Below, one piece after another: positions 1 through 64,000 of a DNA stretch of 64,000 nt. The position numbers were made by a program, and so were the translations under genes. Position 1 is the stretch's first letter, and every line of letters begins with the position of its first letter. The stretch is from the NCBI GenBank assembly GCA_937868765.1, contig CALMNL010000005.1:62001-126000 (forward strand), given 5' to 3'. The notes beneath the pieces are model-generated. The model was not told the DNA's origin. It was given only the letters and a program-made list of their open reading frames with translations, and did not search any database. Origin of the DNA: an uncultured Desulfatitalea sp. GTDB taxonomy: Bacteria > Desulfobacterota > Desulfobacteria > Desulfobacterales > Desulfosarcinaceae.

Positions 1-1
1 C

Positions 2-43
2 GAACTGATGGGCGAGTTGGCGGCATTCAAACGCAAAACCTGA
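2..43 (+). CDS. C-terminal tail of a truncated upstream gene
   Basis: An open frame enters from the left edge and stops at TGA 41-43, giving a 13-residue tail ending in FKRKT. It stops 38 bases before the stress-protein start on the same strand, so it is probably the end of the preceding gene of the same transcript. Too little remains to name it, and it could be chance. Confidence 0.3.
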   Translation, partial: ELMGELAAFKRKT

Positions 44-81
44 TGACCGGTGCCTGCGCAGGCATCGAAAGGAGTAAAAAT

Positions 82-978
82 ATGGAATCAAGGCGCACCT
101 ACAATCCCAAACACATCTTGTGTCCCGTGGATATGAGCCCGCTTTCGGATCTGGCGCTGAAATACGCCGACCTTGGCGCCCATATGTTCGGTGCGAAGTT
201 GACGGTTCTGCATGCCATGCCCACCGATTACCCTCGCTATTTGTCCAAGGATTTGACCCAGCGGCTGCTCAATGAGTTGGCGCATGCCAAGAGCGGCGTC
301 CAGAAGCAGGTGGCGGTTCATGTCCGCGAAGTGCTCGGTGAGGCCGTTGAACAATTGCCTGTTAATTACAAGGTTACGGACATGGTGCCGGCGCAGGCCA
401 TCCTGCAGACAGCGGATCAGGAGAAGGCCGATCTGATCGTCATGGGCACCCATGGTCTGGACGGCCTGAAGCATTGGGTGCTTGGGTCGGTGGCCGAGAA
501 GGTCATGCACCTGTCCAAGGTGCCGATCTTCACCGTACGCCAGAAAATAGACGGCTTTATCCACACGGACCAGCCGGAATCCCGCCCGCAGATAGAGCAC
601 ATTTTGTGCCCGTGCAACCTGAGCGCTTCGGCCGCCGAGGCGCTGCATATCGCCGCTTCTCTGGCCGAGCGGCTGGGGGCGCGCTTGAGCGTCCTGTTCA
701 GCGTTGAAAACGGCGCTTCGGGTGAAGTCGATCGCCTGGACGCATGGGTCCGCGGCACGCTCCAAACCCGATCGGCCGTGGAGCTCATTGTTAAAAAAGG
801 AGATGCAAGCGATCAAATCATCGCCACCGCCCAGGCGCGGCAGACCGATTTGATCGTCATCGGCCTCTGCCATCGCCCCATGGCATCGGGAACGGTGGTC
901 GGCCGCACCAGCGAACGGGTCGCGCGTTACGCACCGGCGCCGGTGCTCGCCGTGCCTTATTTTGTCGAATCCGTTTAA
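82..978 (+). CDS. Tandem-domain universal stress protein (UspA family)
   Basis: 298-residue cytoplasmic protein with two Usp domains (about residues 8-153 and 170-298). Domain 1 carries the ATP-binding signature G-2x-G-9x-G-S (residues about 122-136, 'GTHG...GS'). Domain 2 keeps the fold pattern but its loop is degenerate ('GLCHRP...'), so perhaps only one domain binds nucleotide. I chose ATG 82 over an upstream in-frame ATG at 43 because AAGGAG (about 69-74) sits at normal spacing before it. Usp proteins are nucleotide-binding stress or energy-status proteins; the exact role here is not visible. The next gene on the same strand is a membrane protein about 60 bases downstream. Confidence 0.9.
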   Translation: MESRRTYNPKHILCPVDMSPLSDLALKYADLGAHMFGAKLTVLHAMPTDYPRYLSKDLTQRLLNELAHAKSGVQKQVAVHVREVLGEAVEQLPVNYKVTDMVPAQAILQTADQEKADLIVMGTHGLDGLKHWVLGSVAEKVMHLSKVPIFTVRQKIDGFIHTDQPESRPQIEHILCPCNLSASAAEALHIAASLAERLGARLSVLFSVENGASGEVDRLDAWVRGTLQTRSAVELIVKKGDASDQIIATAQARQTDLIVIGLCHRPMASGTVVGRTSERVARYAPAPVLAVPYFVESV

Positions 979-1040
979 CAGGACAGGGGCTCCGGTCGAA
1001 ACCGCAGGGGGTGTCGCCCCGAGCCGCGAAAAGACGCGCC

Positions 1041-1718
1041 ATGAATTGGAAATGGGGAACCGATTTGCTGCCGGTGTTCAGCAGCGGCCTGCTGGAATCA
1101 CTGTTCGCCGCGGCCACCTTCATGCTGCTGATTGTCTACCATTGGATTCTGATCCGCCGGGTGCGGCGCCGTCCGCTGAGCACGGCGGTGGGCATCACCA
1201 ACCACGTGCGCGTCCAGTGGGTGCGCAGTGTAATGGACAGCAAATGCGAACTGCTGGCCGTGCAAACTTTGCGCAACGGTCTGATGGCGGCCAACTTTCT
1301 GGCCTCGACGGCCATATTGATCAGCCTGGGCCTGCTGAGCGTGGCTTTCAAGCCCGGCCTGTTCCAGGAGATCTCCCATGCCTTGAACCTGGCCGGCGCA
1401 CGCAGCGAAATTCTGTGGATGTTCAAGCTCATGCTGCTGGTGGTGCTCTTCTTCTTCGCCTTCTTCAATTTCACGCTCACCATCCGTTATTACAACCACG
1501 CAGGTTTCATGATCAACATCCTGGAAGCCCACGATCCCACGGTGACCCCCGAAGGGGTGGCCGAAGTGCTCAATCAAGGGGCGCTGCACTACACCCTGGG
1601 CATGCGCGGCTTCTACCTGGCCGTGCCCGTGGGGTTGTGGCTCTTCGGCCCGGTGTGGATGCTGGCCGGCGCCATCGTCTTGGTATGGGTCTTGAACAAG
1701 CTGGACCGCACGGCCTGA
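1041..1718 (+). CDS. DUF599 family membrane protein
   Basis: 225-residue integral membrane protein with about four hydrophobic segments: N-terminal (about residues 10-32), about 80-105, about 130-155 and a C-terminal pair near 190-220. The segment 'VQTLRNGLMAANFLAST' fits the conserved core of the DUF599 family, whose function is unknown. The start is uncertain: ATG 1041 gives a natural N-terminus (MNWKWG), but a GTG at 1011 preceded by a G-rich stretch is in frame. It follows the stress protein on the same strand and may be cotranscribed. Confidence 0.75.
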   Translation: MNWKWGTDLLPVFSSGLLESLFAAATFMLLIVYHWILIRRVRRRPLSTAVGITNHVRVQWVRSVMDSKCELLAVQTLRNGLMAANFLASTAILISLGLLSVAFKPGLFQEISHALNLAGARSEILWMFKLMLLVVLFFFAFFNFTLTIRYYNHAGFMINILEAHDPTVTPEGVAEVLNQGALHYTLGMRGFYLAVPVGLWLFGPVWMLAGAIVLVWVLNKLDRTA

Positions 1719-1754
1719 CATGCTTCGACGCAGGCTGCCATGCCGCCTCATCCC

Positions 1755-2582
1755 TCAGTGCGCCCGCGCCTTTTCGTAATATGCAAGGGCTTCGGGCAAA
1801 TGCTGCTGGATCTCCTTGATGCGGGTTGTCGGCGCCGGGTGGGTGGAAAGCAACTCCGGCGGGCGGGCGCCCTTTTCGCCGCTGTTCATCCGTTCCCAGA
1901 AGGGCACGGCCTCCCTGGGATCGTAACCGGCCATGGCCATCAACACGAGGCCGATGCGGTCGGCTTCGCTCTCCTGGATCCGGCTGAAAGGCAGGAGCAC
2001 CCCGACGTTGGCGCCCACTCCGAAGGCCCCCATGAAGAGCTGCTGGGTGGCGGCCGGCTCCTGGGAGACGGCCACGGCCAGGGCCATGCCGCCCAACTGG
2101 GCCAGCAATCCCTCGCTCATGCGCTCGTTGCCGTGATCGGCCAGGGCATGCGCCACTTCATGGCCCAGCACCACGGCCAGACCGGTTTCGTTCTGGGTAT
2201 ACTTCAAGATGCCGGTATAGACGGCCGCCTTGCCGCCGGGCAGGACCCAGGCGTTGGCCGTCTTGTCGTCCCGGATCAGGTTGAACTCCCACTTGAACGA
2301 GTCGGCCCGCTGGGGGTCTCCCGATTCACGCAAAAAGGACTCGGCGGCATGGGCGATGCGCATTCCTACCCTGCGCACCATGGCGGTGGCGGCTTCGTCT
2401 TCGGAGAGTTCGGCCTTTTTCAACGTCTCGTCGTATTGCTGCACGGCATAGGTCGCCAGCTGGCTGTCGGGCACCAGGCGCAGGGTCTTGCGTCCCGTGA
2501 TGGGCACCGTGGCGCAGGCCCACAGGGTCAGCAGCGCTGCGGCCGCAGCCCAAAAAAAGCGGATGGCTGCATTTTTTTTCAT
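1755..2582 (-). CDS. M48 family zinc metalloprotease, lipoprotein
   Basis: 275-residue protein with a lipoprotein signal (basic start, hydrophobic run, Cys at about residue 23). It is therefore probably anchored in a membrane and faces the periplasm. The zinc-protease motif HEVAH is at about 141-145 and the third ligand Glu lies in 'ESEADRIG' at about 204-211, as in the M48C group (E. coli LoiP/YcaL-like quality-control proteases). ATG 2582 is chosen over an upstream in-frame start because AGGAA lies 8 bases ahead and the lipobox then falls at the normal place. It is divergent from ilvD. Confidence 0.88.
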   Translation of the reverse strand: MKKNAAIRFFWAAAAALLTLWACATVPITGRKTLRLVPDSQLATYAVQQYDETLKKAELSEDEAATAMVRRVGMRIAHAAESFLRESGDPQRADSFKWEFNLIRDDKTANAWVLPGGKAAVYTGILKYTQNETGLAVVLGHEVAHALADHGNERMSEGLLAQLGGMALAVAVSQEPAATQQLFMGAFGVGANVGVLLPFSRIQESEADRIGLVLMAMAGYDPREAVPFWERMNSGEKGARPPELLSTHPAPTTRIKEIQQHLPEALAYYEKARAH

Positions 2583-2738
2583 GGGCGTTCCTTTCCTGCC
2601 ATGGGGGTGCCGGCGATCATGCCGCAGGCGGGACATGGGGCAACGGCGATGCGGGTTCCCCTTGGTCGCAGACCTTTACAATAAACACCCAGGTCTTAGA
2701 AATAAAGGTGCACCTAATTGGCAAAGGAGCAAGCCGAT

Positions 2739-4418
2739 ATGCACAAGCCACTCAATCGATATAGTCGCCGCATCACCGCGCCCAGGTCCCAGGGCGCCTC
2801 CCAGGCCATGCTTTACGCCGTGGGGCTCACCGAGGCCGACATGGACAAGCCCCAGGTGGGCATCAGCAGCGTCTGGTACGAAGGCAATCCGTGCAACATG
2901 CACCTCAACGACCTGGCCGCGGCGGTCAAGGAGGGGGTGGCGGCCGCAGGCCTGGTGGGCCTGCGCTTCAACACCATCGGCGTGAGCGACGGTATCTCCA
3001 TGGGCACCGAGGGCATGAGCTATTCGCTGCAATCCCGGGATCTCATCGCCGACTCCATCGAAACGGTCATGCGCGCCCAGTGGTACGACGCCAACATCAG
3101 CCTGCCCGGCTGTGACAAGAACATGCCCGGTTGCCTGATGGCCATGGGGCGGGTCAACCGGCCCAGCCTGATGATTTACGGCGGCACCATCCGGGCCGGT
3201 CATTTCGACGGTCAGAAGCTGGACGTGGTGTCGGCCTTCCAGAGCTATGGCGAATACCTGGCCGGCCGGATCGACGAAGGGCGGCGCCGGGCCATCGTGC
3301 GCCACAGCTGCCCCGGGGCCGGCGCCTGCGGCGGCATGTATACGGCCAACACCATGGCCTCGGCCATCGAGGCCCTGGGCATGAGCCTGCCTTACAGCGC
3401 CACCAGCCCGGCCGAATCGCCGGAAAAACTGGCCGAGTGCCGCCAGGCCGGGACCGTCATCCGGCGGCTTTTGGAGATGGATCTCAAGCCCCGGGACATC
3501 ATGACCCGCGAAGCCTTCGAGAACGCCCTGGTGGTGGTCACCGTCCTGGGCGGATCGACCAACGCCGTGCTGCATCTCATCGCCATGGCCCGGGCCGTGG
3601 GGGTACCGCTGACCCTGGCCGATTTCCAGCGGACGAGCGACCGGGTGCCGCTGCTGGCCGACATGAAGCCCAGCGGGGTGCATGTCCAGGAGGACCTGCA
3701 CCAGGTGGGCGGTCTGCCGGCGCTGATGAAGTATTTGCTGCAAAACGGGCTGCTGCAGGGGGATTGCATCACGGTGACCGGCCGCACCCTGGCCGAGAAC
3801 CTGGCCGATGTGCCATCGCTTTCCCAGGGCCAGACCATCATTCGGCCCCTGGCCGACCCTGTCCACAAGTGCGGTCACCTCCGCATCCTGCGGGGCAACC
3901 TGGCCCCGGACGGCGCCGTGGCCAAGATCACCGGCAAGGAGGGGCTGCGCTTCAGCGGCCCGGCCCGGGTGTTCGACAGCGAAGAAGAGATGCTGGCGTC
4001 CCTGGAAGAAAAACGCATCCGCAAAGGAGAGGTGATCATCATCCGCTACGAGGGCCCCAAGGGCGGTCCGGGCATGCCCGAAATGTTGACCCCCACCTCG
4101 GCCATCATGGGCGCGGGCCTGGGCGCGGAGGTGGCTCTGCTCACCGACGGCCGCTTCTCCGGCGGTTCCCACGGCTTCATCGTGGGCCACATCACCCCCG
4201 AGGCCCAGCAGGGCGGCCCCATCGCCCTGGTGCAGGACGGCGATCCCATCACCATCGATGCCGTGGAAAACCGCCTGAGCCTGGAAGTCGGCGTCGAGGA
4301 GCTGGCCGAACGCCGCCGGGAATGGAGCCCGCCGCCCTACAAGGCCACGGGCGGCACCCTTTACAAATACATCAAGAACGTCAAATCGGCTTCGGAAGGG
4401 TGCGTGACCGACGAGTAG
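2739..4418 (+). CDS. ilvD: Dihydroxy-acid dehydratase
   Basis: 559-residue iron-sulfur dehydratase of valine, leucine and isoleucine synthesis. It converts 2,3-dihydroxy-3-methylbutanoate (or -pentanoate) to the 2-keto acid. Cluster ligand cysteines are visible at about residue 52 ('NPCNMH'), 125 ('GCDKNMPG') and 197 ('[12 protein letters not shown]'). The length matches the family. ATG 2739 has AAAGGAG (2723-2729) at ideal spacing; a TTG at 2718 is in frame but lies before that site. Its partners leuCD and ilvBN are in the same window near 43-48 kb but in separate transcription units. A TACAAT at 2677-2682 could be a -10 box, but no good -35 accompanies it. Confidence 0.97.
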
Positions 4419-4471
4419 GGGCGAATGGGGAATTGCTTGCAGTTTCAGGTGAAACCGCTAAAGTGGGGCCC

Positions 4472-5416
4472 ATGGATCTCATCGTCAAAATGAAATTCGG
4501 GGCCCACCTGTACGGCACGGCCACCGAAAGCTCCGACCTGGACTACAAGGGGGTCTTCCTGCCCGCGCGCGAAGAGATCCTGCTGGGTCGCATCCCCAAG
4601 TGCCGGGCCTTCACCACCGGCGACAGCATCACCAAGAACAAAGCCGCCGACGTGGACGAAGAGATCTACTCCCTGCACTACTTCATCCAGCTGGCCTGCG
4701 CAGGCCAGACCGTGGCCCTGGACATGCTGCACGCCCCGGAATGGGCCTGGGTCGCGGAGAGCGACATCTGGCGCGAGATCGTGGCCCAGCGTCACCGCTT
4801 CTATTCCAAGAGCCTGAAAGCGTTTGTGGCCTATGCCCAGCGCCAGGCGGCCAAGTACGGTCTCAGAGGCTCGCGCCTCGCTGCCGCCGCCCAGGTGCTG
4901 GCCCTGCTCAAGCGGTACTCCGCCGGCACGCGGCTGCGCCAGGTGTGGGATGAATTGCCGCGGGCGGCGCATTGCTTCGAGATGGAAGCTTCGCCGACCG
5001 GGCTGCGTCAATACCAGGTGTGCGGCAAGGCGTTCCAGGAGACGGTGGCCGTGGGCCATGTGATTCCGGTCCTGGAAAAGTTCGCCAACGACTACGGCCA
5101 GCGCGCCCGACTGGCCGCTGAAAACCGGAACATCGACTGGAAGGCCGTTTCCCACGCCCTGCGGGCCGCCATCCAGGTTCGGGAGATCCTGACCTTCCAC
5201 ACCATCCGCTATCCCCTGGCCGATGCCCCTTTCCTGATGGCGGTCAAGGCCGGCCGGCGCGACTACGCCACCCAGGTGGCCCCGGCCCTGGAGCAGCTCA
5301 TGGAACAAGTGGTGGAGCTCCTCGACCGCAGCGATCTGCCGGAACATCCGGATAACGCCTACTGGGAGCGCTTTATCTGCAAGACCCTGGAAAAGCATCG
5401 CTTCGGTAGCCATTGA
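4472..5416 (+). CDS. YcgL-type predicted nucleotidyltransferase (COG3541)
   Basis: 314-residue protein starting MDLIVKMKFGAHLYGT. The pattern 'GAHLYGT...SSDLDYKG' is the G-S-(x)-D-x-D nucleotidyltransferase core of the polymerase-beta superfamily in the form seen in COG3541. The biochemical role of this family is not established. The start lies close behind ilvD, about 50 bases after its stop, with a weak GTGGGG ribosome site; a GTG at 4463 is an alternative. A DUF488 gene follows only 22 bases downstream, so the two look cotranscribed. Confidence 0.8.
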   Translation: MDLIVKMKFGAHLYGTATESSDLDYKGVFLPAREEILLGRIPKCRAFTTGDSITKNKAADVDEEIYSLHYFIQLACAGQTVALDMLHAPEWAWVAESDIWREIVAQRHRFYSKSLKAFVAYAQRQAAKYGLRGSRLAAAAQVLALLKRYSAGTRLRQVWDELPRAAHCFEMEASPTGLRQYQVCGKAFQETVAVGHVIPVLEKFANDYGQRARLAAENRNIDWKAVSHALRAAIQVREILTFHTIRYPLADAPFLMAVKAGRRDYATQVAPALEQLMEQVVELLDRSDLPEHPDNAYWERFICKTLEKHRFGSH

Positions 5417-5438
5417 ACCATCCGCCCAGGAGGAGAAG

Positions 5439-5825
5439 ATGCCCATTTTGGTGGTGCGGCTGGGAACGCCGCGACAAGAAGGCGAGGGGCTGCGCATCGG
5501 CACGGTGCGCCGGCCGCCCCGGGGCGTGCCCAAAGCCGATCTTGCGGTGCGCAACTTCTACGACCTCTGGCTGCCCGAGCTGGCGCCCAGCGAGGCCTTG
5601 CTCAAGCTCGGGCTCACCGCCGAAGACGAGAAGGGCTGGAAGCGTTTCGAGCAGCGCTATCGCGCCGAGATGCGCCGGCCGGAAAAGCTGCGCCTGCTGG
5701 ATCTGCTGGCGGCCCTTTCCCGGCAGACGAACTTTTCGGTGGGCTGCTACTGCGCCGACGAGAACCGCTGCCATCGGTCGATCCTGCGCCAACTGCTGGC
5801 GGATCACGGCGCCCAGCTGGATTGA
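5439..5825 (+). CDS. DUF488 family protein
   Basis: 128-residue cytoplasmic protein. The C-terminal 'CYCADENRCHRSIL' (about residues 102-115) is the conserved Cys/His signature of DUF488, and the N-terminal half has the 'NFYDLWLPELAPS' block. The family has no firmly assigned reaction. The start has a strong AGGAGGAG site. It is the last gene of the ilvD-nucleotidyltransferase run and converges on the porin gene, with a hairpin between them. Confidence 0.82.
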   Translation: MPILVVRLGTPRQEGEGLRIGTVRRPPRGVPKADLAVRNFYDLWLPELAPSEALLKLGLTAEDEKGWKRFEQRYRAEMRRPEKLRLLDLLAALSRQTNFSVGCYCADENRCHRSILRQLLADHGAQLD

Positions 5826-5970
5826 ACCCTGCTTGCTTACCCTTCACTGGGGGCAGATCATTTCCGGTGATTGGGATGCGGTCAAATGTGGGTGAAAATC
5901 TACTTCGAGAAAGCGGCCCGGGGATGCTTTTTCGTCAAGGGCTGCGCCGGTACCTCATCTAGCTTGCATC

Positions 5971-5996
5971 GGGGCAGCCGGTCGAACGGCCGCCCC
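5971..5996. terminator. Hairpin between convergent genes
   Basis: GGGGCAGCCG (5971-5980) pairs with CGGCCGCCCC (5987-5996) with one mismatch around a GTCGAA loop. It sits between the ends of the DUF488 gene and the FadL-type porin gene. No T-run follows on either strand, so it is a stem-only candidate. The rest of 5826-6003 shows no convincing gene; a short ATG frame at 5886 runs into the porin gene and was not recognised. Confidence 0.45.
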
Positions 5997-6003
5997 GCCG
6001 ACT

Positions 6004-7332
6004 CTAAAAGGTGTACGCAAGGTTCAGGCTGATCACATCCACGCTGGCGTCCCACTGGCCGACCAGGGCACCCCGCGACAAATCTTCGCCCACGGCCTGC
6101 TTGTCGACCTTGGGGTCATCGACGAAGATGTGCAGGTAAGCGAAGTTAATTCCGACCCGGTCGCTCAATTTGTAGCCGCCGCCCAAGGCCACCCAGTAGC
6201 GGTCTTCGTCGGGAATGCGGGGCGTGCGGTGCGCCGCATCGGGAATGGGGGTCATGTCGTAAGCCACGCCGAAACGGCCAGTGACGCGCCCGGTGAACTG
6301 GTAGACCAATCCCAGGTCGAAACGCCAGGTGTCGTCCCACGCCAGGGTCATCACCGTATCCGGTTGCCGGGAGTCATACTGGACGCGCAACTCGTTGAAC
6401 CGACTCCAGTTGGTCCATGTGGCGCCGGCCAGCAGGGCCAGTTTGGCATTGAAGGCATGATAGATGCCCAAGGAGACCGTCTCCGGCAGATCCACTTCGG
6501 AGGAGGCGTCGGCGTTCACGTAATCGCCGGCGGTGGCGATGGCCCGGGCGGTGGCGTCATCATAGGTGTAATCGATATCGCCCTTGAGCTTATGATGGAT
6601 TTTGGAGCGGAAGGCCAGGCCGATGCGGGAGCTTTCGGTCGGCTCGAAAAGGACGCCCAGGTTGAACCCGTAGCCCCAGCCGTCCCCGGTCATCTCGCCG
6701 AATCCGTCGTGCTGCTGGGACTGGCCGATGGCCAGGCCGAAATCGGCCTTGTTGCTCAGGGTGGCTTCCGCATATTGAAAACTCACGCCGCCGCCGATGG
6801 ACCATTGCCGGCTGATCCGGAAGGCCGCGCTGGGATTGATGTTGATGGTCTGCAGGTCCGATTCCACGGCATAGTAGCGGCCGACCCAATTTCTGTCATA
6901 CTCGCTCTTGAGCCCGAACGGCGTGAACACGCCGATGCCCATCTTGAAATTTTCCGACAGGCTGTGGGCGTAATACAGGTTGGGGACCAGGGCGTTCACG
7001 CCCGCATCGCCGCCCTCGTTGTCGTGGACGTTCAAAGACTGGCCGAGGACATTGGTGGAGCCCCGGTCTTCAAACTTGGCCGAAGGCATGATGAAATGCG
7101 CGCCGACCTCGAGCCGATGCCCCGAAAGCCGGGCCAACCCCGCCGGATTGTAAAAAAGGGTGCTCGCATCTTCGGCCATGGCGGCCGAGCCGGCATAAGC
7201 GGTGCCCAGCCCGCGCACGCTCTGCTCGACGATGGCGAACCCGGATGCCTGGGCCCCCTGCGCCCCGCAAAACATACCGCAAGAATAGACCAGCGCCAGC
7301 ATCCATCCCCTCAGACCGCTGCCTCTGTTCAT
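6004..7332 (-). CDS. FadL/TodX-family outer-membrane porin for hydrophobic substrates
   Basis: 442 residues with a signal peptide (cleavage near 'AQASG', about residue 30). The family N-terminus follows: 'SGFAIVEQSVRGLGTAYAGSAA' runs into 'NPAGLARL', which forms the hatch and first strands. The C-terminus ends in the aromatic residue typical of beta-barrels ('LAYTF'). FadL-type channels carry long-chain fatty acids or hydrophobic aromatics across the outer membrane. It is the last gene of the leftward acyl-CoA catabolism cluster, 105 bases after the enoyl-CoA hydratase gene, and is the obvious uptake route for the pathway's substrate. It may have its own promoter in the gap. Confidence 0.92.
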   Translation of the reverse strand: MNRGSGLRGWMLALVYSCGMFCGAQGAQASGFAIVEQSVRGLGTAYAGSAAMAEDASTLFYNPAGLARLSGHRLEVGAHFIMPSAKFEDRGSTNVLGQSLNVHDNEGGDAGVNALVPNLYYAHSLSENFKMGIGVFTPFGLKSEYDRNWVGRYYAVESDLQTININPSAAFRISRQWSIGGGVSFQYAEATLSNKADFGLAIGQSQQHDGFGEMTGDGWGYGFNLGVLFEPTESSRIGLAFRSKIHHKLKGDIDYTYDDATARAIATAGDYVNADASSEVDLPETVSLGIYHAFNAKLALLAGATWTNWSRFNELRVQYDSRQPDTVMTLAWDDTWRFDLGLVYQFTGRVTGRFGVAYDMTPIPDAAHRTPRIPDEDRYWVALGGGYKLSDRVGINFAYLHIFVDDPKVDKQAVGEDLSRGALVGQWDASVDVISLNLAYTF

Positions 7333-7437
7333 AGATTTCTCCCTTTGCGTGCCGGTTGTCTGTTGCGGAGCCGCAAGCGGGGCTCCAGTTCAAATGCCAC
7401 AAAAATTCGGCGGTCGGGACCCGGGCGTGGAGAAAGG

Positions 7438-8241
7438 CTATTTGCCCTGGAAGCGCGGCGCCCGTTTTTCCTTGAAGGCCCGCGGCCCCTCTTTGGCGTC
7501 TTCGCTCAAAAATACGGGGATGCCGATTTCCAGCTCCTTGGCCAGGCCCTCCTTGAGCGGCAGGCCGATCCCCTCCAGGGCCGACTGCTTGATGGCCCTG
7601 ACCGCCAGGGGACCGTTTCTGGCGATGATCGTCGCCACGCGCTCGGCTTCGGCCATGACCTGGTCGGGGGCCGCGATCTTGTTGATGAAGCCCAGGCGAA
7701 GCGCCTCTTCGGCGTCGATGAGCTCGCCGGTGAGCAGCATCTCCATGGCCCGGGCATAGGGCATCTGGCGCGGCAGTTTGACCGTGCTGCCCATCAGGGG
7801 CACGATGGACCACTTGACTTCCTGGAGCCCGAACCTGGCGCCTGCCGCGGCGATGCGGATGTCGGTGCCGTAGAGGATCTCGAATCCGCCGGCGATGGCG
7901 TGGCCGTTGATCGCCGCCACCACCGGCTTGTACAGCTTGAAATTGCGCAGAAAGGCCTTCTGGGCCATGAAGGGATCTTTCTGGACCTGGTGGTCCGCCT
8001 CGGTTTCCGGCTGGCGCGCACCGGTCATCAGGGGGATCAGGCGCTTGAGATCCGCGCCCGATGAAAAGACTTCACGGCCGGCGCCGGTGAGTATGGCGCA
8101 GCGCAGGGTGTCGTCGTTCTTGTAGTCGGTCCAGGCGGCCACGATTTCCACCACCGTTTCCGGGTCGAAGGCGTTCTGGGCCTCGGGCCGGTTCAGGGTA
8201 AGGTAGGCGATGCCGTTTTTCTTCTCGTAGAGCAGTGCCAT
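7438..8241 (-). CDS. Enoyl-CoA hydratase/isomerase (crotonase family)
   Basis: 267-residue crotonase. The oxyanion-hole segments 'FSSGADLKRL' and 'HAIAGGFEI' are present. Both acidic residues used by classical enoyl-CoA hydratases are conserved: Glu in 'GGFEIL' and Glu in 'FGLQEVKW'. Hydration of a 2-enoyl-CoA is therefore plausible. The C-terminal 'EGPRAFKEKRAPRFQGK' is typical of the superfamily. GGAAGGGA precedes the ATG. It lies 18 bases after the stand-alone DUF35 gene and would be the hydratase of module 1, in the place taken by the fused MaoC domain in module 2. Confidence 0.93.
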   Translation of the reverse strand: MALLYEKKNGIAYLTLNRPEAQNAFDPETVVEIVAAWTDYKNDDTLRCAILTGAGREVFSSGADLKRLIPLMTGARQPETEADHQVQKDPFMAQKAFLRNFKLYKPVVAAINGHAIAGGFEILYGTDIRIAAAGARFGLQEVKWSIVPLMGSTVKLPRQMPYARAMEMLLTGELIDAEEALRLGFINKIAAPDQVMAEAERVATIIARNGPLAVRAIKQSALEGIGLPLKEGLAKELEIGIPVFLSEDAKEGPRAFKEKRAPRFQGK

Positions 8242-8259
8242 GGCGAAAATCCCTTCCGT

Positions 8260-8721
8260 TCATAGGGGTTGGAAATGATCGATGCCCAGAATCGTGTTCT
8301 CGGGTTGCGCGGCGAAGACGGCACGGACCCGCAGGCCTTCGGCCACCCGGTCGACCACGACGCCGGCGACGAGGTGGAGCAGGGGCGTGTCGGCCCCGTC
8401 CAGGCGGATCAGGCCCAGCACGAAGGGCGGTCTGCGGGGAAGGTGCCGGTCCGCGTAGCGGACGACGGTGAAATTCTCCAGGGTGCCGGTGTCGCCCAAC
8501 TCGACCCATTGGTCGCGGATGTCTTCGAGGCACCGCTCGCAGGTCTGGCGGGGGGGCACGAAGACCTTGCCGCAGGTATGGCACTTGATGCCCATAATCT
8601 TGCGCCGGTCGCGGAGAGTGGTGAGGAATATGCTTCCGACGCTGCCGGCGAAATAAGTATAAGGCAGGGCGAGCTTGCCCTGGATCGTGTAGCAATCGGA
8701 CAGGTCAAAATTGGGATGCAT
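8260..8721 (-). CDS. Zn-ribbon OB-fold protein (DUF35), DUF35a of module 1
   Basis: 153 residues. A zinc ribbon with two C-x2-C pairs ('CHTC' and 'CERC', about residues 47-65) is followed by an OB-fold ('GTLENFTVVRY...PPFVLGLIRLDGADTPLLH'). DUF35 proteins are non-catalytic partners that bind thiolase-superfamily enzymes and help hold CoA substrates. It matches, block by block, the N-terminal half of the DUF35-MaoC fusion encoded at 15187-16080 ('GKLALPY.YFAG', 'DGADTPL.H'). It starts 12 bases after the SCP2-DUF35 gene, with AAGGAG in the gap. Confidence 0.9.
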   Translation of the reverse strand: MHPNFDLSDCYTIQGKLALPYTYFAGSVGSIFLTTLRDRRKIMGIKCHTCGKVFVPPRQTCERCLEDIRDQWVELGDTGTLENFTVVRYADRHLPRRPPFVLGLIRLDGADTPLLHLVAGVVVDRVAEGLRVRAVFAAQPENTILGIDHFQPL

Positions 8722-8733
8722 GGCGTGATCTCC

Positions 8734-9585
8734 TTATGCTTCGTCTATCTCAAAGAAGAGAATGTCATCGATGCTGCCGGTGCGCGTCTCGTTCCAGACC
8801 GGCCGCAGGCGGCTGCCATGAATCACCTTATCTCCAAGGACAATGCCTCTTCTGGCCTTGTCGAGCTGGTCCGGCCGCAGCAGGTGCCAGAAGACCTCCT
8901 CGTCCCGGCAGCCGTCCAGCAAAATGCCGATGGCCCCATACGGGGTTTCGCGGGTCTCGCCGGTAAGCGGGTCGGGGCTGGCGTAGTAGCAGTACTCCAG
9001 CATGCGCATCTCTCCCTTGGGGCCGATCTCCACCCATTCGCTGTTGCGCACGCGGCAGATGGCACACGCCTCGCGCGGCGGCGACTGCAAGCGGCCGCAG
9101 GAGGGACATTTGATGGCCAGGATCTTTCGATTCTTGAGGCCCATCAGGAATTTGCCGAAAACCGGACCGGTGGCAAACCGCTGGTGGACCGAAATGGTCT
9201 TCTTGAGCACCAGCAGCTCCTGGGAGGGCTGGATTGCCGGGATGGGCGGAGAGTACTTCTGGAAGATGCGGTACGTGGCGGCGAAGGCTTCCCCATCGCC
9301 TTCCAGTTGGAGCTTGCCGGCGCGCATGGCCTCATTTGGATCGATCCTGCCGAGGGTCAGGCCTGCGAAGGTCTCACCGTCAGCGCACAGGATCGCGGCA
9401 CACCCGGAGAGATCTCCCGTGGACTCGATTTCCATCCGGTCTCCGGCCAGGGTCAATTTCCATCGGCCTTCGCCGCGGATGTCATACCCCAGCGTTGTCT
9501 GCAGGCCCTGGGCGCCTTCGGGCCGGTAGCGGCGAGGCATGGTGGCGAAGATGTCAGCGACGGCAACGTCAAAATAGATGGTCAT
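8734..9585 (-). CDS. SCP2 domain - Zn-ribbon/OB-fold (DUF35b) fusion protein
   Basis: 283 residues. The N-terminal about 115 residues form an SCP2-like sterol/lipid-carrier domain ('VADIFATMPRRY...DGETFAGLTLGRIDPNEAMRAGKLQ'). The C-terminal about 150 residues are a DUF35 domain with zinc ribbon 'CPSC...CAIC' and 'YYASPDPLTGE', here called DUF35b because it differs from the neighbouring DUF35a. The same SCP2-DUF35b unit forms the C-terminus of the 895-residue ligase fusion. The start follows the thiolase-A stop after one base (TGACATG), so translation is probably coupled. It is likely a lipophilic-substrate-holding subunit of the thiolase-fold complex. Confidence 0.9.
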   Translation of the reverse strand: MTIYFDVAVADIFATMPRRYRPEGAQGLQTTLGYDIRGEGRWKLTLAGDRMEIESTGDLSGCAAILCADGETFAGLTLGRIDPNEAMRAGKLQLEGDGEAFAATYRIFQKYSPPIPAIQPSQELLVLKKTISVHQRFATGPVFGKFLMGLKNRKILAIKCPSCGRLQSPPREACAICRVRNSEWVEIGPKGEMRMLEYCYYASPDPLTGETRETPYGAIGILLDGCRDEEVFWHLLRPDQLDKARRGIVLGDKVIHGSRLRPVWNETRTGSIDDILFFEIDEA

Positions 9586-9586
9586 G

Positions 9587-10789
9587 TCACACCCCCTGCC
9601 AGTTGAGTTCTTTTTCGAGCATGAACAGCACGGTCCACATGGTGCCGCCGAACGAGGAGGCCAGGGCGTGACGCACCGGTTTCGGGATCTGGTGCGGTCC
9701 GGCGTTGCCCCGGATCTGCTTGGCGGCTTCGGCCACGCGCACCATGGCGGTGGCGCCGATGGGATTGGCGGCCAGCACGCCCCCCGAGGGATTGATGGGC
9801 ATCCGGCCGTCGATGGCGATCTGCCGTTCTTCCACCAGCCTGAGGTGCGCGTCGCCCTCCAGCAGGAAGAAGTCACGCAACCAATCCACGCCCCACCAGG
9901 CCGAAGGGTCGTACATCTCGAACACATCGAAGTACGCCAGCGGGTCGGCGATGCCGTTGCGGGCGTAGAGCTGGGCGGCTGCAAAACGATGGGTAGTGGC
10001 GGTGGGATAGTAATTGTTGCACAGGTTCAGGGTCTCTTCCCGGTGCACGGTGATGTGATCCCGGATCCAGACCGGCCAGTTCGTGATATCTTTGGCTTTT
10101 TTCTCGGCCGCGAAGATGATGGCGCAGGCGCCGTCGGATTGGGAGCACATGTGGATCAAGCGCAGATCCCCGATCAGGGGTGGCGAGGTTTTCATCAAAT
10201 CGTCGATCTGGTCCCACGACAGACCGAAGGCCCGGTGGGAGTTGGGGTTTTTGCAGGCGTGCTGGTCCATGATGATGCGATAGGTCATGGCCGCGCGCCG
10301 CGCCCGCTCTTCGCCGAATTCGGCGATCAGCTTGCAGGCCGCCTGATCGGTCAGGGCGCCGGACTGAAGCTTGCGCGCCCACAGCGGATCGGCCATGTTG
10401 GTGATGCCGCCGGTGGTATGCCCTTCCTGGAGCTTTTCGAACCCGATGGCCATGACCGTGTCGTACATGCCCGAGGCCACCAGGTTGTCGGCCGCGCCGA
10501 CCAGGGTTCCGCCGGTGGTGCCGCCGGTGGTCAGGCGCAAGGCATCCCGTCCCAAGGCGCCGCTGCCCAGCGTGTGCCACAGGTCCGGCTGGTGGACCAT
10601 CTCGAACAGCTCCATGTTCCCGTGGAGCACGCAGTCGATGTCGTCGATTGCCAGGCCGGCGTCATCCAAGGCCTGGCGCACGGCTTCATGGATCATTTCC
10701 GGCTGGTTCACCTCCTCCCGGTGGCTGGAGAACTTGGTTGTGCCGATGCCCACGATGCCGACGTGTCTGTTTTTTTTCCGGTATCCCAT
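9587..10789 (-). CDS. Thiolase-fold protein A of module 1, lacking thiolase Cys and His
   Basis: 400 residues, collinear with SCP-x/Ltp-type thiolases ('VGIVGIGTTKF', 'AIGFEKLQEG', 'INPSGG', 'QIRG.AG..Q'). Ungapped alignment to the SCP-x segment around its nucleophile puts Gly90 ('TTGGTTGG') where thiolases have Cys, and 'NPIGAT' (Asn342) where they have GHP. Normal thiolysis is therefore unlikely. The steroid side-chain aldolase Ltp2, a thiolase-fold retro-aldolase bound to a DUF35 domain, shares the Gly substitution and a Tyr-Asp in the matching active-site loop ('EMYDP' here); this comparison is from memory. Inferred role: C-C cleavage or formation on a CoA ester, in complex with protein B and the DUF35 proteins. 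Confidence 0.85.
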   Translation of the reverse strand: MGYRKKNRHVGIVGIGTTKFSSHREEVNQPEMIHEAVRQALDDAGLAIDDIDCVLHGNMELFEMVHQPDLWHTLGSGALGRDALRLTTGGTTGGTLVGAADNLVASGMYDTVMAIGFEKLQEGHTTGGITNMADPLWARKLQSGALTDQAACKLIAEFGEERARRAAMTYRIIMDQHACKNPNSHRAFGLSWDQIDDLMKTSPPLIGDLRLIHMCSQSDGACAIIFAAEKKAKDITNWPVWIRDHITVHREETLNLCNNYYPTATTHRFAAAQLYARNGIADPLAYFDVFEMYDPSAWWGVDWLRDFFLLEGDAHLRLVEERQIAIDGRMPINPSGGVLAANPIGATAMVRVAEAAKQIRGNAGPHQIPKPVRHALASSFGGTMWTVLFMLEKELNWQGV

Positions 10790-10798
10790 ATTGACTCC

Positions 10799-11932
10799 TT
10801 ACCTTTCGAGGATCAGGACGGCGTGATGCTGACCGGCCGCGCCGGTAGTGCCATGCGCCAAGGCACGCCGGGCTCCATCCACTTGGCGCTCGCCCGCTTC
10901 GCCGCGCAATTGCAGCGCGCATTCCAGGGCGCGCGCCAGTCCGCCCAGCATGATCGGGTTGCCGTTGAGCATGCCGCCGGAGCGATTGACCCGGTCCAGG
11001 CCGCTTTCGATCCAGGCACCGCCGCTGCCTTCGGGGGTCAAACCGGTCCCTTCGGCCCACAAGGGCAACTGATAGGCGTAGGCGTCGTTGAGTTCGACCA
11101 GGTCGAAGGCCGTCGATGGATCGGCGATGTCGGCCATGCTGTACGCCCGCCGGGCGGCGCGTTTGAGGGCGAAATTACCGGTCAGGTCGCGGTCGCCCAG
11201 AAAGTAGCTGTCCATGCAACTGCCGAAGCCGGTAAGCCAGACAGGCTTTTCGGTAAATTCGTGCACCCGCTCCTCGCAGCATAAGAGCATGCCCGCGGCC
11301 CAGTCGGTGACCGGGTAGGCATGCAGTTGGCGGATGGGATCGGCCAGCAGCGGAGAGGTCAGCACATCGGTCTCCGTGACCGGTGGGTTGTCGCGGGCGT
11401 AAGGGTTTCGGGCGCCGTTGGCCCGGGCGTGCATGACGACCTGCGCCAGATGGTGCTCGGTAAGCTTGGCCTTGCGCATATAGGCCCTGGCCTGCAAAGC
11501 GGCGGCCGTGAGAAAATCAAGGCCCAGGGGGCGGCAGTAAAACGGGTCGAAGGCCAGGTTGGTGTTCATCAACCGGCTTTCGGATTGCGATTCCTTGCAG
11601 TGACCCATCACCAGAATCAGATCGTCATGCCCGGAAAGAATGGCGGCCGCGGCATATCCCAGGGCATTGAGGCCGTCCTGGGCGACTTTTTCTTCACCAC
11701 GGAAGTGGGCGCCCACCACGTCGGTTACCGCATTGTCGGAGATGGTGCGGGCATCGAAGACATCATCCGAGCAGGTGACCACATTGCGGATGCCCTGCTC
11801 CATGTCGAAGGTGACCCCGGTCTGTCGGACAATGGATTCGAAGCATTCCAGCACCATGCCCTGGAAGCGCTGATACCAGATATCGGGTTCGTTCTTGATC
11901 TGCGCCACCGCGCAAATGGCGACTCGGTTCAT
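10799..11932 (-). CDS. Thiolase-fold protein B of module 1, lacking thiolase Cys and His
   Basis: 377 residues from ATG 11932 (AAGGGAA 7 bases ahead; a longer in-frame start lacks support). It has a thiolase fold: 'VAICAVAQ' start, 'LVELNDAYAYQ', 'VNRSGGMLNGNP', 'LQLRGEAGERQV'. The nucleophile position is Ala84 ('EKVAQDG') and the catalytic His of GHP is Asn325 ('GNPIML'). It is distinct from protein A, which starts 9 bases downstream, so the two probably form a hetero-oligomer in which B may be the structural half. It lies 67 bases after the acyl-CoA ligase gene. A collinear paralogue is at 20032-21192. Confidence 0.83.
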   Translation of the reverse strand: MNRVAICAVAQIKNEPDIWYQRFQGMVLECFESIVRQTGVTFDMEQGIRNVVTCSDDVFDARTISDNAVTDVVGAHFRGEEKVAQDGLNALGYAAAAILSGHDDLILVMGHCKESQSESRLMNTNLAFDPFYCRPLGLDFLTAAALQARAYMRKAKLTEHHLAQVVMHARANGARNPYARDNPPVTETDVLTSPLLADPIRQLHAYPVTDWAAGMLLCCEERVHEFTEKPVWLTGFGSCMDSYFLGDRDLTGNFALKRAARRAYSMADIADPSTAFDLVELNDAYAYQLPLWAEGTGLTPEGSGGAWIESGLDRVNRSGGMLNGNPIMLGGLARALECALQLRGEAGERQVDGARRALAHGTTGAAGQHHAVLILER

Positions 11933-11999
11933 AGGCGATTCCCTTTCTTGCCGGCATACCCCTGCCAATCGAAGCTTCACGCGCAAATGCTTTCTCGCT

Positions 12000-13817
12000 T
12001 CAATGCGACAGAGGTTCGGAGTTCTCGGCGTACATGCGTTGAATTTCTTTCTCGTACTTTTTGTAGATGACATTGCGCTTCAACTTGAGCGAGGGCGTCA
12101 GTTCGCCGCCCGCCTGGGAGAATTCATTCTTCAGGATGTGATACTTCTTGATCGTTTCGTAGCGGGCCAGCTTTTTGTTCTTTTCGGCCACGTGCTCATC
12201 CACGATCTTCAAGAACTCCGGATCGTCCAGCAGGGCTTCTCCGCGCGTGGCGATACCCTTTTGTTCGGCCAGGAGATGCGCTTGAGTCATTTGGATGGTG
12301 ATCAGGGCCGATAGGAATTTCTTGCGTTCACCCACCACGATAAAGTGGGTGAAAAGCGGGTCGAACATGAAGATGCCCTCGATCTTCTGAGGCGCCACAT
12401 TCTTGCCGCCGGAGGTGATGATCAGGTCTTTTTTGCGGTCGGTGATGGTCAAGAAGCCATCGGCATCGAACCGGCCGATGTCGCCGCTCATGAGCCAGCC
12501 GTCGGCGGTGAAGCTGTTTCGGGTCTCCTTCGGCATCTTCCAATAGCCCGCGAAGACGTTGTCCCCCTTGACGAGGATCTCGCCGTCCTCGGCGATCTTT
12601 ACCTGGACGCCGGGGATCGGCTTGCCCACCGTGCCGATCTTGTAGTCGGAAAGGTTGCTCATGGTGGCCGGCGCGCAGGTCTCGGTCATGCCGTAGCCTT
12701 CGATCACGGTGATTCCCGAGGCATTGAAGAACAGAATGATATCCCGGGAGGTGGGCGCGCCGGAGGCCGTCATCCAGCGCACCCGGCCGCCCAGGGCCAT
12801 GGCCAGTTTTTTGAAAATCAGGGCGTAGGCCAGTTTGTATTTCAACCCCAGCAGCAGCGGGATCGCCTGCTTCTTTTCGCGCAATGCGCTGATCTTCAGG
12901 CCGATGCCGTAGCCCCAGTGAAACATGTTTTGCTTCCAGGGCGGCTGTTCCTGAACCTGGGCCAGGATGCGCTGGTATACCTTTTCACAAACGCGCGGTA
13001 CGGCGAGCACCATGGTCGGCCGTTTTTCCTTCACGTCATTGGCGAAGGTGTCGAGACTCTCCGCGTAGGAGGCCGTCAACCCCACATACATGCCGTAAAA
13101 ATGGCCGGCGATGCGTTCGAAGACATGGCTCAAGGGTAAAAATGGCACCGTCTGATCGCTTTCGAAGCCGAATTTGGGCGTGATGCGATCCAGGGAATCG
13201 ATGACCGCCATGATGTTCTTATGGGTGATCATGGCTCCCTTGGGGACACCGGTGGTGCCGGAGGTATATACCAGGGTGGCCAGATCGTCCGGAACCACGG
13301 CGGCGGCCAGTGTCGCAAACTGCTCCGGCTGCTTTTCAAGCTGCTGCTGGCCGAGGGCAAGCAGGGCATTGAAGCTCATGACATCGTCCCTGGCAACGGT
13401 GTCGGCGGCATCGAAAACAACGATTTTTTCCAGTTCCGGGACCTCGCCGGCGATGGTCAGCACTTTCGTCAACTGAAGCACGTTTTCCACAAACAGCACC
13501 CGTGCACCCGAATTGTGAAGGATATGTTTGATCTCTTCGGCCACCAGGGTGGTGTAGATGGGAACCGACACCGCCCCGAGGCCGAGGATTCCCATGTCCG
13601 CATAGAGCCACTCCAACCGGTTTTCGGAGAGGATGGCTGCCATCTGCCCCTTGCGCAACCCCAGGCTGTACAGTCCCATCCCGGTCTCGCGGGCGCGTTC
13701 ATAATACGTGCTCCAGGTGGCTTTTTGCCAGGTTCCGCCGCGCTTTTTCTCCACGGCGACCCGCTGCTTGTAGCGCTTGGCCCGACTGACAAATACGTCG
13801 TTGATGGTCTTTTCCAT
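12000..13817 (-). CDS. AMP-forming long-chain acyl-CoA synthetase
   Basis: 605 residues of the ANL superfamily, in the long-chain (FadD15/ACSL-like) branch. Visible motifs are the phosphate-binding 'YTSGTTGVPKGAM', 'GYGMTET', 'SGDIGRFDADG' and 'DRKKDLIITSGGKNVAPQKIE'. It activates a free fatty or related acid with ATP and CoA in the cytoplasm. I chose ATG 13817 for its AAGGGGG site; an ATG at 13835 overlaps the upstream stop as TGATG and is possible. It lies between an acyl-CoA dehydrogenase and thiolase-like B, and is the stand-alone counterpart of the ligase domain fused in module 2. Confidence 0.93.
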   Translation of the reverse strand: MEKTINDVFVSRAKRYKQRVAVEKKRGGTWQKATWSTYYERARETGMGLYSLGLRKGQMAAILSENRLEWLYADMGILGLGAVSVPIYTTLVAEEIKHILHNSGARVLFVENVLQLTKVLTIAGEVPELEKIVVFDAADTVARDDVMSFNALLALGQQQLEKQPEQFATLAAAVVPDDLATLVYTSGTTGVPKGAMITHKNIMAVIDSLDRITPKFGFESDQTVPFLPLSHVFERIAGHFYGMYVGLTASYAESLDTFANDVKEKRPTMVLAVPRVCEKVYQRILAQVQEQPPWKQNMFHWGYGIGLKISALREKKQAIPLLLGLKYKLAYALIFKKLAMALGGRVRWMTASGAPTSRDIILFFNASGITVIEGYGMTETCAPATMSNLSDYKIGTVGKPIPGVQVKIAEDGEILVKGDNVFAGYWKMPKETRNSFTADGWLMSGDIGRFDADGFLTITDRKKDLIITSGGKNVAPQKIEGIFMFDPLFTHFIVVGERKKFLSALITIQMTQAHLLAEQKGIATRGEALLDDPEFLKIVDEHVAEKNKKLARYETIKKYHILKNEFSQAGGELTPSLKLKRNVIYKKYEKEIQRMYAENSEPLSH

Positions 13818-13834
13818 CGTTACCCCCTTGAACA

Positions 13835-14998
13835 TCAGATTAAAAAGCGCGTGATGATCTCCTTCATGATCTCGGTGGTGCCGCCTCCGATGGACAGGAT
13901 CCGGTTGTCGCGGTAAAGCCGCTCCACCAGGTAGCCGCGCATGAAGCCATAACCGCCGAAGATCTGGACCGCGTCGTAGGTGACCTTATCGGCAACGCTG
14001 CAGGCGAAGTTCTTGGCCATGGCCACCTCCTTGATCTGGTCCACCCCTGAACCGATCTTGGCCGCCACCCGGTACGTGAACTCCGTGCTGGCTTCGATCA
14101 GCGTCGCCATGTCCGCCAGTTTATGGCGCGTCACCTGAAACCCGCTCAGCCTCCTGCCGAACGCCTGGCGCTCCTTGGCGTATTTGACGGCCTCCTCCAG
14201 CGCCATGCGCGCCGTCATGTTGGCCATGATCGCCAAGGCCAGTCGCTCCGACTGAAAATTGGCCATGATGCCCAGGAAGCCTTGATTCTCCGGGCCAAGC
14301 CGGTTTTGCACCGGCACACGGCAGTTGTCGAAGAAGATCTCTCCGGTGTCGGAACACCACCAGCCGGTTTTTTTCAACCTCTTGGCCACCGAATACCCGG
14401 GGCGGTCGGCCTCGATCACCAGCAGACTGATGCCATGCGCCCCCTCGCCGCCGGTGCGAACTGCGGTCGTGACCAAATCGGCCCGGCAGGCGCTGGTGAT
14501 AAACGTTTTGCTGCCATTGACGATGTAGTCGTCGCCTTCCCTGATCGCCGTGGTGGTCAGGTTGGCCACATCCGAACCGCCTCCCGGCTCGGTGATCCCC
14601 AAGGCCGCGATCTTTTCGCCCGCCAGAACCGGCGTGACGAACCGGCGCTTCTGCTCCTCGTTGCCCAGGGCCAGGATCGGCGGAATGGCGATGTTGAGCG
14701 AGCCCAGCCCCGCGCAGAATCCGCCGGACCCTGAACGCATCAACTCCTCGTTCATCACGATCTTGAAGAAAATGTCTCCCGGCGTGCCGCCGTACGCCTC
14801 GGGGAACCCCATGCCCAGGATGCCCACCGCGGCAGCCTTTTTGTACAGCTCTCTGGGAAATTCGCCGGCCTCCTCCCAATCGTCGATGAAGGGCAGCACC
14901 TCCTTCTTGATGAATTCCCGGATCGATTTGCGCACCATCTCATGGGCCTTGCTGAAGTACTCCTGACAAGTGCATTCGGTTTTAAATTCGATGGTCAT
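13835..14998 (-). CDS. Acyl-CoA dehydrogenase
   Basis: 387-residue flavoprotein of the acyl-CoA dehydrogenase family. It shows 'ALGITEPGGGSD', 'NGSKTFIT', 'IFGGYGFMRGYLVERLYRD' and 'GGGTTEI'. The classical medium-chain position for the catalytic Glu (before GTS/GTT) is Gly. A Glu in 'QSERLALAIM' occupies the position used by isovaleryl-CoA and long-chain dehydrogenases. It introduces a 2,3-double bond, passing electrons to ETF. The next gene downstream is the ligase, almost touching. Upstream lies a palindromic element separating it from the DUF35-MaoC gene. Confidence 0.92.
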   Translation of the reverse strand: MTIEFKTECTCQEYFSKAHEMVRKSIREFIKKEVLPFIDDWEEAGEFPRELYKKAAAVGILGMGFPEAYGGTPGDIFFKIVMNEELMRSGSGGFCAGLGSLNIAIPPILALGNEEQKRRFVTPVLAGEKIAALGITEPGGGSDVANLTTTAIREGDDYIVNGSKTFITSACRADLVTTAVRTGGEGAHGISLLVIEADRPGYSVAKRLKKTGWWCSDTGEIFFDNCRVPVQNRLGPENQGFLGIMANFQSERLALAIMANMTARMALEEAVKYAKERQAFGRRLSGFQVTRHKLADMATLIEASTEFTYRVAAKIGSGVDQIKEVAMAKNFACSVADKVTYDAVQIFGGYGFMRGYLVERLYRDNRILSIGGGTTEIMKEIITRFLI

Positions 14999-15049
14999 TG
15001 CATTCTTCCTTTTTCTCTTTGCGAGCTACGCAGTATGTCTGTTGGGATT

Positions 15050-15176
15050 CCAGAAGTGGTAGGTTGCCGTCCAGATCAAGGCCGCTGCGCTTTCGAAACC
15101 GCAGGCGTAGTTCCTCTACGCCGAGGATTTAAAAAGCGCGAGAACGCGGATATGGACCGCAAGATGCCGCTTCTGG
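15050..15176. repeat. Long imperfect palindrome (possible MITE-like element)
   Basis: About 127 bases read as one long imperfect inverted repeat. CCAGAAGTGG (15050-15059) faces CCGCTTCTGG (15167-15176) with one mismatch. Inward, TTGCCGTCCAGAT faces ATATGGACCGCAA with two mismatches, and GCGCTTT faces AAAGCGC. The centre is a perfect GGCGTAG-TTCCT-CTACGCC hairpin (15104-15122). It fills nearly the whole 188-base gap between the DUF35-MaoC stop and the dehydrogenase start, so it would be transcribed as a large RNA hairpin. No second copy was noticed in the window. Confidence 0.6.
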
Positions 15177-15186
15177 AAGCCCACCG

Positions 15187-16080
15187 CTACCCCAGCGGCA
15201 CCGGCGGAATGGCCAGACAACTGCCCTCCGCCACCAATTCCCCCTTCTGGTTGAGCCAGCGCAACTCCATGCGCACCCACTTGCGCGCATCGATCTTCTC
15301 CGCCACCTCGCCGATGGCCGTGATGGTGTCGCCGAAATAGGTGGGCTTGCGAAAGCGCACCGTGATTTCCGGAATGACCGTTCCCAGGCCGGGCAGCTTC
15401 ATGCCCAGCACCGGTGCGATCAGGCTCTGGGGCAGAGCGCCGTGGGCGATGCGCGTGCCGAAGGGGGTCAACTTGGCGAATTCTTCGTTCAAGTGCATGG
15501 GGTTGAAATCGCCGGAGATGCCAGCGAACAAGTAGACGTCGGTCTCCGAGATGGTTTTGGTGAAAGAGGCTGACATCCCCACCTCCAACGCCTCATAGGA
15601 ATAACCCAGCTCGATCTTGGGTTTTTCTTCCAGAGGCCGGAAATGGTCGATATCCAGGATGGAAGAAGTCGTCTTCTTGGCGAACACCGCCTGGACGCGC
15701 TGACCGGTCCTGACTTTGGTCAGCGGGATACCCTTGACGATATGGGCCAGGGGCGTGTCGGCTCCGTCGAGTTTGATCAAGGCCAAGATGTAGGGCGGTT
15801 TGACCGGCTGGTGGGGCTCCTCGTAGCGGATGACCGTGTGGCCGGTGATGGTGCCGGTGTTTTTCACCTCCACCCAATGGTCGGCGATCTTCGCCCCACA
15901 GCTCACACAGGTGGAGCGGGGAGGAACGAAAACTTTATCGCACGTCTGGCAGCGCAGCCCCTGGATTTTCTTCTGGTCGCGCAGCTGGATCAGGAAACGG
16001 CTGCCGGTTCTGCCGGCAAAGTACTGATAAGGCAGGGCCAGTTTTCCATCGACGATGAAACTGTCGGCTTTGGCGGTCAT
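15187..16080 (-). CDS. DUF35 (Zn-ribbon/OB-fold) - MaoC hydratase fusion
   Basis: 297 residues. Residues about 1-150 are a DUF35a domain with zinc ribbon 'CQTC' and 'CVSC' (about 44-61) and 'DGADTPLAH'. Residues about 158-297 are a MaoC hot-dog domain with the (R)-hydratase motif 'AGISGDFNPMH', giving catalytic Asp191 and His196, then 'FGTRIAHG'. It should hydrate an enoyl-CoA while docking to the thiolase-like proteins through DUF35. In actinobacterial steroid degradation ChsH2 also joins these domains but in the opposite order (MaoC first). ATG 16080 has AAGGAG 9 bases ahead. It lies 21 bases after the ligase-SCP2-DUF35 fusion gene. Confidence 0.92.
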   Translation of the reverse strand: MTAKADSFIVDGKLALPYQYFAGRTGSRFLIQLRDQKKIQGLRCQTCDKVFVPPRSTCVSCGAKIADHWVEVKNTGTITGHTVIRYEEPHQPVKPPYILALIKLDGADTPLAHIVKGIPLTKVRTGQRVQAVFAKKTTSSILDIDHFRPLEEKPKIELGYSYEALEVGMSASFTKTISETDVYLFAGISGDFNPMHLNEEFAKLTPFGTRIAHGALPQSLIAPVLGMKLPGLGTVIPEITVRFRKPTYFGDTITAIGEVAEKIDARKWVRMELRWLNQKGELVAEGSCLAIPPVPLG

Positions 16081-16101
16081 GGTCAATCTCCTTTATCTGT
16101 A

Positions 16102-18789
16102 TCAATCGATGAGTTCGAAGTATTTGATGTCGGTGACGGCGCCTTTGCGGTGTTCTTCCCATACCGGCCGCACCCGATCGCCCTTCTTGGCCCGATGCCG
16201 GTCCTCGGGCTTGAGTTCGTGCCAGAGCGTCTCGTGATCCTTGCAGCCGTCCAGCAGAAAATGTGCCGCGATGTAGGGGGTTTCACGAACCTCGCCGGTC
16301 AGCGGATCGGGACTGGCGTAGTAGGTGATATCCAGAATGGAGATCACGCCCTCCGGCCCGACTTCCACGAATTCTCCGGCGCGCACCACGCATTCGGCGC
16401 ACACCTCACGGGGTGGGAGCTGCAGCCGGCCGCAGGAGGGACAGCGGTTGGCCAGAATTTTTTTCTGCTGGATGGCTTTGAGGAATCGGCCCATGACCGG
16501 CCCGGTGGAAAATTTCTGCGGGATAGAGAGTATCTGCTTCTTGACGATCAGTTCTTCGCCTTCGGCCTCGGTCTGGCCGCTGGGCGGCGTGTACTTCTTG
16601 AAGAATTTGGTGGCTTTGGTCAGCAGCCCCAGATCCCCCTCGACACTGAGCTTGCCCGTAGTAAAGGCGGTCATGCCATCGAGTTTGCCGAGCGTGATGG
16701 CGATCCAATCCTTGGCCGCGCAAGTGGTGGTGACGTTGGGTTCCTTGAGTCCCTGCACGATTTTGACCGTGCCGTCGCTGACGCACACGGTCCAGTCACC
16801 GCCGCCCGTACCCGTAATCCGATAACCGTAATTGGCCCGGATGTCCTTCAGGTTTTCCGGGATGGCGCGCCGTTCCATGGTACCGAAGATGTCGGCCACC
16901 GACACCTCCGGTGCCGCGGCCGGCGGAACATACTTCTTGAAGAAGGTGGTGGCCTTGGTAAGCAGCCCCAAATCGCCCGCCACCTTGAGTTTGCCGGAAG
17001 AAAAAGCAGTCATGCCATCCAGTTTGCCCAAGGTGATGGCGATCCAGTCCTTGTCCGCACAGGTGGTGGTGACATTGGGATTCTGAAGGCCTTGCTCGAT
17101 CCTGACCGTGCCGTCATTGACGCACACGGTCCAGTCGCCGCCACCGCTCCCCATAATCTTATAGCCATAGTTGGCCCGGATGCCTTTGAGGTTTTCCGGT
17201 ATGGCGCGCTGCGCCATCGTTCCGAAGATGTCGGCCACCGACACCTCCGGTCCCTTGGCCTGCCGGGGGGTACCTTCCTTGGCCCATTGGCGCAGGGTCT
17301 TTTTGAGGACCTTGCCTACCGGGTTGCGCGGAAAATCCTCCGTCAGAAGCTCCACGTACCGGGGCACTTTGAATTTGGCCAGATTCTGCCGGCAAAAGTC
17401 GATGACCTCTTCCTCGGTCAGCGTGTCGTCCCGGGCAACCACGAAGACCTTGACCTCTTCGCCCATGGTCTTGTCCGGCACGCCGACCGTGGCGGCCTCA
17501 GCGATCTTGGGATGGGTGGCCAGCAGGTTGTCGATCTCCTTGGGATAGATGTTCTCGCCGCCGCGGATGATCATGTCTTTGATGCGGTCCACGATGAAAA
17601 TATAGCCGTCTGCATCCTTGACGCCCACGTCGCCGGTGTGCAGGTAACCGTCGATGATGGTTTTGGCGGTCTCTTCCGGGTTGTGGTAGTACCCCTTCAT
17701 GATGTTGTCGCCTTTGATGACGATCTCGCCGCTTTGGCCGGTGGGCACTTCCCGCCCCTGCTCGTCCACGATCTTGACCTCCTGACCGGGCAGGGGCAGG
17801 CCGATGGAGCCCACCTTGCGCACCCCTTTGCGCGGGTTTATGGTGCTCACGCAGGTGCCTTCGGTGAGCCCATAGCCCTCGACGATCGGAATCTTGAAGG
17901 TGCTTTCGAATTTCTTCATCAATTCTTCGGTCAGGGGCGCGGCGCCGCAGATCCCGAACTCGATGCAGGCAAGGTCGTGCTTCCGGCTGGAGGGGTCGGA
18001 CAGCAGAATTTGATAAACCGCCGGTACCGCCGACCAGAAATTGATGCGGTACTTGGCCACGGTTTCCCAGAACTCGCCGGCGGAAAATGCTTTGCGCAGC
18101 ACGATCTGGTGGCCTTTCTCCATGGACGAGGTGCAGGTCAGCATGGCGTTGACGTGGAACAGGGGCAGGAAGCACAGGAAGTTCTTTCTTTCATCCGTAT
18201 CCAGGGCCCGGTTGATGCCCTGGGCATCGGCCACCACGTTTTTATGGGAGAGCAGCACGCCCTTGGGATTGCCCGTCGTGCCGGAGGTATAAAAAATGAA
18301 GGCCGTATCCTCCGGGCCGGCATCGCACTTGACTTTGCGGGTGTCGTCCTGGGCCATCAGATCAGTGAAGGCGATGTGCTCGGGACGCGGTGAGTCGCCC
18401 ACTTCGATGACTTTTTGAAGGTACGGGCAGTTGGCCTTGATTTCGTCGTAGATCGGCAAGTACTGGTCTTCCACGATCAGGCCGGTGCCCTGGGAGTCGT
18501 TCAGCAGGTATTGGACTTCCGGCCCTTTCCACCAGCCGTTGATGGGCCCGGCCACCGCCCCGATCTGAATGATGGCGTAGTAAGCGATGAGGGTTTCCGG
18601 ACTGTTCTGGACCCACACGTGAATGAAGTCGCCTTTTTTGAACCCCTGGGCCTTGAGGGCGTTGGCCAGGCTGTGGATTTTGTTTTCCAGGTCGGCGTAG
18701 GTGTAGACTTTATCGTAGAAGTTGATGTAGGGGGCCGTCTTGAACTTTTTGACAGCGGTTTCGATATATTGCGCCAGGTTGATTGCCAT
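16102..18789 (-). CDS. Four-domain fusion: acyl-CoA ligase - SCP2 - SCP2 - DUF35
   Basis: 895 residues. Residues about 1-514 form a complete AMP-forming acyl-CoA ligase: 'YTSGTTGNPKG', 'EGYGLTEG', 'TGDVGVKDADGY' and the C-terminal lysine region 'NPVGKVLKK'. Residues about 515-621 and 628-734 are two SCP2-type lipid-carrier domains, about 83% identical to each other (18 differences in 107). Residues about 745-895 are a DUF35b domain with zinc ribbon 'CPSC...CAEC'. ANL ligases usually end near residue 500-560, so this architecture is unusual. It would activate, carry and present one substrate to the thiolase-like proteins encoded just upstream (18840-21192). AAGGAGG precedes the ATG. No break or frameshift is visible. 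Confidence 0.93.
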   Translation of the reverse strand: MAINLAQYIETAVKKFKTAPYINFYDKVYTYADLENKIHSLANALKAQGFKKGDFIHVWVQNSPETLIAYYAIIQIGAVAGPINGWWKGPEVQYLLNDSQGTGLIVEDQYLPIYDEIKANCPYLQKVIEVGDSPRPEHIAFTDLMAQDDTRKVKCDAGPEDTAFIFYTSGTTGNPKGVLLSHKNVVADAQGINRALDTDERKNFLCFLPLFHVNAMLTCTSSMEKGHQIVLRKAFSAGEFWETVAKYRINFWSAVPAVYQILLSDPSSRKHDLACIEFGICGAAPLTEELMKKFESTFKIPIVEGYGLTEGTCVSTINPRKGVRKVGSIGLPLPGQEVKIVDEQGREVPTGQSGEIVIKGDNIMKGYYHNPEETAKTIIDGYLHTGDVGVKDADGYIFIVDRIKDMIIRGGENIYPKEIDNLLATHPKIAEAATVGVPDKTMGEEVKVFVVARDDTLTEEEVIDFCRQNLAKFKVPRYVELLTEDFPRNPVGKVLKKTLRQWAKEGTPRQAKGPEVSVADIFGTMAQRAIPENLKGIRANYGYKIMGSGGGDWTVCVNDGTVRIEQGLQNPNVTTTCADKDWIAITLGKLDGMTAFSSGKLKVAGDLGLLTKATTFFKKYVPPAAAPEVSVADIFGTMERRAIPENLKDIRANYGYRITGTGGGDWTVCVSDGTVKIVQGLKEPNVTTTCAAKDWIAITLGKLDGMTAFTTGKLSVEGDLGLLTKATKFFKKYTPPSGQTEAEGEELIVKKQILSIPQKFSTGPVMGRFLKAIQQKKILANRCPSCGRLQLPPREVCAECVVRAGEFVEVGPEGVISILDITYYASPDPLTGEVRETPYIAAHFLLDGCKDHETLWHELKPEDRHRAKKGDRVRPVWEEHRKGAVTDIKYFELID
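16588..17247 (-). repeat. Tandem duplication of the SCP2-coding unit
   Basis: Two 321-base SCP2-coding units (16927-17247 encoding the first domain, 16588-16908 the second) lie head to tail, joined by an 18-base linker rich in Ala and Pro codons. Both begin with codons for EVSVADIFGTM and end with FFKKY. Their similarity exceeds that to the single SCP2 domain of the module-1 protein, so the duplication came after the two modules split. Confidence 0.8.
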
Positions 18790-18839
18790 GCTGGGCCTCC
18801 TTATTGGCCAAAAAAGTTAACCTTCGGTTGCTCTGCGGA

Positions 18840-20021
18840 TCAGCGCGGAACTTCCCGGGTCAGCAGAAGCAGCACGCTCCAGAGGGTGCCGCCGAAACCC
18901 GATGCCAGGGCCTGGTTCACGGTTTTGGGCACCTGGTGTTCGCCGGCGTCGCCCATGATCTGCAGGGCCGCTTCGGCCACCCGCACCATGGCTGTGGCGC
19001 CGATCGGGTTTGAGGCGATCACGCCGCCCGAAGGGTTGATGGGAAACGTGCCGGTCAGGCTGATGGCGTCGTTTTCGACCATGCGCAGGTGCTCGTCGCC
19101 TTTGAGCAGCAGAAATTCCCGGATCCAGTCCAGGCCCCACCAACTCGATGGGTCGTACATTTCAAAGACATCGATCTGTTTAAGCGGGTCGGCGATGCCG
19201 TTACGGGCATAGAGCTTTTCGGCGGCATAACGGTGACTCATCAGCACCGGGGCGTCGCCGAAGATGCAAAAGCTTTCCTCACGGTGCACCGTGAGGTGAT
19301 CCTTGATCCAGGCCGGATTTTTGCGCAATTGCTTCGCCTTTTCTTCGGAAGCGAAGATCATGGCACAGGCGCCGTCGCTCTGGGAGCACATGTGAATCAT
19401 GCGCAGTTCGCCCACCAGGGCCGGCGAGTTGGTCATCAGCTCCTCGGCCTGGTCGAACTCCAGCCCCAGGCGGCGGTGGGCCTTGGGGTTTTTCATGGCA
19501 TGTTTGTCCATGAGGATGCGGTACCGCATGGCCGCTTTTTTGGCCCTTTGCTCGCCGAATTCCTCAATCGTCTGGGCCGCGGTCATGCCGGTGAGGGCGC
19601 CGGTCTGGAGTTGGCGCGCCCAGAGCGGGTCGGCCATGTTGGTGATGCCGCCGGTGGTGTGGCCTTCCTGAAGTTTTTCGAACCCGATGGCCAGCACCAC
19701 GTCGTGCAGGCCCGAAGCCACCAGGTTATCCGCGACGCAGCACAATGTGGCGCCGGTGGTGCCGCCGGTGGTGACGCGCAGGGTCTCTTTGCCGAAAGCG
19801 CCGCTGCCCAGGGTGTGCCACAGGTCCGGCTGGTGAACCATTTCAAAGAGTTCCATGTTGCCGTGGACCACGCAGTCGACGTCGTTCATGGTGATGCCGG
19901 CATGGGCCAGGGCTTCGGCCACGGCTTCCTGAATCATTTCAGGCTGGTTGACATCCTCGCGATGGCTGGAAAACACCGATTGCCCGACGCCGACGATGCC
20001 GACGTTTCGATTCTTTTTCAT
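18840..20021 (-). CDS. Thiolase-fold protein A' of module 2, lacking thiolase Cys and His
   Basis: 393 residues, collinear and strongly similar to the module-1 A protein ('NQPEMI', 'HGNMELFEMVHQPDLWHTLGS', 'AIGFEKLQEGHTTGG'). The nucleophile position is Gly87 ('TTGGTTGA') and the GHP position reads 'SNPIGAT' (Asn338). 'FEMYDP' keeps the Tyr-Asp noted for protein A. The start has AGGAGG. Its gene is 10 bases downstream of B' and 50 bases upstream of the ligase fusion. Same inference as for A: an aldolase-like or otherwise repurposed C-C bond enzyme acting with DUF35 partners, not a conventional thiolase. Confidence 0.85.
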   Translation of the reverse strand: MKKNRNVGIVGVGQSVFSSHREDVNQPEMIQEAVAEALAHAGITMNDVDCVVHGNMELFEMVHQPDLWHTLGSGAFGKETLRVTTGGTTGATLCCVADNLVASGLHDVVLAIGFEKLQEGHTTGGITNMADPLWARQLQTGALTGMTAAQTIEEFGEQRAKKAAMRYRILMDKHAMKNPKAHRRLGLEFDQAEELMTNSPALVGELRMIHMCSQSDGACAMIFASEEKAKQLRKNPAWIKDHLTVHREESFCIFGDAPVLMSHRYAAEKLYARNGIADPLKQIDVFEMYDPSSWWGLDWIREFLLLKGDEHLRMVENDAISLTGTFPINPSGGVIASNPIGATAMVRVAEAALQIMGDAGEHQVPKTVNQALASGFGGTLWSVLLLLTREVPR

Positions 20022-20031
20022 GGATCGCCTC

Positions 20032-21192
20032 CTAATCCCGTTGCAGAGTAAGAACTGAATGAAATTGGCCGGCCGCTCCCATCACGCCATGCGCCAAGGC
20101 GGTTCTGGCATCCGCCACCTGTCGCGCGCCGGCCTCGGCCCGCAGTTGCAGCGCGGCTTCGGCGGCCCGCACGAGGCCGCCCAGGATCAGGGGGTTGCCG
20201 GCCAGCATGCCGCCGGAAACATTGACGCGCTGACGGGTGGGGCCGTCGTCGTCGATCCAGCGCGCCCCGTCGCCTTCGGCGCAAAGCCCCAGGCCCTCGG
20301 CCCACAGGGGTTGCTGATAGGCGTATTGGTCGGAAAGTTCCACCACATCGAAGGCCGACTTCGGATCGCTGATGCCGGCGCGCCGGTAGGCGCGCTGCGC
20401 CGCTTGTTTGAGCGCGAAATTGGCGGTCAGATCTCTGTCGCCCAGGAAGAAGCTGTCCATGCAGTTGCCCGTGCCGGTGATCCAGACCGGGGTTTTGGTG
20501 ATTCGGCGGGCGATCTCCTCGGCGGCCAGCACCAGCCCGACAGCGCCGTCGGAGACCGGGTAGGCATGCAGTTTACGGATGGGATCGGCCAGCATGTCGG
20601 AGGCCATCACCGCCTCGGCCGTCAGGGGTTCGAGTTCGGTGATGCAGGGATTTTGAGCTGCATGCTGCCGCGCAGCCACCACGATTTTGGCCAACTGGGT
20701 GTCGTTCAGGCCGCTCTTCTGGGCATAGGCTTGCGCCTGCAGACCGGCGGCCGCGCAGAAATCCAGGCCCACCGGCCGGGTAAAGAATGGATCAAAGGCC
20801 ACATGGGTGACCATGTTGCGGCTTTGGCCCTGGGATTCCTTGCAGTGGCCGATAATCAGGACCTGGTTGCAATGACCGGAGGCGATCGCGGCCAGACCGT
20901 AGTAAATGGCCTGAATGCCTTCCTGGGCCACTTTTTCGGCGCAGCCGAAATGCGCGCCCAACACATCGGTCATGGCATTGTCGGAGATCGTGCGCGCATC
21001 GAACACATCGTCGGAGACGTTGATCGACATGTCGATACCTTTTACTTCCCGACGGTGGCGGGAGAATTTGATGTCTATCTGCTCCCGCAACTTCTCCAAA
21101 ACCTCCAGGGCCATGCCTTGGAACCGCTGGTCCCATTTGTTGCGCGCATAGGTCGTTTGAGCGACCGCGCAGATTGCCACTTTCCTTGCCAT
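20032..21192 (-). CDS. Thiolase-fold protein B' of module 2, lacking thiolase Cys and His
   Basis: 386 residues from ATG 21192, preceded by AGAGGTG; an upstream in-frame start would add a non-conserved tail. It is collinear with the module-1 B protein ('VAICAVAQ', 'DDVFDARTISDNA', 'GHCKESQ', 'LADPIRKLHAYPV', 'CMDSFFLGDRDLT'). The nucleophile position is Ala89 ('EKVAQEG') and the GHP position reads 'GNPLIL' (Asn333). It has a short insert ('FSRHRREVKG') not in B. As first gene after a 292-base gap it may open a sub-operon. Confidence 0.83.
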   Translation of the reverse strand: MARKVAICAVAQTTYARNKWDQRFQGMALEVLEKLREQIDIKFSRHRREVKGIDMSINVSDDVFDARTISDNAMTDVLGAHFGCAEKVAQEGIQAIYYGLAAIASGHCNQVLIIGHCKESQGQSRNMVTHVAFDPFFTRPVGLDFCAAAGLQAQAYAQKSGLNDTQLAKIVVAARQHAAQNPCITELEPLTAEAVMASDMLADPIRKLHAYPVSDGAVGLVLAAEEIARRITKTPVWITGTGNCMDSFFLGDRDLTANFALKQAAQRAYRRAGISDPKSAFDVVELSDQYAYQQPLWAEGLGLCAEGDGARWIDDDGPTRQRVNVSGGMLAGNPLILGGLVRAAEAALQLRAEAGARQVADARTALAHGVMGAAGQFHSVLTLQRD

Positions 21193-21484
21193 TGGAAGCA
21201 CCTCTTTTTGTTGGTTTTTGGAATAAAGGCCGAGGCCCGGGAGATCAGGAAACACTTCTACTGCTCAGCCGTTGATCTATTTTTGCCGATGGTCGTCTTT
21301 AAATTGTGTGGAACTCTGGTACGAATCGCTTGAGGTTACTGTTGTATCTTTCGACTTCCCCGCGGAAAGCCGTTAGAAACCAATTCAAAACCTGCCCGCA
21401 GGCCAATCCGGGCGTTGGGGCCATGATGTCCAATCATATAAACTTCCTTGGTTTTCAACCTGGTGGAAGGTTTTGAAATGGCGT
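21193..21484 (-). other. 292-base intergenic gap inside the catabolic cluster
   Basis: It separates the PHP gene from thiolase-like B' in an otherwise tightly packed leftward run. It may hold an internal promoter, but no convincing -35/-10 pair, sigma-54 site or terminator hairpin was found. A short leftward ATG frame here has no codon support and no recognisable product. Confidence 0.4.
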
Positions 21485-22033
21485 CTAAGCATAACAGTTC
21501 CAAAAATCTCCATTCCGGATGGCCCGAATGATGCCGTCCTTGTTCCGGGGACCGTCCATCTCGATCCAAGCCCGGCCGCATCCAAGGCGGGTATGGGCGT
21601 CGTCGGTGGCCACTTTGACATACGGCAGCGCTTCGATTTCATATTCGCGAACGCGAAATCCCTTGCTGGTCACCTCCACGGCATCGATGGGAATGCGCTG
21701 CGCCACACTGGCGATCCGATCGATCACCTTGTCCATGGGCAGGCCGAGTTCCGATGGATGATTGAAGATATGCAGCCGCTCCTTTTCTCCTTTGATACGG
21801 TTGACGTGGACGTAGCCTTTCTCGAACACCGTCAGTTCCAGGCCCTCGAAGACGATCAGGTCGGTTTGAATCGTCTGGAGGACATCGTAGCAGTTGGGCC
21901 GGAGCAAATAGTCATGATCGGTGAGGGCGAGAAAATCGAAGCCCAGCGCGGTATAAACATGCACCACCTCGGCAACGCTCATGTCGCCGTCCGAACAGGT
22001 GGTGTGCGTATGCAGGGCCCCCTTTAAATGCAT
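21485..22033 (-). CDS. PHP-domain metal-dependent phosphoesterase-like protein
   Basis: 182 residues with PHP motifs in order: 'ALHTHTTCSDG' (about residues 6-16), 'ALTDHD' (about 36-41), His in 'IFNHPSE', and 'VATDDAHT' near residue 143. The metal-binding His/Asp set looks complete. The family includes histidinol phosphatase and oligonucleotide or mononucleotide phosphoesterases, so the substrate is unknown. It starts 3 bases after the TetR stop, clearly in the same transcript. A phosphoesterase has no obvious job in acyl-CoA breakdown. Confidence 0.8.
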   Translation of the reverse strand: MHLKGALHTHTTCSDGDMSVAEVVHVYTALGFDFLALTDHDYLLRPNCYDVLQTIQTDLIVFEGLELTVFEKGYVHVNRIKGEKERLHIFNHPSELGLPMDKVIDRIASVAQRIPIDAVEVTSKGFRVREYEIEALPYVKVATDDAHTRLGCGRAWIEMDGPRNKDGIIRAIRNGDFWNCYA

Positions 22034-22036
22034 GGC

Positions 22037-22708
22037 TTACTTCTTCGCTTCGGAAAAAAGATTCTGAACGCCGCCCAGGATGAATTCCACGGCGTCGCGG
22101 CCGATCCTTTTCAGGTGCTCGGCCTGGTCCTGCCACATGACGTACTGGTAGGCCACACGTTCATAGATCCCCATGATGGACACTGCGACCACCTCGGGAG
22201 AGAATTTTCCGGTGTAGGTCACGCCCTGGTGCCGGCAGACCAGCGACAGCGCGGAGAGCAGATCCTGGATGCATTGATCGAAGAGCGCTTTGCGATATTG
22301 CTCGACTTCCGGACTCTTGCCCACCGACTCGCGGAAGATGATGGTGCACTTTTCGGGATAGTTGACGCAAAAATCCTCAAAAAAGGCCTGCCCGGCGCAT
22401 TTGAAGCCTTCCAGGTTTTCCCCATGGGTTATAAAGGCGTTGCCGATGATGCTGCGCAGCAGGAGGCCGATGGCATCCATCATCTGAACCAGCAGGTCCT
22501 CCTTGTTCTTGAAATAGAAGTAAACCGCACCCACCGATACTTCCGCCGCTTCCGCGATCTGCTCCATGCTGGTCTGGGAATAACCCTCCCGGGCAAACAA
22601 CTTTTCCGCGGCAGTCAAAATGGTCTGATAGCGATGCTCGCGTTCCCGCTGTCGGCGAAGCGCCGATTTGGATGCGACTTGCGCAGTGGCGGCTTTCTTG
22701 AATGACAT
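22037..22708 (-). CDS. TetR/AcrR-family transcriptional regulator
   Basis: 223 residues. An N-terminal helix-turn-helix spans about residues 28-72 ('ILTAAEKLFAREGYSQTSMEQIAEAAEVSVGAVY' region, then 'YFYFKNKEDLL'). A helical ligand domain follows. AAGGAAA lies about 10 bases before ATG 22708. It sits between the two-dehydrogenase pair and the PHP gene in the same leftward transcript, so it probably autoregulates and controls the whole cluster. The candidate operator is the ATGAAT-ACG-ATTCAT palindrome upstream of the first dehydrogenase gene. Regulators in this context usually respond to acyl-CoAs. Confidence 0.93.
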   Translation of the reverse strand: MSFKKAATAQVASKSALRRQREREHRYQTILTAAEKLFAREGYSQTSMEQIAEAAEVSVGAVYFYFKNKEDLLVQMMDAIGLLLRSIIGNAFITHGENLEGFKCAGQAFFEDFCVNYPEKCTIIFRESVGKSPEVEQYRKALFDQCIQDLLSALSLVCRHQGVTYTGKFSPEVVAVSIMGIYERVAYQYVMWQDQAEHLKRIGRDAVEFILGGVQNLFSEAKK

Positions 22709-22730
22709 TTGGTCTGGTTTCCTTTTTAAG

Positions 22731-23864
22731 CTAAACGCGTAATCCCAGGGCCTGGTCGCCGATTCTGACCCGGGCAATTTCCGTGGAGGTGCCGGCAATC
22801 TGACCGTACTTTGCGCAGCGATAGGCGCGCTCTGCGCCCTTGCCGACCTCATAGCCCGCCGTGCCCAAAATGCGCAAGGCTTCGCCGGATACGGTTTCGC
22901 AGGCTTCCGTGCAAAATACCTTGGCACAGAGTGCCAGGGACTCGGCCTCCCGAGGACGGGTTTGGGCCGACGAGGCGGCGCGCAAGGCGAACAACTGGGC
23001 GGTCTGGTACAGGGTCAACATCTCCGACAGCTTGAAGCCGATCTCCTGGTAGGCGATGATGGGCTTGCCGCCGCTTTTGTGAGTCTTGGCATGGCTCTTG
23101 GCCGCCTCGAAGGCGCTTTTCATCAGCCCCAGGCTGAGGCCTGTCAGGAGTTGATTTTCAAATAAGCGGATGCCGGACAGTCCGTCGCTGCGACCCATGG
23201 CAATGACCTGGTCCATCGGGACGATGCACCCTTCCAGGCGGATGTCGGCCATGGCCGTACCTTCATAGCCCAGGGTCCTTTTGCGCGCGCGGATGCTCAC
23301 GCCGGGGTTCTCTTTTTCGATTATGAAAAGGACCGGTCTGTGATCCAGACTTCCCGCCACCGCGATCCAGTCGGCTATGGGAGCGTTAACCACATGTGGC
23401 TTGTGGCCGTTGACCGTGACCCAGTTGCCGTTCCTGACGCCGGAAGTGATCAGCGCATCGCTGTCGGTGTTGAGGCTTTCCTCGCACAGGGCGACCGCTC
23501 CCAGCAATTTTCCCGAGAGCAGCGGATTCAACCATTTTTGTTTCTGGGCGACGTCGCCCCAGGCATCGATGATCCGCCCGAAGATATGGGTGCCGTGTCC
23601 GATCGAAAGCGCCACAGAGGGCGAGATCGCCGCGATTGCCTCCAAAGCGCTCATGAGCGTGACCAGGCCGTTGAGTCCTTCCACGGGCATGATTCCCAAT
23701 TTCAAATACGGTGTGTCCGCCAGCAGGGACAAAATCTGGTCCAGATGATACCGAAGATCCGCCGCAGATCGCAAGGCTTCGATTTTTTCTTCCGCATAGG
23801 GTGACATCGCTTCATGGAGCTTTATGCAAAAGTCGAATTCCTGTGGGCTGAAGTCGTAATTCAT
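22731..23864 (-). CDS. Acyl-CoA dehydrogenase-like protein (divergent)
   Basis: 377 residues with acyl-CoA dehydrogenase layout: helical N-domain, middle beta-domain ('LGAVALCEESLNTDSDAL', replacing the usual TEPxxGSD), and helical C-domain ('ILGTAGYEVGKGAERAYRCAKYG', 'IAGTSTEIARV'). The position before GTS lacks Glu, but 'LFENQLLTG' offers a Glu at the isovaleryl-CoA-dehydrogenase position. The middle-domain flavin signature is more altered than in the other two dehydrogenases here. It pairs with the next gene upstream, 11 bases away. Side-by-side unequal dehydrogenases occur as heteromers in steroid side-chain pathways (ChsE1-ChsE2), so a heteromer is possible. Confidence 0.85.
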   Translation of the reverse strand: MNYDFSPQEFDFCIKLHEAMSPYAEEKIEALRSAADLRYHLDQILSLLADTPYLKLGIMPVEGLNGLVTLMSALEAIAAISPSVALSIGHGTHIFGRIIDAWGDVAQKQKWLNPLLSGKLLGAVALCEESLNTDSDALITSGVRNGNWVTVNGHKPHVVNAPIADWIAVAGSLDHRPVLFIIEKENPGVSIRARKRTLGYEGTAMADIRLEGCIVPMDQVIAMGRSDGLSGIRLFENQLLTGLSLGLMKSAFEAAKSHAKTHKSGGKPIIAYQEIGFKLSEMLTLYQTAQLFALRAASSAQTRPREAESLALCAKVFCTEACETVSGEALRILGTAGYEVGKGAERAYRCAKYGQIAGTSTEIARVRIGDQALGLRV

Positions 23865-23875
23865 CTTCGCTCCTT

Positions 23876-25018
23876 TTAGATCAATTTGGATATGATCATT
23901 TTCTGAATATCGGAAGTGCCGCCACCGATGGGCGCCAAGCGGCTGTCCCGGAAGATGCGCTCCATGTCGTACTCATGGCAGTACCCATAGCCACCGAAGA
24001 GCACCACGGCGTCATTGGAGGGGGCCATGCTCCAATCGCCCACGAACAGTTTGGCCACGGCGGCCTCCAAATGATTCAAGGGCCGGCCCTGGTCCTTGCA
24101 CCAGGCAATGCGGTAGACCAGGCCGCGGGCGGCCTCGCCGAAGATGCGGATGTTGGCGATCTTGTGCTTGATGGACTGGAACTGGGCGATGGCGCGGCCG
24201 AACTGCTCGCGCTTCTTAGCGTATTCCACGCAACGGTTGAGCATGTAGGTGGAGGCACCGATGAACGGGGCCAACAGAGCGCTGCGGTCCCATTCCACGG
24301 TCTGTAGAGACATGTTGAAGCCCTCGTTTTCCGTGCCCAGCAGGTTCTGGGCCGGGATCACGCAATCGCTGAAGAACAGCTCCGATGTTTGCGAGGTGCA
24401 CACTCCCATCTTGAGGATGTTGGGGCCGGACGAAAACCCCTTGGTGCCTTTTTCCACGATGAAGGCCGAGATGCCGGCATGTTTCTTCTCCGGATCGGTC
24501 TTGGCGTACACCACCGCCACATCGGCGATGGGACCATTGGTGATGAAGATCTTGCCGCCGTTGAGCACGTAGGTGTCCCCCCGTTTTTCGGCCGTGGTGC
24601 GCATGGAGGCCACATCCGAACCGGCGTTGGGTTCGGTCAGGCCCATGCATCCGATCCACTCGCCCGAGGCCAGCTTGGGGATGTATTTGCGGCGCTGGGC
24701 TTCGGTGCCGTGCCGGAAGATGGTATCCGCGCACAAAAAGGTGTGGGCGCCGTACGCCAGGGTCAAGCCACCGTCCACCCCGGCCTCGCCCAGGGCTTCG
24801 CCGGCCAGCACGGTGGTGATGACATCCGCGCCGCCCCCGCCGTAAGCCTCCGGAAAATGCAGCCCCAGGATGCCGAACTCTCCCAATTTGCGGAATGACT
24901 CGAAATCGAATTGCTTTTTAAGCTCGAACGCCTGAATGCGCGGCACGATCTCTTTTTTGGCAAACCGGATGATCTCTTTTTTGAACATCAATTGATCTCT
25001 GGTGAACTCGAAATCCAT
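23876..25018 (-). CDS. Acyl-CoA dehydrogenase
   Basis: 380-residue, well-conserved acyl-CoA dehydrogenase: 'GCMGLTEPNAGSDVAS', 'NGGKIFITNGPIADVAVVYAKT', 'REQFGRAIAQFQ', 'LFGGYGYCHEYDMERIFRD', 'GGGTSDIQK'. The candidate catalytic Glu is in 'TVEWDRSALL' (isovaleryl-CoA type), since the GTS position has Gly before it. A strong AGGAGGA site precedes the ATG. It is the first gene of the leftward cluster and lies directly downstream of the TATAAT/palindrome region. It would start oxidation of the CoA-activated substrate. Confidence 0.94.
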   Translation of the reverse strand: MDFEFTRDQLMFKKEIIRFAKKEIVPRIQAFELKKQFDFESFRKLGEFGILGLHFPEAYGGGGADVITTVLAGEALGEAGVDGGLTLAYGAHTFLCADTIFRHGTEAQRRKYIPKLASGEWIGCMGLTEPNAGSDVASMRTTAEKRGDTYVLNGGKIFITNGPIADVAVVYAKTDPEKKHAGISAFIVEKGTKGFSSGPNILKMGVCTSQTSELFFSDCVIPAQNLLGTENEGFNMSLQTVEWDRSALLAPFIGASTYMLNRCVEYAKKREQFGRAIAQFQSIKHKIANIRIFGEAARGLVYRIAWCKDQGRPLNHLEAAVAKLFVGDWSMAPSNDAVVLFGGYGYCHEYDMERIFRDSRLAPIGGGTSDIQKMIISKLI

Positions 25019-25106
25019 CGGCGGTCCTCCTCGATCTTCCCCATCTATTTGAATATATGAGTCATTCAGGCGATTGAACTGGATCGAATGGCTCGAACAT
25101 AATCCA

Positions 25107-25136
25107 ATTATAATAATGAATACGATTCATCATTAA
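25107..25136 (-). promoter_or_regulatory. Candidate promoter of the catabolic cluster
   Basis: On the minus strand a perfect TATAAT (25112-25107) lies about 90 bases upstream of the first dehydrogenase start. At 18-base spacing the -35 position reads TTAATG (25136-25131), a weak match. A TTGACA occurs further upstream (25159-25154) but too far to pair with this -10. The palindrome fills the spacer, so a bound repressor would block RNA polymerase. Confidence 0.5.
25116..25130. promoter_or_regulatory. Candidate TetR operator palindrome
   Basis: ATGAAT-ACG-ATTCAT is a perfect 6-3-6 inverted repeat, in an AT-rich island within GC-rich DNA. Its size and symmetry suit a TetR-family dimer, and acyl-CoA-responsive TetR regulators often use such ATTCA-type half-sites. 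It abuts the -10 box, and the only TetR gene in sight is two genes downstream. Confidence 0.55.
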
Positions 25137-25200
25137 AATCAGATTCGGGTTTATGTCAAGTATTATTATTGTTACTGAAATTGTAACTTTCGGACTGCAG

Positions 25201-25263
25201 GCCGAGCGGGACCCCATGAAGCGGGGGTGGCGCATGATGGGGCCGGCCTTCAACCCGCTCGGC
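25201..25263 (-). terminator. Large inverted repeat at the end of fdhE
   Basis: GCCGAGCGGG (25201-25210) pairs perfectly with CCCGCTCGGC (25254-25263), and CCCCAT/ATGGGG pairs inside. One arm overlaps the last codons of fdhE. The structure would sit at the 3' end of the formate dehydrogenase mRNA and could insulate it from the cluster promoter about 65 bases further on. There is no T-run after it, so termination is only likely. Confidence 0.45.
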
Positions 25264-26047
25264 GATTAAAGCCTCGGTCCCGGGCGATGAGGTCCAGGTG
25301 CAGGGTCGTTAGATGGACCTGCATCGCCCGCTTGTCCAAGGCGCCATACCCTTGATCCATTACTTTTAAATAACTCTTGCAGGCGTCGCAGGTCTCCACC
25401 CGAAAACGCGGGTCTCCCTGAACTGTGAAGTAGTCGACATTGCCCGTGGTGCCGCAGTCCCAGCAGCGATGGCGCGAAAAGGGCCAGCGGGTGGCACAGG
25501 CGCCGCAGAGCAGATGCTTGGCCCGGGTTTCGGCATCGAGCAGCCCCAGAAGGGGGGCATCGCCGCAGAACGGGCAATATCCCCAGGCCCAGCGCTGCAA
25601 TTCCGGAAGATTTTGTACGCCGGCGGCCTGGATTTCCAGCAGGGGATGGGTCGTCTCTTGAAGCAAAAAGCGCATCATTTCCGATTGCGCCGCCATGGCA
25701 GGCGCTTGCCCGAGGGCTTGCGCGAGCAGTTCCTCGAAGCAGCCATCCAAGGTCGCCTGATAGCGGATGGCCCTGGCCTCGTCGGGCTTTTGGGCTTCGA
25801 CCAGCGTCAACAGATCCAGGAAATAGGCCTTGAGCAAGGCGGGATGGGCTTTAAGCTCTCGGCGGTCGAAGAGGGGAAAGCCGTTTTCGAGTTTGACGGC
25901 GGCCAGATCCCGGGAGATGGCGGGCGGCTCCAGAACAGCCCGGAGGGCGCGCAGGTAAGGTTCCCGCAGTATGGCGATCTGGTCGAAGAAGGCGCGGATA
26001 TCCACATACACATCGTTTTCAGCGAGATCGCAATCCATTTGAGACAT
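25250..26047 (-). CDS. fdhE: Formate dehydrogenase accessory protein FdhE
   Basis: 265 residues. The second half carries four Cys-x2-Cys pairs ('CPFC', 'CGAC', 'CWDC', 'CDAC'), the rubredoxin-like zinc/iron knuckles of FdhE. FdhE binds the Tat-targeted catalytic subunit and helps maturation in the cytoplasm. The true start is ATG 26047 (MSQMDCDLA), with AGGAG ahead; a longer frame to 26452 overlaps fdhB and is rejected. It lies 29 bases after fdhB as the last gene of the operon. Confidence 0.92.
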   Translation of the reverse strand: MSQMDCDLAENDVYVDIRAFFDQIAILREPYLRALRAVLEPPAISRDLAAVKLENGFPLFDRRELKAHPALLKAYFLDLLTLVEAQKPDEARAIRYQATLDGCFEELLAQALGQAPAMAAQSEMMRFLLQETTHPLLEIQAAGVQNLPELQRWAWGYCPFCGDAPLLGLLDAETRAKHLLCGACATRWPFSRHRCWDCGTTGNVDYFTVQGDPRFRVETCDACKSYLKVMDQGYGALDKRAMQVHLTTLHLDLIARDRGFNRRAG

Positions 26048-26076
26048 GGCAGGCTCTCCTTTTTCTTTGCTCCGGT

Positions 26077-26859
26077 CTAACGGTTCGTTTCGCCCTGCTT
26101 GCGGTGCGGATCGTGAAGGCCGCGTTCCCTGAAGTGCATCAATCCGGCCGCGGCCAGCGCCGCAACGCCGACGGCCATCGGCATCCGGGTCTTGGCCATC
26201 CGATGCCGCCGGGGGATCGGCATGGCCTGGGCCAGGGGATAGTGTTTGGAATTCAACGGCAAGATCCACAGGGTGTTGTAGTCTTCCATCGGGTCCGGAT
26301 AGACATTGGCTTCCGCGCCCAGGGCCTTGACCCGCGCTTCGACGAAACGCAACATTTCCTTGCGGGGTCCGAAATTCAAGGACCCGGTGGAGCACGCCTG
26401 GACGCAGGCCGGCTTGAGCCCGTGGGTAATGCGGTCGACGCACAGGGTGCATTTGACGATGCGGCCGCTGACGTCGTCCTTGCGTGGAATACCATACGGA
26501 CAGGAGGAGGCCACATCGTCAAAATCCAGCTCTCTGGTCTTTTCGGTAAAAATCACCGCGCCCGAGTCATCCCGGACAATGGCTTCCGGAAGGCTTTCGG
26601 CGCCCTCCATGCACCGCGGGTCCTCGCAATGCCGGCAGCGGTCGTTGAAAAAGGCCCAATCGATCTTGCCGTCGGCCAGGCGGGTCTCCATGAAGACGAT
26701 GCGGTTCCAGGTGTTGGCCGAAAGATCGGGCGGATTTTCATGGGTACCGCGGTTTTGAGTCTGTTCGGCCTTCAACTGGTTCCAGTTCTTACACGCCACC
26801 TGGCAGGCGCGGCAGGCGGTACACTTGGATATATCGATGCAAAGCGTCATATGTTCCAT
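26077..26859 (-). CDS. fdhB: Formate dehydrogenase iron-sulfur (beta) subunit
   Basis: 260 residues from ATG 26859 (AGGAG at 7 bases). It has four ferredoxin-like cysteine groups: 'CTACRACQVAC', 'CRHCEDPRC', 'SSCPYG' with 'VKCTLC', and 'ACVQAC'. A single hydrophobic segment near residues 220-240 ('VGVAALAAAGL') follows, as in FdnH-type subunits with a membrane anchor helix. It passes electrons from the catalytic subunit to a membrane or cytochrome acceptor. No cytochrome b (gamma) gene is in this operon, so the electron acceptor is encoded elsewhere. Confidence 0.94.
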   Translation of the reverse strand: MEHMTLCIDISKCTACRACQVACKNWNQLKAEQTQNRGTHENPPDLSANTWNRIVFMETRLADGKIDWAFFNDRCRHCEDPRCMEGAESLPEAIVRDDSGAVIFTEKTRELDFDDVASSCPYGIPRKDDVSGRIVKCTLCVDRITHGLKPACVQACSTGSLNFGPRKEMLRFVEARVKALGAEANVYPDPMEDYNTLWILPLNSKHYPLAQAMPIPRRHRMAKTRMPMAVGVAALAAAGLMHFRERGLHDPHRKQGETNR

Positions 26860-26891
26860 GGGCTGCTCCTGTGTTAAGGGTCCACGTCGCC

Positions 26892-29800
26892 TCACGCTTT
26901 TTTAACCACATCCACCATGAAGACTTTGCTTTCCGGGATCATGGTGTTGGCATCCCCGATGTTGGGCGTAACGATGTTGGCGCTGTCGCCGAAAGTAAAG
27001 ACTTGCGGCTTCTTGTCGTTGGCCGCGTATTTTCTTTCGGCGGTGGTCACCCAGCCATAGTGATAGGGAATGCCCACCTGGTGGATGGTCTTGCCGGCGA
27101 TGGTAAACGGCGCCCAGCGCACGGTCACCATGGCCACGGCCTCCAATTGGCCGCGGGCCGATTTGACGATGACGATTTCGCCGGTCTTGATGCCTTTTTC
27201 CGCGGCCAGTTCCGAGCTTATCTCCACGAACATGCCCGGTTCCAGTTCGGCCAGCCAGGGCTGCCAGCGCGTCATGACCCCGGTCTGCCAGTGTTCGGTG
27301 ACCCGGTAGGTGGTGCAGACCAGGGGATACCGGGGATCATGGCTGGCCCGCAGGTTGACATCCGAGGTGGTGGAACGATCGAAGCGCTTCAGCACCGGGC
27401 TGATGAATTGGGCGGAGAGCAGGTTTTTCTCCATGGGGCTTTCCAGCGGTTCGTAATGCTCGGGGAACGGGCCATCGGCCAGACCCGGTCCGAAGATGTG
27501 GCCGTGGCCTTCGGTTTGGGTGATGAAGGGATAGCGCGATTTTTCGCCGGAAGCGAGCGGCGGCCAACCGCCGTCGGCCACGTCGCCTTTCCAGACATTG
27601 AGGTGCCACTCGATGACCGGTTTTTCCGGCTGCCAGGGCTTGCCGTCCAGATCCACCGAGGCGCGGTTGTACAAGATGCGCCGGTTCATGGGCCAGCTCC
27701 AGGCCCACCCGGGATACAGGCCGATGCCGGAGGGATCGTCCTTGTTCTTGCGCGCGGACATGTTGCCTTCCTGGGTGTAGGAGTTGCAGTAGAGCCAGTT
27801 GCCGCAGGAGGTCGAACCGTCGTCGGCCAGCGAAGTAAAGCCGGGGACGAGAGTGCCGCGGTTGTAAAGCTTGCCGTTGATGACTTTGTCTTCCAGGAAA
27901 TAGCCGTTGATCTCCTTGGCGACCCGGTGCGGGTCGATGTGCGTGACCTTGCCGGCGGCGTCCTTGGGGCCGTATTCCCAGCGCAGTTTGAGGATCGGTT
28001 CGGCGAAGACGCCCTTCTTGGCTTTGTAGAGCGCCCGGATGCGTTGGAAGAGAGCGTTGACGATGTCCGCATCCGGCAGGGCTTTGCCCGGCGGGTCGAC
28101 GGCCTTGTAGCGCCACTGCATCCAGCGTCCGCTGTTGGAAAGACTGCCTTCCTTCTCGTAAGAGGCTGCGCAGGGCAGCATGAAGACTTCGGTCTTGATC
28201 TGCTTGGGATCCATGCCGGGACCGCGCCAGAATGAGGCGGTTTCGTTGTCGAAGAGATTGACATTCACCAGCCAGTCCAGTTTGGTCAGGGCCTGGCGGC
28301 CTTTGTTGCAGTTGGCGCCGCTGCACGCCGGGTTCTGGCCCCAGGCGAAGAAGCCCTTGAATTTCTCCTGGTACAGAAGATCGAAGATCGTCAGCCAGGA
28401 GTAATCCACGCCCGCGTCGATCTTGGGCAGATACCGATAGGCCTCTTCCAGGGCAACCTCCTGACCGTAAAACTCCCGTAACAAGCTGGCCGAGTACTTG
28501 GGATAGTTGCGCCACCAGTTGGCGCTCAGGGGATCGGCGCTCTGGGGCGTGTTGGCCGTGTTGTAAGCCGCGAAGGTCTCCTGGCCGGCCTTGGGGGTTT
28601 TTAGATAACCCGGCAGGATGTGGAACAGCAATCCGTGGTCGGTGGAGCCTTGCACGTTGGACTCGCCGCGCAGGGCGTTGACCCCGCCGCCGGCCACACC
28701 CATGTTGCCCAGCAGGAGTTGGATGATGCTCATGGCCCGGATGTTCTGGGTGCCCACGGTGTGCTGGGTCCAGCCCATGGCGTAGAGCACCGTGCCGGAT
28801 TTGTCCGGCGCTCCGGATTTGGCATAGGTGGCGTAGACCGCCAGCAATTTATCCGGGGGGGTGCCGGTGATCGACGAGACGATCTCCAAATTGTAGCGCG
28901 AAAAGTGCTTCTTGAGCAGTTGGAAGACGCAATGCGGGTCTTGCAGGGTCTTGTCCTTCAGGATGTTGCCCTTGTCGTCCCGCTGATAGGCCCAGGTGGC
29001 TTTGTCGTATTTGCCGTCGATAAAGCCTTCGGTGGTTTCGGTGCCCTTCAAGCCCGAGAAGACCCCCTGGTTGTCGCCGGGAAGCATGAAATCGGGGTGG
29101 ATCAGGAAGGAGGCGTTGGTATACTCGCGCACATAAGTTTCGAAATAGAGCTTGTTTTCCAGGAGGTAGTGGATCATGCCGCCCAAAAAGGCGATATCGC
29201 TGCCCGAGCGCAAGGGGGCATACACCTGGGCTTTTCTCGATGTCCGGGTGTACCGGGGATCGACGCTGATCAGGGTGGCTCCCTTCTCGATGGCCTTCAT
29301 GATCCATTTGAAGCTGATGGGATGGTTCTTGACCGGGTTGCTGCCCATGGCCAGGATGTAATCGCTGTTGCGGATATCGATCCAGTGATTGGTCATCGCG
29401 CCGCGTCCGAACGACTCTCCCAGAGCCGCTACCGTCGCGGAGTGTCAGATCCTGGCCTGGTGTTCGACGTACACAAGCCCCAGGGCACGCAGGAATTTCT
29501 GGTAGAGATAGCACTCCTCGTTGTCCAGGGCCGCGCTGCCCAGCGAAGCCAGGCCCATGGTGCGGTTCACCACCTGGCCGGCGGCATTCTTCATTTCAAA
29601 ACTGGCATCCCGGGCCTTTTTGATCAGGTTTGCCAGCTTGTCCAGGGCGAACTCCCAGGAAACCTCCTTCCATTGGGTGGCATAGGGCGCCCGGTAAAGC
29701 GGGGTGGTGATGCGGGCCGGGTTGTTGTGCGAAAGCTGGTAGACCGCCATGCCCTTGCTGCACAGGCTGCCCTCGTTGATGGGATGATCCGGGTCACCTT

Positions 29801-30014
29801 CGGTGTTCACCACCTTGCCGTCGATGGTGTGGACCAGGATGCCGCATCCCACGGCACAGTAAGGGCAGATGGTGGTGGTTTGCCTGGCGTGCAGGGTCCG
29901 CAACGAAGCGGCATAGGCGGCAATGGGCGCAAGATCGAACCCCAAGGCGCCCAAGGTAACCCCTGAGACGGTTGCACACGTGGTTTTGAGAAATTGACGT
30001 CGGTCCATGCCCAT
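26892..30014 (-). CDS. fdhA: Selenocysteine formate dehydrogenase catalytic (alpha) subunit
   Basis: About 1040 residues if the in-frame UGA at 29447-29445 is read as selenocysteine (residue 190). The flanking residues 'QARI-U-HSATVAAL' and 'FGRGAMTNHW' match the active-site region of FdnG-type enzymes. The N-terminus has a twin-arginine signal (MGMDRRQFLKTT), so the folded enzyme is exported to the periplasm. 'CPYCAVGCG...SLCSKG' binds a 4Fe-4S cluster, and the rest is the molybdopterin oxidoreductase fold. It oxidises formate to CO2 using a Mo- or W-bis-MGD cofactor. AAGGAGGTGGAGA gives a strong start at 30014. Naive gene calling would split it in two at the UGA. Confidence 0.95.
29406..29447 (-). 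promoter_or_regulatory. Selenocysteine UGA codon and bacterial SECIS hairpin
   Basis: UGA is at 29447-29445. Immediately 3' in the mRNA, UCCG (29441-29438) can pair with CGGA (29409-29406). At the apex GGCUCU pairs with AGAGUC around a GGG loop (29427-29413). Position and size fit the SelB-bound SECIS of bacterial formate dehydrogenases, which begins right after the UGA. The pairing was done by eye, without energy calculation. Confidence 0.75.
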
Positions 30015-30179
30015 TCTCCACCTCCTTTTTTGTGTCGTAAGGAAACTGCGGAACGTCGGTTACGACCACTTTTCGCTATGCGCAGGCCGAGGGCGTTTGG
30101 ATCTTGTCATCGGTCGATTCGTCGCCTGATAGCCGCGGCGCCATTGGCGTCGTGAAGGGGAGACTGACTAGGGGAATGA

Positions 30180-30194
30180 GCAAAATTCAAGCCA
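30180..30194 (-). promoter_or_regulatory. Candidate sigma-54 promoter of the fdh operon
   Basis: On the minus strand TGGCTTGAATTTTGC has the GG-N10-GC spacing of -24/-12 elements (consensus TGGCAC-N5-TTGC), matching 9 of about 10 key bases except AC. It would start transcription about 150 bases before the fdhA ATG. Sigma-54 control of formate dehydrogenase genes is known (E. coli fdhF). Confidence 0.5.
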
Positions 30195-30207
30195 GGCGGG
30201 AAAGAAA

Positions 30208-30225
30208 GCCGGTCGAGCGACCGGC
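30208..30225. promoter_or_regulatory. Perfect 8-2-8 dyad upstream of the sigma-54 site
   Basis: GCCGGTCG-AG-CGACCGGC is a perfect inverted repeat 13 bases upstream of the candidate -24 element. It could be a regulator-binding site or an RNA hairpin. It is close to the promoter for a classical enhancer site. Confidence 0.4.
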
Positions 30226-30535
30226 AGGGCGTGGCGGGGGAGCCGTAGGCGGGTCCTCTGGAACTGTTCGTTTTTTTTACACCTTGTTCAAAAAATTTTT
30301 TACATTCGCAGCTCCTCGTCCTTTGCCTTGAGGCCGCATTGCGCTTTTATTTTCAGCGATTTTGCATCGCGGGCGCGCTTCGGCGTCCTGTCTTCCGGAG
30401 CGCTGGGTTCATTGCTCTAATCAAGCGGCATGCCAGGGTATGCCCTGCCGGCGGCGGCTGTTGTTTTCATCCTTTCGCCTTGCGGGTCGATGGATTATAA
30501 GGGGCCATCGTTCCAATCACCACCGGAGGGCCCCA

Positions 30536-31237
30536 ATGACGATCCCCAAACACGATTATGATGCACTCACGGCGCTTTACGCCGCCGAACCGCTGGTTCA
30601 ACAGGCATTCGACCTGCATTATGCCTACGGATTTACCCTGCAGATGGTGTCGGCGCCGGACGTCGTCCAGTTCTCCGAATGGCTGCCCATGCTCTTCAAG
30701 TCCCGCGAGCTGCCCGAGTTCAAGTCCAAGCGCCAGATGGAAGCGGTGGCCGGCGCGCTGCTCTCCATCTGGTCTTTCTGGGCCGAGGAGACCGCGGACA
30801 GCGAAACGTTGTCCCTGCCGCCGGGGTGCGGCCTGGACGAAGCGGGCAACCCGTCGCCCGCGCTCAAGGAATTTTGCCGGGGCTATATCGAAGGTTCCGA
30901 GTGGCTGCGCGAGCTATGGGACGAGGCCCTTGAAGGGTACGACCCCGAATCGGCCGAAGAGAAAATCATCGGCACCCCCCTGTTTCTCTGCCTGCGTTTT
31001 CTGGAAGGGCCGGATCTGCCGGAAAATTCCCCCGCGGCCGTGGAATTGAAGGCCGTATCCATCAGCGACGCCTTGAAACAGCTGCCCGATGCTTTGAACG
31101 ACGCGGCCGCCCTGGGCCGCGCCCTGCACATGGAATCGCTGCGCCGCTCCGGGCCGGTGAAAGCCGCGCCCAAACCGGGCCGCAACGACCCGTGCCCCTG
31201 CGGCAGCGGCAAGAAATACAAAAAGTGCTGTATGTGA
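30536..31237 (+). CDS. UPF0149/YecA-like protein with C-terminal SEC-C zinc motif
   Basis: 233 residues. The helical body fits the UPF0149 (YecA/YgfB-like) family ('FSEWLPMLF', '[12 protein letters not shown]'). The last 20 residues are a SEC-C motif ('[17 protein letters not shown]'), a zinc-binding tail first seen in SecA. CGGAGGG precedes ATG 30536; the longer frame from 30362 lacks coding character. The exact function is unknown. Its 3' end matches a relic at 37369-37419 on the far side of the cytochrome/sulfatase cassette. Confidence 0.85.
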
Positions 31238-31328
31238 CGCCGCGCCCCATGTTATTGTAGGCGTGCGAGTAAGATAAGATTAGAACAAAGGGTCGTGACC
31301 CGCCCGCCAATTAATAGGCATCGTGACC

Positions 31329-33539
31329 ATGCGTGCGATCTATGCCCTGCTGTGCTGCATCCTCCTCGTTGGCCCCGCGCGGGCCGCGGATAATCCGCCC
31401 GGGCCCTACGCCGGTTCCGCGAGCTGCCGGCAGTGCCACGAGCGGTTCTATCGGCTCTGGTCGACCTCCATGCACGGACTGGCCATGCAGCCCTACTCGG
31501 CGCAATTCGCCAAGCAAAACCTCGCGCCGCAGCGCCGCAGCGTTGCCATCGGTCAAGAGAAGTACCGCTATGACATCCAGCAAGGCGTCGTGATCGAGAC
31601 GGGCCGACAGGGCACGAAGCGATTCAAGATCGCACATGCGCTCGGGGGCAAAAACGTCTACTACTTCCTCACGCCGTTCGACAGGGGCCGGCTCCAGACC
31701 CTTCCCGTGGCCTACGATGTCCACAAGCAGGAGTGGTTCGACACGGCGGCCAGCGGCGTGCGCCACTTCCCGGGAGGCCAGCGCGGCGCGCCGGTGGACT
31801 GGCGCGAGTACCCCTATACCTTCAACACCGCCTGCTACAACTGCCATGTCAGCCAGCTCTCCACCAACTACGACCTGGCCACCGACACCTACCACACCAC
31901 CTGGGCCGAGCCGGGCATTAACTGCGAGGCCTGCCACGGCCCGGCAAGCGAGCACAACCGGATCGCCCTGGCCACACCCCAGGGCCAGCCGCTGACGGAT
32001 CCCCGCATCATCAGCGCCAAGACCATGACCACGGCGCAGCGCAACGACATGTGCGCGGGCTGTCACGCCAAGGCGAACCCGCTGACCACGGCGTTTCCGC
32101 CCGGGGAGCGGTTCTGCGACCATTTCGATCTGGTGACCCTGGAAGACCCCGATTACTACCCCGACGGACGGGACCTGGGCGAAAACTATACCTTCACCTC
32201 GTGGTCCATGAGCCCCTGCGTAAAGTCCGGCCGGCTCGACTGCATGCACTGCCACACCTCCAGCGGCCGTTACCGGTTCAAGCAGGAGAAGTTCAACGAT
32301 GCCTGTCTGCCCTGCCACCTGGACAAGGTGCAGGACCCGCCGGTGCACACCCGCCATGCCGCCGGGAGCGAGGGCAGCAAGTGCATCGCCTGCCATATGC
32401 CCATGACCTCGTTCGCGCGCATGAACCGCAGCGACCATTCGATGCGGCCGCCAGCGCCGGCGGCGACCCTTGCGTACGGCTCGCCCAACGCCTGCAATAT
32501 CTGCCACGCCGACAAGGAGGCCGCCTGGGCCGATGGGTTCGTGCGGCAATGGCGCACCCGGGACTATCAGGCGCCGCTTCTCGAACGCGCCGCGCTCATC
32601 GACGCCGCCCGCAAGCGGGACTGGACCCGGCTGCCCGCGATGCTGGCCTATATCGCCGATCCCCAACACGACGAAGTCTTTGCCGCTTCGCTCATCCGGC
32701 TCATGCCCCCGTCCCAGGACCAAAAGCTCCTGACCACGCTGCTCGCCGCGGCCCAGGACCCGTCGCCGCTGGTGCGCGGCGCGGCCGTCCAGGCCCTGGG
32801 TGCGATCCCGGTGGCGGAGAGCCTTCAGGCCCTGATCGCGGCCGCAGCCGACGATTACCGCCTGGTGCGGGTGCGCGCGGCCGCGGGGCTGGCGGGCTTC
32901 GGGCCGATGAGCCTGCCGCCCACCGATCAGGCCCGGATCGACCAGGCCGAGGGCGAGTATCTCGTCTACTTGACCGCACGCCCGGACCAGTGGAGCGCCC
33001 ATTACAACCTGGGCAACTACCGCCTCGGCCGGGGAGAGAACCGGCAGGCGGTGGCGTCCTATCAGGCGGCGCTCAAGCTCGATCCCAACGCCATCCTGCC
33101 GATGGTGAACAGCGCCATCGCCCATGCCCGCCTGGGCGAACGCGACCAGGCCGAGACGTGGCTGCGCAAGGCGCTCGCGCAGGCGCCCGACAATGCCGCG
33201 GCCAACTTCAACATGGGCCTTTTGACGGCCGAGAAGAAAGATTTGCGTGCGGCGGAAAAATATCTTAAAAAAGCATTTGCAGCAGATCCCCAAATGGCTC
33301 AGGCCGCCTATAATCTATGCGTGATTACCGCCGCGGATCGGCTGGCCGAGGCCGTGACCTGGTGCCGGAAGGCGTCGGAGCTCAATCCGCAGGACACCAG
33401 GTATGCCTATACCCTTGCGTTCTGCCTAAATCGGAAGGGCGAAAGCGCGGAGGCCATCAGGATTCTGACGGCGCTGAAGGAGAAGTACCCGCACTACAAG
33501 GAGGCCGAAATGCTTCTGAATTCAATAACAAAGCAGTGA
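31329..33539 (+). CDS. Octaheme c-type cytochrome with HEAT-like and TPR domains
   Basis: 736 residues with a signal peptide (cleavage near 'ARAAD', about residue 20). Eight CxxCH haem motifs lie in the N-terminal about 400 residues: CRQCH, CYNCH, CEACH, CAGCH, CMHCH, CLPCH, CIACH and CNICH. A HEAT-like alpha-solenoid stretch follows (about 460-535, 'SPLVRGAAVQALGAIP'), then TPRs to the C-terminus ('WSAHYNLGNYRLGRGENRQAV', 'AAANFNMGLL'). It is a secreted multihaem electron carrier or oxidoreductase with a protein-interaction tail. The family resembles TPR-cytochromes of unknown role. ATG 31329 is preferred over GTG 31323. No strong ribosome site is visible. Confidence 0.9.
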   Translation: MRAIYALLCCILLVGPARAADNPPGPYAGSASCRQCHERFYRLWSTSMHGLAMQPYSAQFAKQNLAPQRRSVAIGQEKYRYDIQQGVVIETGRQGTKRFKIAHALGGKNVYYFLTPFDRGRLQTLPVAYDVHKQEWFDTAASGVRHFPGGQRGAPVDWREYPYTFNTACYNCHVSQLSTNYDLATDTYHTTWAEPGINCEACHGPASEHNRIALATPQGQPLTDPRIISAKTMTTAQRNDMCAGCHAKANPLTTAFPPGERFCDHFDLVTLEDPDYYPDGRDLGENYTFTSWSMSPCVKSGRLDCMHCHTSSGRYRFKQEKFNDACLPCHLDKVQDPPVHTRHAAGSEGSKCIACHMPMTSFARMNRSDHSMRPPAPAATLAYGSPNACNICHADKEAAWADGFVRQWRTRDYQAPLLERAALIDAARKRDWTRLPAMLAYIADPQHDEVFAASLIRLMPPSQDQKLLTTLLAAAQDPSPLVRGAAVQALGAIPVAESLQALIAAAADDYRLVRVRAAAGLAGFGPMSLPPTDQARIDQAEGEYLVYLTARPDQWSAHYNLGNYRLGRGENRQAVASYQAALKLDPNAILPMVNSAIAHARLGERDQAETWLRKALAQAPDNAAANFNMGLLTAEKKDLRAAEKYLKKAFAADPQMAQAAYNLCVITAADRLAEAVTWCRKASELNPQDTRYAYTLAFCLNRKGESAEAIRILTALKEKYPHYKEAEMLLNSITKQ

Positions 33540-33576
33540 AAAAAGGACCCCGCACCAGAGAGAGGAAATATTGGCG

Positions 33577-34386
33577 ATGAGGAGATACGGATGGATGCTT
33601 TTTCTGGTGATGCTCGCCTCGATGCCGGCGACCGCGGCCCGGGCCCAGTCGGATGACGCGGCGGAACTGGCCAAGAAGTTGTCGAACCCGATCGCTTCGT
33701 TGATCAACGTGCCGGTGCAATACAACTACGACGAGTACGGCGGGGCCAACGACGGCGCCGAGGTCAGCTCGGTGAGCATGCAACCGGTGATTCCGTTCGC
33801 TTTGAACGAAAAGTGGAACCTGATCACGCGAACCATCGTCCCGTTGGTCGACCAACAGGATTTTCCCTTCGCGGCGATGAACGAAACGGGTCTTGGGGAT
33901 ATTGCCGCCAGCCAATACTTTTCACCGTCCGCGCCGACAGCCCTCGGCTGGATCTGGGGGGTGGGGCCCGTCGAGTTGCTGCCGACGGCCACCGACGAAG
34001 TGCTCGGCCGGGAAAAATGGGGCCTCGGGCCGACGGCGGTGGCATTGAATCAGAGAGGGCCGTGGACGGTCGGTCTTCTAACCAGCCATATCTGGTCCGT
34101 GGCCGGAGACGACGACCGGGACGATATCAATATGACTGCCCTGCAGCCTTTTTTCAGCTATACCACCAAAACGTATACGACCGTCGGCGCGTACACGGAA
34201 TCGGCCTACGACTGGAACGCCGATCAATGGCAGGTTCCCTTGATCGTACAGGCGGCGCAACTGTTCAAGATCGGTCCGCAAATACTCCAATTGGCCGTGG
34301 GCGCAAAATATTGGGCCGAGGCGGCGGACGACGGCCCCGAGGGGTGGGGGCTGCGGGTGCAACTGACCTTCGTCTTCCCCAAGTAG
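33577..34386 (+). CDS. Outer-membrane beta-barrel, MetA-pathway transporter-like
   Basis: 269 residues with a signal peptide (to about 'ARAQS'). Alternating beta-strand pattern and 'NPIASLINVPVQYNYD', 'GLGDIAASQYF', 'GWGLRVQLTFVFPK' fit the 'Phenol_MetA_deg'-type putative outer-membrane transporter family. It starts 37 bases after the cytochrome gene. ATG 33577 follows AGAGGAAA; a TTG at 33571 is also possible. With the sulfatase and a second barrel it forms a four-gene secreted/outer-membrane cassette. The substrate is unknown. Confidence 0.78.
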   Translation: MRRYGWMLFLVMLASMPATAARAQSDDAAELAKKLSNPIASLINVPVQYNYDEYGGANDGAEVSSVSMQPVIPFALNEKWNLITRTIVPLVDQQDFPFAAMNETGLGDIAASQYFSPSAPTALGWIWGVGPVELLPTATDEVLGREKWGLGPTAVALNQRGPWTVGLLTSHIWSVAGDDDRDDINMTALQPFFSYTTKTYTTVGAYTESAYDWNADQWQVPLIVQAAQLFKIGPQILQLAVGAKYWAEAADDGPEGWGLRVQLTFVFPK

Positions 34387-34495
34387 CCTGGACGGCCCGG
34401 TCTTGCGCGCCATCGGCCCGGAGCCTGTTTGGGCTTGCCAAACCGGGGGGCGCTATAAGATATTGGTCATACGTCGCATCAAAGGAGCAAAGCAT

Positions 34496-36313
34496 ATGAA
34501 ACAGAACGAGAAACCGGTAAGGTTGACCCGCTTGCCGAAGGCGCTGGGTATCGCCCTCCTGGCCGCGATGCTGGCCGTGCCCGTCCTGGCTTGGGGGGCC
34601 GAGACCCCCCGCCGGCCGAACATTGTGATCATCCTCGGCGATGACCTGGGGTTCGCCGACATGGGTGCGTTCGGCAGCGAGATCAAGACCCCCAACCTCG
34701 ACTCGCTGGCCAACGACGGTGTGCGCTTTACCAACTTCTACACCCACGCGAGCTGTTCGCCGACGCGATCGATGCTGCTCAGCGGTGTCGATACCCACGT
34801 GAACGGCCTGGGCAACATGAACGAGTGGATCGCGCCCAATCAGGCGGGCGTGCCCGGGTACGAGGGCTACCTCAACAACCGCGTGGCCACGCTGCCGCAG
34901 TTGCTCAAGGGCGCCGGGTACCATACCTACATGGTCGGCAAGTGGCACATGGGCAAGGCGCCCGACCAGATCCCGGCGGCGCGCGGCTTCGAGCGCGACT
35001 TCTCGCTGCTCGACGGCGGCGGCAGTTACTGGGGCATGACGAACATCACCGCCGCCGTGCCGAAGTCGGTCTTCACCGAGGACGGTCGTTACCTGACGCG
35101 GCTGCCCAAGGATTACTACGCGACCAAGACCTACACCGACAAGCTGATCAGCTTCATCGACGCCAACCACGGCGACGGCAAGCCCTTCTTCGCCTACGTG
35201 GCGCACCAGGCGCCGCACGACCCGTACCACCTGCCGCGGGACTGGCGCGATCGGCATGTCGGCGAGTACGACAAGGGCTGGGACGAGGTGCGCCAGGAGC
35301 GGCTGAAGCGGCAGGTCGAGATGGGCATCATGCCGGCCGGCACCGAGCTTGCTGAACGGATGTGGTTTGTGCCCGATCCGATCGTGCTTGCCCCCGCAAG
35401 CCTCTACATACTCGGCAAGAAGATGGAACTCTACGCCGGCATGGTGGAGAACATGGACTTCCACGTCGGCCGGCTCATCGACCACCTGAAGAAAATCGGC
35501 GAGTACGACAACACGATCTTCGTCGTGTTCGGCGACAACGGCGCCGAGGGCACCGACCTTTTCGGGATGATCGCGGGTTCCCCGGGTTCGCGCGACAACC
35601 TCTTCGCGGCGATCAACTGGTCGCAGACCCATCCCAATGCGTGGGGCGACCCGGGCACCTGGGTCGGCTATGGCCCGATGTGGGCCCAGGTGTCGATGAC
35701 GCCGTTCAGCCAGTACAAGGGCTGGCTCGCCGAAGGCGGTATCCGCAATGCGCTGATCGTCAGCGGTCCGGCCGTCAAGCGGACCAAGGGCAGCCTCAAC
35801 CACGAGCTCATGCATGTCGCCGACATCATGCCGACGCTGCTTGAAATCGCCGGTGCGACCTATCCGAAGACCCTGGATGGGCACAAGGTGCCGGCGCTCA
35901 TGGGCAAATCCTGGGGCCCGATGCTGGCCGGCAAGGCGGACTCGGTGCGGACCGACCAGGACTATCTGGCGTGGGAAGTCTTCGGCAACCGCGCGGTGCG
36001 CCAGGGCGAGTGGAAGCTGCGCTGGCAGATCAAACCGTACGGCAAGAGCGACTGGGAACTGTTCAATGTCGCCAAGGACCCCGCCGAGCGCAAGGATCTC
36101 GCCGCGGAGCGCCCCGACAAGCTGAAGAAGATGCTCGCGCTGTGGGACGACTATGTGAAGGCGAACAACGTGATCCTACCGAGCCGCGGGCCGTACGATA
36201 CCCTGGAAAAGGACATGCCGCAACGGGTTACGGTCTATCCAGGCTTCCCGCCGCTGGTCTACCAGCGGCAGTTTGTACCCCCCAAGGAGATGCTGGCCGA
36301 TCCCAAACCCTGA
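34496..36313 (+). CDS. Secreted arylsulfatase (type I, formylglycine-dependent)
   Basis: 605 residues with a signal peptide (about residues 1-35). 'NIVIILGDDLG' supplies the metal-binding Asp pair. 'CSPTRSMLLSG' (Cys87) is the C-x-P-x-R formylglycine signature. 'GKWHMGK' and 'VFGDNGAEG' complete the active site. It hydrolyses a sulfate ester in the periplasm; the true substrate is unknown. The Cys-type site needs a formylglycine-generating enzyme or anaerobic sulfatase maturase, neither of which is in the window. ATG 34496 has AAAGGAG. It lies between two beta-barrel genes, which may import the sulfated compound. Confidence 0.93.
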   Translation: MKQNEKPVRLTRLPKALGIALLAAMLAVPVLAWGAETPRRPNIVIILGDDLGFADMGAFGSEIKTPNLDSLANDGVRFTNFYTHASCSPTRSMLLSGVDTHVNGLGNMNEWIAPNQAGVPGYEGYLNNRVATLPQLLKGAGYHTYMVGKWHMGKAPDQIPAARGFERDFSLLDGGGSYWGMTNITAAVPKSVFTEDGRYLTRLPKDYYATKTYTDKLISFIDANHGDGKPFFAYVAHQAPHDPYHLPRDWRDRHVGEYDKGWDEVRQERLKRQVEMGIMPAGTELAERMWFVPDPIVLAPASLYILGKKMELYAGMVENMDFHVGRLIDHLKKIGEYDNTIFVVFGDNGAEGTDLFGMIAGSPGSRDNLFAAINWSQTHPNAWGDPGTWVGYGPMWAQVSMTPFSQYKGWLAEGGIRNALIVSGPAVKRTKGSLNHELMHVADIMPTLLEIAGATYPKTLDGHKVPALMGKSWGPMLAGKADSVRTDQDYLAWEVFGNRAVRQGEWKLRWQIKPYGKSDWELFNVAKDPAERKDLAAERPDKLKKMLALWDDYVKANNVILPSRGPYDTLEKDMPQRVTVYPGFPPLVYQRQFVPPKEMLADPKP

Positions 36314-36361
36314 GCCCTCAGCTTGTTGCAGGCCGATCCATTCAAAAAGGAGCGTTATCCC

Positions 36362-37363
36362 ATGAGAATCGACAAATACCAGATGAACCCGGGGATATGG
36401 TTGGGTGTCATCGTCGCGACGCTGATCGTCGTCGGCACCCTCTGCCCCTCCCAGACCCAGGCCCAGGTCCCGGCGCGTTTCTATTGGAAGACACTGTCGG
36501 GCACCAATGCGGTGCCGCTGATCTTCGAGTCGCTGAGCGGCAACACCAATCCGTTCGATCCCGCCCATACCGTGCTCGCCGGAGCGGATTTCGACGCCAC
36601 CTTGACCCTGGCCGGATATGCGAGATTTTTTCCCCTGCTCGATCGCGCGGCCATGGCAGCCATCCTCCTGCCCATGGGGCGCATCTCGGGCGACGCCACC
36701 GTGGCCGGCAATACCGTCAGCCAATCGGTCAACGGGTTCGGCGACCCGATGCTCGAATTCGACATCAATCTCCTCGGCCCCAAGGCCCAGATGAACATCC
36801 CCGACGCCCTGCGCTATCAGCCGGGCTTTTCCGTCGACCTGCTCGTCGACCTGGCGCTGCCGATCGGCGAGTATGATGACGACCAACCCCTGAATATCGG
36901 ACAGAACCGCTGGTACGGGCGCCTGGGCGTGCCCATCGTCTGGCAGCTCGGCCCCTGGGTGCCGGGCCGGCGCACGACCCTGGAACTGCTGCCCGCCGTA
37001 TGGCTTTTCGGCGACAACGACGATTATATGGGGCAGACCCTGGAGACCGACCCCATGTTCCAGATCGACGCCCACCTGACGCGCGACTTTACCGAACACC
37101 TCTGGGGATCGCTCGACGGCGCCTGGTACACCGGCGGTCAAGCGAGCGTCGACGGCGTCGAGGGCGAAGAGCTCGACAACCTCGGCCTGGGCTTCACGCT
37201 GGGGTACAGCCTCAACGACAACCTGAACCTCACCTTCGGCTACAAGTCGACGCTCAACGACGACGCCCCCGACGACCTGCGCATGGACATGTTCATGGTC
37301 TCGCTGGTGTACGGGTGGCACCCGATGATCGAAGGCTCGAAACGCTTGCAGGGGGAGAAGTAG
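36362..37363 (+). CDS. Outer-membrane beta-barrel, MetA-pathway transporter-like
   Basis: 333 residues with a signal peptide (to about 'QTQAQ'). Strand-rich body with 'NPFDPAHTVLAGADFDATLTLAGYARFF', 'SVDLLVDLALPIGEYD' and a C-terminal 'MFMVSLVYGWHP', as in the Phenol_MetA_deg/transporter family. It differs from the first barrel of the cassette, so the two are not a recent duplication. GGAG precedes ATG 36362. It is the last gene of the cassette; the SEC-C relic begins 6 bases after its stop. Confidence 0.75.
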   Translation: MRIDKYQMNPGIWLGVIVATLIVVGTLCPSQTQAQVPARFYWKTLSGTNAVPLIFESLSGNTNPFDPAHTVLAGADFDATLTLAGYARFFPLLDRAAMAAILLPMGRISGDATVAGNTVSQSVNGFGDPMLEFDINLLGPKAQMNIPDALRYQPGFSVDLLVDLALPIGEYDDDQPLNIGQNRWYGRLGVPIVWQLGPWVPGRRTTLELLPAVWLFGDNDDYMGQTLETDPMFQIDAHLTRDFTEHLWGSLDGAWYTGGQASVDGVEGEELDNLGLGFTLGYSLNDNLNLTFGYKSTLNDDAPDDLRMDMFMVSLVYGWHPMIEGSKRLQGEK

Positions 37364-37368
37364 GGGGC

Positions 37369-37419
37369 TCATGCCCCTGCGGCAGCGGGAAGAAGTATAA
37401 AAGGTGTTGCGGATCTTGA
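37369..37419 (+). pseudogene. Relic of a SEC-C motif coding end
   Basis: The frame reads [16 protein letters not shown]-stop, a complete SEC-C zinc motif without any protein in front of it: the preceding in-frame codons run antisense-like through the barrel gene in a wrong frame and have no start. Bases 37372-37388 are identical to 31193-31209 in the intact SEC-C gene, and the rest differs mainly at wobble positions. It is probably the stranded 3' end of another SEC-C gene. Confidence 0.7.
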
Positions 37420-37421
37420 GC

Positions 37422-39890
37422 CTATTCGATTTGAGAAGGTGGGATTTCTGTGGAATCATCGAGGGTGCGCCTCAAAGCTACGGCCATGTCACGCATGGTG
37501 ATCGGCTTCAGGAGAAATATGGCGATACCGGCCTCCCGGATTTCAAGTTCCACTTTCTTGTCCGTGTGGCCCGAACACATCAGAATCGGTATGTCATTTC
37601 GGATCTCCCTGATCCTTCTGGCAAGTTCATAGCCGTTCAACCGGGGCATCGTGCAATCCGTAATCACTGCATCGAAATCGCGGGGTGCACCGGCAAAGCG
37701 CTCCAGGGCGGCGGTGCTGTCCGTAAAGCCGGTGACGCGATACCCCAGGTCTTCCAGCATCCCCTTTTCGGTCTGGACGATGGCGGCCTCGTCGTCCACC
37801 AGCAGCAAGCATTCCGATCCTCTCGGAACTTCCTCGTGGGTATCGCCCTCGACTTGCTGTGCTTCCAAATCGCTCACCGGCAGATAGATGCTGAAGGACG
37901 AACCTTTGCCGACCGTGCTGGCGACCGAAATACTGCCGTCCATGGCTTTGACGATTCCGTGGACCACCGAAAGGCCCAAGCCGGTGCCTTCTCCCTGGGG
38001 TTTGGTAGTGAAAAAGGGATCGAAGATACTGCCGACAATTTCTGAGGGGATGCCGCTGCCGGAATCCGAAACCTTCCACATCAAATATCGGCCGGGCTTC
38101 AGCCCCTGATACTGCAGCGAGAAAGCTGGGTCGACCACCACTTCGTCCAGAAGAATTTCAAGGATACCGCCTTTTTCTTTCATGGCGTATCCGGCGTTGG
38201 CGCACAGGTTCATCATGATCTGGTGAATCTGGGTGGGATCGGCCATGATCGTGGCATCGCTGTTGAGAGCCGCTTGAATCTCGATGGTGGCCGGCAGCGA
38301 TGCCCGAAGCAGCTTCAATGCCTCTTTGATGATCGGCTTGGGCTTGAGCAGTTGTTTTTGTTGCGGCGCCTGTCGGCTGAAGGTCATGATCTGCATCACA
38401 AGGTCGCGGGCGCGCCCCGCGGCCTTCAGAATTTCTTTCATGTAATATTTCGATCGTTCCTGGTCTGCCAGGTGGGCGAGGGTCAATTCTGCATACCCGA
38501 ACACAGCGCTGAGGATATTGTTGAAGTCGTGGGCGATGCCACCGGCGAGCGTCCCGATCGCCTCCATCTTCTGGCTTTGACGCAGTTGGGCCTCCATCAG
38601 AAGCTCCTGGGAGATATCCCTGCCCACCGCCAGGAAACAGTCGATCTTGCCGCTTGCATCGCGGACCGGGGTCAGGGTCAGTTCCAGGGAGAAAAAGGGA
38701 CCGTTTTTTCGGGTGTCCGTGATGCAACCATTCCACGACGTACCTTGCTCGAGGTGCTTCCAGATTTTTTCCCTTTCATTGGGGCCGAGGTTTCCCATGG
38801 GGAGCTCTCGGCCGATAAACCCCTGTATCGGCCGATCGAAGATCGCCGCCATGGCGGGATTGACAAACTGCACCCGCCGATCGAGGCCGATGATGGCAAT
38901 GGCTTCCGCGGCCTGATCGATGGCCTGATTCAAAGTGGCGAGGGTTTTCTGCACCGGGGCGCTGACGGTTCGCGAAAAGAATAAAATCGCCAGGATCGTC
39001 AGCAGGAGAAAAAAGCCGCTGGCCAGCAGGATCAGGTTCCGGTTGGCATAGGCCAAGGCCATGACCTCCTGCCGGTCCTGGGTCACGCCGATGCTCCAGC
39101 CGGTCGACGCCACCGGCGCGAAGCCGGTGATCTTCTCTGTGCCTTGGTAGGTGTATTCTCCAGTGCCGATCTCCTGGCGGATCATTCTTCTCGCGATTTT
39201 TTCCAGTTCTTCATGTTTCGTCGTATCCAACGCAAGGATGAATTCCTTTATCGGATGGGCGATGAGGATTCCATTCTGATCCAGCATGAAGGCATAGCCG
39301 GTTTGTCCCAGCTGTAACGATGCGATGTGGCGCATCAGGAAATCGGCCTTCACGACGCCCAGCGCCCCGCCCAGAAACCGGCCCTCCGGCGACATGATCG
39401 GAGCGCAGATGCCGAAGACGGGCTGTCCGGTGGCTTTGGAGGCGGTGACCGGACCGATGCCCGTTTTACCTTCCCTGGCGATGCGCACATATTCCCTGTC
39501 GGCCACCGAGATGCCGATTTTGGTCCGGTCCGTTCCCTCCGCGCTGACAATGCCCGCCTGGTCGATAACGGACAGGCCTTCATAGTCGATGCCTATCTTG
39601 GCGTACAGATCCGTGAGCTTTTCATTCAGCCGGTCGAATTCTTTCTTCGAGACCTTGTCGACGACCAGGGGATCCGCGGCGATGGCGTCGAGGATATGCA
39701 GGTTTTTTTCAAGGTCGATGTGAATGGTGCGCGCCAGGCTCTGGGCCAGTTGCACGGAGCGCGTCTTGGAGAGATCTTCCAAAATCCGGGAAGAGTTGAA
39801 AAAGGTAATGGCGGCGATCAAGATCAGCGGGACGAGCAGTATGACCGTCCCGCCCAGCGCCATCTTGGCCCGCAACGATAAAGTCTTCAT
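37422..39890 (-). CDS. Hybrid sensor histidine kinase (Cache-PAS-HisKA-HATPase-REC)
   Basis: 822 residues. A transmembrane helix (about 10-32), an extracytoplasmic Cache sensor domain ('GIDYEGLSVIDQAG', 'REYVRIAREGKTGIGPV') and a second helix (about 290-312) are followed by PAS, HisKA ('GGIAHDFNN', His454), HATPase ('DSGSGIP', 'GTGLGLSVVHGI') and a C-terminal receiver with Asp745 ('ITDCTMPRLNG'). It senses an unknown small ligand outside the membrane. The receiver has no output domain, so it probably feeds a phosphorelay or retro-regulates. ATG 39890 starts at MKTLSLRAK; the longer upstream extension lacks coding character. Its stop is 2 bases from the SEC-C relic. Confidence 0.93.
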   Translation of the reverse strand: MKTLSLRAKMALGGTVILLVPLILIAAITFFNSSRILEDLSKTRSVQLAQSLARTIHIDLEKNLHILDAIAADPLVVDKVSKKEFDRLNEKLTDLYAKIGIDYEGLSVIDQAGIVSAEGTDRTKIGISVADREYVRIAREGKTGIGPVTASKATGQPVFGICAPIMSPEGRFLGGALGVVKADFLMRHIASLQLGQTGYAFMLDQNGILIAHPIKEFILALDTTKHEELEKIARRMIRQEIGTGEYTYQGTEKITGFAPVASTGWSIGVTQDRQEVMALAYANRNLILLASGFFLLLTILAILFFSRTVSAPVQKTLATLNQAIDQAAEAIAIIGLDRRVQFVNPAMAAIFDRPIQGFIGRELPMGNLGPNEREKIWKHLEQGTSWNGCITDTRKNGPFFSLELTLTPVRDASGKIDCFLAVGRDISQELLMEAQLRQSQKMEAIGTLAGGIAHDFNNILSAVFGYAELTLAHLADQERSKYYMKEILKAAGRARDLVMQIMTFSRQAPQQKQLLKPKPIIKEALKLLRASLPATIEIQAALNSDATIMADPTQIHQIMMNLCANAGYAMKEKGGILEILLDEVVVDPAFSLQYQGLKPGRYLMWKVSDSGSGIPSEIVGSIFDPFFTTKPQGEGTGLGLSVVHGIVKAMDGSISVASTVGKGSSFSIYLPVSDLEAQQVEGDTHEEVPRGSECLLLVDDEAAIVQTEKGMLEDLGYRVTGFTDSTAALERFAGAPRDFDAVITDCTMPRLNGYELARRIREIRNDIPILMCSGHTDKKVELEIREAGIAIFLLKPITMRDMAVALRRTLDDSTEIPPSQIE

Positions 39891-40102
39891 GCCCACGGCA
39901 GACCCTCTGGGCCGCCTCGGCACATTCGATGGCGGCCCGAATCCCGAGCCAGGCTTCCGGATGCAGGTTGCTTGAAACTGGAACTTGCGGCACCCCCCAT
40001 GCCGCGATCCGATTCGCTTCTCCCCCGCTTTTTTTAGAAATGCCACAAGTTCAGGATGTTGTCAATTCAGGCAGGGCGGCCGGTCCTCGGCGGGCAAAGC
40101 AG

Positions 40103-41806
40103 CTACCGGATGGGATCGGATTCCGTCGAAGTACTCATCAAAGCCAGAAAATCGGTGAAGCTCCGGGTCCGCAGCGCCCGGTCGAGCACGGCCTGCTTGC
40201 GGAACAGCCGGGCGATTTCGGCGGCCATGGTCAGCTGGGCCCGGGGGTCGTCGGCAGGCGTCAGAATCAGGAAAAGGATGTGGGCCGGCTGGCCGTCGGG
40301 GGCGTCGAAGTCGATGCCGCCGTCGCAGATCCCCACGGTCAGGATCGGCTCGCGCAGGCCTGCCACCCGGGCGTGGGGCAGGGCTATGCCGTTGCCGATG
40401 CCGGTGCTCAGCGTCTCTTCCCGGCTCCAGACTTCGGTCAGAATGCGTTGGGGGTCCAGACCCGCCACGGTGCAGGCCGCATGCACCATCTCTTCCAGCG
40501 CCTCCCGGCGGGTGCAGAACTTCAGATGGCGCAGAAACAGCTTGGCCGAAAGGGCGTCGCGGGGAGCCCATTTGCGGGCCGGTTTCAGGATCAGGCGCAA
40601 GGCCGGGCCGCTGAGCATGGCGGTAGCCATGGCCATGATCACCAGGGCCACGAAGAGGCGCTGGCCGATGATGCCGGCCTGCAGGGCGATCAGGCCCACG
40701 ATGATGCCCATGGCGCCCACCGATACCATGGCAAACCCCACGGCCCAGGCCTCCCGGGCGGGCATCCGGCCCCAGCGCGCCCCCAGGTATCCGCCGGCCA
40801 GCTTGCAGGCGACGGTCAGCGCCAGCACCTTGAGCACCAGCAGGCCGTCGAAATGGGCTCGGAAGTTCACGTGCAGGCCGATGCCGGCGAAGAAGAGCGG
40901 GGCGAAGATGGACGAGATGAAATGCTCGATGGTGACGCGGGTGCGTTCCCGCAGGTGGACCGAATCGCCCAGGGCGGCGCCCACCAGGAACGCGCCGAAG
41001 ATGGCGTGGATGCCGATCCATGCGGCGAAAGCCGCGCCCAGCAGGGCCAGGATGATGGCAAAGCTCAACTCGCCGGCCGGCCAGCGGGTGTAGGCCTGAA
41101 CATACGGCAGCGCTTTGTGGATCAACCAGCGGCCCACGGTCAGCATGACGGCGCTGAAGGCCAGGGCCAGGGTGATGGTCAGCACGATGCCGTTGCCTTC
41201 CCCATGGCCGAGCAGCCCCAGCAACACCGCGAAAATGATCCAGCCTACCAGGTCGTTGAGGATGGCGGCGCTGACCACCACCATGCCCAGGTCGCTGCGG
41301 TACAGATCCATGTCCATCAAGGTCTTGGCGATCACCGGCAGGGCCGAGATGGAGAGAGCCACGGCCAGAAAGAGCATGAAGACCAGACCGTCGGCTTCGG
41401 GCCGTCGGCCCAGGGCCATGGGCGCCAGCCAGGCAGCGGCCAGTCCGCAGGCAAAGGGGATCGCGACGCTGGCGAGGCCGATCTTGGCGCCGATGCGGCC
41501 CTGGCGCCAGATGGTGGACAGATCCACCTCGATGCCCGCCACCATGAGGTAAAGGGCGATGGCCAGGGTGGCGATGGCCTTCAAGGCCACGGCGCTGGGG
41601 CCTTCGGCCGGAAAGAGAAAGGCGTTCAGCTCCGGCGCCACGGTGCCTAAAACGGTCGGTCCCAACAATACACCGGCCAGCAGTTCGCCCAGCACCGCCG
41701 GCTGACGCAGCCGCTGGGCCAGTTCGCCCATGAGCCGGGCGGCTCCCAGCAGAATTCCCAGGGAGAGGAACAGGACCGTGATGTCGCGGGCCGAGAGCTC
41801 TTGCAT
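40103..41806 (-). CDS. CPA2 cation:proton antiporter fused to a PTS EIIA domain
   Basis: 567 residues. The first about 390 residues have about 12 hydrophobic segments of a KefB/GerN-type Na+ or K+/H+ antiporter ('LGELLAGVLLGPTVLG', 'HAIFGAFLVGAALG'). The C-terminal about 150 residues are a fructose/nitrogen-type EIIA domain with the phosphorylatable His478 in 'IALPHARV'. EIIA(Ntr) proteins regulate K+ transport, so the fusion suggests that phosphorylation state gates the antiporter. It is the last gene of the leftward run from leuC, 21 bases after the TauE-type gene. Confidence 0.93.
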   Translation of the reverse strand: MQELSARDITVLFLSLGILLGAARLMGELAQRLRQPAVLGELLAGVLLGPTVLGTVAPELNAFLFPAEGPSAVALKAIATLAIALYLMVAGIEVDLSTIWRQGRIGAKIGLASVAIPFACGLAAAWLAPMALGRRPEADGLVFMLFLAVALSISALPVIAKTLMDMDLYRSDLGMVVVSAAILNDLVGWIIFAVLLGLLGHGEGNGIVLTITLALAFSAVMLTVGRWLIHKALPYVQAYTRWPAGELSFAIILALLGAAFAAWIGIHAIFGAFLVGAALGDSVHLRERTRVTIEHFISSIFAPLFFAGIGLHVNFRAHFDGLLVLKVLALTVACKLAGGYLGARWGRMPAREAWAVGFAMVSVGAMGIIVGLIALQAGIIGQRLFVALVIMAMATAMLSGPALRLILKPARKWAPRDALSAKLFLRHLKFCTRREALEEMVHAACTVAGLDPQRILTEVWSREETLSTGIGNGIALPHARVAGLREPILTVGICDGGIDFDAPDGQPAHILFLILTPADDPRAQLTMAAEIARLFRKQAVLDRALRTRSFTDFLALMSTSTESDPIR

Positions 41807-41827
41807 GGCGCCCCTGCCTTTCCGTGC

Positions 41828-42592
41828 TTACATCGCCTGAACATTGAACATCATGTGAATGCCGGCCAGGGAGAGGCCCAGGATGAAGATCTCCTTGAGG
41901 GTGCGGTCATCGATGCGGCCGGCCAGGCGCGGCCCGATCTGGCCGCCGATCAGCACGCCGGGCAGGGCCCACATCACCACCCGGCCGGCGAAGGGGTCCC
42001 CGATCAAAAGGTGCAGGGCCGCCGCGAACGCCGCATTGACCGCCATCACCACCAGGCAGGTGGCCATGGCCGCCTCCATGCCCAGCTTCAGGCGGTTGCG
42101 CAGGATCGGCACCAGAAAATCGCCCACACCCATGGAGAGCAGGCCGGTGAGCACCGCGAACAGCGTGGAGAGCCAGAGATAGGGCGCGCTCTGGTGCAGG
42201 GTGCTCTTCTGCGCGGCGGCGCCGTTGGTATCGTCATGGGTGTAGACGAACATCAGGGCCATGGCCATGCTGATGACGCCCAGCAGGAAGATGAGGGACT
42301 TGGGCGCGATCAGGCTGGAGAGCCAGACCCCCAGGGGAATGCCCACGAAGGCGCAGGCCGCCAGGAAGAACGAGAGCGAAAGATCGGCCTTGCGGGCCTT
42401 GATCACCGCCAGGCTGCCCGAGCCCATGCCGCCCACCTGGATGATCAGCGACGTGGTGACGGCCTGGGCCGGATCCAAACGCGTCACGAGCAGCAGAAAG
42501 GGCATCCACAGCACACCGCCGCCGAAGCCCACCAGGGTGGCCAGGGTGGCGATGATCAGCCCGGCCGGCAGGGCTATCCATTCAGTTCCCAT
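41828..42592 (-). CDS. TauE/SafE-family membrane exporter
   Basis: 254 residues, about seven to eight hydrophobic segments, with the family's duplicated 'GFGGGVLWMPFLLL' and 'MGVGDFLVPIL' glycine-rich motifs. TauE/SafE proteins export sulfite, sulfonates or sulfoacetate. The start overlaps the end of the HAMP gene by 11 bases, so the two are translationally linked. It may move sulfur oxyanions, but the substrate is not visible from sequence. Confidence 0.9.
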   Translation of the reverse strand: MGTEWIALPAGLIIATLATLVGFGGGVLWMPFLLLVTRLDPAQAVTTSLIIQVGGMGSGSLAVIKARKADLSLSFFLAACAFVGIPLGVWLSSLIAPKSLIFLLGVISMAMALMFVYTHDDTNGAAAQKSTLHQSAPYLWLSTLFAVLTGLLSMGVGDFLVPILRNRLKLGMEAAMATCLVVMAVNAAFAAALHLLIGDPFAGRVVMWALPGVLIGGQIGPRLAGRIDDRTLKEIFILGLSLAGIHMMFNVQAM

Positions 42593-43202
42593 CGGAATCC
42601 GCCTCGTTCTCTGTGTCGGTATGGGTGGGGGGGGCCGGCAGCAGTTGAAACCCTTCCAGCAGCAGCGCGAAGCCGGAAAGGGTCTTTTCGATTTTATCCA
42701 GCTGGTCGCGACCCACCGGATCGTCCGCCACCCGTTCGCTCAGCGTCTTGAGCGAGGCGCGCAACGAGCCCTCGGCTGACAGGCCGTAGGCCACCAGTTC
42801 CTGCACGTTGCTGGTCAAGCCGTTGATGGTCTCGGCCAGCAAACCGATTTCGTCGTTGCGGGCCACCGGGATGGTGTGGCTCAGATCCCCTTCGGAGATC
42901 AGCCAGGCCTTGTCGATCATCTGCTGGAGCGGGTCGGTGATGCGGCGAATGAGCATCACCAGCACGGTCAGCGTGACGATGGCCTGGACGATGCCGATCA
43001 GGAAGGCCTTGTTCTGCAGGGTGTGCAAGGAGGCGAGGAGACGATCGATGCCATAGCCCCCCGCCGGGGTGGCCAGGGCCTGGGCCTGGGACATGATGAT
43101 GCGCACGGCCCACACGAACTCGATGGTGATCAGCAAGGCGGCCATGGCGATGAAGCCGAAATAGATCAGCATCTGCCTGGCCAGCGAGGCGTGTTTTTTC
43201 AT
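42582..43202 (-). CDS. Two-helix membrane protein with HAMP domain only
   Basis: 206 residues from ATG 43202 (MKKHASLARQ). Two transmembrane helices (about 10-32 and 70-92) flank a short external loop. A HAMP domain follows ('RRITDPLQQMIDKAWLISEGDLSHTIPV..NDEIG'), then a coiled helix and a disordered acidic tail. There is no methyl-accepting or kinase output module, so it looks like a truncated chemoreceptor-type sensor. It precedes and overlaps the TauE-type exporter gene and could modulate it or the antiporter. Confidence 0.8.
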   Translation of the reverse strand: MKKHASLARQMLIYFGFIAMAALLITIEFVWAVRIIMSQAQALATPAGGYGIDRLLASLHTLQNKAFLIGIVQAIVTLTVLVMLIRRITDPLQQMIDKAWLISEGDLSHTIPVARNDEIGLLAETINGLTSNVQELVAYGLSAEGSLRASLKTLSERVADDPVGRDQLDKIEKTLSGFALLLEGFQLLPAPPTHTDTENEADSDGN

Positions 43203-43298
43203 TGGGACGTCCCAGTCGGCTGCCAAGGGGTGGTCGTCAGGCATTGTGGCCTGAAAGTCCGGTGCTTACACCCGGGACGGCTTTTTGTAAAGCCTGCG

Positions 43299-43934
43299 CT
43301 ACGGCACTTCCGCCAGGTGCGCTTTTTCGAAGCGGCTGATCTGCGCTTCGTAGTGAAGCGTCAGGGAGATCTCGTCCAGTCCTTTGAGCAATTGCTCCTT
43401 GACGCCCGGGTCGATTTCGAAAGCAAAGACGAGGGACGGGTCTTGCTCGAGGGTGACCCGCTGCCGCGCCAGGTCCACGGTCATGCGGGCGCCGGGATGG
43501 GTGGCGACATGCCGGAAGAGGGCTTCTACTTCGTGCTCGGCGAGTTCCACGGCCAGGAGACCGTTCTTGACGCTGTTGTTGCGGAAAATATCGGCAAAGG
43601 CGGGCAGACGCTGGCCGTTGATCTCTTTCCAGGGCGCCACCACCACCCGGAATCCGTCCTGGAGCAGCGCCCAGACGGCATGCTCGCGGCTGGAGCCGCA
43701 GCCGAAGTTGTTGCGCGTCACCAGGATCGAACGGCCGGCAAAGCGCGGCTGGTCGAGTTCGAAGGCCGGGTCGGGGGCGCCGTCGGGTCGATAGCGCCAG
43801 TCGAAGAAGAGGCTGGGACCGTAGCCGGTGCGCTTGATCGATTTGAGGAACTGCTTGGGGATGATGGCATCGGTGTCCACGTTGGAACGATCCAGGGTCG
43901 CGATGAGGCCGGTATGGGTCGTAAAGGGTTGCAT
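43299..43934 (-). CDS. leuD: 3-isopropylmalate dehydratase small subunit
   Basis: 211 residues of the proteobacterial LeuD type: 'DTDAIIPKQFLKSI', 'NNFGCGSSREHAVWAL', 'DIFRNNSVKNGLLAV'. With LeuC it isomerises 2- to 3-isopropylmalate in leucine synthesis. It starts 32 bases after leuC. The ribosome site is weak, so its translation may depend on leuC. Confidence 0.97.
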   Translation of the reverse strand: MQPFTTHTGLIATLDRSNVDTDAIIPKQFLKSIKRTGYGPSLFFDWRYRPDGAPDPAFELDQPRFAGRSILVTRNNFGCGSSREHAVWALLQDGFRVVVAPWKEINGQRLPAFADIFRNNSVKNGLLAVELAEHEVEALFRHVATHPGARMTVDLARQRVTLEQDPSLVFAFEIDPGVKEQLLKGLDEISLTLHYEAQISRFEKAHLAEVP

Positions 43935-43966
43935 GGCAATACTTTCGTTACAGGGGGTTTTAGGTC

Positions 43967-45364
43967 TTAGAGCGTTCGTATATCCACAAACGTTCCGGCG
44001 ATCGCCGCCGCCGCGGCCATCTCCGGGCTCACCAGGTGGGTGCGCCCGCCCTTGCCCTGGCGGCCCTCGAAATTGCGGTTGGAAGTGGAGGCGCAGCGCT
44101 GGCGGGGTTTAAGCTGGTCCGGGTTCATGCCCAGGCACATGCTGCAGCCGGGGTAGCGCCACTGGGCGCCGGCGGCCTTGAAGATCTCGTCCAGCCCTTC
44201 GGCTTCGGCCTGGCGGCGCACCTGCATGGAACCGGGCACCACCAGGACTTCCACATTTTCGGCCTTTTTGCGGCCCTTGAGGATGGCGGCCGCCAGACGC
44301 AGGTCCTCGATGCGTGCGTTGGTGCAACTGCCGATGAAGACCACGTCCACGGGCACATCGGTGAGCCGGGTGCCGGGTGTCAGGCCCATGTAGGCCAGGG
44401 CGTTCTCCACATCGGCGCGGCTGTACCCGGCGGCCTCGCCCGGTCCGGGCACCGGCTGGTCGATGTCGATGACCATGCCCGGGTTGGTGCCCCAGGTGAC
44501 CTGAGGCTTGAGCCGGTTGCAGTCGATGGTGACCTGCTGGTCGAAGACCGCATCGTCGTCGCCGGGCAGCTCCTTCCACCGGGCCAGGGCCTGCTCCAGG
44601 GCCGCGCCCTTGGGAGCGAAAGGGCGATCCTGTCGGATGTAGGCGAAGGTGGTTTCGTCGGGGGCGATCAATCCGGCCCGTGCGCCGGCTTCGATGCTCA
44701 TGTTGCAGATGCTCATGCGGGCTTCCATGGAAAGGCTGCGGACGGCCTCGCCGCAATATTCGAGCACATGCCCGGCCCCGCCGGCCGTGCCGATGGTGCC
44801 GATGAGCTTGAGCACCATGTCCTTGGCAAAGACGTGGGGGGCGAGCCGGCCGGCGAACTCCACCTTGAAGGTTTTGGGCTTGCGCTGAACCAGGGTCTGG
44901 GTCACCAGCACATGCTCCACCTCCGAGGTGCCGATGCCGAAGGCCAGGGCCCCGAAGGCGCCGTGGGTGGAGGTGTGCGAATCCCCGCACACGATGGTCA
45001 GCCCCGGCAGGGTGAGGCCCAGCTCGGGCCCGATCATGTGCACGATGCCCTGGCGGTCGTCCCCCAGGTCGTACAGCGCGATGCCGAAGTCGCGGCAGTT
45101 GGCGCGCAGGGCCTCCACCTGGGCCCGGGAGATGGGGTCGGCGATGGTCATGCGATCTTCGGTGGTGGGCACATTGTGGTCCATGGTGGCAAAGGAGAGC
45201 TCGGGCCGCCGCACCTTGCGACCGGCCAGGCGCAGCCCCTCGAAGGCCTGGGGGCTGGTCACCTCGTGCACCAGGTGGCGGTCGATGTACAGCAGGGCCG
45301 ATCCGTCGGGCAGGGTGGTTACCACGTGGCGGTCCCAAATCTTTTCGAAAAGCGTCTTTCCCAT
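43967..45364 (-). CDS. leuC: 3-isopropylmalate dehydratase large subunit
   Basis: 465-residue aconitase-family protein. It has Fe-S ligand cysteines in '[12 protein letters not shown]' and 'CSMCLGMN', and '[15 protein letters not shown]' in the substrate domain. Length and motifs match the bacterial LeuC that pairs with the 211-residue LeuD downstream. AGGAAGAG precedes the ATG. It is divergent from ilvBN, sharing a 182-base control region, so branched-chain amino-acid genes sit back to back here. Confidence 0.97.
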
Positions 45365-45480
45365 GGTCTCTTCCTGTATTGGGTAATGAGGGCGGAGATT
45401 GCGTCAATCGACGGCCCCTACAATGCCCATCGGGGATGCGCAAGTCAAGGCAGGCAATTCCTGGTAAACGGTGGCCAAGG

Positions 45481-45508
45481 TTGACAAAACCGGTTCAGGT
45501 CATACAAA
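45481..45508 (+). promoter_or_regulatory. Candidate sigma-70 promoter of ilvBN
   Basis: TTGACA (45481-45486) and TACAAA (45503-45508) are 16 bases apart, with the ilvB start 38 bases after the -10 box. The -35 is a perfect match and the -10 matches five of six. No leader peptide with branched-chain codons or T-box structure was recognised in the short leader. Confidence 0.5.
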
Positions 45509-45546
45509 TGCGGGGAAATTTTCTCTGAGGATGATGAGGAACCCCC

Positions 45547-47292
45547 ATGACCACCGGTAAGGAACTGGTTTTGAAAGCCCTCGAGGACCTGGGCGTGCGC
45601 TATGTCTTCGGTTACACCGGCGGCGCCATCATGCCGATCTTCGACGAGATGGAGCGCCGGAAGTGCTTCACCTTCATCATGGCCCGCCACGAGCAGGGGG
45701 CGGCCTTCATGGCCCAGGGCATCTCCCGGGCCTCCCAAAGTACTGCCGACCCCCAGATCGGCGTGTGCATGGCCACCTCGGGCCCGGGCGCCATGAACCT
45801 GGTCACGGCCGTAGCCGATGCCATGATGGATTCGGTGCCCCTGCTGGCCGTCACCGGCCAGGTGGCCACCGGCGTCATCGCCACCGACGCCTTCCAGGAG
45901 AGCGACGTGGTGGGGGTGATGATGCCCCTGACCAAGCAGACCTACATGCCGCTGGCGGCCGACCGCATCGAAGAGACCCTTCACGAGGCCATCTACGTGG
46001 CCATGACCGGCCGCGGCGGGCCGGTGCTGGTGGACATCCCCAAGGATGTCCAGACCCAGGCGGTATCCGACGGATATCGATTCGATCCCTCGGCCTTCCA
46101 GCCCGAACTGCCGGGCTTTTACTACTCGCCGGCGCCCGAGCGCGAAGCCGTCCGGCGGGCGGTCGCTTTGATCAACCAGAGCGAGCGGCCCATCGTCCTG
46201 TGCGGCCACGGCGTCGTGAGCCGCAGCGCGGGTGAAGACCTGCGGATCTTCGCCGAAAAGGCGCGCATCCCCATCGGCTTCACCCTCCACGGCCTGTCGG
46301 CCCTGCCCGTGGATCATCCCCTGAGCCTGGGCATGGTGGGCATGCACGGCACCGTGGAGGCCAACCGCGCCCTGCTGCACGCCGACCTGATTCTCTCCCT
46401 GGGCATGCGCTTCGACGACCGGGTCACCGGCAAGCTGGAGACCTTCGCCCCCAATGCCAAAGTGATCCACGTGGAGATCGACCCTTCGGAGATCGACAAG
46501 AACGTGTCCACCATGGTGGCTCTCAACGCCGATGTGGGCGAAGTGCTGCGGCTGCTGGCCCGGGACCCGCAAATCACGTCGCAGCCCCGCCGCGCCTGGT
46601 TCGAGAGCATCGAAGCATTTCGCCGGGAGACGGCCGCCGAAGTCGAGGAAGAGATCGCCGCCGGCGTCGGCCGGGAAGGCCGGCTGCTGATGAAGTATAT
46701 CGTGCGCCGGCTCTCCGAAGTCACCGCGGGCAAAGACATCATCGTCTCCGACGTGGGCCAGCACCAGATGATCCTGGCGCGCTTCTACAACTTTCAGACC
46801 CCCAACAGTTGGTTTACTTCGGGCGGCGCCGGCACCATGGGCTGCGCCCTGCCCATGGCCGTGGGCGTCAAGCTGGCGCGGCCCGGCGAGCGGGTGTGGG
46901 CCGTGATGGGCGACGGCGGATTCCAGATGAACCTCCAGGAGCTGGGGACGGTCATGGAGTACCAGATCGACATCAAGATCGTGCTGCTCAACAACGGCTA
47001 CCTGGGCATGGTGCGCCAGTGGCAGACCCTCTTCTACGACGGCCGCTACGCCGGCACGCCCCTCAAAAGTCCCGACTTCGGCCTCATCGCCCAGGCCTAC
47101 GGCATTCCCTACCGGCGCGTAACGGATACGGACGAGGTGGGAGAGGCCCTGCGCCAGGCCGTCGACCATCCCGGCGCCTTCATGCTGGAGCTGCGCTGCG
47201 ACCCCAGCGAGATCGTGCTGCCCATGGTGCCGGCCGGCGGAGGGATCGCAGATATGATCGTTTCCAAGAAGCAGATCGGTGAAAGCAAATAG
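45547..47292 (+). CDS. ilvB: Acetolactate synthase large subunit
   Basis: 581-residue thiamine-diphosphate enzyme. The ThDP motif is 'GDGGFQMN...NNGYLGMVRQWQ', and the N-terminal 'FGYTGGAIMPIFDEM' is followed by the catalytic Glu region 'ARHEQGAAFMAQG'. It condenses two pyruvates to acetolactate (or pyruvate with 2-ketobutyrate). TGAGGAA precedes the ATG. The regulatory subunit gene follows 9 bases downstream. Confidence 0.97.
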   Translation: MTTGKELVLKALEDLGVRYVFGYTGGAIMPIFDEMERRKCFTFIMARHEQGAAFMAQGISRASQSTADPQIGVCMATSGPGAMNLVTAVADAMMDSVPLLAVTGQVATGVIATDAFQESDVVGVMMPLTKQTYMPLAADRIEETLHEAIYVAMTGRGGPVLVDIPKDVQTQAVSDGYRFDPSAFQPELPGFYYSPAPEREAVRRAVALINQSERPIVLCGHGVVSRSAGEDLRIFAEKARIPIGFTLHGLSALPVDHPLSLGMVGMHGTVEANRALLHADLILSLGMRFDDRVTGKLETFAPNAKVIHVEIDPSEIDKNVSTMVALNADVGEVLRLLARDPQITSQPRRAWFESIEAFRRETAAEVEEEIAAGVGREGRLLMKYIVRRLSEVTAGKDIIVSDVGQHQMILARFYNFQTPNSWFTSGGAGTMGCALPMAVGVKLARPGERVWAVMGDGGFQMNLQELGTVMEYQIDIKIVLLNNGYLGMVRQWQTLFYDGRYAGTPLKSPDFGLIAQAYGIPYRRVTDTDEVGEALRQAVDHPGAFMLELRCDPSEIVLPMVPAGGGIADMIVSKKQIGESK

Positions 47293-47301
47293 GAGCACGT
47301 C

Positions 47302-47790
47302 ATGAGCAGTAACGGTCAGCCCAAACGCCGCGCCATCCTGGCTTTCGTGCTCAACCGCTCCGGCGTGCTGAACAAGATCTCTATGCTGATCCGGCGCAAG
47401 ATGTACAACGTGGAAACGCTCACGGTCTGCGCCACCCTGCAGCCGGGCATCAGCCGCCTGACCCTGACCCTGCGCGAAGCGAACGACGCCAAGGCGCTGC
47501 AGGTGGTCAAGCAGCTGGAGAAGATGACCGAGGTCATTTCGGCCAGGGAGCTGGACATCGACCAGAGCTTCTGGCGGGAGGTGGCCATCGTGAAGTTCGA
47601 AGGCGACAATAATCTGCTGGCCGCCCTCGACCAGCGCTTTCCCATGGAAATCCTCGACCGGCGCGAGCGCGGCCTGTGCGTGGCCCAGATCGCCGGTACC
47701 TCCAAGCGCATCGACGACTTTATCGCCGCCATCGGCAAGGAGAAGGTCGTCGAGGTGGCACGGTCGGGGTTCACGGCCATGGAGATGTAG
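47302..47790 (+). CDS. ilvN: Acetolactate synthase small (regulatory) subunit
   Basis: 162 residues with an N-terminal ACT domain ('LAFVLNRSGVLNKISMLIRRKMYNVETL', 'PGISRLTLTL') and a C-terminal regulatory half. It binds IlvB and confers valine feedback. AGGAG precedes the ATG. It lies in the ilvBN operon; the hydrolase gene follows 13 bases later, so that gene is probably cotranscribed. Confidence 0.95.
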   Translation: MSSNGQPKRRAILAFVLNRSGVLNKISMLIRRKMYNVETLTVCATLQPGISRLTLTLREANDAKALQVVKQLEKMTEVISARELDIDQSFWREVAIVKFEGDNNLLAALDQRFPMEILDRRERGLCVAQIAGTSKRIDDFIAAIGKEKVVEVARSGFTAMEM

Positions 47791-47803
47791 GAAGGAGTCT
47801 GAA

Positions 47804-48604
47804 ATGCCCCGGATTCAAGCCAATGGCACCGGACTGAATTACCGCTGGGACGGCCCGGCCGATGGGCCGGTGGTCATGCTCGCCCACTCTCTGGGCGTCG
47901 ATCTGACCATGTGGGAGCCTCAAGTTGCGCCGCTGACAGCCGCCGGCTATCGTCTGTTGCGCTATGACCACCGCGGTCACGGCGGGTCAGACGCGCCCGA
48001 AGGGCCCTACTCCATCGAACTGCTGGCCGCCGACGCGGTGGGGTTGCTGAATGCCCTGGGGCTGTCGCAGGTTCACTTCTGCGGGCTTTCCATGGGCGGC
48101 ATGGTGGGGCAGGTGCTGGGCGCGTGCCACGGCCATCTGCTCCGCAGCCTGGTCCTGTGCTCCACTTCCAGCCACATGCCCCCGCCGGAGCTGTGGAGCG
48201 AGCGCATCCAATTGGTGGGCGCCAAGGGCATGAGCGCCGTAGTGGACGCCACCATCGACCGCTGGTTCACCCGTCCCGGCCAGCAGCGGCTGCCCGATGC
48301 GGTCCAGAAGATCCGTGCCGCCCTTCTGAAAACGGCCGTGCCCGGTTTTCTCGGCTGCTGCGCCGCCATTCGCGACCTCGACCTGCGCGAGAGCGTCCGC
48401 GCCATCACTGCGCCCACGCTGATCCTCGTGGGGGAACACGACCAGGGAACCCCCGTGGCCCATGCCCGCTTCCTTCACGAACGTATCCCCACCTCCCGCC
48501 TGGTGGTGACCGCCGACGCCGCCCACCTGCAGAACGTGGAGCAGGCGGAGACCTTCAACCAGGCCTTGATCACGTTTCTTGACGGGCATAAAAAGCGGGA
48601 ATAG
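47804..48604 (+). CDS. Alpha/beta hydrolase, 3-oxoadipate enol-lactonase-like
   Basis: 266-residue alpha/beta hydrolase. The nucleophile elbow is 'GLSMGGMVG' (Ser about 90), with oxyanion region 'LAHSLGVDLTMW', 'YDHRGHGGSD' and C-terminal His in 'DAAHLQNVEQ'. The nearest well-known relative is PcaD, but no other protocatechuate-pathway gene is present, so the real substrate is uncertain. AGGAAGGAG precedes the ATG. It is attached to the end of the ilvBN operon. Confidence 0.85.
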   Translation: MPRIQANGTGLNYRWDGPADGPVVMLAHSLGVDLTMWEPQVAPLTAAGYRLLRYDHRGHGGSDAPEGPYSIELLAADAVGLLNALGLSQVHFCGLSMGGMVGQVLGACHGHLLRSLVLCSTSSHMPPPELWSERIQLVGAKGMSAVVDATIDRWFTRPGQQRLPDAVQKIRAALLKTAVPGFLGCCAAIRDLDLRESVRAITAPTLILVGEHDQGTPVAHARFLHERIPTSRLVVTADAAHLQNVEQAETFNQALITFLDGHKKRE

Positions 48605-49055
48605 TTGACCCCTCCCTTTTGATGCTTAGACCTTTCTGGTAATTGATGCTGGGTTGCACCGGCTTCGGGATCGTATCCGCCCGCTTTCGGTCCGTTCGGT
48701 TTTTGGGCACTCTTGAAATGGATTCTCGTCCGCGACGCTGTTTCCGAAGAACTTCGAGAATAATTGAGGTATCGGGTGATGGAGGTGCAATCTGGCCCAT
48801 CTCGGGGGAAGCGCTCATAAGCCAATATCCATGTCCCATTCTTCTGCCTGAGCATCCCTATCCATTCTGAAGAAAAGACGGCCCGTCAGCAACTGGAACG
48901 CCCGGTTGACTGTTTCGGCGCACAAAACCATCTAACCTATTTGTTTCTTGGTGCGTACGCACGATCAGTTTCCCAACGCCTGTCGCGGCAAGGGGGGATG
49001 AGCTGTCTTTTCACGGAAACGGCAGCGGGTTCAGGCGCAAAAAGGAGTACACGCC
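48605..49055. other. 451-base intergenic region
   Basis: No gene could be supported. Short open frames on both strands (about 75-126 residues) have no recognisable motif. Composition is somewhat less GC-rich than the neighbours. A perfect 12-base palindrome near the right end is listed separately. Confidence 0.45.
48953..48964. promoter_or_regulatory. Perfect 12-base palindrome upstream of the flavoenzyme gene
   Basis: GTGCGTACGCAC lies 91 bases before the start of the FAD-binding oxidoreductase gene and could be an operator. A TTGACT at 48908-48913 is a possible -35, but no good -10 follows, so the promoter itself is not called. Confidence 0.35.
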
Positions 49056-50471
49056 ATGAAAGCAAAAACAATGACAGGTCGTGATATCGACATCAAACAG
49101 GAAGCGCTCGATGGCCTGAAAACACGTCTGCGTGGAGACCTAATCACGGCTGCAGCGGCAGGGTACGACGAGTCCCGATCCGTCTGGAACGCGATGATCG
49201 ACAAAAAGCCCGCATTCATCGTGCGGTGCCTCGGGGTCGCCGATGTGGTTACATCGGTGCACTTCGCCCGGGAGCATGATCTGCTGCTCTGTATCAAAGG
49301 TGGCGGGCACAACATCGCGGGCCTGGCAACGGCCGATGGGGCCATGATGCTGGACATGTCACGCATGCGTGGCGTCTGGGTGGATCGTCAGCGGCGGGTC
49401 GGGCATGCCCAGGCCGGCTGTTTGCTCGGCGACGTGGACCGCGAAACCCAAATGAAAGGCCTTGCGGCCGTCCTGGGCTTCGTCTCGCCCACGGGCATCA
49501 CGGGTCTCACCACCGGCGGCGGGTTCGGCTACCTGACGCGACGCTGGGGCTGGACGGCAGACAACCTCAGCGGCATGGACCTGGTGACTGCGGACGGCCG
49601 GCTCGTGCGGGCCGACAGCGAAGAAAATGCCGATCTCTACTGGGGGTTACGCGGCGGCGGCGGAAATTTCGGGGTCGTCACCAACATCGATTTCATGCTT
49701 TACCCCATCGGTCCGGAGATTGTCGGCGGGGTGGTGGCCTGGCCGGCCAGCGAAGCTGCCGGCGTGCTCGACCTCTACGGAACCCTGGCGGAAAAGGCAC
49801 CGCCGGAACTCACCCTGGTGCTGCTCATGCGTCCGGCGCCGCCGGCGCCGTGGTTGCCCAAAGAAATACATGCGAAGCCGATCGTCGCCATCGTGGCGTG
49901 CTATAGCGGTCGACCCGAGGAGAGCGAAGCCTGGGTGGCCCCCATCAAATCCTTCGGCAAGCCGATCGGCGACACCCTCGTGCGCCGCCCGTATGTGCAG
50001 ATGCAGGCGCTGCTGGACGGCACGCAGCCGAAAGGTCGTCGTTATTACTGGAAAAGCGAGTATCTGCAAAGCATCGAGCCCGCTCTGTGCGAGAAGTTTA
50101 TCGCCCACGCGGCCGAAATACGATCGCCGCACTCCGCGGTGATCCTCTTCCAGATCGGCGGTGCGCTGAACCGGTTGGACGAGGCGCACTCGCCCGTGGG
50201 CAACCGTGAGGCCCGCTATGTCTTGAATATCGCGAGCGCCTGGGAACGAGCGGACGCGGACGAGGCGAATATCGCCTGGGCGCGGCAGGCCTGGAACGAC
50301 CTGAAAAGATTCTCGACCGGAGGCACCTACGTCAATTTCCTGACCGAAGATGAAAGCGCCGAACGCATCGACACGGCCCTGGGCAAAGGGCTTCATCGAC
50401 TGAGGGAAGTAAAGACCAAATGGGACCCGCAGAACGTGTTCCGCACGAACCGGAATATAAGGCCGCTTTGA
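49056..50471 (+). CDS. FAD-binding oxidoreductase, berberine-bridge-enzyme type
   Basis: 471 residues. A PCMH FAD-binding domain spans about residues 45-225, with 'GGGHNIAG' whose His is the usual 8-alpha-histidyl FAD attachment site, and 'TGITGLTTGGGFGYLTRRWG'. The Cys used for a second FAD link in bicovalent members is absent ('FVSPTGITG'), so one covalent bond is expected. The C-terminal BBE segment ends 'WDPQNVFRTNRNI'. Members oxidise alcohols, sugars or other small molecules, commonly with O2; the substrate here is unknown. It is a single-gene unit with strong AAGGAG and its own terminator. Confidence 0.92.
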   Translation: MKAKTMTGRDIDIKQEALDGLKTRLRGDLITAAAAGYDESRSVWNAMIDKKPAFIVRCLGVADVVTSVHFAREHDLLLCIKGGGHNIAGLATADGAMMLDMSRMRGVWVDRQRRVGHAQAGCLLGDVDRETQMKGLAAVLGFVSPTGITGLTTGGGFGYLTRRWGWTADNLSGMDLVTADGRLVRADSEENADLYWGLRGGGGNFGVVTNIDFMLYPIGPEIVGGVVAWPASEAAGVLDLYGTLAEKAPPELTLVLLMRPAPPAPWLPKEIHAKPIVAIVACYSGRPEESEAWVAPIKSFGKPIGDTLVRRPYVQMQALLDGTQPKGRRYYWKSEYLQSIEPALCEKFIAHAAEIRSPHSAVILFQIGGALNRLDEAHSPVGNREARYVLNIASAWERADADEANIAWARQAWNDLKRFSTGGTYVNFLTEDESAERIDTALGKGLHRLREVKTKWDPQNVFRTNRNIRPL

Positions 50472-50513
50472 TGAAATGGGCAAAGGCTGTCAGCTGGCGC
50501 AATATTTCTTTCA

Positions 50514-50558
50514 AAAAAACGAACTCCCCTTGGCCGCTTTGAGGGGAGTTTCTTTCAT
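50514..50558. terminator. Bidirectional intrinsic terminator
   Basis: AACTCCCCT (50522-50530) and AGGGGAGTT (50542-50550) form a perfect 9-bp stem with an 11-base loop. TTTCTTTC follows on the plus strand, and the A-run at 50514-50520 gives T residues on the minus strand. It separates the convergent flavoenzyme and GDSL esterase genes. It is the best intrinsic terminator in the window. Confidence 0.88.
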
Positions 50559-50612
50559 TTCAACTTCTTCTGTTGGAACGGTTTTGCCAAGTCTTTAACA
50601 GGCTGTTGAAAT

Positions 50613-51536
50613 TCATGGCATCATAACGGTTATGAAACATGATGCGCTCTCATCCGCCTGAGCGGGGGTCTCATGCGCGGTGGTGGGAATCTGCGCGTTC
50701 AAATCCGCATATACCGCGTCGGCTATGATGGCATGCATTTCGGTGGTGGGGTGTATGTCGTCCCAGAAAAGGTAGCCGGCGCTGTCAAAGTTATTCGGCA
50801 CGCCGAAATTGGGCGATGGATCGGTGGCGTTAGTGAAACCGAAGGCCCCGGGGTCATTGCGAACTCTTTCGAATAAAGCCTCGATGTCAAATTCATAGAT
50901 CTGTATATCCGGATGGCTGACACTGAAAGCATCGATGCGGTTGGCCAATTCTCTGTTGAAATTTACGGTAAAAGCCGTGGCCGCGGGTGCTTCGGCTGAG
51001 TTCGCCTCGGATGTTACGGCCCCTAAATCCGGCAGATTCACCACCAGCAGAGACATAGCACCATTGTCGGCCAGCATTTCGATTGCTTCATCGATATTCG
51101 ATACAGCCTTTAGAAAATCTCCGTCTCCGTTGAAAAAATCATTCCCGCCGATCCAGATCACATATAGATTCGTTCTCGAAAGAGGAGGGCCCGCGAGAAG
51201 GATGTGCGCCCTGACCTGCTCGATGAGCCCGGGTGGCACCAAGCCATCGGTTTGTGCCCCGCCGAGGGCCCGATCGGTAAGGTTGGTATTGAAATGAGAG
51301 GCATCGGTCAGATATTCAACCCATACCGGACCATTGGAAAGGCGGCCCCTCCAGTACACTTCGGGATCAGGATCAGGTTGGTCGTCGACCAGCAGAAGAT
51401 TTCCATTGTCGGACAGGCTGTCCCCGAAAACAACAAACTCCCCGAACGGGCCTGCCAGTGCATTGGCGACGAAGACATGCGAAGCAAGGCATGCAGCCAA
51501 GAAGACCAGTTGCGCCAAGCGAAACATCTCTTTCAT
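50613..51536 (-). CDS. Secreted GDSL/SGNH-family esterase
   Basis: 307 residues with a signal peptide (about residues 1-28). Block I 'FVVFGDSLSDNGN' holds the catalytic Ser, block III is 'IWIGGNDFF', and block V 'FWDDIHPTTEMH' holds the catalytic Asp and His. 'RLSNGPVWVEYL' and 'ALGGAQT' fit the phospholipase/esterase branch. There is no autotransporter barrel, so it is a free secreted hydrolase. AAGGAG precedes the ATG. Substrate unknown; lipid or polysaccharide esters are likely. Confidence 0.92.
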   Translation of the reverse strand: MKEMFRLAQLVFLAACLASHVFVANALAGPFGEFVVFGDSLSDNGNLLLVDDQPDPDPEVYWRGRLSNGPVWVEYLTDASHFNTNLTDRALGGAQTDGLVPPGLIEQVRAHILLAGPPLSRTNLYVIWIGGNDFFNGDGDFLKAVSNIDEAIEMLADNGAMSLLVVNLPDLGAVTSEANSAEAPAATAFTVNFNRELANRIDAFSVSHPDIQIYEFDIEALFERVRNDPGAFGFTNATDPSPNFGVPNNFDSAGYLFWDDIHPTTEMHAIIADAVYADLNAQIPTTAHETPAQADESASCFITVMMP

Positions 51537-51609
51537 AAGCTTTCTCCTTGCTATGATATCTCCATATGAACTGCGACTTGGGAGCGAGGCGTCGCGCCAT
51601 CAAACTGGA

Positions 51610-51645
51610 GCCGGCCCCGGGGGACAGAGAACTCCCGGGGCCGGC
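51610..51645. terminator. Very stable 12-bp hairpin
   Basis: GCCGGCCCCGGG (51610-51621) pairs perfectly with CCCGGGGCCGGC (51634-51645) around a 12-base loop. It lies after the SYLF gene and before the esterase gene, both leftward. It probably ends the SYLF transcript, although no T-run follows. Confidence 0.6.
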
Positions 51646-51713
51646 AAGGGATCTTGCATCCATCCGCCCCTGCGAATCCGCACGGCTATGGGCTTCATGG
51701 ATTGTCCGCTTGG

Positions 51714-52586
51714 CTATTGTTTCGAGCGATCTTGGATGCTCTTGACAAACGTCTCGAGGGCGTTCTTGAATTTTTGGGCGCTATCCGGTACTACCGCCTT
51801 GCTCATGGCGGGACGCTTTACATTGGCGTCGATGATCTGGCTGTACAGCGAAGCATCGACATTCTCTTTACCGAAGTACCCCCGTGCCTCCTCGGGATTG
51901 TCGGGCAGGCTGTAATATGCCAGAGTGGGGGAGCGCTGGATCTTCAATACCGTTCCATCCAGGGCGGCGCCCGCAAAGAGGCCGGACGACTTTTCGAAAG
52001 TTAGAATCTTTGCCTCCGTTATCTCCGTCGACTTGCCCTTGTTCATGCTCCCGGCCGTCACCCTGGCATCCGCACCCAGAGAGATGTCTTCGTTCTTAGC
52101 CAATTGGTTGAGTTCGGTCCGATCTGTGAAGACCAGTATCAATTCCGAAGATTTCATACCGGCCTGGAAACCTAAGCTGCCGCCGGTCAGCGATACGAAC
52201 AGGGGATCGGTCCATTGGCCGTCGTCCCGCTTGGCGCTAAGGACACCGGAGCCGTAGCTGCCGCCAGCAATCAGGGCCGCCTTAGTCCAATCGGGGATTA
52301 CGGCGATGCCTATGGCTTTTTCCATGGCGGAAGCCGGGATCGAGTTGGATATGGCAACGCCCTCCTTCAGCATGCGGATCACGCTGTCGATGCGCTTTTC
52401 GGCGGCCATGCGCTCAGATTGAGACTCCTCGGCGGCCGCCTGGTCCCGATCCTTTTTGGCGGTCATCGAATTATCGGCGCCCTGCGTCATCGATTCTTTG
52501 GCCTTGTCCGCGGCCGATGCGGAAAACGGGATACTCAGGAGCCATGCAACGATCATTATTGAAATTGGGAAGGTATATTTTTTCAT
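51714..52586 (-). CDS. Secreted SYLF (YSC84-like) lipid-binding protein
   Basis: 290 residues with a signal peptide (cleavage near 'SASAAD', about residue 25) and a hydrophilic, Ala/Lys-rich linker. A SYLF domain follows from about residue 65 to 245: 'IPASAMEKAIGIAVIPDWTKAALIAGGSYGSG', 'TGGSLGFQAGMKSSELILVFT', 'ISLGADARVTAGSM'. SYLF domains bind phosphoinositides in eukaryotes; bacterial members are exported proteins of unclear role. AAGGAG precedes the ATG. It looks monocistronic. Confidence 0.9.
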   Translation of the reverse strand: MKKYTFPISIMIVAWLLSIPFSASAADKAKESMTQGADNSMTAKKDRDQAAAEESQSERMAAEKRIDSVIRMLKEGVAISNSIPASAMEKAIGIAVIPDWTKAALIAGGSYGSGVLSAKRDDGQWTDPLFVSLTGGSLGFQAGMKSSELILVFTDRTELNQLAKNEDISLGADARVTAGSMNKGKSTEITEAKILTFEKSSGLFAGAALDGTVLKIQRSPTLAYYSLPDNPEEARGYFGKENVDASLYSQIIDANVKRPAMSKAVVPDSAQKFKNALETFVKSIQDRSKQ

Positions 52587-53273
52587 GGGATTTCTCCTTT
52601 CCTTGAATTTGCGGTCTCTCCGCAGATATTTCCTTCATTTTCGTAAGAGGCTGGTCACATTTTTGATCCGCTTTGAATTGCCATTAGAAAAGGGAGAACT
52701 GGTGGGGCCGGGATATCTGCTGGAGGATGGGCCGCAAAGCAATTGCCAATACGAAATCATCAAGGCGTGCGTATCGCTTATTAAGCATGCTAAGATTCCC
52801 GCGGCTCGAGTCAATGGGTTCTATGCATTTTTGCCCAGGGGCAATAGAAGGAGATCGAGGGTTGGCAAACCTGGCGTCTGCATCGCGGTGATGTGATGGG
52901 TCGCACGGAACTCTGGCGCGTGTTCGTGGTTGCACACATCGTGGCAGGATCGCGAAGGCGATTGATGCGCACATCCGGTCCGGCGAAGAGGCCACGGCCG
53001 GGAAGGATTACCGGCCGCGGCCTGAAGAAGACATTTAGGTCGCCGACGGCAACACCCAGGTGACCAGGCGGGACCACACCCTCTGGCTCCTGGAGGACGC
53101 CCGCCAGGTGATTATCTACCTTTCAACAACTGGCTATCATATGAAGAATTGGAGCGACTGCCGCGCATGGCTGCTGTTGAATTTCAAGAATAGTGATGGG
53201 TAGAACGCAGGCCCCGTCCGGTAGAGATGTTGTGGCCGGCAGTGACCACCGGCCACGGTGTTGTTGGTATCGA
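52587..53273. other. 687-base region with decayed sequence
   Basis: No intact gene is supported. A plus-strand frame near 52950-53150 keeps coding-like codon use ('AKAIDAHIRSGEEATAGKDY', then after an in-frame TAG 'VTRRDHTLWLLEDARQ'). This suggests a broken gene without a recognisable family. The left part, just upstream of the SYLF gene, presumably holds that gene's promoter; a small GCGG-TCTCT-CCGC hairpin lies there. Confidence 0.35.
53232..53256. terminator. Hairpin after the small secreted protein gene
   Basis: GTGGCCGG (53232-53239) and CCGGCCAC (53249-53256) form a perfect 8-bp stem, 17 bases after the stop of the leftward gene. No T-run follows, so the terminator role is tentative. 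Confidence 0.45.
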
Positions 53274-53774
53274 TTAGAGCTTCGTCAGGGCGGTTTTCAT
53301 GAGGGTTTCGGCGGCCGTCTTCTGGGCCGCTTCGGCGGCGCCGGGGATCAGCATGGTGATGACCAGATACTTGTCTCCCTTGAAGGTGTTGAGCTGGATC
53401 ATGCCGTAGCCCGGGCTGGAGAAGAAAGCGCGGTCGCCCACGGCACCGGCATCGGAGACCGCGATATGGCGTTTCTTCAATTCGGCGATCATGTTGTCGG
53501 CGGTTTCGCCGGGGGCGGCGGTTTTCACCAGGATGCTGAACACCCCATAACCGTCCACCTTGTACTCGCAGGGCTGGCCCACCAGGGGATTGGCCTTTTC
53601 GTTCAGCTTGCCCTCGGTGACCTCCTTGCCGACGGCGGCCTTGATTTCGGCCGGGGTCAACAGGCCGCAGGCGTCGATTTTGCGAGCCTCCTGGGCCATA
53701 ACCAGTCCCACAGACCCAAAAACCATAACAGCGGTCATCACAACGACGAACTTCGTACGGAACCATCGATTCAT
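53274..53774 (-). CDS. Small secreted protein of unknown function
   Basis: 166 residues with a signal peptide (about residues 1-28, ending 'LVMAQE'). The mature part begins 'IDACGLLTPAEIKAAVGKEV' and has a second Cys in 'GQPCEYKV', a pairing that suggests one disulfide. The start 'ACxLLTxxE' followed by a 'CxY' strand resembles DUF3558-like lipoproteins, but there is no lipobox and the match is weak. I chose the second ATG (53774) because AGGAGG touches the first. It stands alone between the decayed region and the DUF3999 gene. Confidence 0.7.
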   Translation of the reverse strand: MNRWFRTKFVVVMTAVMVFGSVGLVMAQEARKIDACGLLTPAEIKAAVGKEVTEGKLNEKANPLVGQPCEYKVDGYGVFSILVKTAAPGETADNMIAELKKRHIAVSDAGAVGDRAFFSSPGYGMIQLNTFKGDKYLVITMLIPGAAEAAQKTAAETLMKTALTKL

Positions 53775-53832
53775 TTGCATCCTCCTGATGGGTGTTGGCT
53801 ACTTCGTCCAGATTCTAGGCTTCACTTCCCTA

Positions 53833-55770
53833 TCATTGTTCCTTGGCCTTGGGAAAAAGTTTCACGATCACGACCACCAGCACCAGCGTCACCAGCGCCA
53901 GGACGGCATAAAGGCCCCAGCCGCTATCCTTGAAGGCCGCCTCGAAGCGGCTCTGCCAGGCCGGCCGCTGGAACGCCTCCAACTCGCCCATGCGGATCTC
54001 CTCGGCCAGGGTGGCGAGCAGCTGGCCCTGGACGAGGGAGAGGTCATATTGGGGAGCGGCCGCCTGGGGATTGCCGCCATACACCAGGTACGTGCCCGGG
54101 GCATGGGCCAGGAAGTAGACCGTGGGGGCGGCGTAACGCACGGTGATTTTGGAGATGGCGATGGGCGCGTTGTCGCCGTTGTCGATGACGGCCCACAGGC
54201 GGTCCATGCCGGGCGGCAGACTGCTCAGGTCCAGGCGCAGGACCGATTCCCCGGTGTCGCGGCTCTCCCACGGCACCGCGTGCCACGGTTCCCAGCCCAG
54301 GTTGCCGGGCTTGGGCCGTTCCCACTGCAGGCGGCGGGTGAAGAGCCCCTGGGCATGCAGGTCCAAGGATTCCCACTGGCGTGAGGGGCCGGGCAATTGG
54401 ATGGTCCACTGGCTCTGATTCTTCTTCTCGTCGAGATGCAGGGCCACCGGCAGGTCGATGCTCTTGATCTCCTGCCGCCCCTGGATATAGGGCACCTGCC
54501 GCTCTGCGAATACGATGCGGATGGGCCGGTTTTCGGATTTGAGAACCGCCTCCAGGCTCAGGGCCAGGCGGTAGTATCCGGGCCGGGGGATCGGAAGGGG
54601 GGCGCGCCAGGCGTAGCCCCCGGCATCGAAAGGGGCGCCCTGGAGCTGGAAGCGTTCCACCAGGGAAGCCGGCTGCCAGAGGGGATTGGTCTTAATGGCG
54701 GTCACAGCCACTTCCCGGTCCGGGCGGCGCCGGGCATCGCCGGGTTGCTCCCGCAGGGGCGTCTTCTGTCCGCCGCCGGTGGTCAGGGTGTATTGGCCGG
54801 CCTGTTCGGCGGCGAACACCAGCCGGGGCAGCCGCGCTTCGGCCCGCAGGGCGGTGACGGCGCCGATGTAGCGCTCGGTGGCCTCCAGTTTGACCACCAG
54901 CGACCGGCCCGGCCACGGTTCGGCCAGGGGAATGGTCAGCAACCGGGGCTGGCTGCCCAGATGGGAGAGCCTTCCGTTTTTAGCGACGCTGAAGGCTTTG
55001 CGGCCCCCTTCGATCACCTCCCGGCCCAGCTGCCAGGCGCCCTGGAAGGGGTCTTCGGTGGCCACCTCCACGCTGCGCAGGGAAAGCCCGCTGCCGGGCA
55101 ATACGGCTTCGAGGACGATGAAGCCCTCGGCTTCCGAGCGCTGGAAGGGCAGGTCGATGGTCCGCACGGCATAATCTTTTCCCGCTGGCCGGCCGGTCAC
55201 CGCCACCTCCCGGATAGGGGCCACGGCGGTACGGGCACGGCGATCCAGGCCGGTCAGGCGCAGGCGCAGGCGTTCATAGGCGGCCTCGGGCACGGCAATG
55301 GACCCGCGAACCGCTGCGCCGGACACGAAGACGGCCGCATCCTGCACCACTGGCTGCCACTGGCCCTGGCGCAGCCCCTCGATGGCCACGCGGGCCAGGG
55401 CGTCGGGCACGGCCAGTTGCACGCGGACTTCGCGGACCACAATGCCGTCGGTCACGGCGCCTTCCCAGGTAAATCCGCCCTGGGCATCCAGCGAGACCTG
55501 GGCGGCGGTGAGTATTTGGTGCACATCCGCCACGGCTTCACGCCAGTAGAGTTCGAAGTTCCGTGCCCGACCGTCGGGTCCGGCCAGGGTCAGATCCAGG
55601 CCGTCGCCCGCGGCGCTCACCAGTTCGGGCGGCAGGATCGTCTCCACCAGGCCGGGGGCCGCCACCGCCAGCTCGCCGCGGGTGTGCCAGTTCTCTTCGG
55701 CGGCCGCCGGCGTGGCCATCAGCAATCCCAGCAAACCGAGAAAAATCCATCCCAGGGGCTCAAGGCGCAT
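53833..55770 (-). CDS. DUF3999 family exported membrane-anchored protein
   Basis: 645 residues with a signal peptide (to about 'AAAEE', residue 25). A long beta-rich extracytoplasmic body is followed by one C-terminal transmembrane helix (about residues 615-637, 'YAVLALVTLVLVVVIV') and a short basic tail. The layout fits DUF3999, a family of unknown function usually encoded next to DUF2339, as here. The start overlaps the DUF2339 stop by 11 bases, so the two are translationally coupled and probably form one envelope complex. Confidence 0.85.
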   Translation of the reverse strand: MRLEPLGWIFLGLLGLLMATPAAAEENWHTRGELAVAAPGLVETILPPELVSAAGDGLDLTLAGPDGRARNFELYWREAVADVHQILTAAQVSLDAQGGFTWEGAVTDGIVVREVRVQLAVPDALARVAIEGLRQGQWQPVVQDAAVFVSGAAVRGSIAVPEAAYERLRLRLTGLDRRARTAVAPIREVAVTGRPAGKDYAVRTIDLPFQRSEAEGFIVLEAVLPGSGLSLRSVEVATEDPFQGAWQLGREVIEGGRKAFSVAKNGRLSHLGSQPRLLTIPLAEPWPGRSLVVKLEATERYIGAVTALRAEARLPRLVFAAEQAGQYTLTTGGGQKTPLREQPGDARRRPDREVAVTAIKTNPLWQPASLVERFQLQGAPFDAGGYAWRAPLPIPRPGYYRLALSLEAVLKSENRPIRIVFAERQVPYIQGRQEIKSIDLPVALHLDEKKNQSQWTIQLPGPSRQWESLDLHAQGLFTRRLQWERPKPGNLGWEPWHAVPWESRDTGESVLRLDLSSLPPGMDRLWAVIDNGDNAPIAISKITVRYAAPTVYFLAHAPGTYLVYGGNPQAAAPQYDLSLVQGQLLATLAEEIRMGELEAFQRPAWQSRFEAAFKDSGWGLYAVLALVTLVLVVVIVKLFPKAKEQ

Positions 55771-58700
55771 CTTTTTTTCCTTCGGATAGAAAGCGTTGAT
55801 AGAGAAACGAAACCAGGATCAGCACCACGGCCAATCCGAACAGCGAGCCCACCCGGTAGAGCTGGCCCAGGGAGCTGACATCCAGCAGGAAGATCTTGCC
55901 GGCCGTGGCCGCGATGGCCAGGATGGCGGCCCAGCGCACGGCCTTGGTCTGCCAGCGGATGCCCACGACCAGCAGGCCGATGGCGTATAGCAGCCAGCCG
56001 ATGCTGTAGGCCAGCTGCATGGCCAGGCTGCCGTGGGGCGCCATGCTGAAGGGCCGGCCATGCAGGCCGAAGAGGGCGGCGATTTCGATATTGAGCACGG
56101 CGAAGGCGAACAGGGCCAACGCCAGGCCCCAGAAGCGCCGGGGCCCCACGGCGGCCAGCGGCCAGCGATCGTCCCAGGCCCGCAGGGCCAGGCAGGCCAG
56201 GGCGGCCAGGCCCAGCAGAAAAACAAGGGAGGGCGCATTGAGCAGCGGCGTCATCTGGCCGAAGGCCGCCCGGAAGCCGAAGGGCAGGGCGACCGCTCGC
56301 AGCAGGCCGGCTGCGATCAGCACCAGCCCGGCCAGGCGGAAGGGCCGGTCCAGGCGCCGGGGCCATATGTGCAGGGCCAGGCCGTAGAGCAACCAGCCCG
56401 TGGCCGAGGCCGCGGCCTTGGCCGGCGTATGGGCCTGGATCAAAGCAAAGGGATGGCCGGTGGCGAAGAGGGTTCCGGACTGGAATTTGAGGGCCATGAA
56501 GAGCGCGGCGAGAAACAGAGCCAGTAAGCCGTTCTTGGCCAGGGAACGGCGGTCGTCCCAGGGCTCCCGGTGGAAGAGGTAGTAGAGTGCGGCCAGCAGC
56601 GGCAGGTAGATGGCCAGGGCCGTGTTGCGCAGGGGGCGCATGGGCGCGGCCGCCTGAGGCAGCAGCACCGGCAGCAGGATCAGGCCCAGGGTGCCCGCTG
56701 CCAGGAGGTAGAACCCGGCCAGACGCACCATCCGGGGAAGGCGGTCGTAGCGCCACAGCAGGCCGCCCAACGCCACCCAGGAGAGGCCGTAGCAGGCCCA
56801 TTGGATAAAATTCTCCCCCGGCCACACCCGGAACCTTTCCCCCGGCGCGGCGAACAGGTCGGCGATGCCCAGGTTGACCAGCAGAAATCCCGCGGCCACC
56901 GCCAGCCACTGGAAGTATAGAGGCAGATCCAGCGCCTGGAGCCGGCGCCGGGGATAACCGGCATTGCGCACGGCCCAGGTCAGGACCGCCACGGCCGCCG
57001 CCACGGAAAGAAACCCGGGGTTGAGCAGCGCCGGGCTGTCGATGTCTTTCAGGCGGGTCAGGTTCAGGGCCAGGATCGCCAGTCCCACCGGCGCCATTCC
57101 CAGGGCCACCCAGCGCAGTCCCGGGTGTTCGATGCGTCGGTTGAGCCAGAGCAGGGAGGCGGCTTCGAAGATAAAGGTGAGTCCGATCCAGCCGTGGTTC
57201 AGCACCAGCACCGGCAGGGCCGAGAGGTAGAAGAGCAGCACGCCGCCATGAAAGGCCAGGAGGGCGTTGCGCTCGGCACGGCCTTCCAGACGCCGCAGCA
57301 GCAGGGCCACCAGGGGCAGTTTGCCCATGATCAGGGCCAGGGGCACCCAGTGGGCCGTCCATTGGGGCTCCGGGCCGAACCAGTAGCGCTGGCTGACGAA
57401 GAGCAGGAAGAGGGCCTGGATCGCCTCGAACAGGGCCCAACTGTTCCAGAGCCTTGTCCAGCGCGCGGATTCCCGGAAGAAGAGAAACGGGGCGGCCAGG
57501 GCCGCCAGGAACAGTCCGCCGGACCAGAGCAGGGCCGCGAAGTACTTGGGCGGCGCCAGCTCCGGGTGGCAGACGAACACCGCCTGGGCCGCGGCCGCGG
57601 CGATCAGGGCCGCTGCGCCGGCGATCTCGAATTCGAAACGGCGCACGGCCACGAGCACCAGGGCCAGGAAGCAGGCCAGGGTGGCCATGCCGGCATGGGG
57701 GTATCCCGGGTAGGCGACGAGAAACGAAGCGGCCAGCAGCACACACACCCCGGCTGCGGGCGCGGCGGCCAGCCACTGCTCGAGATGGGGGGCCGCGGCC
57801 AGGGGCCTGCCGGGGTGCTCCGCGCCTGGCTCCAGATGCAGTCTGGCCATCACTTCGGGCAGGCGCCGGATGAGCACGAAGACACCGGCGCACAGCAGCG
57901 CCCCTGCGGCCATGAGGAAGGCGAAGAAGCCGACGCCCAGGAGCTCTCCCGGTACATTGAACAGCCAGAGCAGGGCGCCCAGCACGAAGAGCAGTACCAG
58001 GACGGCCACCTGGACCAAAGCGCGGAAGAGAATGCTCAGGCCGATGCCGATCACTTCCAGGCCGAGCAGCAGCGGCCAGAACCAGAACGAGACGGCCGGC
58101 TCCTGCAGGACCACCGAGAGGCTGAGCAGTACCACGGCCAGGGGAAAGACCCGGAACCAGGTGACTACGGCGCGGTTGAGACCGTGGCGGGCCACCAGGG
58201 CCAGGGGACCGATGCCGCCGCAGGCGCCGTAGAGCAGCAGCAGAGGAAAGCCCCCCGAGAATTGGCCCGGTTCGAACCGGAAGAGGACCCAGCCCAGGCC
58301 CACCAGAAATCCCAGGGTGGCATAGGGAATCACCAGGCGATACCATCCCGGCCGGCGCCAGGCCAAGGTCACGGCCAGGGCCTGGGCCGCGGTGACGGTC
58401 AACAGGGCGGCCCAGCCGGTTTTCAGCAACAGGCCGGCGGCGGCCAGCAGCGTGGCCCCGAAGGCGGTGATGCCGGCCCAATGGGCGGCCTGGCTCTGGC
58501 GCGGGTCCGCCTCGGCCCGATCGAGGAAGAAGGTGAACAGGGCCAGGTTCAAGATCCACACCACGGCCAGGTTCGTGCCGGCCGTGAGGTCGAAGACATG
58601 GGCGCTGGCCAGGCCCAGGGTAACTGCCGTGCCGATCGCGGCCACCAGCAGCAATCCCTTGGAGGTCAGGTGCCGGGCCACCAGAAACAGGCCGGCGTTG

Positions 58701-59581
58701 ACCACCGCCAGATAGGCGAAGAGCATCTCGATGCGGCCCTGGCCGGTGTTCACCAGCAGCGGCGTCACGTAGGCGCCCAACGCGCCCAGGACCGAGACGG
58801 CCCGGCTGCGATAGAAGACGGCCAGCACGAAGGCCGCCGCCGACACCAGGCTCAGCAGGCCGAAGCCCATGGGTTTGGTCAGGTAGCTGTAGTAGAGCGT
58901 GGCCGCGAAGACCACGCTGAAGAGCACGCCGATGCCGGCCGCGGCCAGGGTGTGGCGCGTCACGGCGTAGCGCTGGTCGCCGAAGCGGCCGGCGCCGACG
59001 ATCAGGCCGCTGCCGATGAGGGCGCTCACCGCCAGGCGCAGCGCCGGCGGGATGAGGTTACGGTCGATGGAGAACTTGACGAAGAACCCGGCCGCGATGA
59101 AGAGCGCCAGTCCGCCCAGCCAGGCGAAGAGTTTGACGCCGGTGAACTGCTCCCAGTCCACCGTGGATTTGAAAGCCTTCCAGCGCTCGGCCCAGGGAGA
59201 GGGCGGGGGCGGGGCCGGGATCCAAGGCGCTGTCCATGTGTCTCGCCCCTGGAGGGTCGGTGTTTCCTCGGGGGGCGCCGGTGTTTCAAGCGGTAACACC
59301 AGGTCTTCCAGCGAATCGGCTGGCGCCGCAGGCACTGCCGATGCTTCCAAGGCCTCGGCTTCAATGCCCGGCGCGGGCTCGGGTGACGCGGGAGGCGCCG
59401 CCATGGGCTCGGGCGCGGTCGCCGCCGCAGCCGATGACGCCGGCTCGCGACCCTGCGCCCACTGCGCCTGCAGCCGCTCGAGGGCCGCCTGAAGATCTTC
59501 GATGCTTCGCGACAGCCGTTTTTCCGTGCGCACCAGCAGGACAAAAAGTGTCCCGCACATCAAGAACAGCAACAGGGTCAT
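55760..59581 (-). CDS. DUF2339 family giant polytopic membrane protein
   Basis: 1273 residues. A short N-terminal helix and coiled segment (about 25-45) are followed by a Pro/Ala/Glu-rich linker to about residue 120, then about 30 or more transmembrane segments to the C-terminus. The 'WEQFTGVKLFAWLGGLALFIAAGFFVKFSID' region near residue 140 is the conserved entry of DUF2339. The function is unknown. AAGGAG precedes the ATG. The GC-rich hydrophobic code creates several very long antisense open frames that should be ignored. Confidence 0.88.
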   Translation of the reverse strand: MTLLLFLMCGTLFVLLVRTEKRLSRSIEDLQAALERLQAQWAQGREPASSAAAATAPEPMAAPPASPEPAPGIEAEALEASAVPAAPADSLEDLVLPLETPAPPEETPTLQGRDTWTAPWIPAPPPPSPWAERWKAFKSTVDWEQFTGVKLFAWLGGLALFIAAGFFVKFSIDRNLIPPALRLAVSALIGSGLIVGAGRFGDQRYAVTRHTLAAAGIGVLFSVVFAATLYYSYLTKPMGFGLLSLVSAAAFVLAVFYRSRAVSVLGALGAYVTPLLVNTGQGRIEMLFAYLAVVNAGLFLVARHLTSKGLLLVAAIGTAVTLGLASAHVFDLTAGTNLAVVWILNLALFTFFLDRAEADPRQSQAAHWAGITAFGATLLAAAGLLLKTGWAALLTVTAAQALAVTLAWRRPGWYRLVIPYATLGFLVGLGWVLFRFEPGQFSGGFPLLLLYGACGGIGPLALVARHGLNRAVVTWFRVFPLAVVLLSLSVVLQEPAVSFWFWPLLLGLEVIGIGLSILFRALVQVAVLVLLFVLGALLWLFNVPGELLGVGFFAFLMAAGALLCAGVFVLIRRLPEVMARLHLEPGAEHPGRPLAAAPHLEQWLAAAPAAGVCVLLAASFLVAYPGYPHAGMATLACFLALVLVAVRRFEFEIAGAAALIAAAAAQAVFVCHPELAPPKYFAALLWSGGLFLAALAAPFLFFRESARWTRLWNSWALFEAIQALFLLFVSQRYWFGPEPQWTAHWVPLALIMGKLPLVALLLRRLEGRAERNALLAFHGGVLLFYLSALPVLVLNHGWIGLTFIFEAASLLWLNRRIEHPGLRWVALGMAPVGLAILALNLTRLKDIDSPALLNPGFLSVAAAVAVLTWAVRNAGYPRRRLQALDLPLYFQWLAVAAGFLLVNLGIADLFAAPGERFRVWPGENFIQWACYGLSWVALGGLLWRYDRLPRMVRLAGFYLLAAGTLGLILLPVLLPQAAAPMRPLRNTALAIYLPLLAALYYLFHREPWDDRRSLAKNGLLALFLAALFMALKFQSGTLFATGHPFALIQAHTPAKAAASATGWLLYGLALHIWPRRLDRPFRLAGLVLIAAGLLRAVALPFGFRAAFGQMTPLLNAPSLVFLLGLAALACLALRAWDDRWPLAAVGPRRFWGLALALFAFAVLNIEIAALFGLHGRPFSMAPHGSLAMQLAYSIGWLLYAIGLLVVGIRWQTKAVRWAAILAIAATAGKIFLLDVSSLGQLYRVGSLFGLAVVLILVSFLYQRFLSEGKKDAP

Positions 59582-59752
59582 CCACTACTCCTTGGGATCG
59601 AAGGCTCAAATGGGTAAAGATTGCCTGAAGTTAGCAGATAGCAGGCAGTATGGCAATGCGCCTGCCGGGACCGGCGGTGGTATTTATTCTATTGTAAGTG
59701 CGGCGGATCGGTCCTATTTTGGCGTCTGAATTTTCAACGAAAGGAACGATGT

Positions 59753-62020
59753 ATGCGCTACGATCAGGAAGCCCTGCGGTATCATAAGGAGCCCCGGCCG
59801 GGCAAAACCGAAGTGGTGCCCACCAAGCCCTTCATCAGCCAGGCCGATCTGAGTCTGGCCTACACGCCGGGAGTGGCCGCCCCCTGCCTGGAAATCAACA
59901 AGTTTCCCGAGCGCTCATACGACTACACCAACCGCGCCAACCTCATCGCCGTGATCACCAACGGCACTGCGGTGCTGGGCCTGGGCCGCATCGGCGCCCT
60001 GGCCGGCAAACCGGTGATGGAGGGCAAGGCGGTGCTGTTCAAGCGCTTCGCCAACATCGATGTCTTCGACCTGGAGGTCGACACCACCGACCCCGACGAA
60101 TTCATCCGCACGGTCAAGCTGCTCGAGCCGACCTTCGGCGGCATCAATTTGGAAGACATCAAAGCCCCCGACTGCTTCTACATCGAAGAACGGCTCAAGG
60201 CGCAGATGGCGATTCCCGTGTTCCACGACGACCAGCACGGCACGGCCATCATTTCGGCCGCGGCCATGCTCAACGCCGTGGCACTCACCGGGCGCCGGGT
60301 GGAGAGCCTCAAGGTGGTGATCAACGGCGCCGGCGCCGCGGGCATCGCCTGCGCCCGGCTCTATGTGCGCCTGGGCGTGAAGAAGGCGCACCTCACCCTG
60401 GTCGACACCAAGGGCATCATTCACAAGGGCCGCAGCGCGGGCATGAATCCCTACAAAGAGGAGTTTGCCGTGGAAACCGGCGGCGGCACCCTGGCCGACG
60501 CGGTCCGGGGGGCCGACATGCTGGTGGGCATGTCCACCAAAGGGGCTTTCACGCCGGCGCTGCTGCAGACCATGGCCGAGCGGCCCATCGTCTTCGCCCT
60601 GGCCAACCCCGACCCGGAGATCGACTACGATGCGGCCAAGGCGGCGCGTCCCGACGCCATCGTGGCCACCGGCCGCTCGGATTTTCCCAACCAGGTCAAC
60701 AACGTGCTGGGCTTTCCGTACATCTTCCGGGCGGCCCTAGATGTGCGTGCCCGCAGCATCACCGAGGAGATGAAGGTGGCCGCGGTCCACGCCCTGGCCG
60801 AACTGGCCCGGGAGGATGTGCCCGATGCAGTGATCCGGGCCTATGGCGGCCGGCCCATCCGCTTCGGACCGGACTACATCATTCCCAAGCCCCTGGACAA
60901 CCGGGTGCTGCTCAAGGTGGTGCCGGCCGTGGCCGCGGCCGCCGTGCAAAGCGGGGTGGCCGGCCTGCAGCCGCCCGAACGCCAGGTTTACATCCAGCGC
61001 CTGGAGGCCTCGCTGGGGCCCGAGCGCGAGCTTATGCGCAAGGTCATCATCCGCGCCCAGCAGCGGCCCCTGCGCATCGTGCTGCCCGAAGGCAACCACC
61101 CGGTGATCCTGCGCGCCGCCCACCAGGCCCTGCGAGAGGGCATCGCCAGGCCGGTGCTGCTGGGAGATCCCGACCAGATCAAATCCGTGGCCGAAGAGCT
61201 GCGCCTCTCGCTCGAGGGGATCGAGACCATCGATCCCCGCTGCAATCCCCACCTGAAGCGCTTTGAGAATGAATTGTATGAGCTGCGCCAGCGCAAGGGG
61301 TGGAACTTCAACGAAACCCAGCGCCGGCTGCAGAACCGGTACGTGTTCGGCGCCATGCTGGTGCGCGCCGGGCTGGTGGACGGCCAGGTGCATGGCATCG
61401 CCCAGTCCTACCCCAACGCCATCCGGCCGGTGCTGCAGGTGATCCCCCGGCGCGAGGGGGTCCACAAGGTGTCGGGGCTCTATTTGATGATCTCCAAGAA
61501 CCGCACCCTGCTCTTTGCCGACACCACCGTCAACATCGATCCCGACCCCGAGGACCTGGCCGAGATCGCCATCCTGAGCGCCGAAATGGCCCAATTTTTC
61601 GATATGCCGCCCCGGGTGGCCATGCTCTCCTTTTCCAACTTCGGCAGCGTCACCCACCCCGAGGCCCAGAAGGTGGTGGCCGCCCTGGCCATCGCCCGAC
61701 AGCGCCGGCCCGAGCTGGTCATCGACGGCGAGATGCAGGCCGACACCGCCGTGGTGGCGGAGATGCTCCAGGAGAGCTTTCCCTTCAACCGCCTGGGGCG
61801 CGGCGCCAACGTCCTGATATTTCCCAGCCTGGCGGCCGGCAACATCGCCTACAAGCTGGTGGACCGCCTGGGCGGCGCCAAGGCCGTGGGGCCCCTGCTC
61901 ATGGGTTTGAGCAAGCCGTTCAACGTCCTGCAGCGCAACACCGACATGGAGAACGTGGTCAACGTCCTGGCCATTACCGTGGCCCAGGCCCAGAGTCAGA
62001 AGGAGGGCCGGCAAACCTGA
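59753..62020 (+). CDS. maeB: NADP-type malic enzyme with phosphotransacetylase-like domain
   Basis: 755 residues. The malic domain ('[12 protein letters not shown]', catalytic Tyr) and the NAD(P)-binding domain ('[13 protein letters not shown]') fill residues 1 to about 420. A phosphate acetyl/butyryltransferase-like domain (about 430-755, '[16 protein letters not shown]') follows, as in MaeB hybrids, where it regulates rather than acetylates. It decarboxylates malate to pyruvate with reduction of NADP. AAAGGAA precedes the ATG. A hairpin overlaps its stop codon. Confidence 0.95.
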
Positions 62021-62033
62021 AAGTTTGCCGGCC
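62006..62033 (+). terminator. Perfect hairpin with the maeB stop codon in its loop
   Basis: GGCCGGCAAAC (62006-62016) pairs perfectly with GTTTGCCGGCC (62023-62033), and the loop CTGAAA contains the TGA. This 11-bp stem should end or protect the transcript, though no T-run follows. Translation to the stop would melt it. Confidence 0.6.
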
Positions 62034-62231
62034 CCTTCGGATTTGGGAAGAGGTCGCTTCCCCGGTTCGTAAGGTCTCTTCAGAACACACACCCATCATT
62101 TCCAAAAAGGCGCCCTGAGGGAGAACCCATTCCATCCCGGGCATTAAAGCCATCGGTGAGAAAACGTGTAATATTTTCCGTGGCGCAGCGACATAAGGGC
62201 AGACAACCACCGCTAAACGAAGAAGGAATAT

Positions 62232-63473
62232 ATGGATCAGCCTAAAATCATCGTCTACGGCGCGCATTGGTGCCCGGACTGCCGCAGGAGTAAAATGTTT
62301 CTGGGCGAGCATCAGATCCCCTATCGATGGGTAGATATCGAAGAAGATCCGGCCGCGCAGCGGCTGGTGATCGAAATGAACGGCGGCAAGCGCATCGTGC
62401 CGACCATCGTTTTCGAAGACGGCAGCTTTCTGGCCGAGCCCGGCAATGCCGAACTGGCCGAGAAAATCGGGCTGAAAACCAAGGCGGGCCGGACCCATTA
62501 CGACCTGATCATCGTCGGTGGGGGCCCGGCCGGTCTGACCGCGGCCATTTATACGGCCAGGGAAGCCATCGATACGCTGGTGATCGAACGGGCCGCACTC
62601 GGCGGACAAGCAGCCGGGACCGAAAAACTGGACAACATGCCGGGGTTCCCGGAGGGTGTCGAGGGTTTTGACTTCGCCCGTCGCCTGCGCCGGCAAGCCG
62701 AGCGTTTCGGCGTCGAGTTGCTCCAGGCCCAGGAAGTCAGCGGTATCGAGCAAAAGGGCAACCTGCGGTGTGTCGTAACCGGCGTCGGGCAGCAATACAG
62801 TGCGCGCGCCGTGCTGCTCGCCACCGGCAGCCGCTATAAACGGCTGAACGTACCCGGAGAGTCCCAATACATGGGCGCCGGCGTGCACTTTTGCGCGACC
62901 TGCGATGGGCCGTTCTACCGGGACAAGCAGGTGGTCGTGGTGGGCGGCGGCGACAGCGCGGCCGAGGAGAGTTTGCTGCTGACCAAGTTCGCCAGGCGTG
63001 TGACCCTTCTGGTGCGTGGCGGCGCGTTCAAGGCCACGCGGTTCATTGTGGATAAAGTGCTCGCGCATGATCGCATCGACATCCGCTGGCATACGCAAGT
63101 CGCAGAATTCTCCGGCACGCGCGGCAAGCTCGACAGGATCGCCATTTTGAACAACCAGACCGGCCTGCGTGAGGAGATGGCCGTGGACGGCGCCTTCATC
63201 TTCATCGGGCTGTCGCCCAACAGCGGCTTCTTGAAAAGCAGCGGCATCGAACTGGATCCCTGGGGGTTCGTGAGGACGGGTCAATCCTTGATGCACGCGG
63301 GCCGGCGGCCGGCCGCTTTTCAAAACCGCGATCCATTCTTGCTCGAGACCAGCATCCCCGGCATTTTCGCCGCCGGCGACGTGCGCGACACCAGCACCAA
63401 GCAAGTGGTCAGCGCCGCCGGCGAAGGCGGCACGGCGGCGCTTGAGATCAGGGAATATCTCAAGCGCGCCTAA
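62232..63473 (+). CDS. Glutaredoxin-thioredoxin reductase fusion flavoprotein
   Basis: 413 residues. Residues 1 to about 85 are a glutaredoxin/NrdH-like domain with 'HWCPDC' (Cys14, Cys17) and 'IVPTIVF'. From about 92 on it is a thioredoxin-reductase module: FAD 'IIVGGGPAGLTAAIY', redox pair 'CATC' (Cys221, Cys224) and NADPH-site 'VGGGDSAAEES'. It probably moves electrons from NAD(P)H through the flavin to its own glutaredoxin domain. Upstream 62034-62231 has no gene. The AGAAGGAATAT site lies before the ATG. The gene before the VTT protein may share a transcript with it. Confidence 0.92.
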   Translation: MDQPKIIVYGAHWCPDCRRSKMFLGEHQIPYRWVDIEEDPAAQRLVIEMNGGKRIVPTIVFEDGSFLAEPGNAELAEKIGLKTKAGRTHYDLIIVGGGPAGLTAAIYTAREAIDTLVIERAALGGQAAGTEKLDNMPGFPEGVEGFDFARRLRRQAERFGVELLQAQEVSGIEQKGNLRCVVTGVGQQYSARAVLLATGSRYKRLNVPGESQYMGAGVHFCATCDGPFYRDKQVVVVGGGDSAAEESLLLTKFARRVTLLVRGGAFKATRFIVDKVLAHDRIDIRWHTQVAEFSGTRGKLDRIAILNNQTGLREEMAVDGAFIFIGLSPNSGFLKSSGIELDPWGFVRTGQSLMHAGRRPAAFQNRDPFLLETSIPGIFAAGDVRDTSTKQVVSAAGEGGTAALEIREYLKRA

Positions 63474-63631
63474 CGTGGGGAGGCGGTGGGGCGCTTTCAA
63501 GAACAGCCCCCATCCCGCCACGGTCGCGAAAAGTGCTGGAAAACACGCATAGTGGGGCGAAAACGCGCGGCGCGGAAGGTGCCCTGGTTGAAGAGCGGCC
63601 CAGCGCCGACCATTTGAAGGAGCTATCCCCC

Positions 63632-64000
63632 ATGAACCAATCAAAAAGCGACAATTGGATCACCAAAGCAGCCGTGGCCGGTCTCATTGTGCTCGGCATT
63701 TTGGCGTTCCGCTATTTCGAGTTGGGGCAGTATCTCTCCCTGGACTATCTAAAAGAGTCCCAGGAGAAATTTCACCAACTGTACCAAACCCACCGGTTCG
63801 CCGTGATCGCCGCCTACATGGGCATCTATATCGCCGTCACGGCCCTGTCGCTGCCCGGCGCGGCGGTGCTGACCCTGGCCGGCGGCGCCCTGTTCGGACT
63901 GGTGGTCGGCACCGTGGCGGTATCGTTCGCCAGCACCATCGGCGCCACCCTGGCCTGCGTCGTTTTGCGGGATTGGGTCCAGGGCCGATGCGGCGATAAT
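63632..64000 (+). CDS. TVP38/TMEM64 (VTT-domain) membrane protein, 5' part
   Basis: The frame is open from ATG 63632 (AAGGAG ahead) to the window edge, 123 residues with no stop. An N-terminal transmembrane helix ('AAVAGLIVLGILAF'), a soluble stretch and then 'TALSLPGAAVLTLAGGALFGLVVGTVAVSFASTIGATLACVVLRD' form the conserved first half of the VTT/DedA-like fold (shown here only by its short landmarks LPGAAVLTLAGG and ASTIGA). Such proteins are lipid scramblase- or transporter-like and often sit beside pyridine-nucleotide flavoenzymes, as here. The C-terminus lies outside the window. Confidence 0.88.
   Translation, partial: MNQSKSDNWITKAAVAGLIVLGILAFRYFELGQYLSLDYLKESQEKFHQLYQTHRFAVIAAYMGIYIAVTALSLPGAAVLTLAGGALFGLVVGTVAVSFASTIGATLACVVLRDWVQGRCGDN

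Follow-up and report, generated by a model that had tools for sequence, protein, structure and literature searches.

The gene at the centre of this report lies in a stretch of 64,000 nucleotides from an uncultured Desulfatitalea sp. (the window). It joins a DUF35 domain to a MaoC hydratase domain, in the order opposite to that of ChsH2, and shares a cluster with a pair of thiolase-fold proteins that may form an aldolase. Where does such a fusion come from, on what substrate would its hydratase act, and what would be the consequence of tying a hydratase to the DUF35 domain of an aldolase?

The fusion gene, its relatives and its cluster

The position given by the initial annotation, 15187-16080, is exact, and we add that the gene lies on the minus strand. 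Its open reading frame starts with an ATG at 16080, with AAAGGAG 5' of the start, and ends with a TAG at 15187-15189; read on the forward strand, the same interval contains a stop codon in frame 1. The product of 297 residues consists of a zinc ribbon and an OB fold (the DUF35 domain, DUF35a, residues 44-135), followed by a MaoC domain at approximately 161-292. The Pfam matches zf-ChsH2 (44-65), OB_ChsH2_C (71-135) and MaoC_dehydratas (176-274) all exceed their cut-offs. The MaoC active site, Asp191 and His196, is intact as had been claimed, and both residues are invariant in the 39 fused and 27 MaoC-only rows of our alignment A2. The zinc motif has the form C-x2-C-x10-C-x2-C: Cys44, Cys47 and Cys58 are found in 39 of 39 fused rows and Cys61 in 38, so that 38 of the 39 possess all four.

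The window protein is 59-81% identical to the other 38 fused rows of A2, and all 45 fused open reading frames that we collected have DUF35 first, which confirms the reversal with respect to ChsH2 and indicates that the fusion is not a chance join. These 45 comprise the frame of the window, those of 40 among the 80 loci that were fetched, and those of L001-L004, whose contigs partly coincide with contigs already counted. The 80 loci were obtained by searching a genome collection with the fusion alignment as query and the patterns GDFNPMH and GKLALPYQ, and keeping the best 80 of 365 relatives; having been drawn with the fusion itself, they are not a random sample. Some were apparently met twice (L002/L033, L004/L039 and L005/L059 seem to be the same contigs, and L046/L047 come from one assembly), and two of the 40 fused loci, L030 and L053, are truncated at the contig start. 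Carriers include members of the Desulfobacterales, among them Desulfosarcina widdelii and D. alkanivorans, and also Desulfohalobiaceae bins. In a separate search of 40 genomes (the Desulfatitalea genome and 39 relatives), full-length matches were found in the genome itself and in three others, and were absent from 10 other genomes of the same genus within this set.

All genes recognised between 6004 and 25018 are encoded on the minus strand. In order of increasing coordinate, the cluster begins with a FadL/TodX-type outer-membrane transporter (6004-7332) and a crotonase whose best model is EchA19 (7438-8241; 285.8 bits to NF051848, below the cut-off of 400). A module with an unfused DUF35 follows: DUF35a2, a stand-alone paralogue that shares 52% identity with the fusion's DUF35 half (8260-8721), SCP2-DUF35b2 (8734-9591, the frame being open to 9984 with a probable ATG near 9591), the Ltp3-like protein B'2 (9587-10789) and the Ltp4-like protein A'2 (10799-12073, probable start near 11935). 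Next come LIG2, the second AMP-forming acyl-CoA ligase of the cluster (12000-13835), and the acyl-CoA dehydrogenase ACAD1 (13835-14998), which separates LIG2 from the fusion. Beyond the fusion lie a gene for an AMP-forming acyl-CoA ligase-SCP2-SCP2-DUF35b protein of 895 residues (16102-18789), the thiolase-fold proteins B' (18840-20021) and A' (20032-21255, probable ATG near 21192), a conserved small protein (21485-22033) for which Pfam gave no match at 1e-6, a TetR-family regulator (22037-22927, with an internal true start), and the acyl-CoA dehydrogenases ACAD2 (22731-23864) and ACAD3 (23876-25018). The cluster thus contains two putative aldolase modules. The thiolase-fold pair that had been described as lying beside the fusion is indeed present, but the ligase-SCP2-SCP2-DUF35b gene stands between them.

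This arrangement recurs in the related loci. Among those with enough sequence, a B'-type gene is found upstream of the fusion in 24 of 25 (L049 is a fusion locus that has none), an A'-type gene in 22 of 23 and DUF35b in 37 of 38. The ligase is upstream in 22 of the 27 loci with room for it, and ACAD3 and ACAD2 are each there in 12 of 18; downstream, ACAD1 follows in 33 of 35 and a second aldolase module in 11 of 24. Close matches to the ligase amount to 26 open reading frames in L015-L094. SCP2 and DUF35b are part of the same frame in 23 of them, with one SCP2 copy in 7, two in 10 and three in 6, and the other three do not extend to DUF35b. A further 34 frames have SCP2-DUF35 without a ligase; many of them belong to second modules or are truncated where a contig ends.

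Origin of the hydratase half

Is the fusion a ChsH2 with its domains exchanged, or a form of Shy, the protein of Comamonas testosteroni that binds the aldolase Sal via DUF35 (PMC11321319, PMC12329534)? We had considered the reversed domain order a possible novelty in itself and dropped the idea, Shy having been described as DUF35-MaoC in 2024-2025 (PMC11321319).

By sequence, the MaoC half matched PhaJ with E values of 6.4e-26 (5CPG) and 2.8e-19 (1IQ6), and matched ShyMaoC by phmmer with 0.0035 over 49 residues; the 101-row profile made from A2 gave 7.1e-38 to PhaJ1 versus 3.5e-4 to 8VWR. The ChsH proteins were also tried as a source of the MaoC half and rejected: a phmmer search at E values up to 10 gave 42 sequences, and of the ChsH proteins only the DUF35 part of ChsH2 was among them. 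A single-chain AlphaFold2 model of the fusion, built from the 101 rows, had a pLDDT of 89.2 and a pTM of 0.53, so that the position of each domain relative to the other is uncertain; an earlier model from the four-row alignment A1 (pLDDT 44.2) was set aside. The modelled MaoC half has a PhaJ-like fold. Its superposition gave 1.1 Å and Z 20.7 with 1IQ6 (132 residues), 1.7 Å and Z 15.2 with chain F of ChsH1-ChsH2, and 3.8 Å and Z 12.3 with ShyMaoC in 8VWR; the comparison with Shy was made through the PDB structures 8VWR and 9MYR. Judged from sequence and model, then, the MaoC half is a PhaJ-like hydratase with a hot-dog fold and a catalytic Asp-His pair, and the 3-hydroxyacyl-CoA that it would make is probably the R-form.

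In a first tree of MaoC domains, both ChsH rows sat on saturated branches of length 10, too distant for placement. We rebuilt the tree with 73 rows, leaving out ChsH, L013, L144, L064 and L053. The fused rows fell among stand-alone MaoC proteins of related bacteria, and the whole set was separated with support of 100/99 from five other PhaJ-like rows. On this tree the 40 fused rows require two changes, and a constraint to one clade was not rejected (p-AU 0.218, or 0.361 when L051 was left out). The DUF35 half of the model was tied between the DUF35 domains of ChsH2 (Z 13.7) and Shy (Z 13.2). A quick tree of 102 DUF35 rows from chosen loci, labelled by best BLAST bits, grouped the fused rows with stand-alone DUF35a and DUF35a2 in a clade of 41 rows (support 95), within which fused and stand-alone rows are intermixed, so repeated fusion or fission is possible.

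The evidence from the MaoC half thus implies that the fusion is neither a rearranged ChsH2 nor a Shy, and sequence and model together support a separate origin from ChsH2 and, by the MaoC half, from Shy. The initial annotation had proposed an independent fusion of the same partners, and had named a grouping of the MaoC domain with unrelated hydratases as part of the outcome that would speak against its reading. That grouping, with PhaJ, is what we found; since it is also what an independent fusion predicts, the proposal of independence stands.

The thiolase-fold pair and its possible exchange with a carboxylase module

If the hydratase is of its own kind, what are its partners? In B' the alignment places Gly at the position of the thiolase nucleophile Cys, and in A' there is a gap; the HP motif has become NP in all six proteins compared (B', B'2, A', A'2 and two Tsukamurella proteins). 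Both hallmarks of a thiolase, the Cys and the His of the HP motif, are therefore missing from the pair. At the position of the YDHF motif of Ltp2, all 33 B' and all 18 B'2 rows (sequences at least 55% identical and longer than 330 residues) read YDPS, and thus keep the Tyr in 51 of 51; B' and B'2 of the window have the same motif. A' has SDQY and lacks this Tyr; the first residue is Ser in 26 of 27 A' rows and Asn in 19 of 22 A'2 rows. A Pro in B' replaces the acid, which is Cys in Sal and His in Ltp2, and Pro also stands at the place of the second Tyr of Ltp2. The motif would leave B' with the Tyr that has been reported to act as base in Ltp2 and Sal, without their acids, while A' looks like a partner subunit. 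The claim of Ltp2-like active-site losses therefore holds for the thiolase Cys and His, but the two partners differ, the Tyr being kept in B' and not in A'.

Within the thiolase fold, the pair groups by sequence with Ltp3/Ltp4 rather than with Ltp2. A quick tree of 47 rows from chosen loci, with one Nocardia Ltp2 (YDHF present) and one thiolase as outgroup, joined A' to Ltp4 (24 rows, support 99) and B' to Ltp3 (20 rows, support 91). The similarity is distant: identity to the Tsukamurella proteins of Ltp3/Ltp4 type is 29-33%, and the scores are below the model cut-offs, with 275.8 (B') and 197.0 bits (A') to PRK08313 (cut-off 514) and 158.8 bits (A') to PRK07937 (cut-off 419). Raw scores put A' nearer the Ltp3 side, both by these models (197.0 to PRK08313 against 158.8 to PRK07937) and by BLAST (139 to Ts_ltp3 against 110 to Ts_ltp4). 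In the Desulfatitalea genome, PRK07937 picks out A'2 (1.4e-48) and A' (9.1e-46) far ahead of the next protein (9.2e-21). The Ltp3/Ltp4-type layout, an adjacent thiolase-fold gene pair with two DUF35 domains, is present in the window. Published work describes Ltp3 and Ltp4 as aldol lyases that act on sterol side chains branched at C24 (PMC8708139, PMC6273163).

A hint of the substrate comes from loci in which the MaoC domain stands alone. Of the 40 loci L055-L094, 29 contain such a MaoC, counted where the match reached 58%. The surroundings are a carboxylase/hydratase module resembling methylcrotonyl-CoA carboxylase (MCC) in 15, unfused A'/B'/DUF35 genes in five (with A'/B' 34-42% identical to those of the window) and neither in nine, one of which, L064, is truncated by the contig end. 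The 15 MCC/Atu-like operons, all among L060-L088 and including Desulfomonile and Desulfarculus bins, share with the window the MaoC domain (64-75%), ACAD1, ACAD3 and ACAD2, and hold a carboxyltransferase (CT), a biotin carboxylase (BC), a carrier (BCCP), an ECH, and BKACE or AtuA, where the window has A'/B'/DUF35 instead. The full order ACAD3-ACAD2-CT-BC-BCCP-ECH-MaoC-ACAD1 occurs in six (L060, L061, L067, L069, L072 and L074), the remaining nine being cut or partial. Full-order loci may have further genes, TetR in L061, BKACE or AtuA in some and SCP2 in some; AtuA was confirmed in L061, and BKACE in L068. The best PDB match of CT is the beta subunit of methylcrotonyl-CoA carboxylase (7.4e-208), with geranyl-CoA carboxylase at 1.6e-142. 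In the fusion loci these flanking genes surround A'-B'-(ligase)-SCP2-DUF35b-DUF35a, with the last module gene joined to MaoC. Identity to ACAD1 is 63-73% in 13 of the 15 carboxylase loci and 37% in the other two, and stays below 41% for the runner-up acyl-CoA dehydrogenase of any fusion or carboxylase locus; ACAD3 is 70-78% identical in nine of the 15. The Desulfatitalea genome itself has one more operon of MCC-like type, in which AtuA and a 72% match to ACAD1 occur, and no MaoC match lies in that stretch. The putative aldolase module thus sits where related operons, which share its flanking dehydrogenases and hydratase, have an MCC-like module. The substrates of MCC-type enzymes are beta-methyl enoyl-CoAs, and from this we infer the same substrate class for the module, which stays uncertain because the MaoC protein of the carboxylase operons may serve an ordinary round of beta-oxidation.

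Proposed function and relation to known systems

We hold it somewhat probable that the fusion is a scaffolded hydratase which acts together with an Ltp3/Ltp4-type retro-aldolase on an acyl-CoA that is probably beta-methyl-branched and isoprenoid-like, in place of the carboxylase route. DUF35a would be one of two sockets on a heteromeric B' and A' aldolase. The MaoC domain would convert the enoyl-CoA into a 3-hydroxyacyl-CoA, probably of R-configuration, and B', with the Tyr of YDPS as base, would cleave this to acetyl- or propionyl-CoA and a ketone or aldehyde. DUF35b, the other socket, would bear the SCP2 carrier domains and the acyl-CoA ligase. When a beta-branched enoyl-CoA is hydrated, the product is a tertiary 3-hydroxyacyl-CoA, which cannot become a 3-ketone for thiolase, and retro-aldol cleavage, known for Ltp2 and reported for Ltp3/Ltp4 (PMC12329534, PMC8708139, PMC6273163), is one way out. 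The cluster has candidates for the activating ligase, the dehydrogenases, the hydratase and the aldolase, with which beta-branched acyl units might be removed without carboxylation. It is tempting to go further and to speculate that Desulfobacterales assembled an Ltp3/Ltp4-like core with DUF35a-MaoC and ligase-(SCP2)1-3-DUF35b arms, which replaced the biotin carboxylase of MCC/Atu-type operons and allows anaerobic beta-methyl removal free of carboxylation; this evolutionary proposal is tentative, and we regard it as rather doubtful. If our reading is true, it points to an anaerobic route for methyl-branched acyl chains in sulfate reducers, one that would need no ATP-dependent carboxylation.

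The domain fusion had been put forward as strong support for a hand-over from hydratase to aldolase, and this inference has to be corrected. In Shy-Sal, the only measured relative that we found, a competing dehydrogenase caught 93 ± 1% of the hydrated product, so there was no significant channelling (PMC12329534). The domains of ChsH2, when separated, reportedly retained both activities in strain TA441. From the tether one would expect co-localisation and a fixed stoichiometry, and not necessarily channelling; co-localisation is the safer reading of its role.

Could the MaoC half simply hydrate unbranched enoyl-CoAs in ordinary beta-oxidation, the fusion serving stoichiometry or co-expression while the aldolase acts elsewhere? 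The PhaJ-type fold would suit such a role. The same MaoC family occurs in carboxylase operons that already hold an ECH, it neighbours ACAD1 (33 of 35) almost as regularly as it does the aldolase genes, and the EchA19-like crotonase provides a second hydratase in the window cluster. We consider this unlikely, given that the MaoC domain is fused specifically to a DUF35 belonging to the aldolase module (in 40 of 80 loci, drawn with the fusion as query), and that Shy and ChsH2, the DUF35/MaoC proteins known from experiment, act as hydratases on the substrate of their own aldolase (PMC11321319). If the hydratase does serve the aldolase, a steroid side chain comes to mind, with the module as an anaerobic counterpart of Shy-Sal or of the sterol Ltp3/Ltp4. 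The Ltp3/Ltp4 grouping, the EchA19-like crotonase, the SCP2 domains and FadL all agree with that. The close fit of the MaoC half to PhaJ does not, ShyMaoC and ChsH2 having a shortened central helix (PMC11321319), nor does the C4 zinc site, and a steroid substrate seems improbable to us.

Since aldol reactions are reversible, A' and B' might also work in the synthetic direction and condense acetyl-CoA with a ketone, MaoC dehydrating the product. A DUF35 protein and acetyl-CoA acetyltransferases are reported from acetone-grown Desulfotomaculum arcticum (PMC8084838); the TDP-enzyme, mutase and alcohol/acyl dehydrogenase genes described for ketone clusters are not among the open reading frames identified here. 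Two ligases, three acyl-CoA dehydrogenases and FadL point to acyl oxidation and make ketone activation quite improbable. Finally, the thiolase fold and a Thiolase_C_1 match would allow A'/B' to be an ordinary beta-ketothiolase with DUF35, a reading that is scarcely credible for a pair with the nucleophile Cys absent in B', a gap at its place in A', and Asn for the HP His in both. The preferred reading remains the scaffolded hydratase and retro-aldolase.

Shy and Sal (8VWR, 9MYR) are similar to the window system in having an N-terminal DUF35 domain, one catalytic MaoC domain at the C-terminus, DUF35 halves alike in fold and a thiolase-fold aldolase partner without the thiolase Cys, Sal having Gly in its place and using a Tyr catalytically (PMC12329534). 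They differ in the zinc site (C4 in the window, C3H1 in Shy) and in domain spacing, the HMM envelopes of the fusion being 6 residues apart while Shy has a flexible linker of 26 (PMC12329534). The partner motif is YDPS in a pair of two Ltp3/Ltp4-like proteins and YDCY in Sal, and the MaoC half is nearest to PhaJ and not near ShyMaoC with its opened steroid cleft. The actinobacterial ChsH1-ChsH2/Ltp2 system (4W78, 6OK1) shares both domain families and the kind of partner; ChsH2 is MaoC-DUF35 with a non-catalytic MaoC domain that needs ChsH1, whereas the window protein has the reverse order and its own catalytic pair. PhaJ (1IQ6, 5CPG) has the Asp/His pair and fold of the MaoC half and is stand-alone, without DUF35.

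For the rest of the module, the nearest comparison is a Tsukamurella plasmid (L126) with the order crotonase EchA19-ligase-tandem DUF35-Ltp4-Ltp3, which we take to be of the Rv3521-Rv3523 type. Its proteins exceed the cut-offs of the EchA19 model (428.4 bits, cut-off 400), PRK07937 (593.4, cut-off 419) and PRK08313 (734.3, cut-off 514). It has in common with the window the thiolase-fold gene pair, the two DUF35 domains, and an EchA19-type crotonase and a ligase nearby; both its DUF35 domains are on one polypeptide, and Pfam found no MaoC or SCP2 there, whereas the DUF35 domains of the window are separate. PhlABC, archaeal thiolase/HMG-CoA synthase and BbsAB also combine DUF35 with thiolase-fold subunits; they catalyse acylation or thiolysis, and no hydratase domain is described for them (PMC12329534). 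Fusions of DUF35 with hot-dog dehydratases, with SCP2 and with a second DUF35 were already reported in 2010 (PMC2954200).

If our reading is true, a MaoC domain and an aldolase DUF35 were joined at least three times (in ChsH2, in Shy and in the window lineage), with different hydratases and in both orders, and three such joinings would mark DUF35 as a docking socket of general use, not one special to steroids. Titles and abstract beginnings in the open-licence PMC literature gave no account of such a cluster among the matches listed. As far as this open literature shows, three features are new with respect to the known systems: a hydratase of PhaJ type joined to a module with two Ltp3/Ltp4-like subunits, a ligase-SCP2n-DUF35b arm, and the exchange with a carboxylase module.

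Paired modules and their fusions

One cluster in the window contains two paralogous A'-B'-SCP2-DUF35b-DUF35a modules (8260-12073 and 15187-21255), in which A' and B' are Ltp4- and Ltp3-like thiolase-fold proteins. In the former the DUF35 is stand-alone and is accompanied by an EchA19-like crotonase, while in the latter it is fused to MaoC. The acyl-CoA ligase-SCP2-DUF35 fusion (16102-18789, minus strand) has relatives in 23 ligase ORFs from loci L017-L058, and these contain a DUF35 and one, two or three copies of the SCP2 carrier domain, the number differing among relatives.

Arrangements in other loci

The DUF35-MaoC order also occurs without fusion: on an Azospirillum plasmid (L013, 5828-7876), thiolase, DUF35, MaoC and SDR are separate neighbouring genes. 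In one relative (L049, 9599-10849), SCP2, DUF35a and MaoC form one ORF of 417 aa, upstream of which a search for A'/B' matches found none. In the methylcrotonyl-CoA-carboxylase-like operons of L060, L068, L072 and L074, the hydratase gene ECH and MaoC are separated by a BKACE-type gene, identified through a confirmed PF05853 match for L068 and by eye for the other three; in L061 this slot is occupied by AtuA.

Neighbouring genes in the window

A 182-aa protein encoded between TetR and A' (21485-22033, minus strand), and found at the same position in many fusion loci, looked like a PHP-type phosphoesterase; a Pfam search at 1e-6 gave no match. The molybdopterin oxidoreductase at 26892-30014 (minus strand) has an unbroken frame of 1040 residues, provided that its one in-frame TGA, which falls at residue 190 within RIUHSATV, codes for selenocysteine. 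Together with the adjoining Fer4_11 subunit and FdhE-like protein, this frame makes it look like a selenocysteine formate dehydrogenase.
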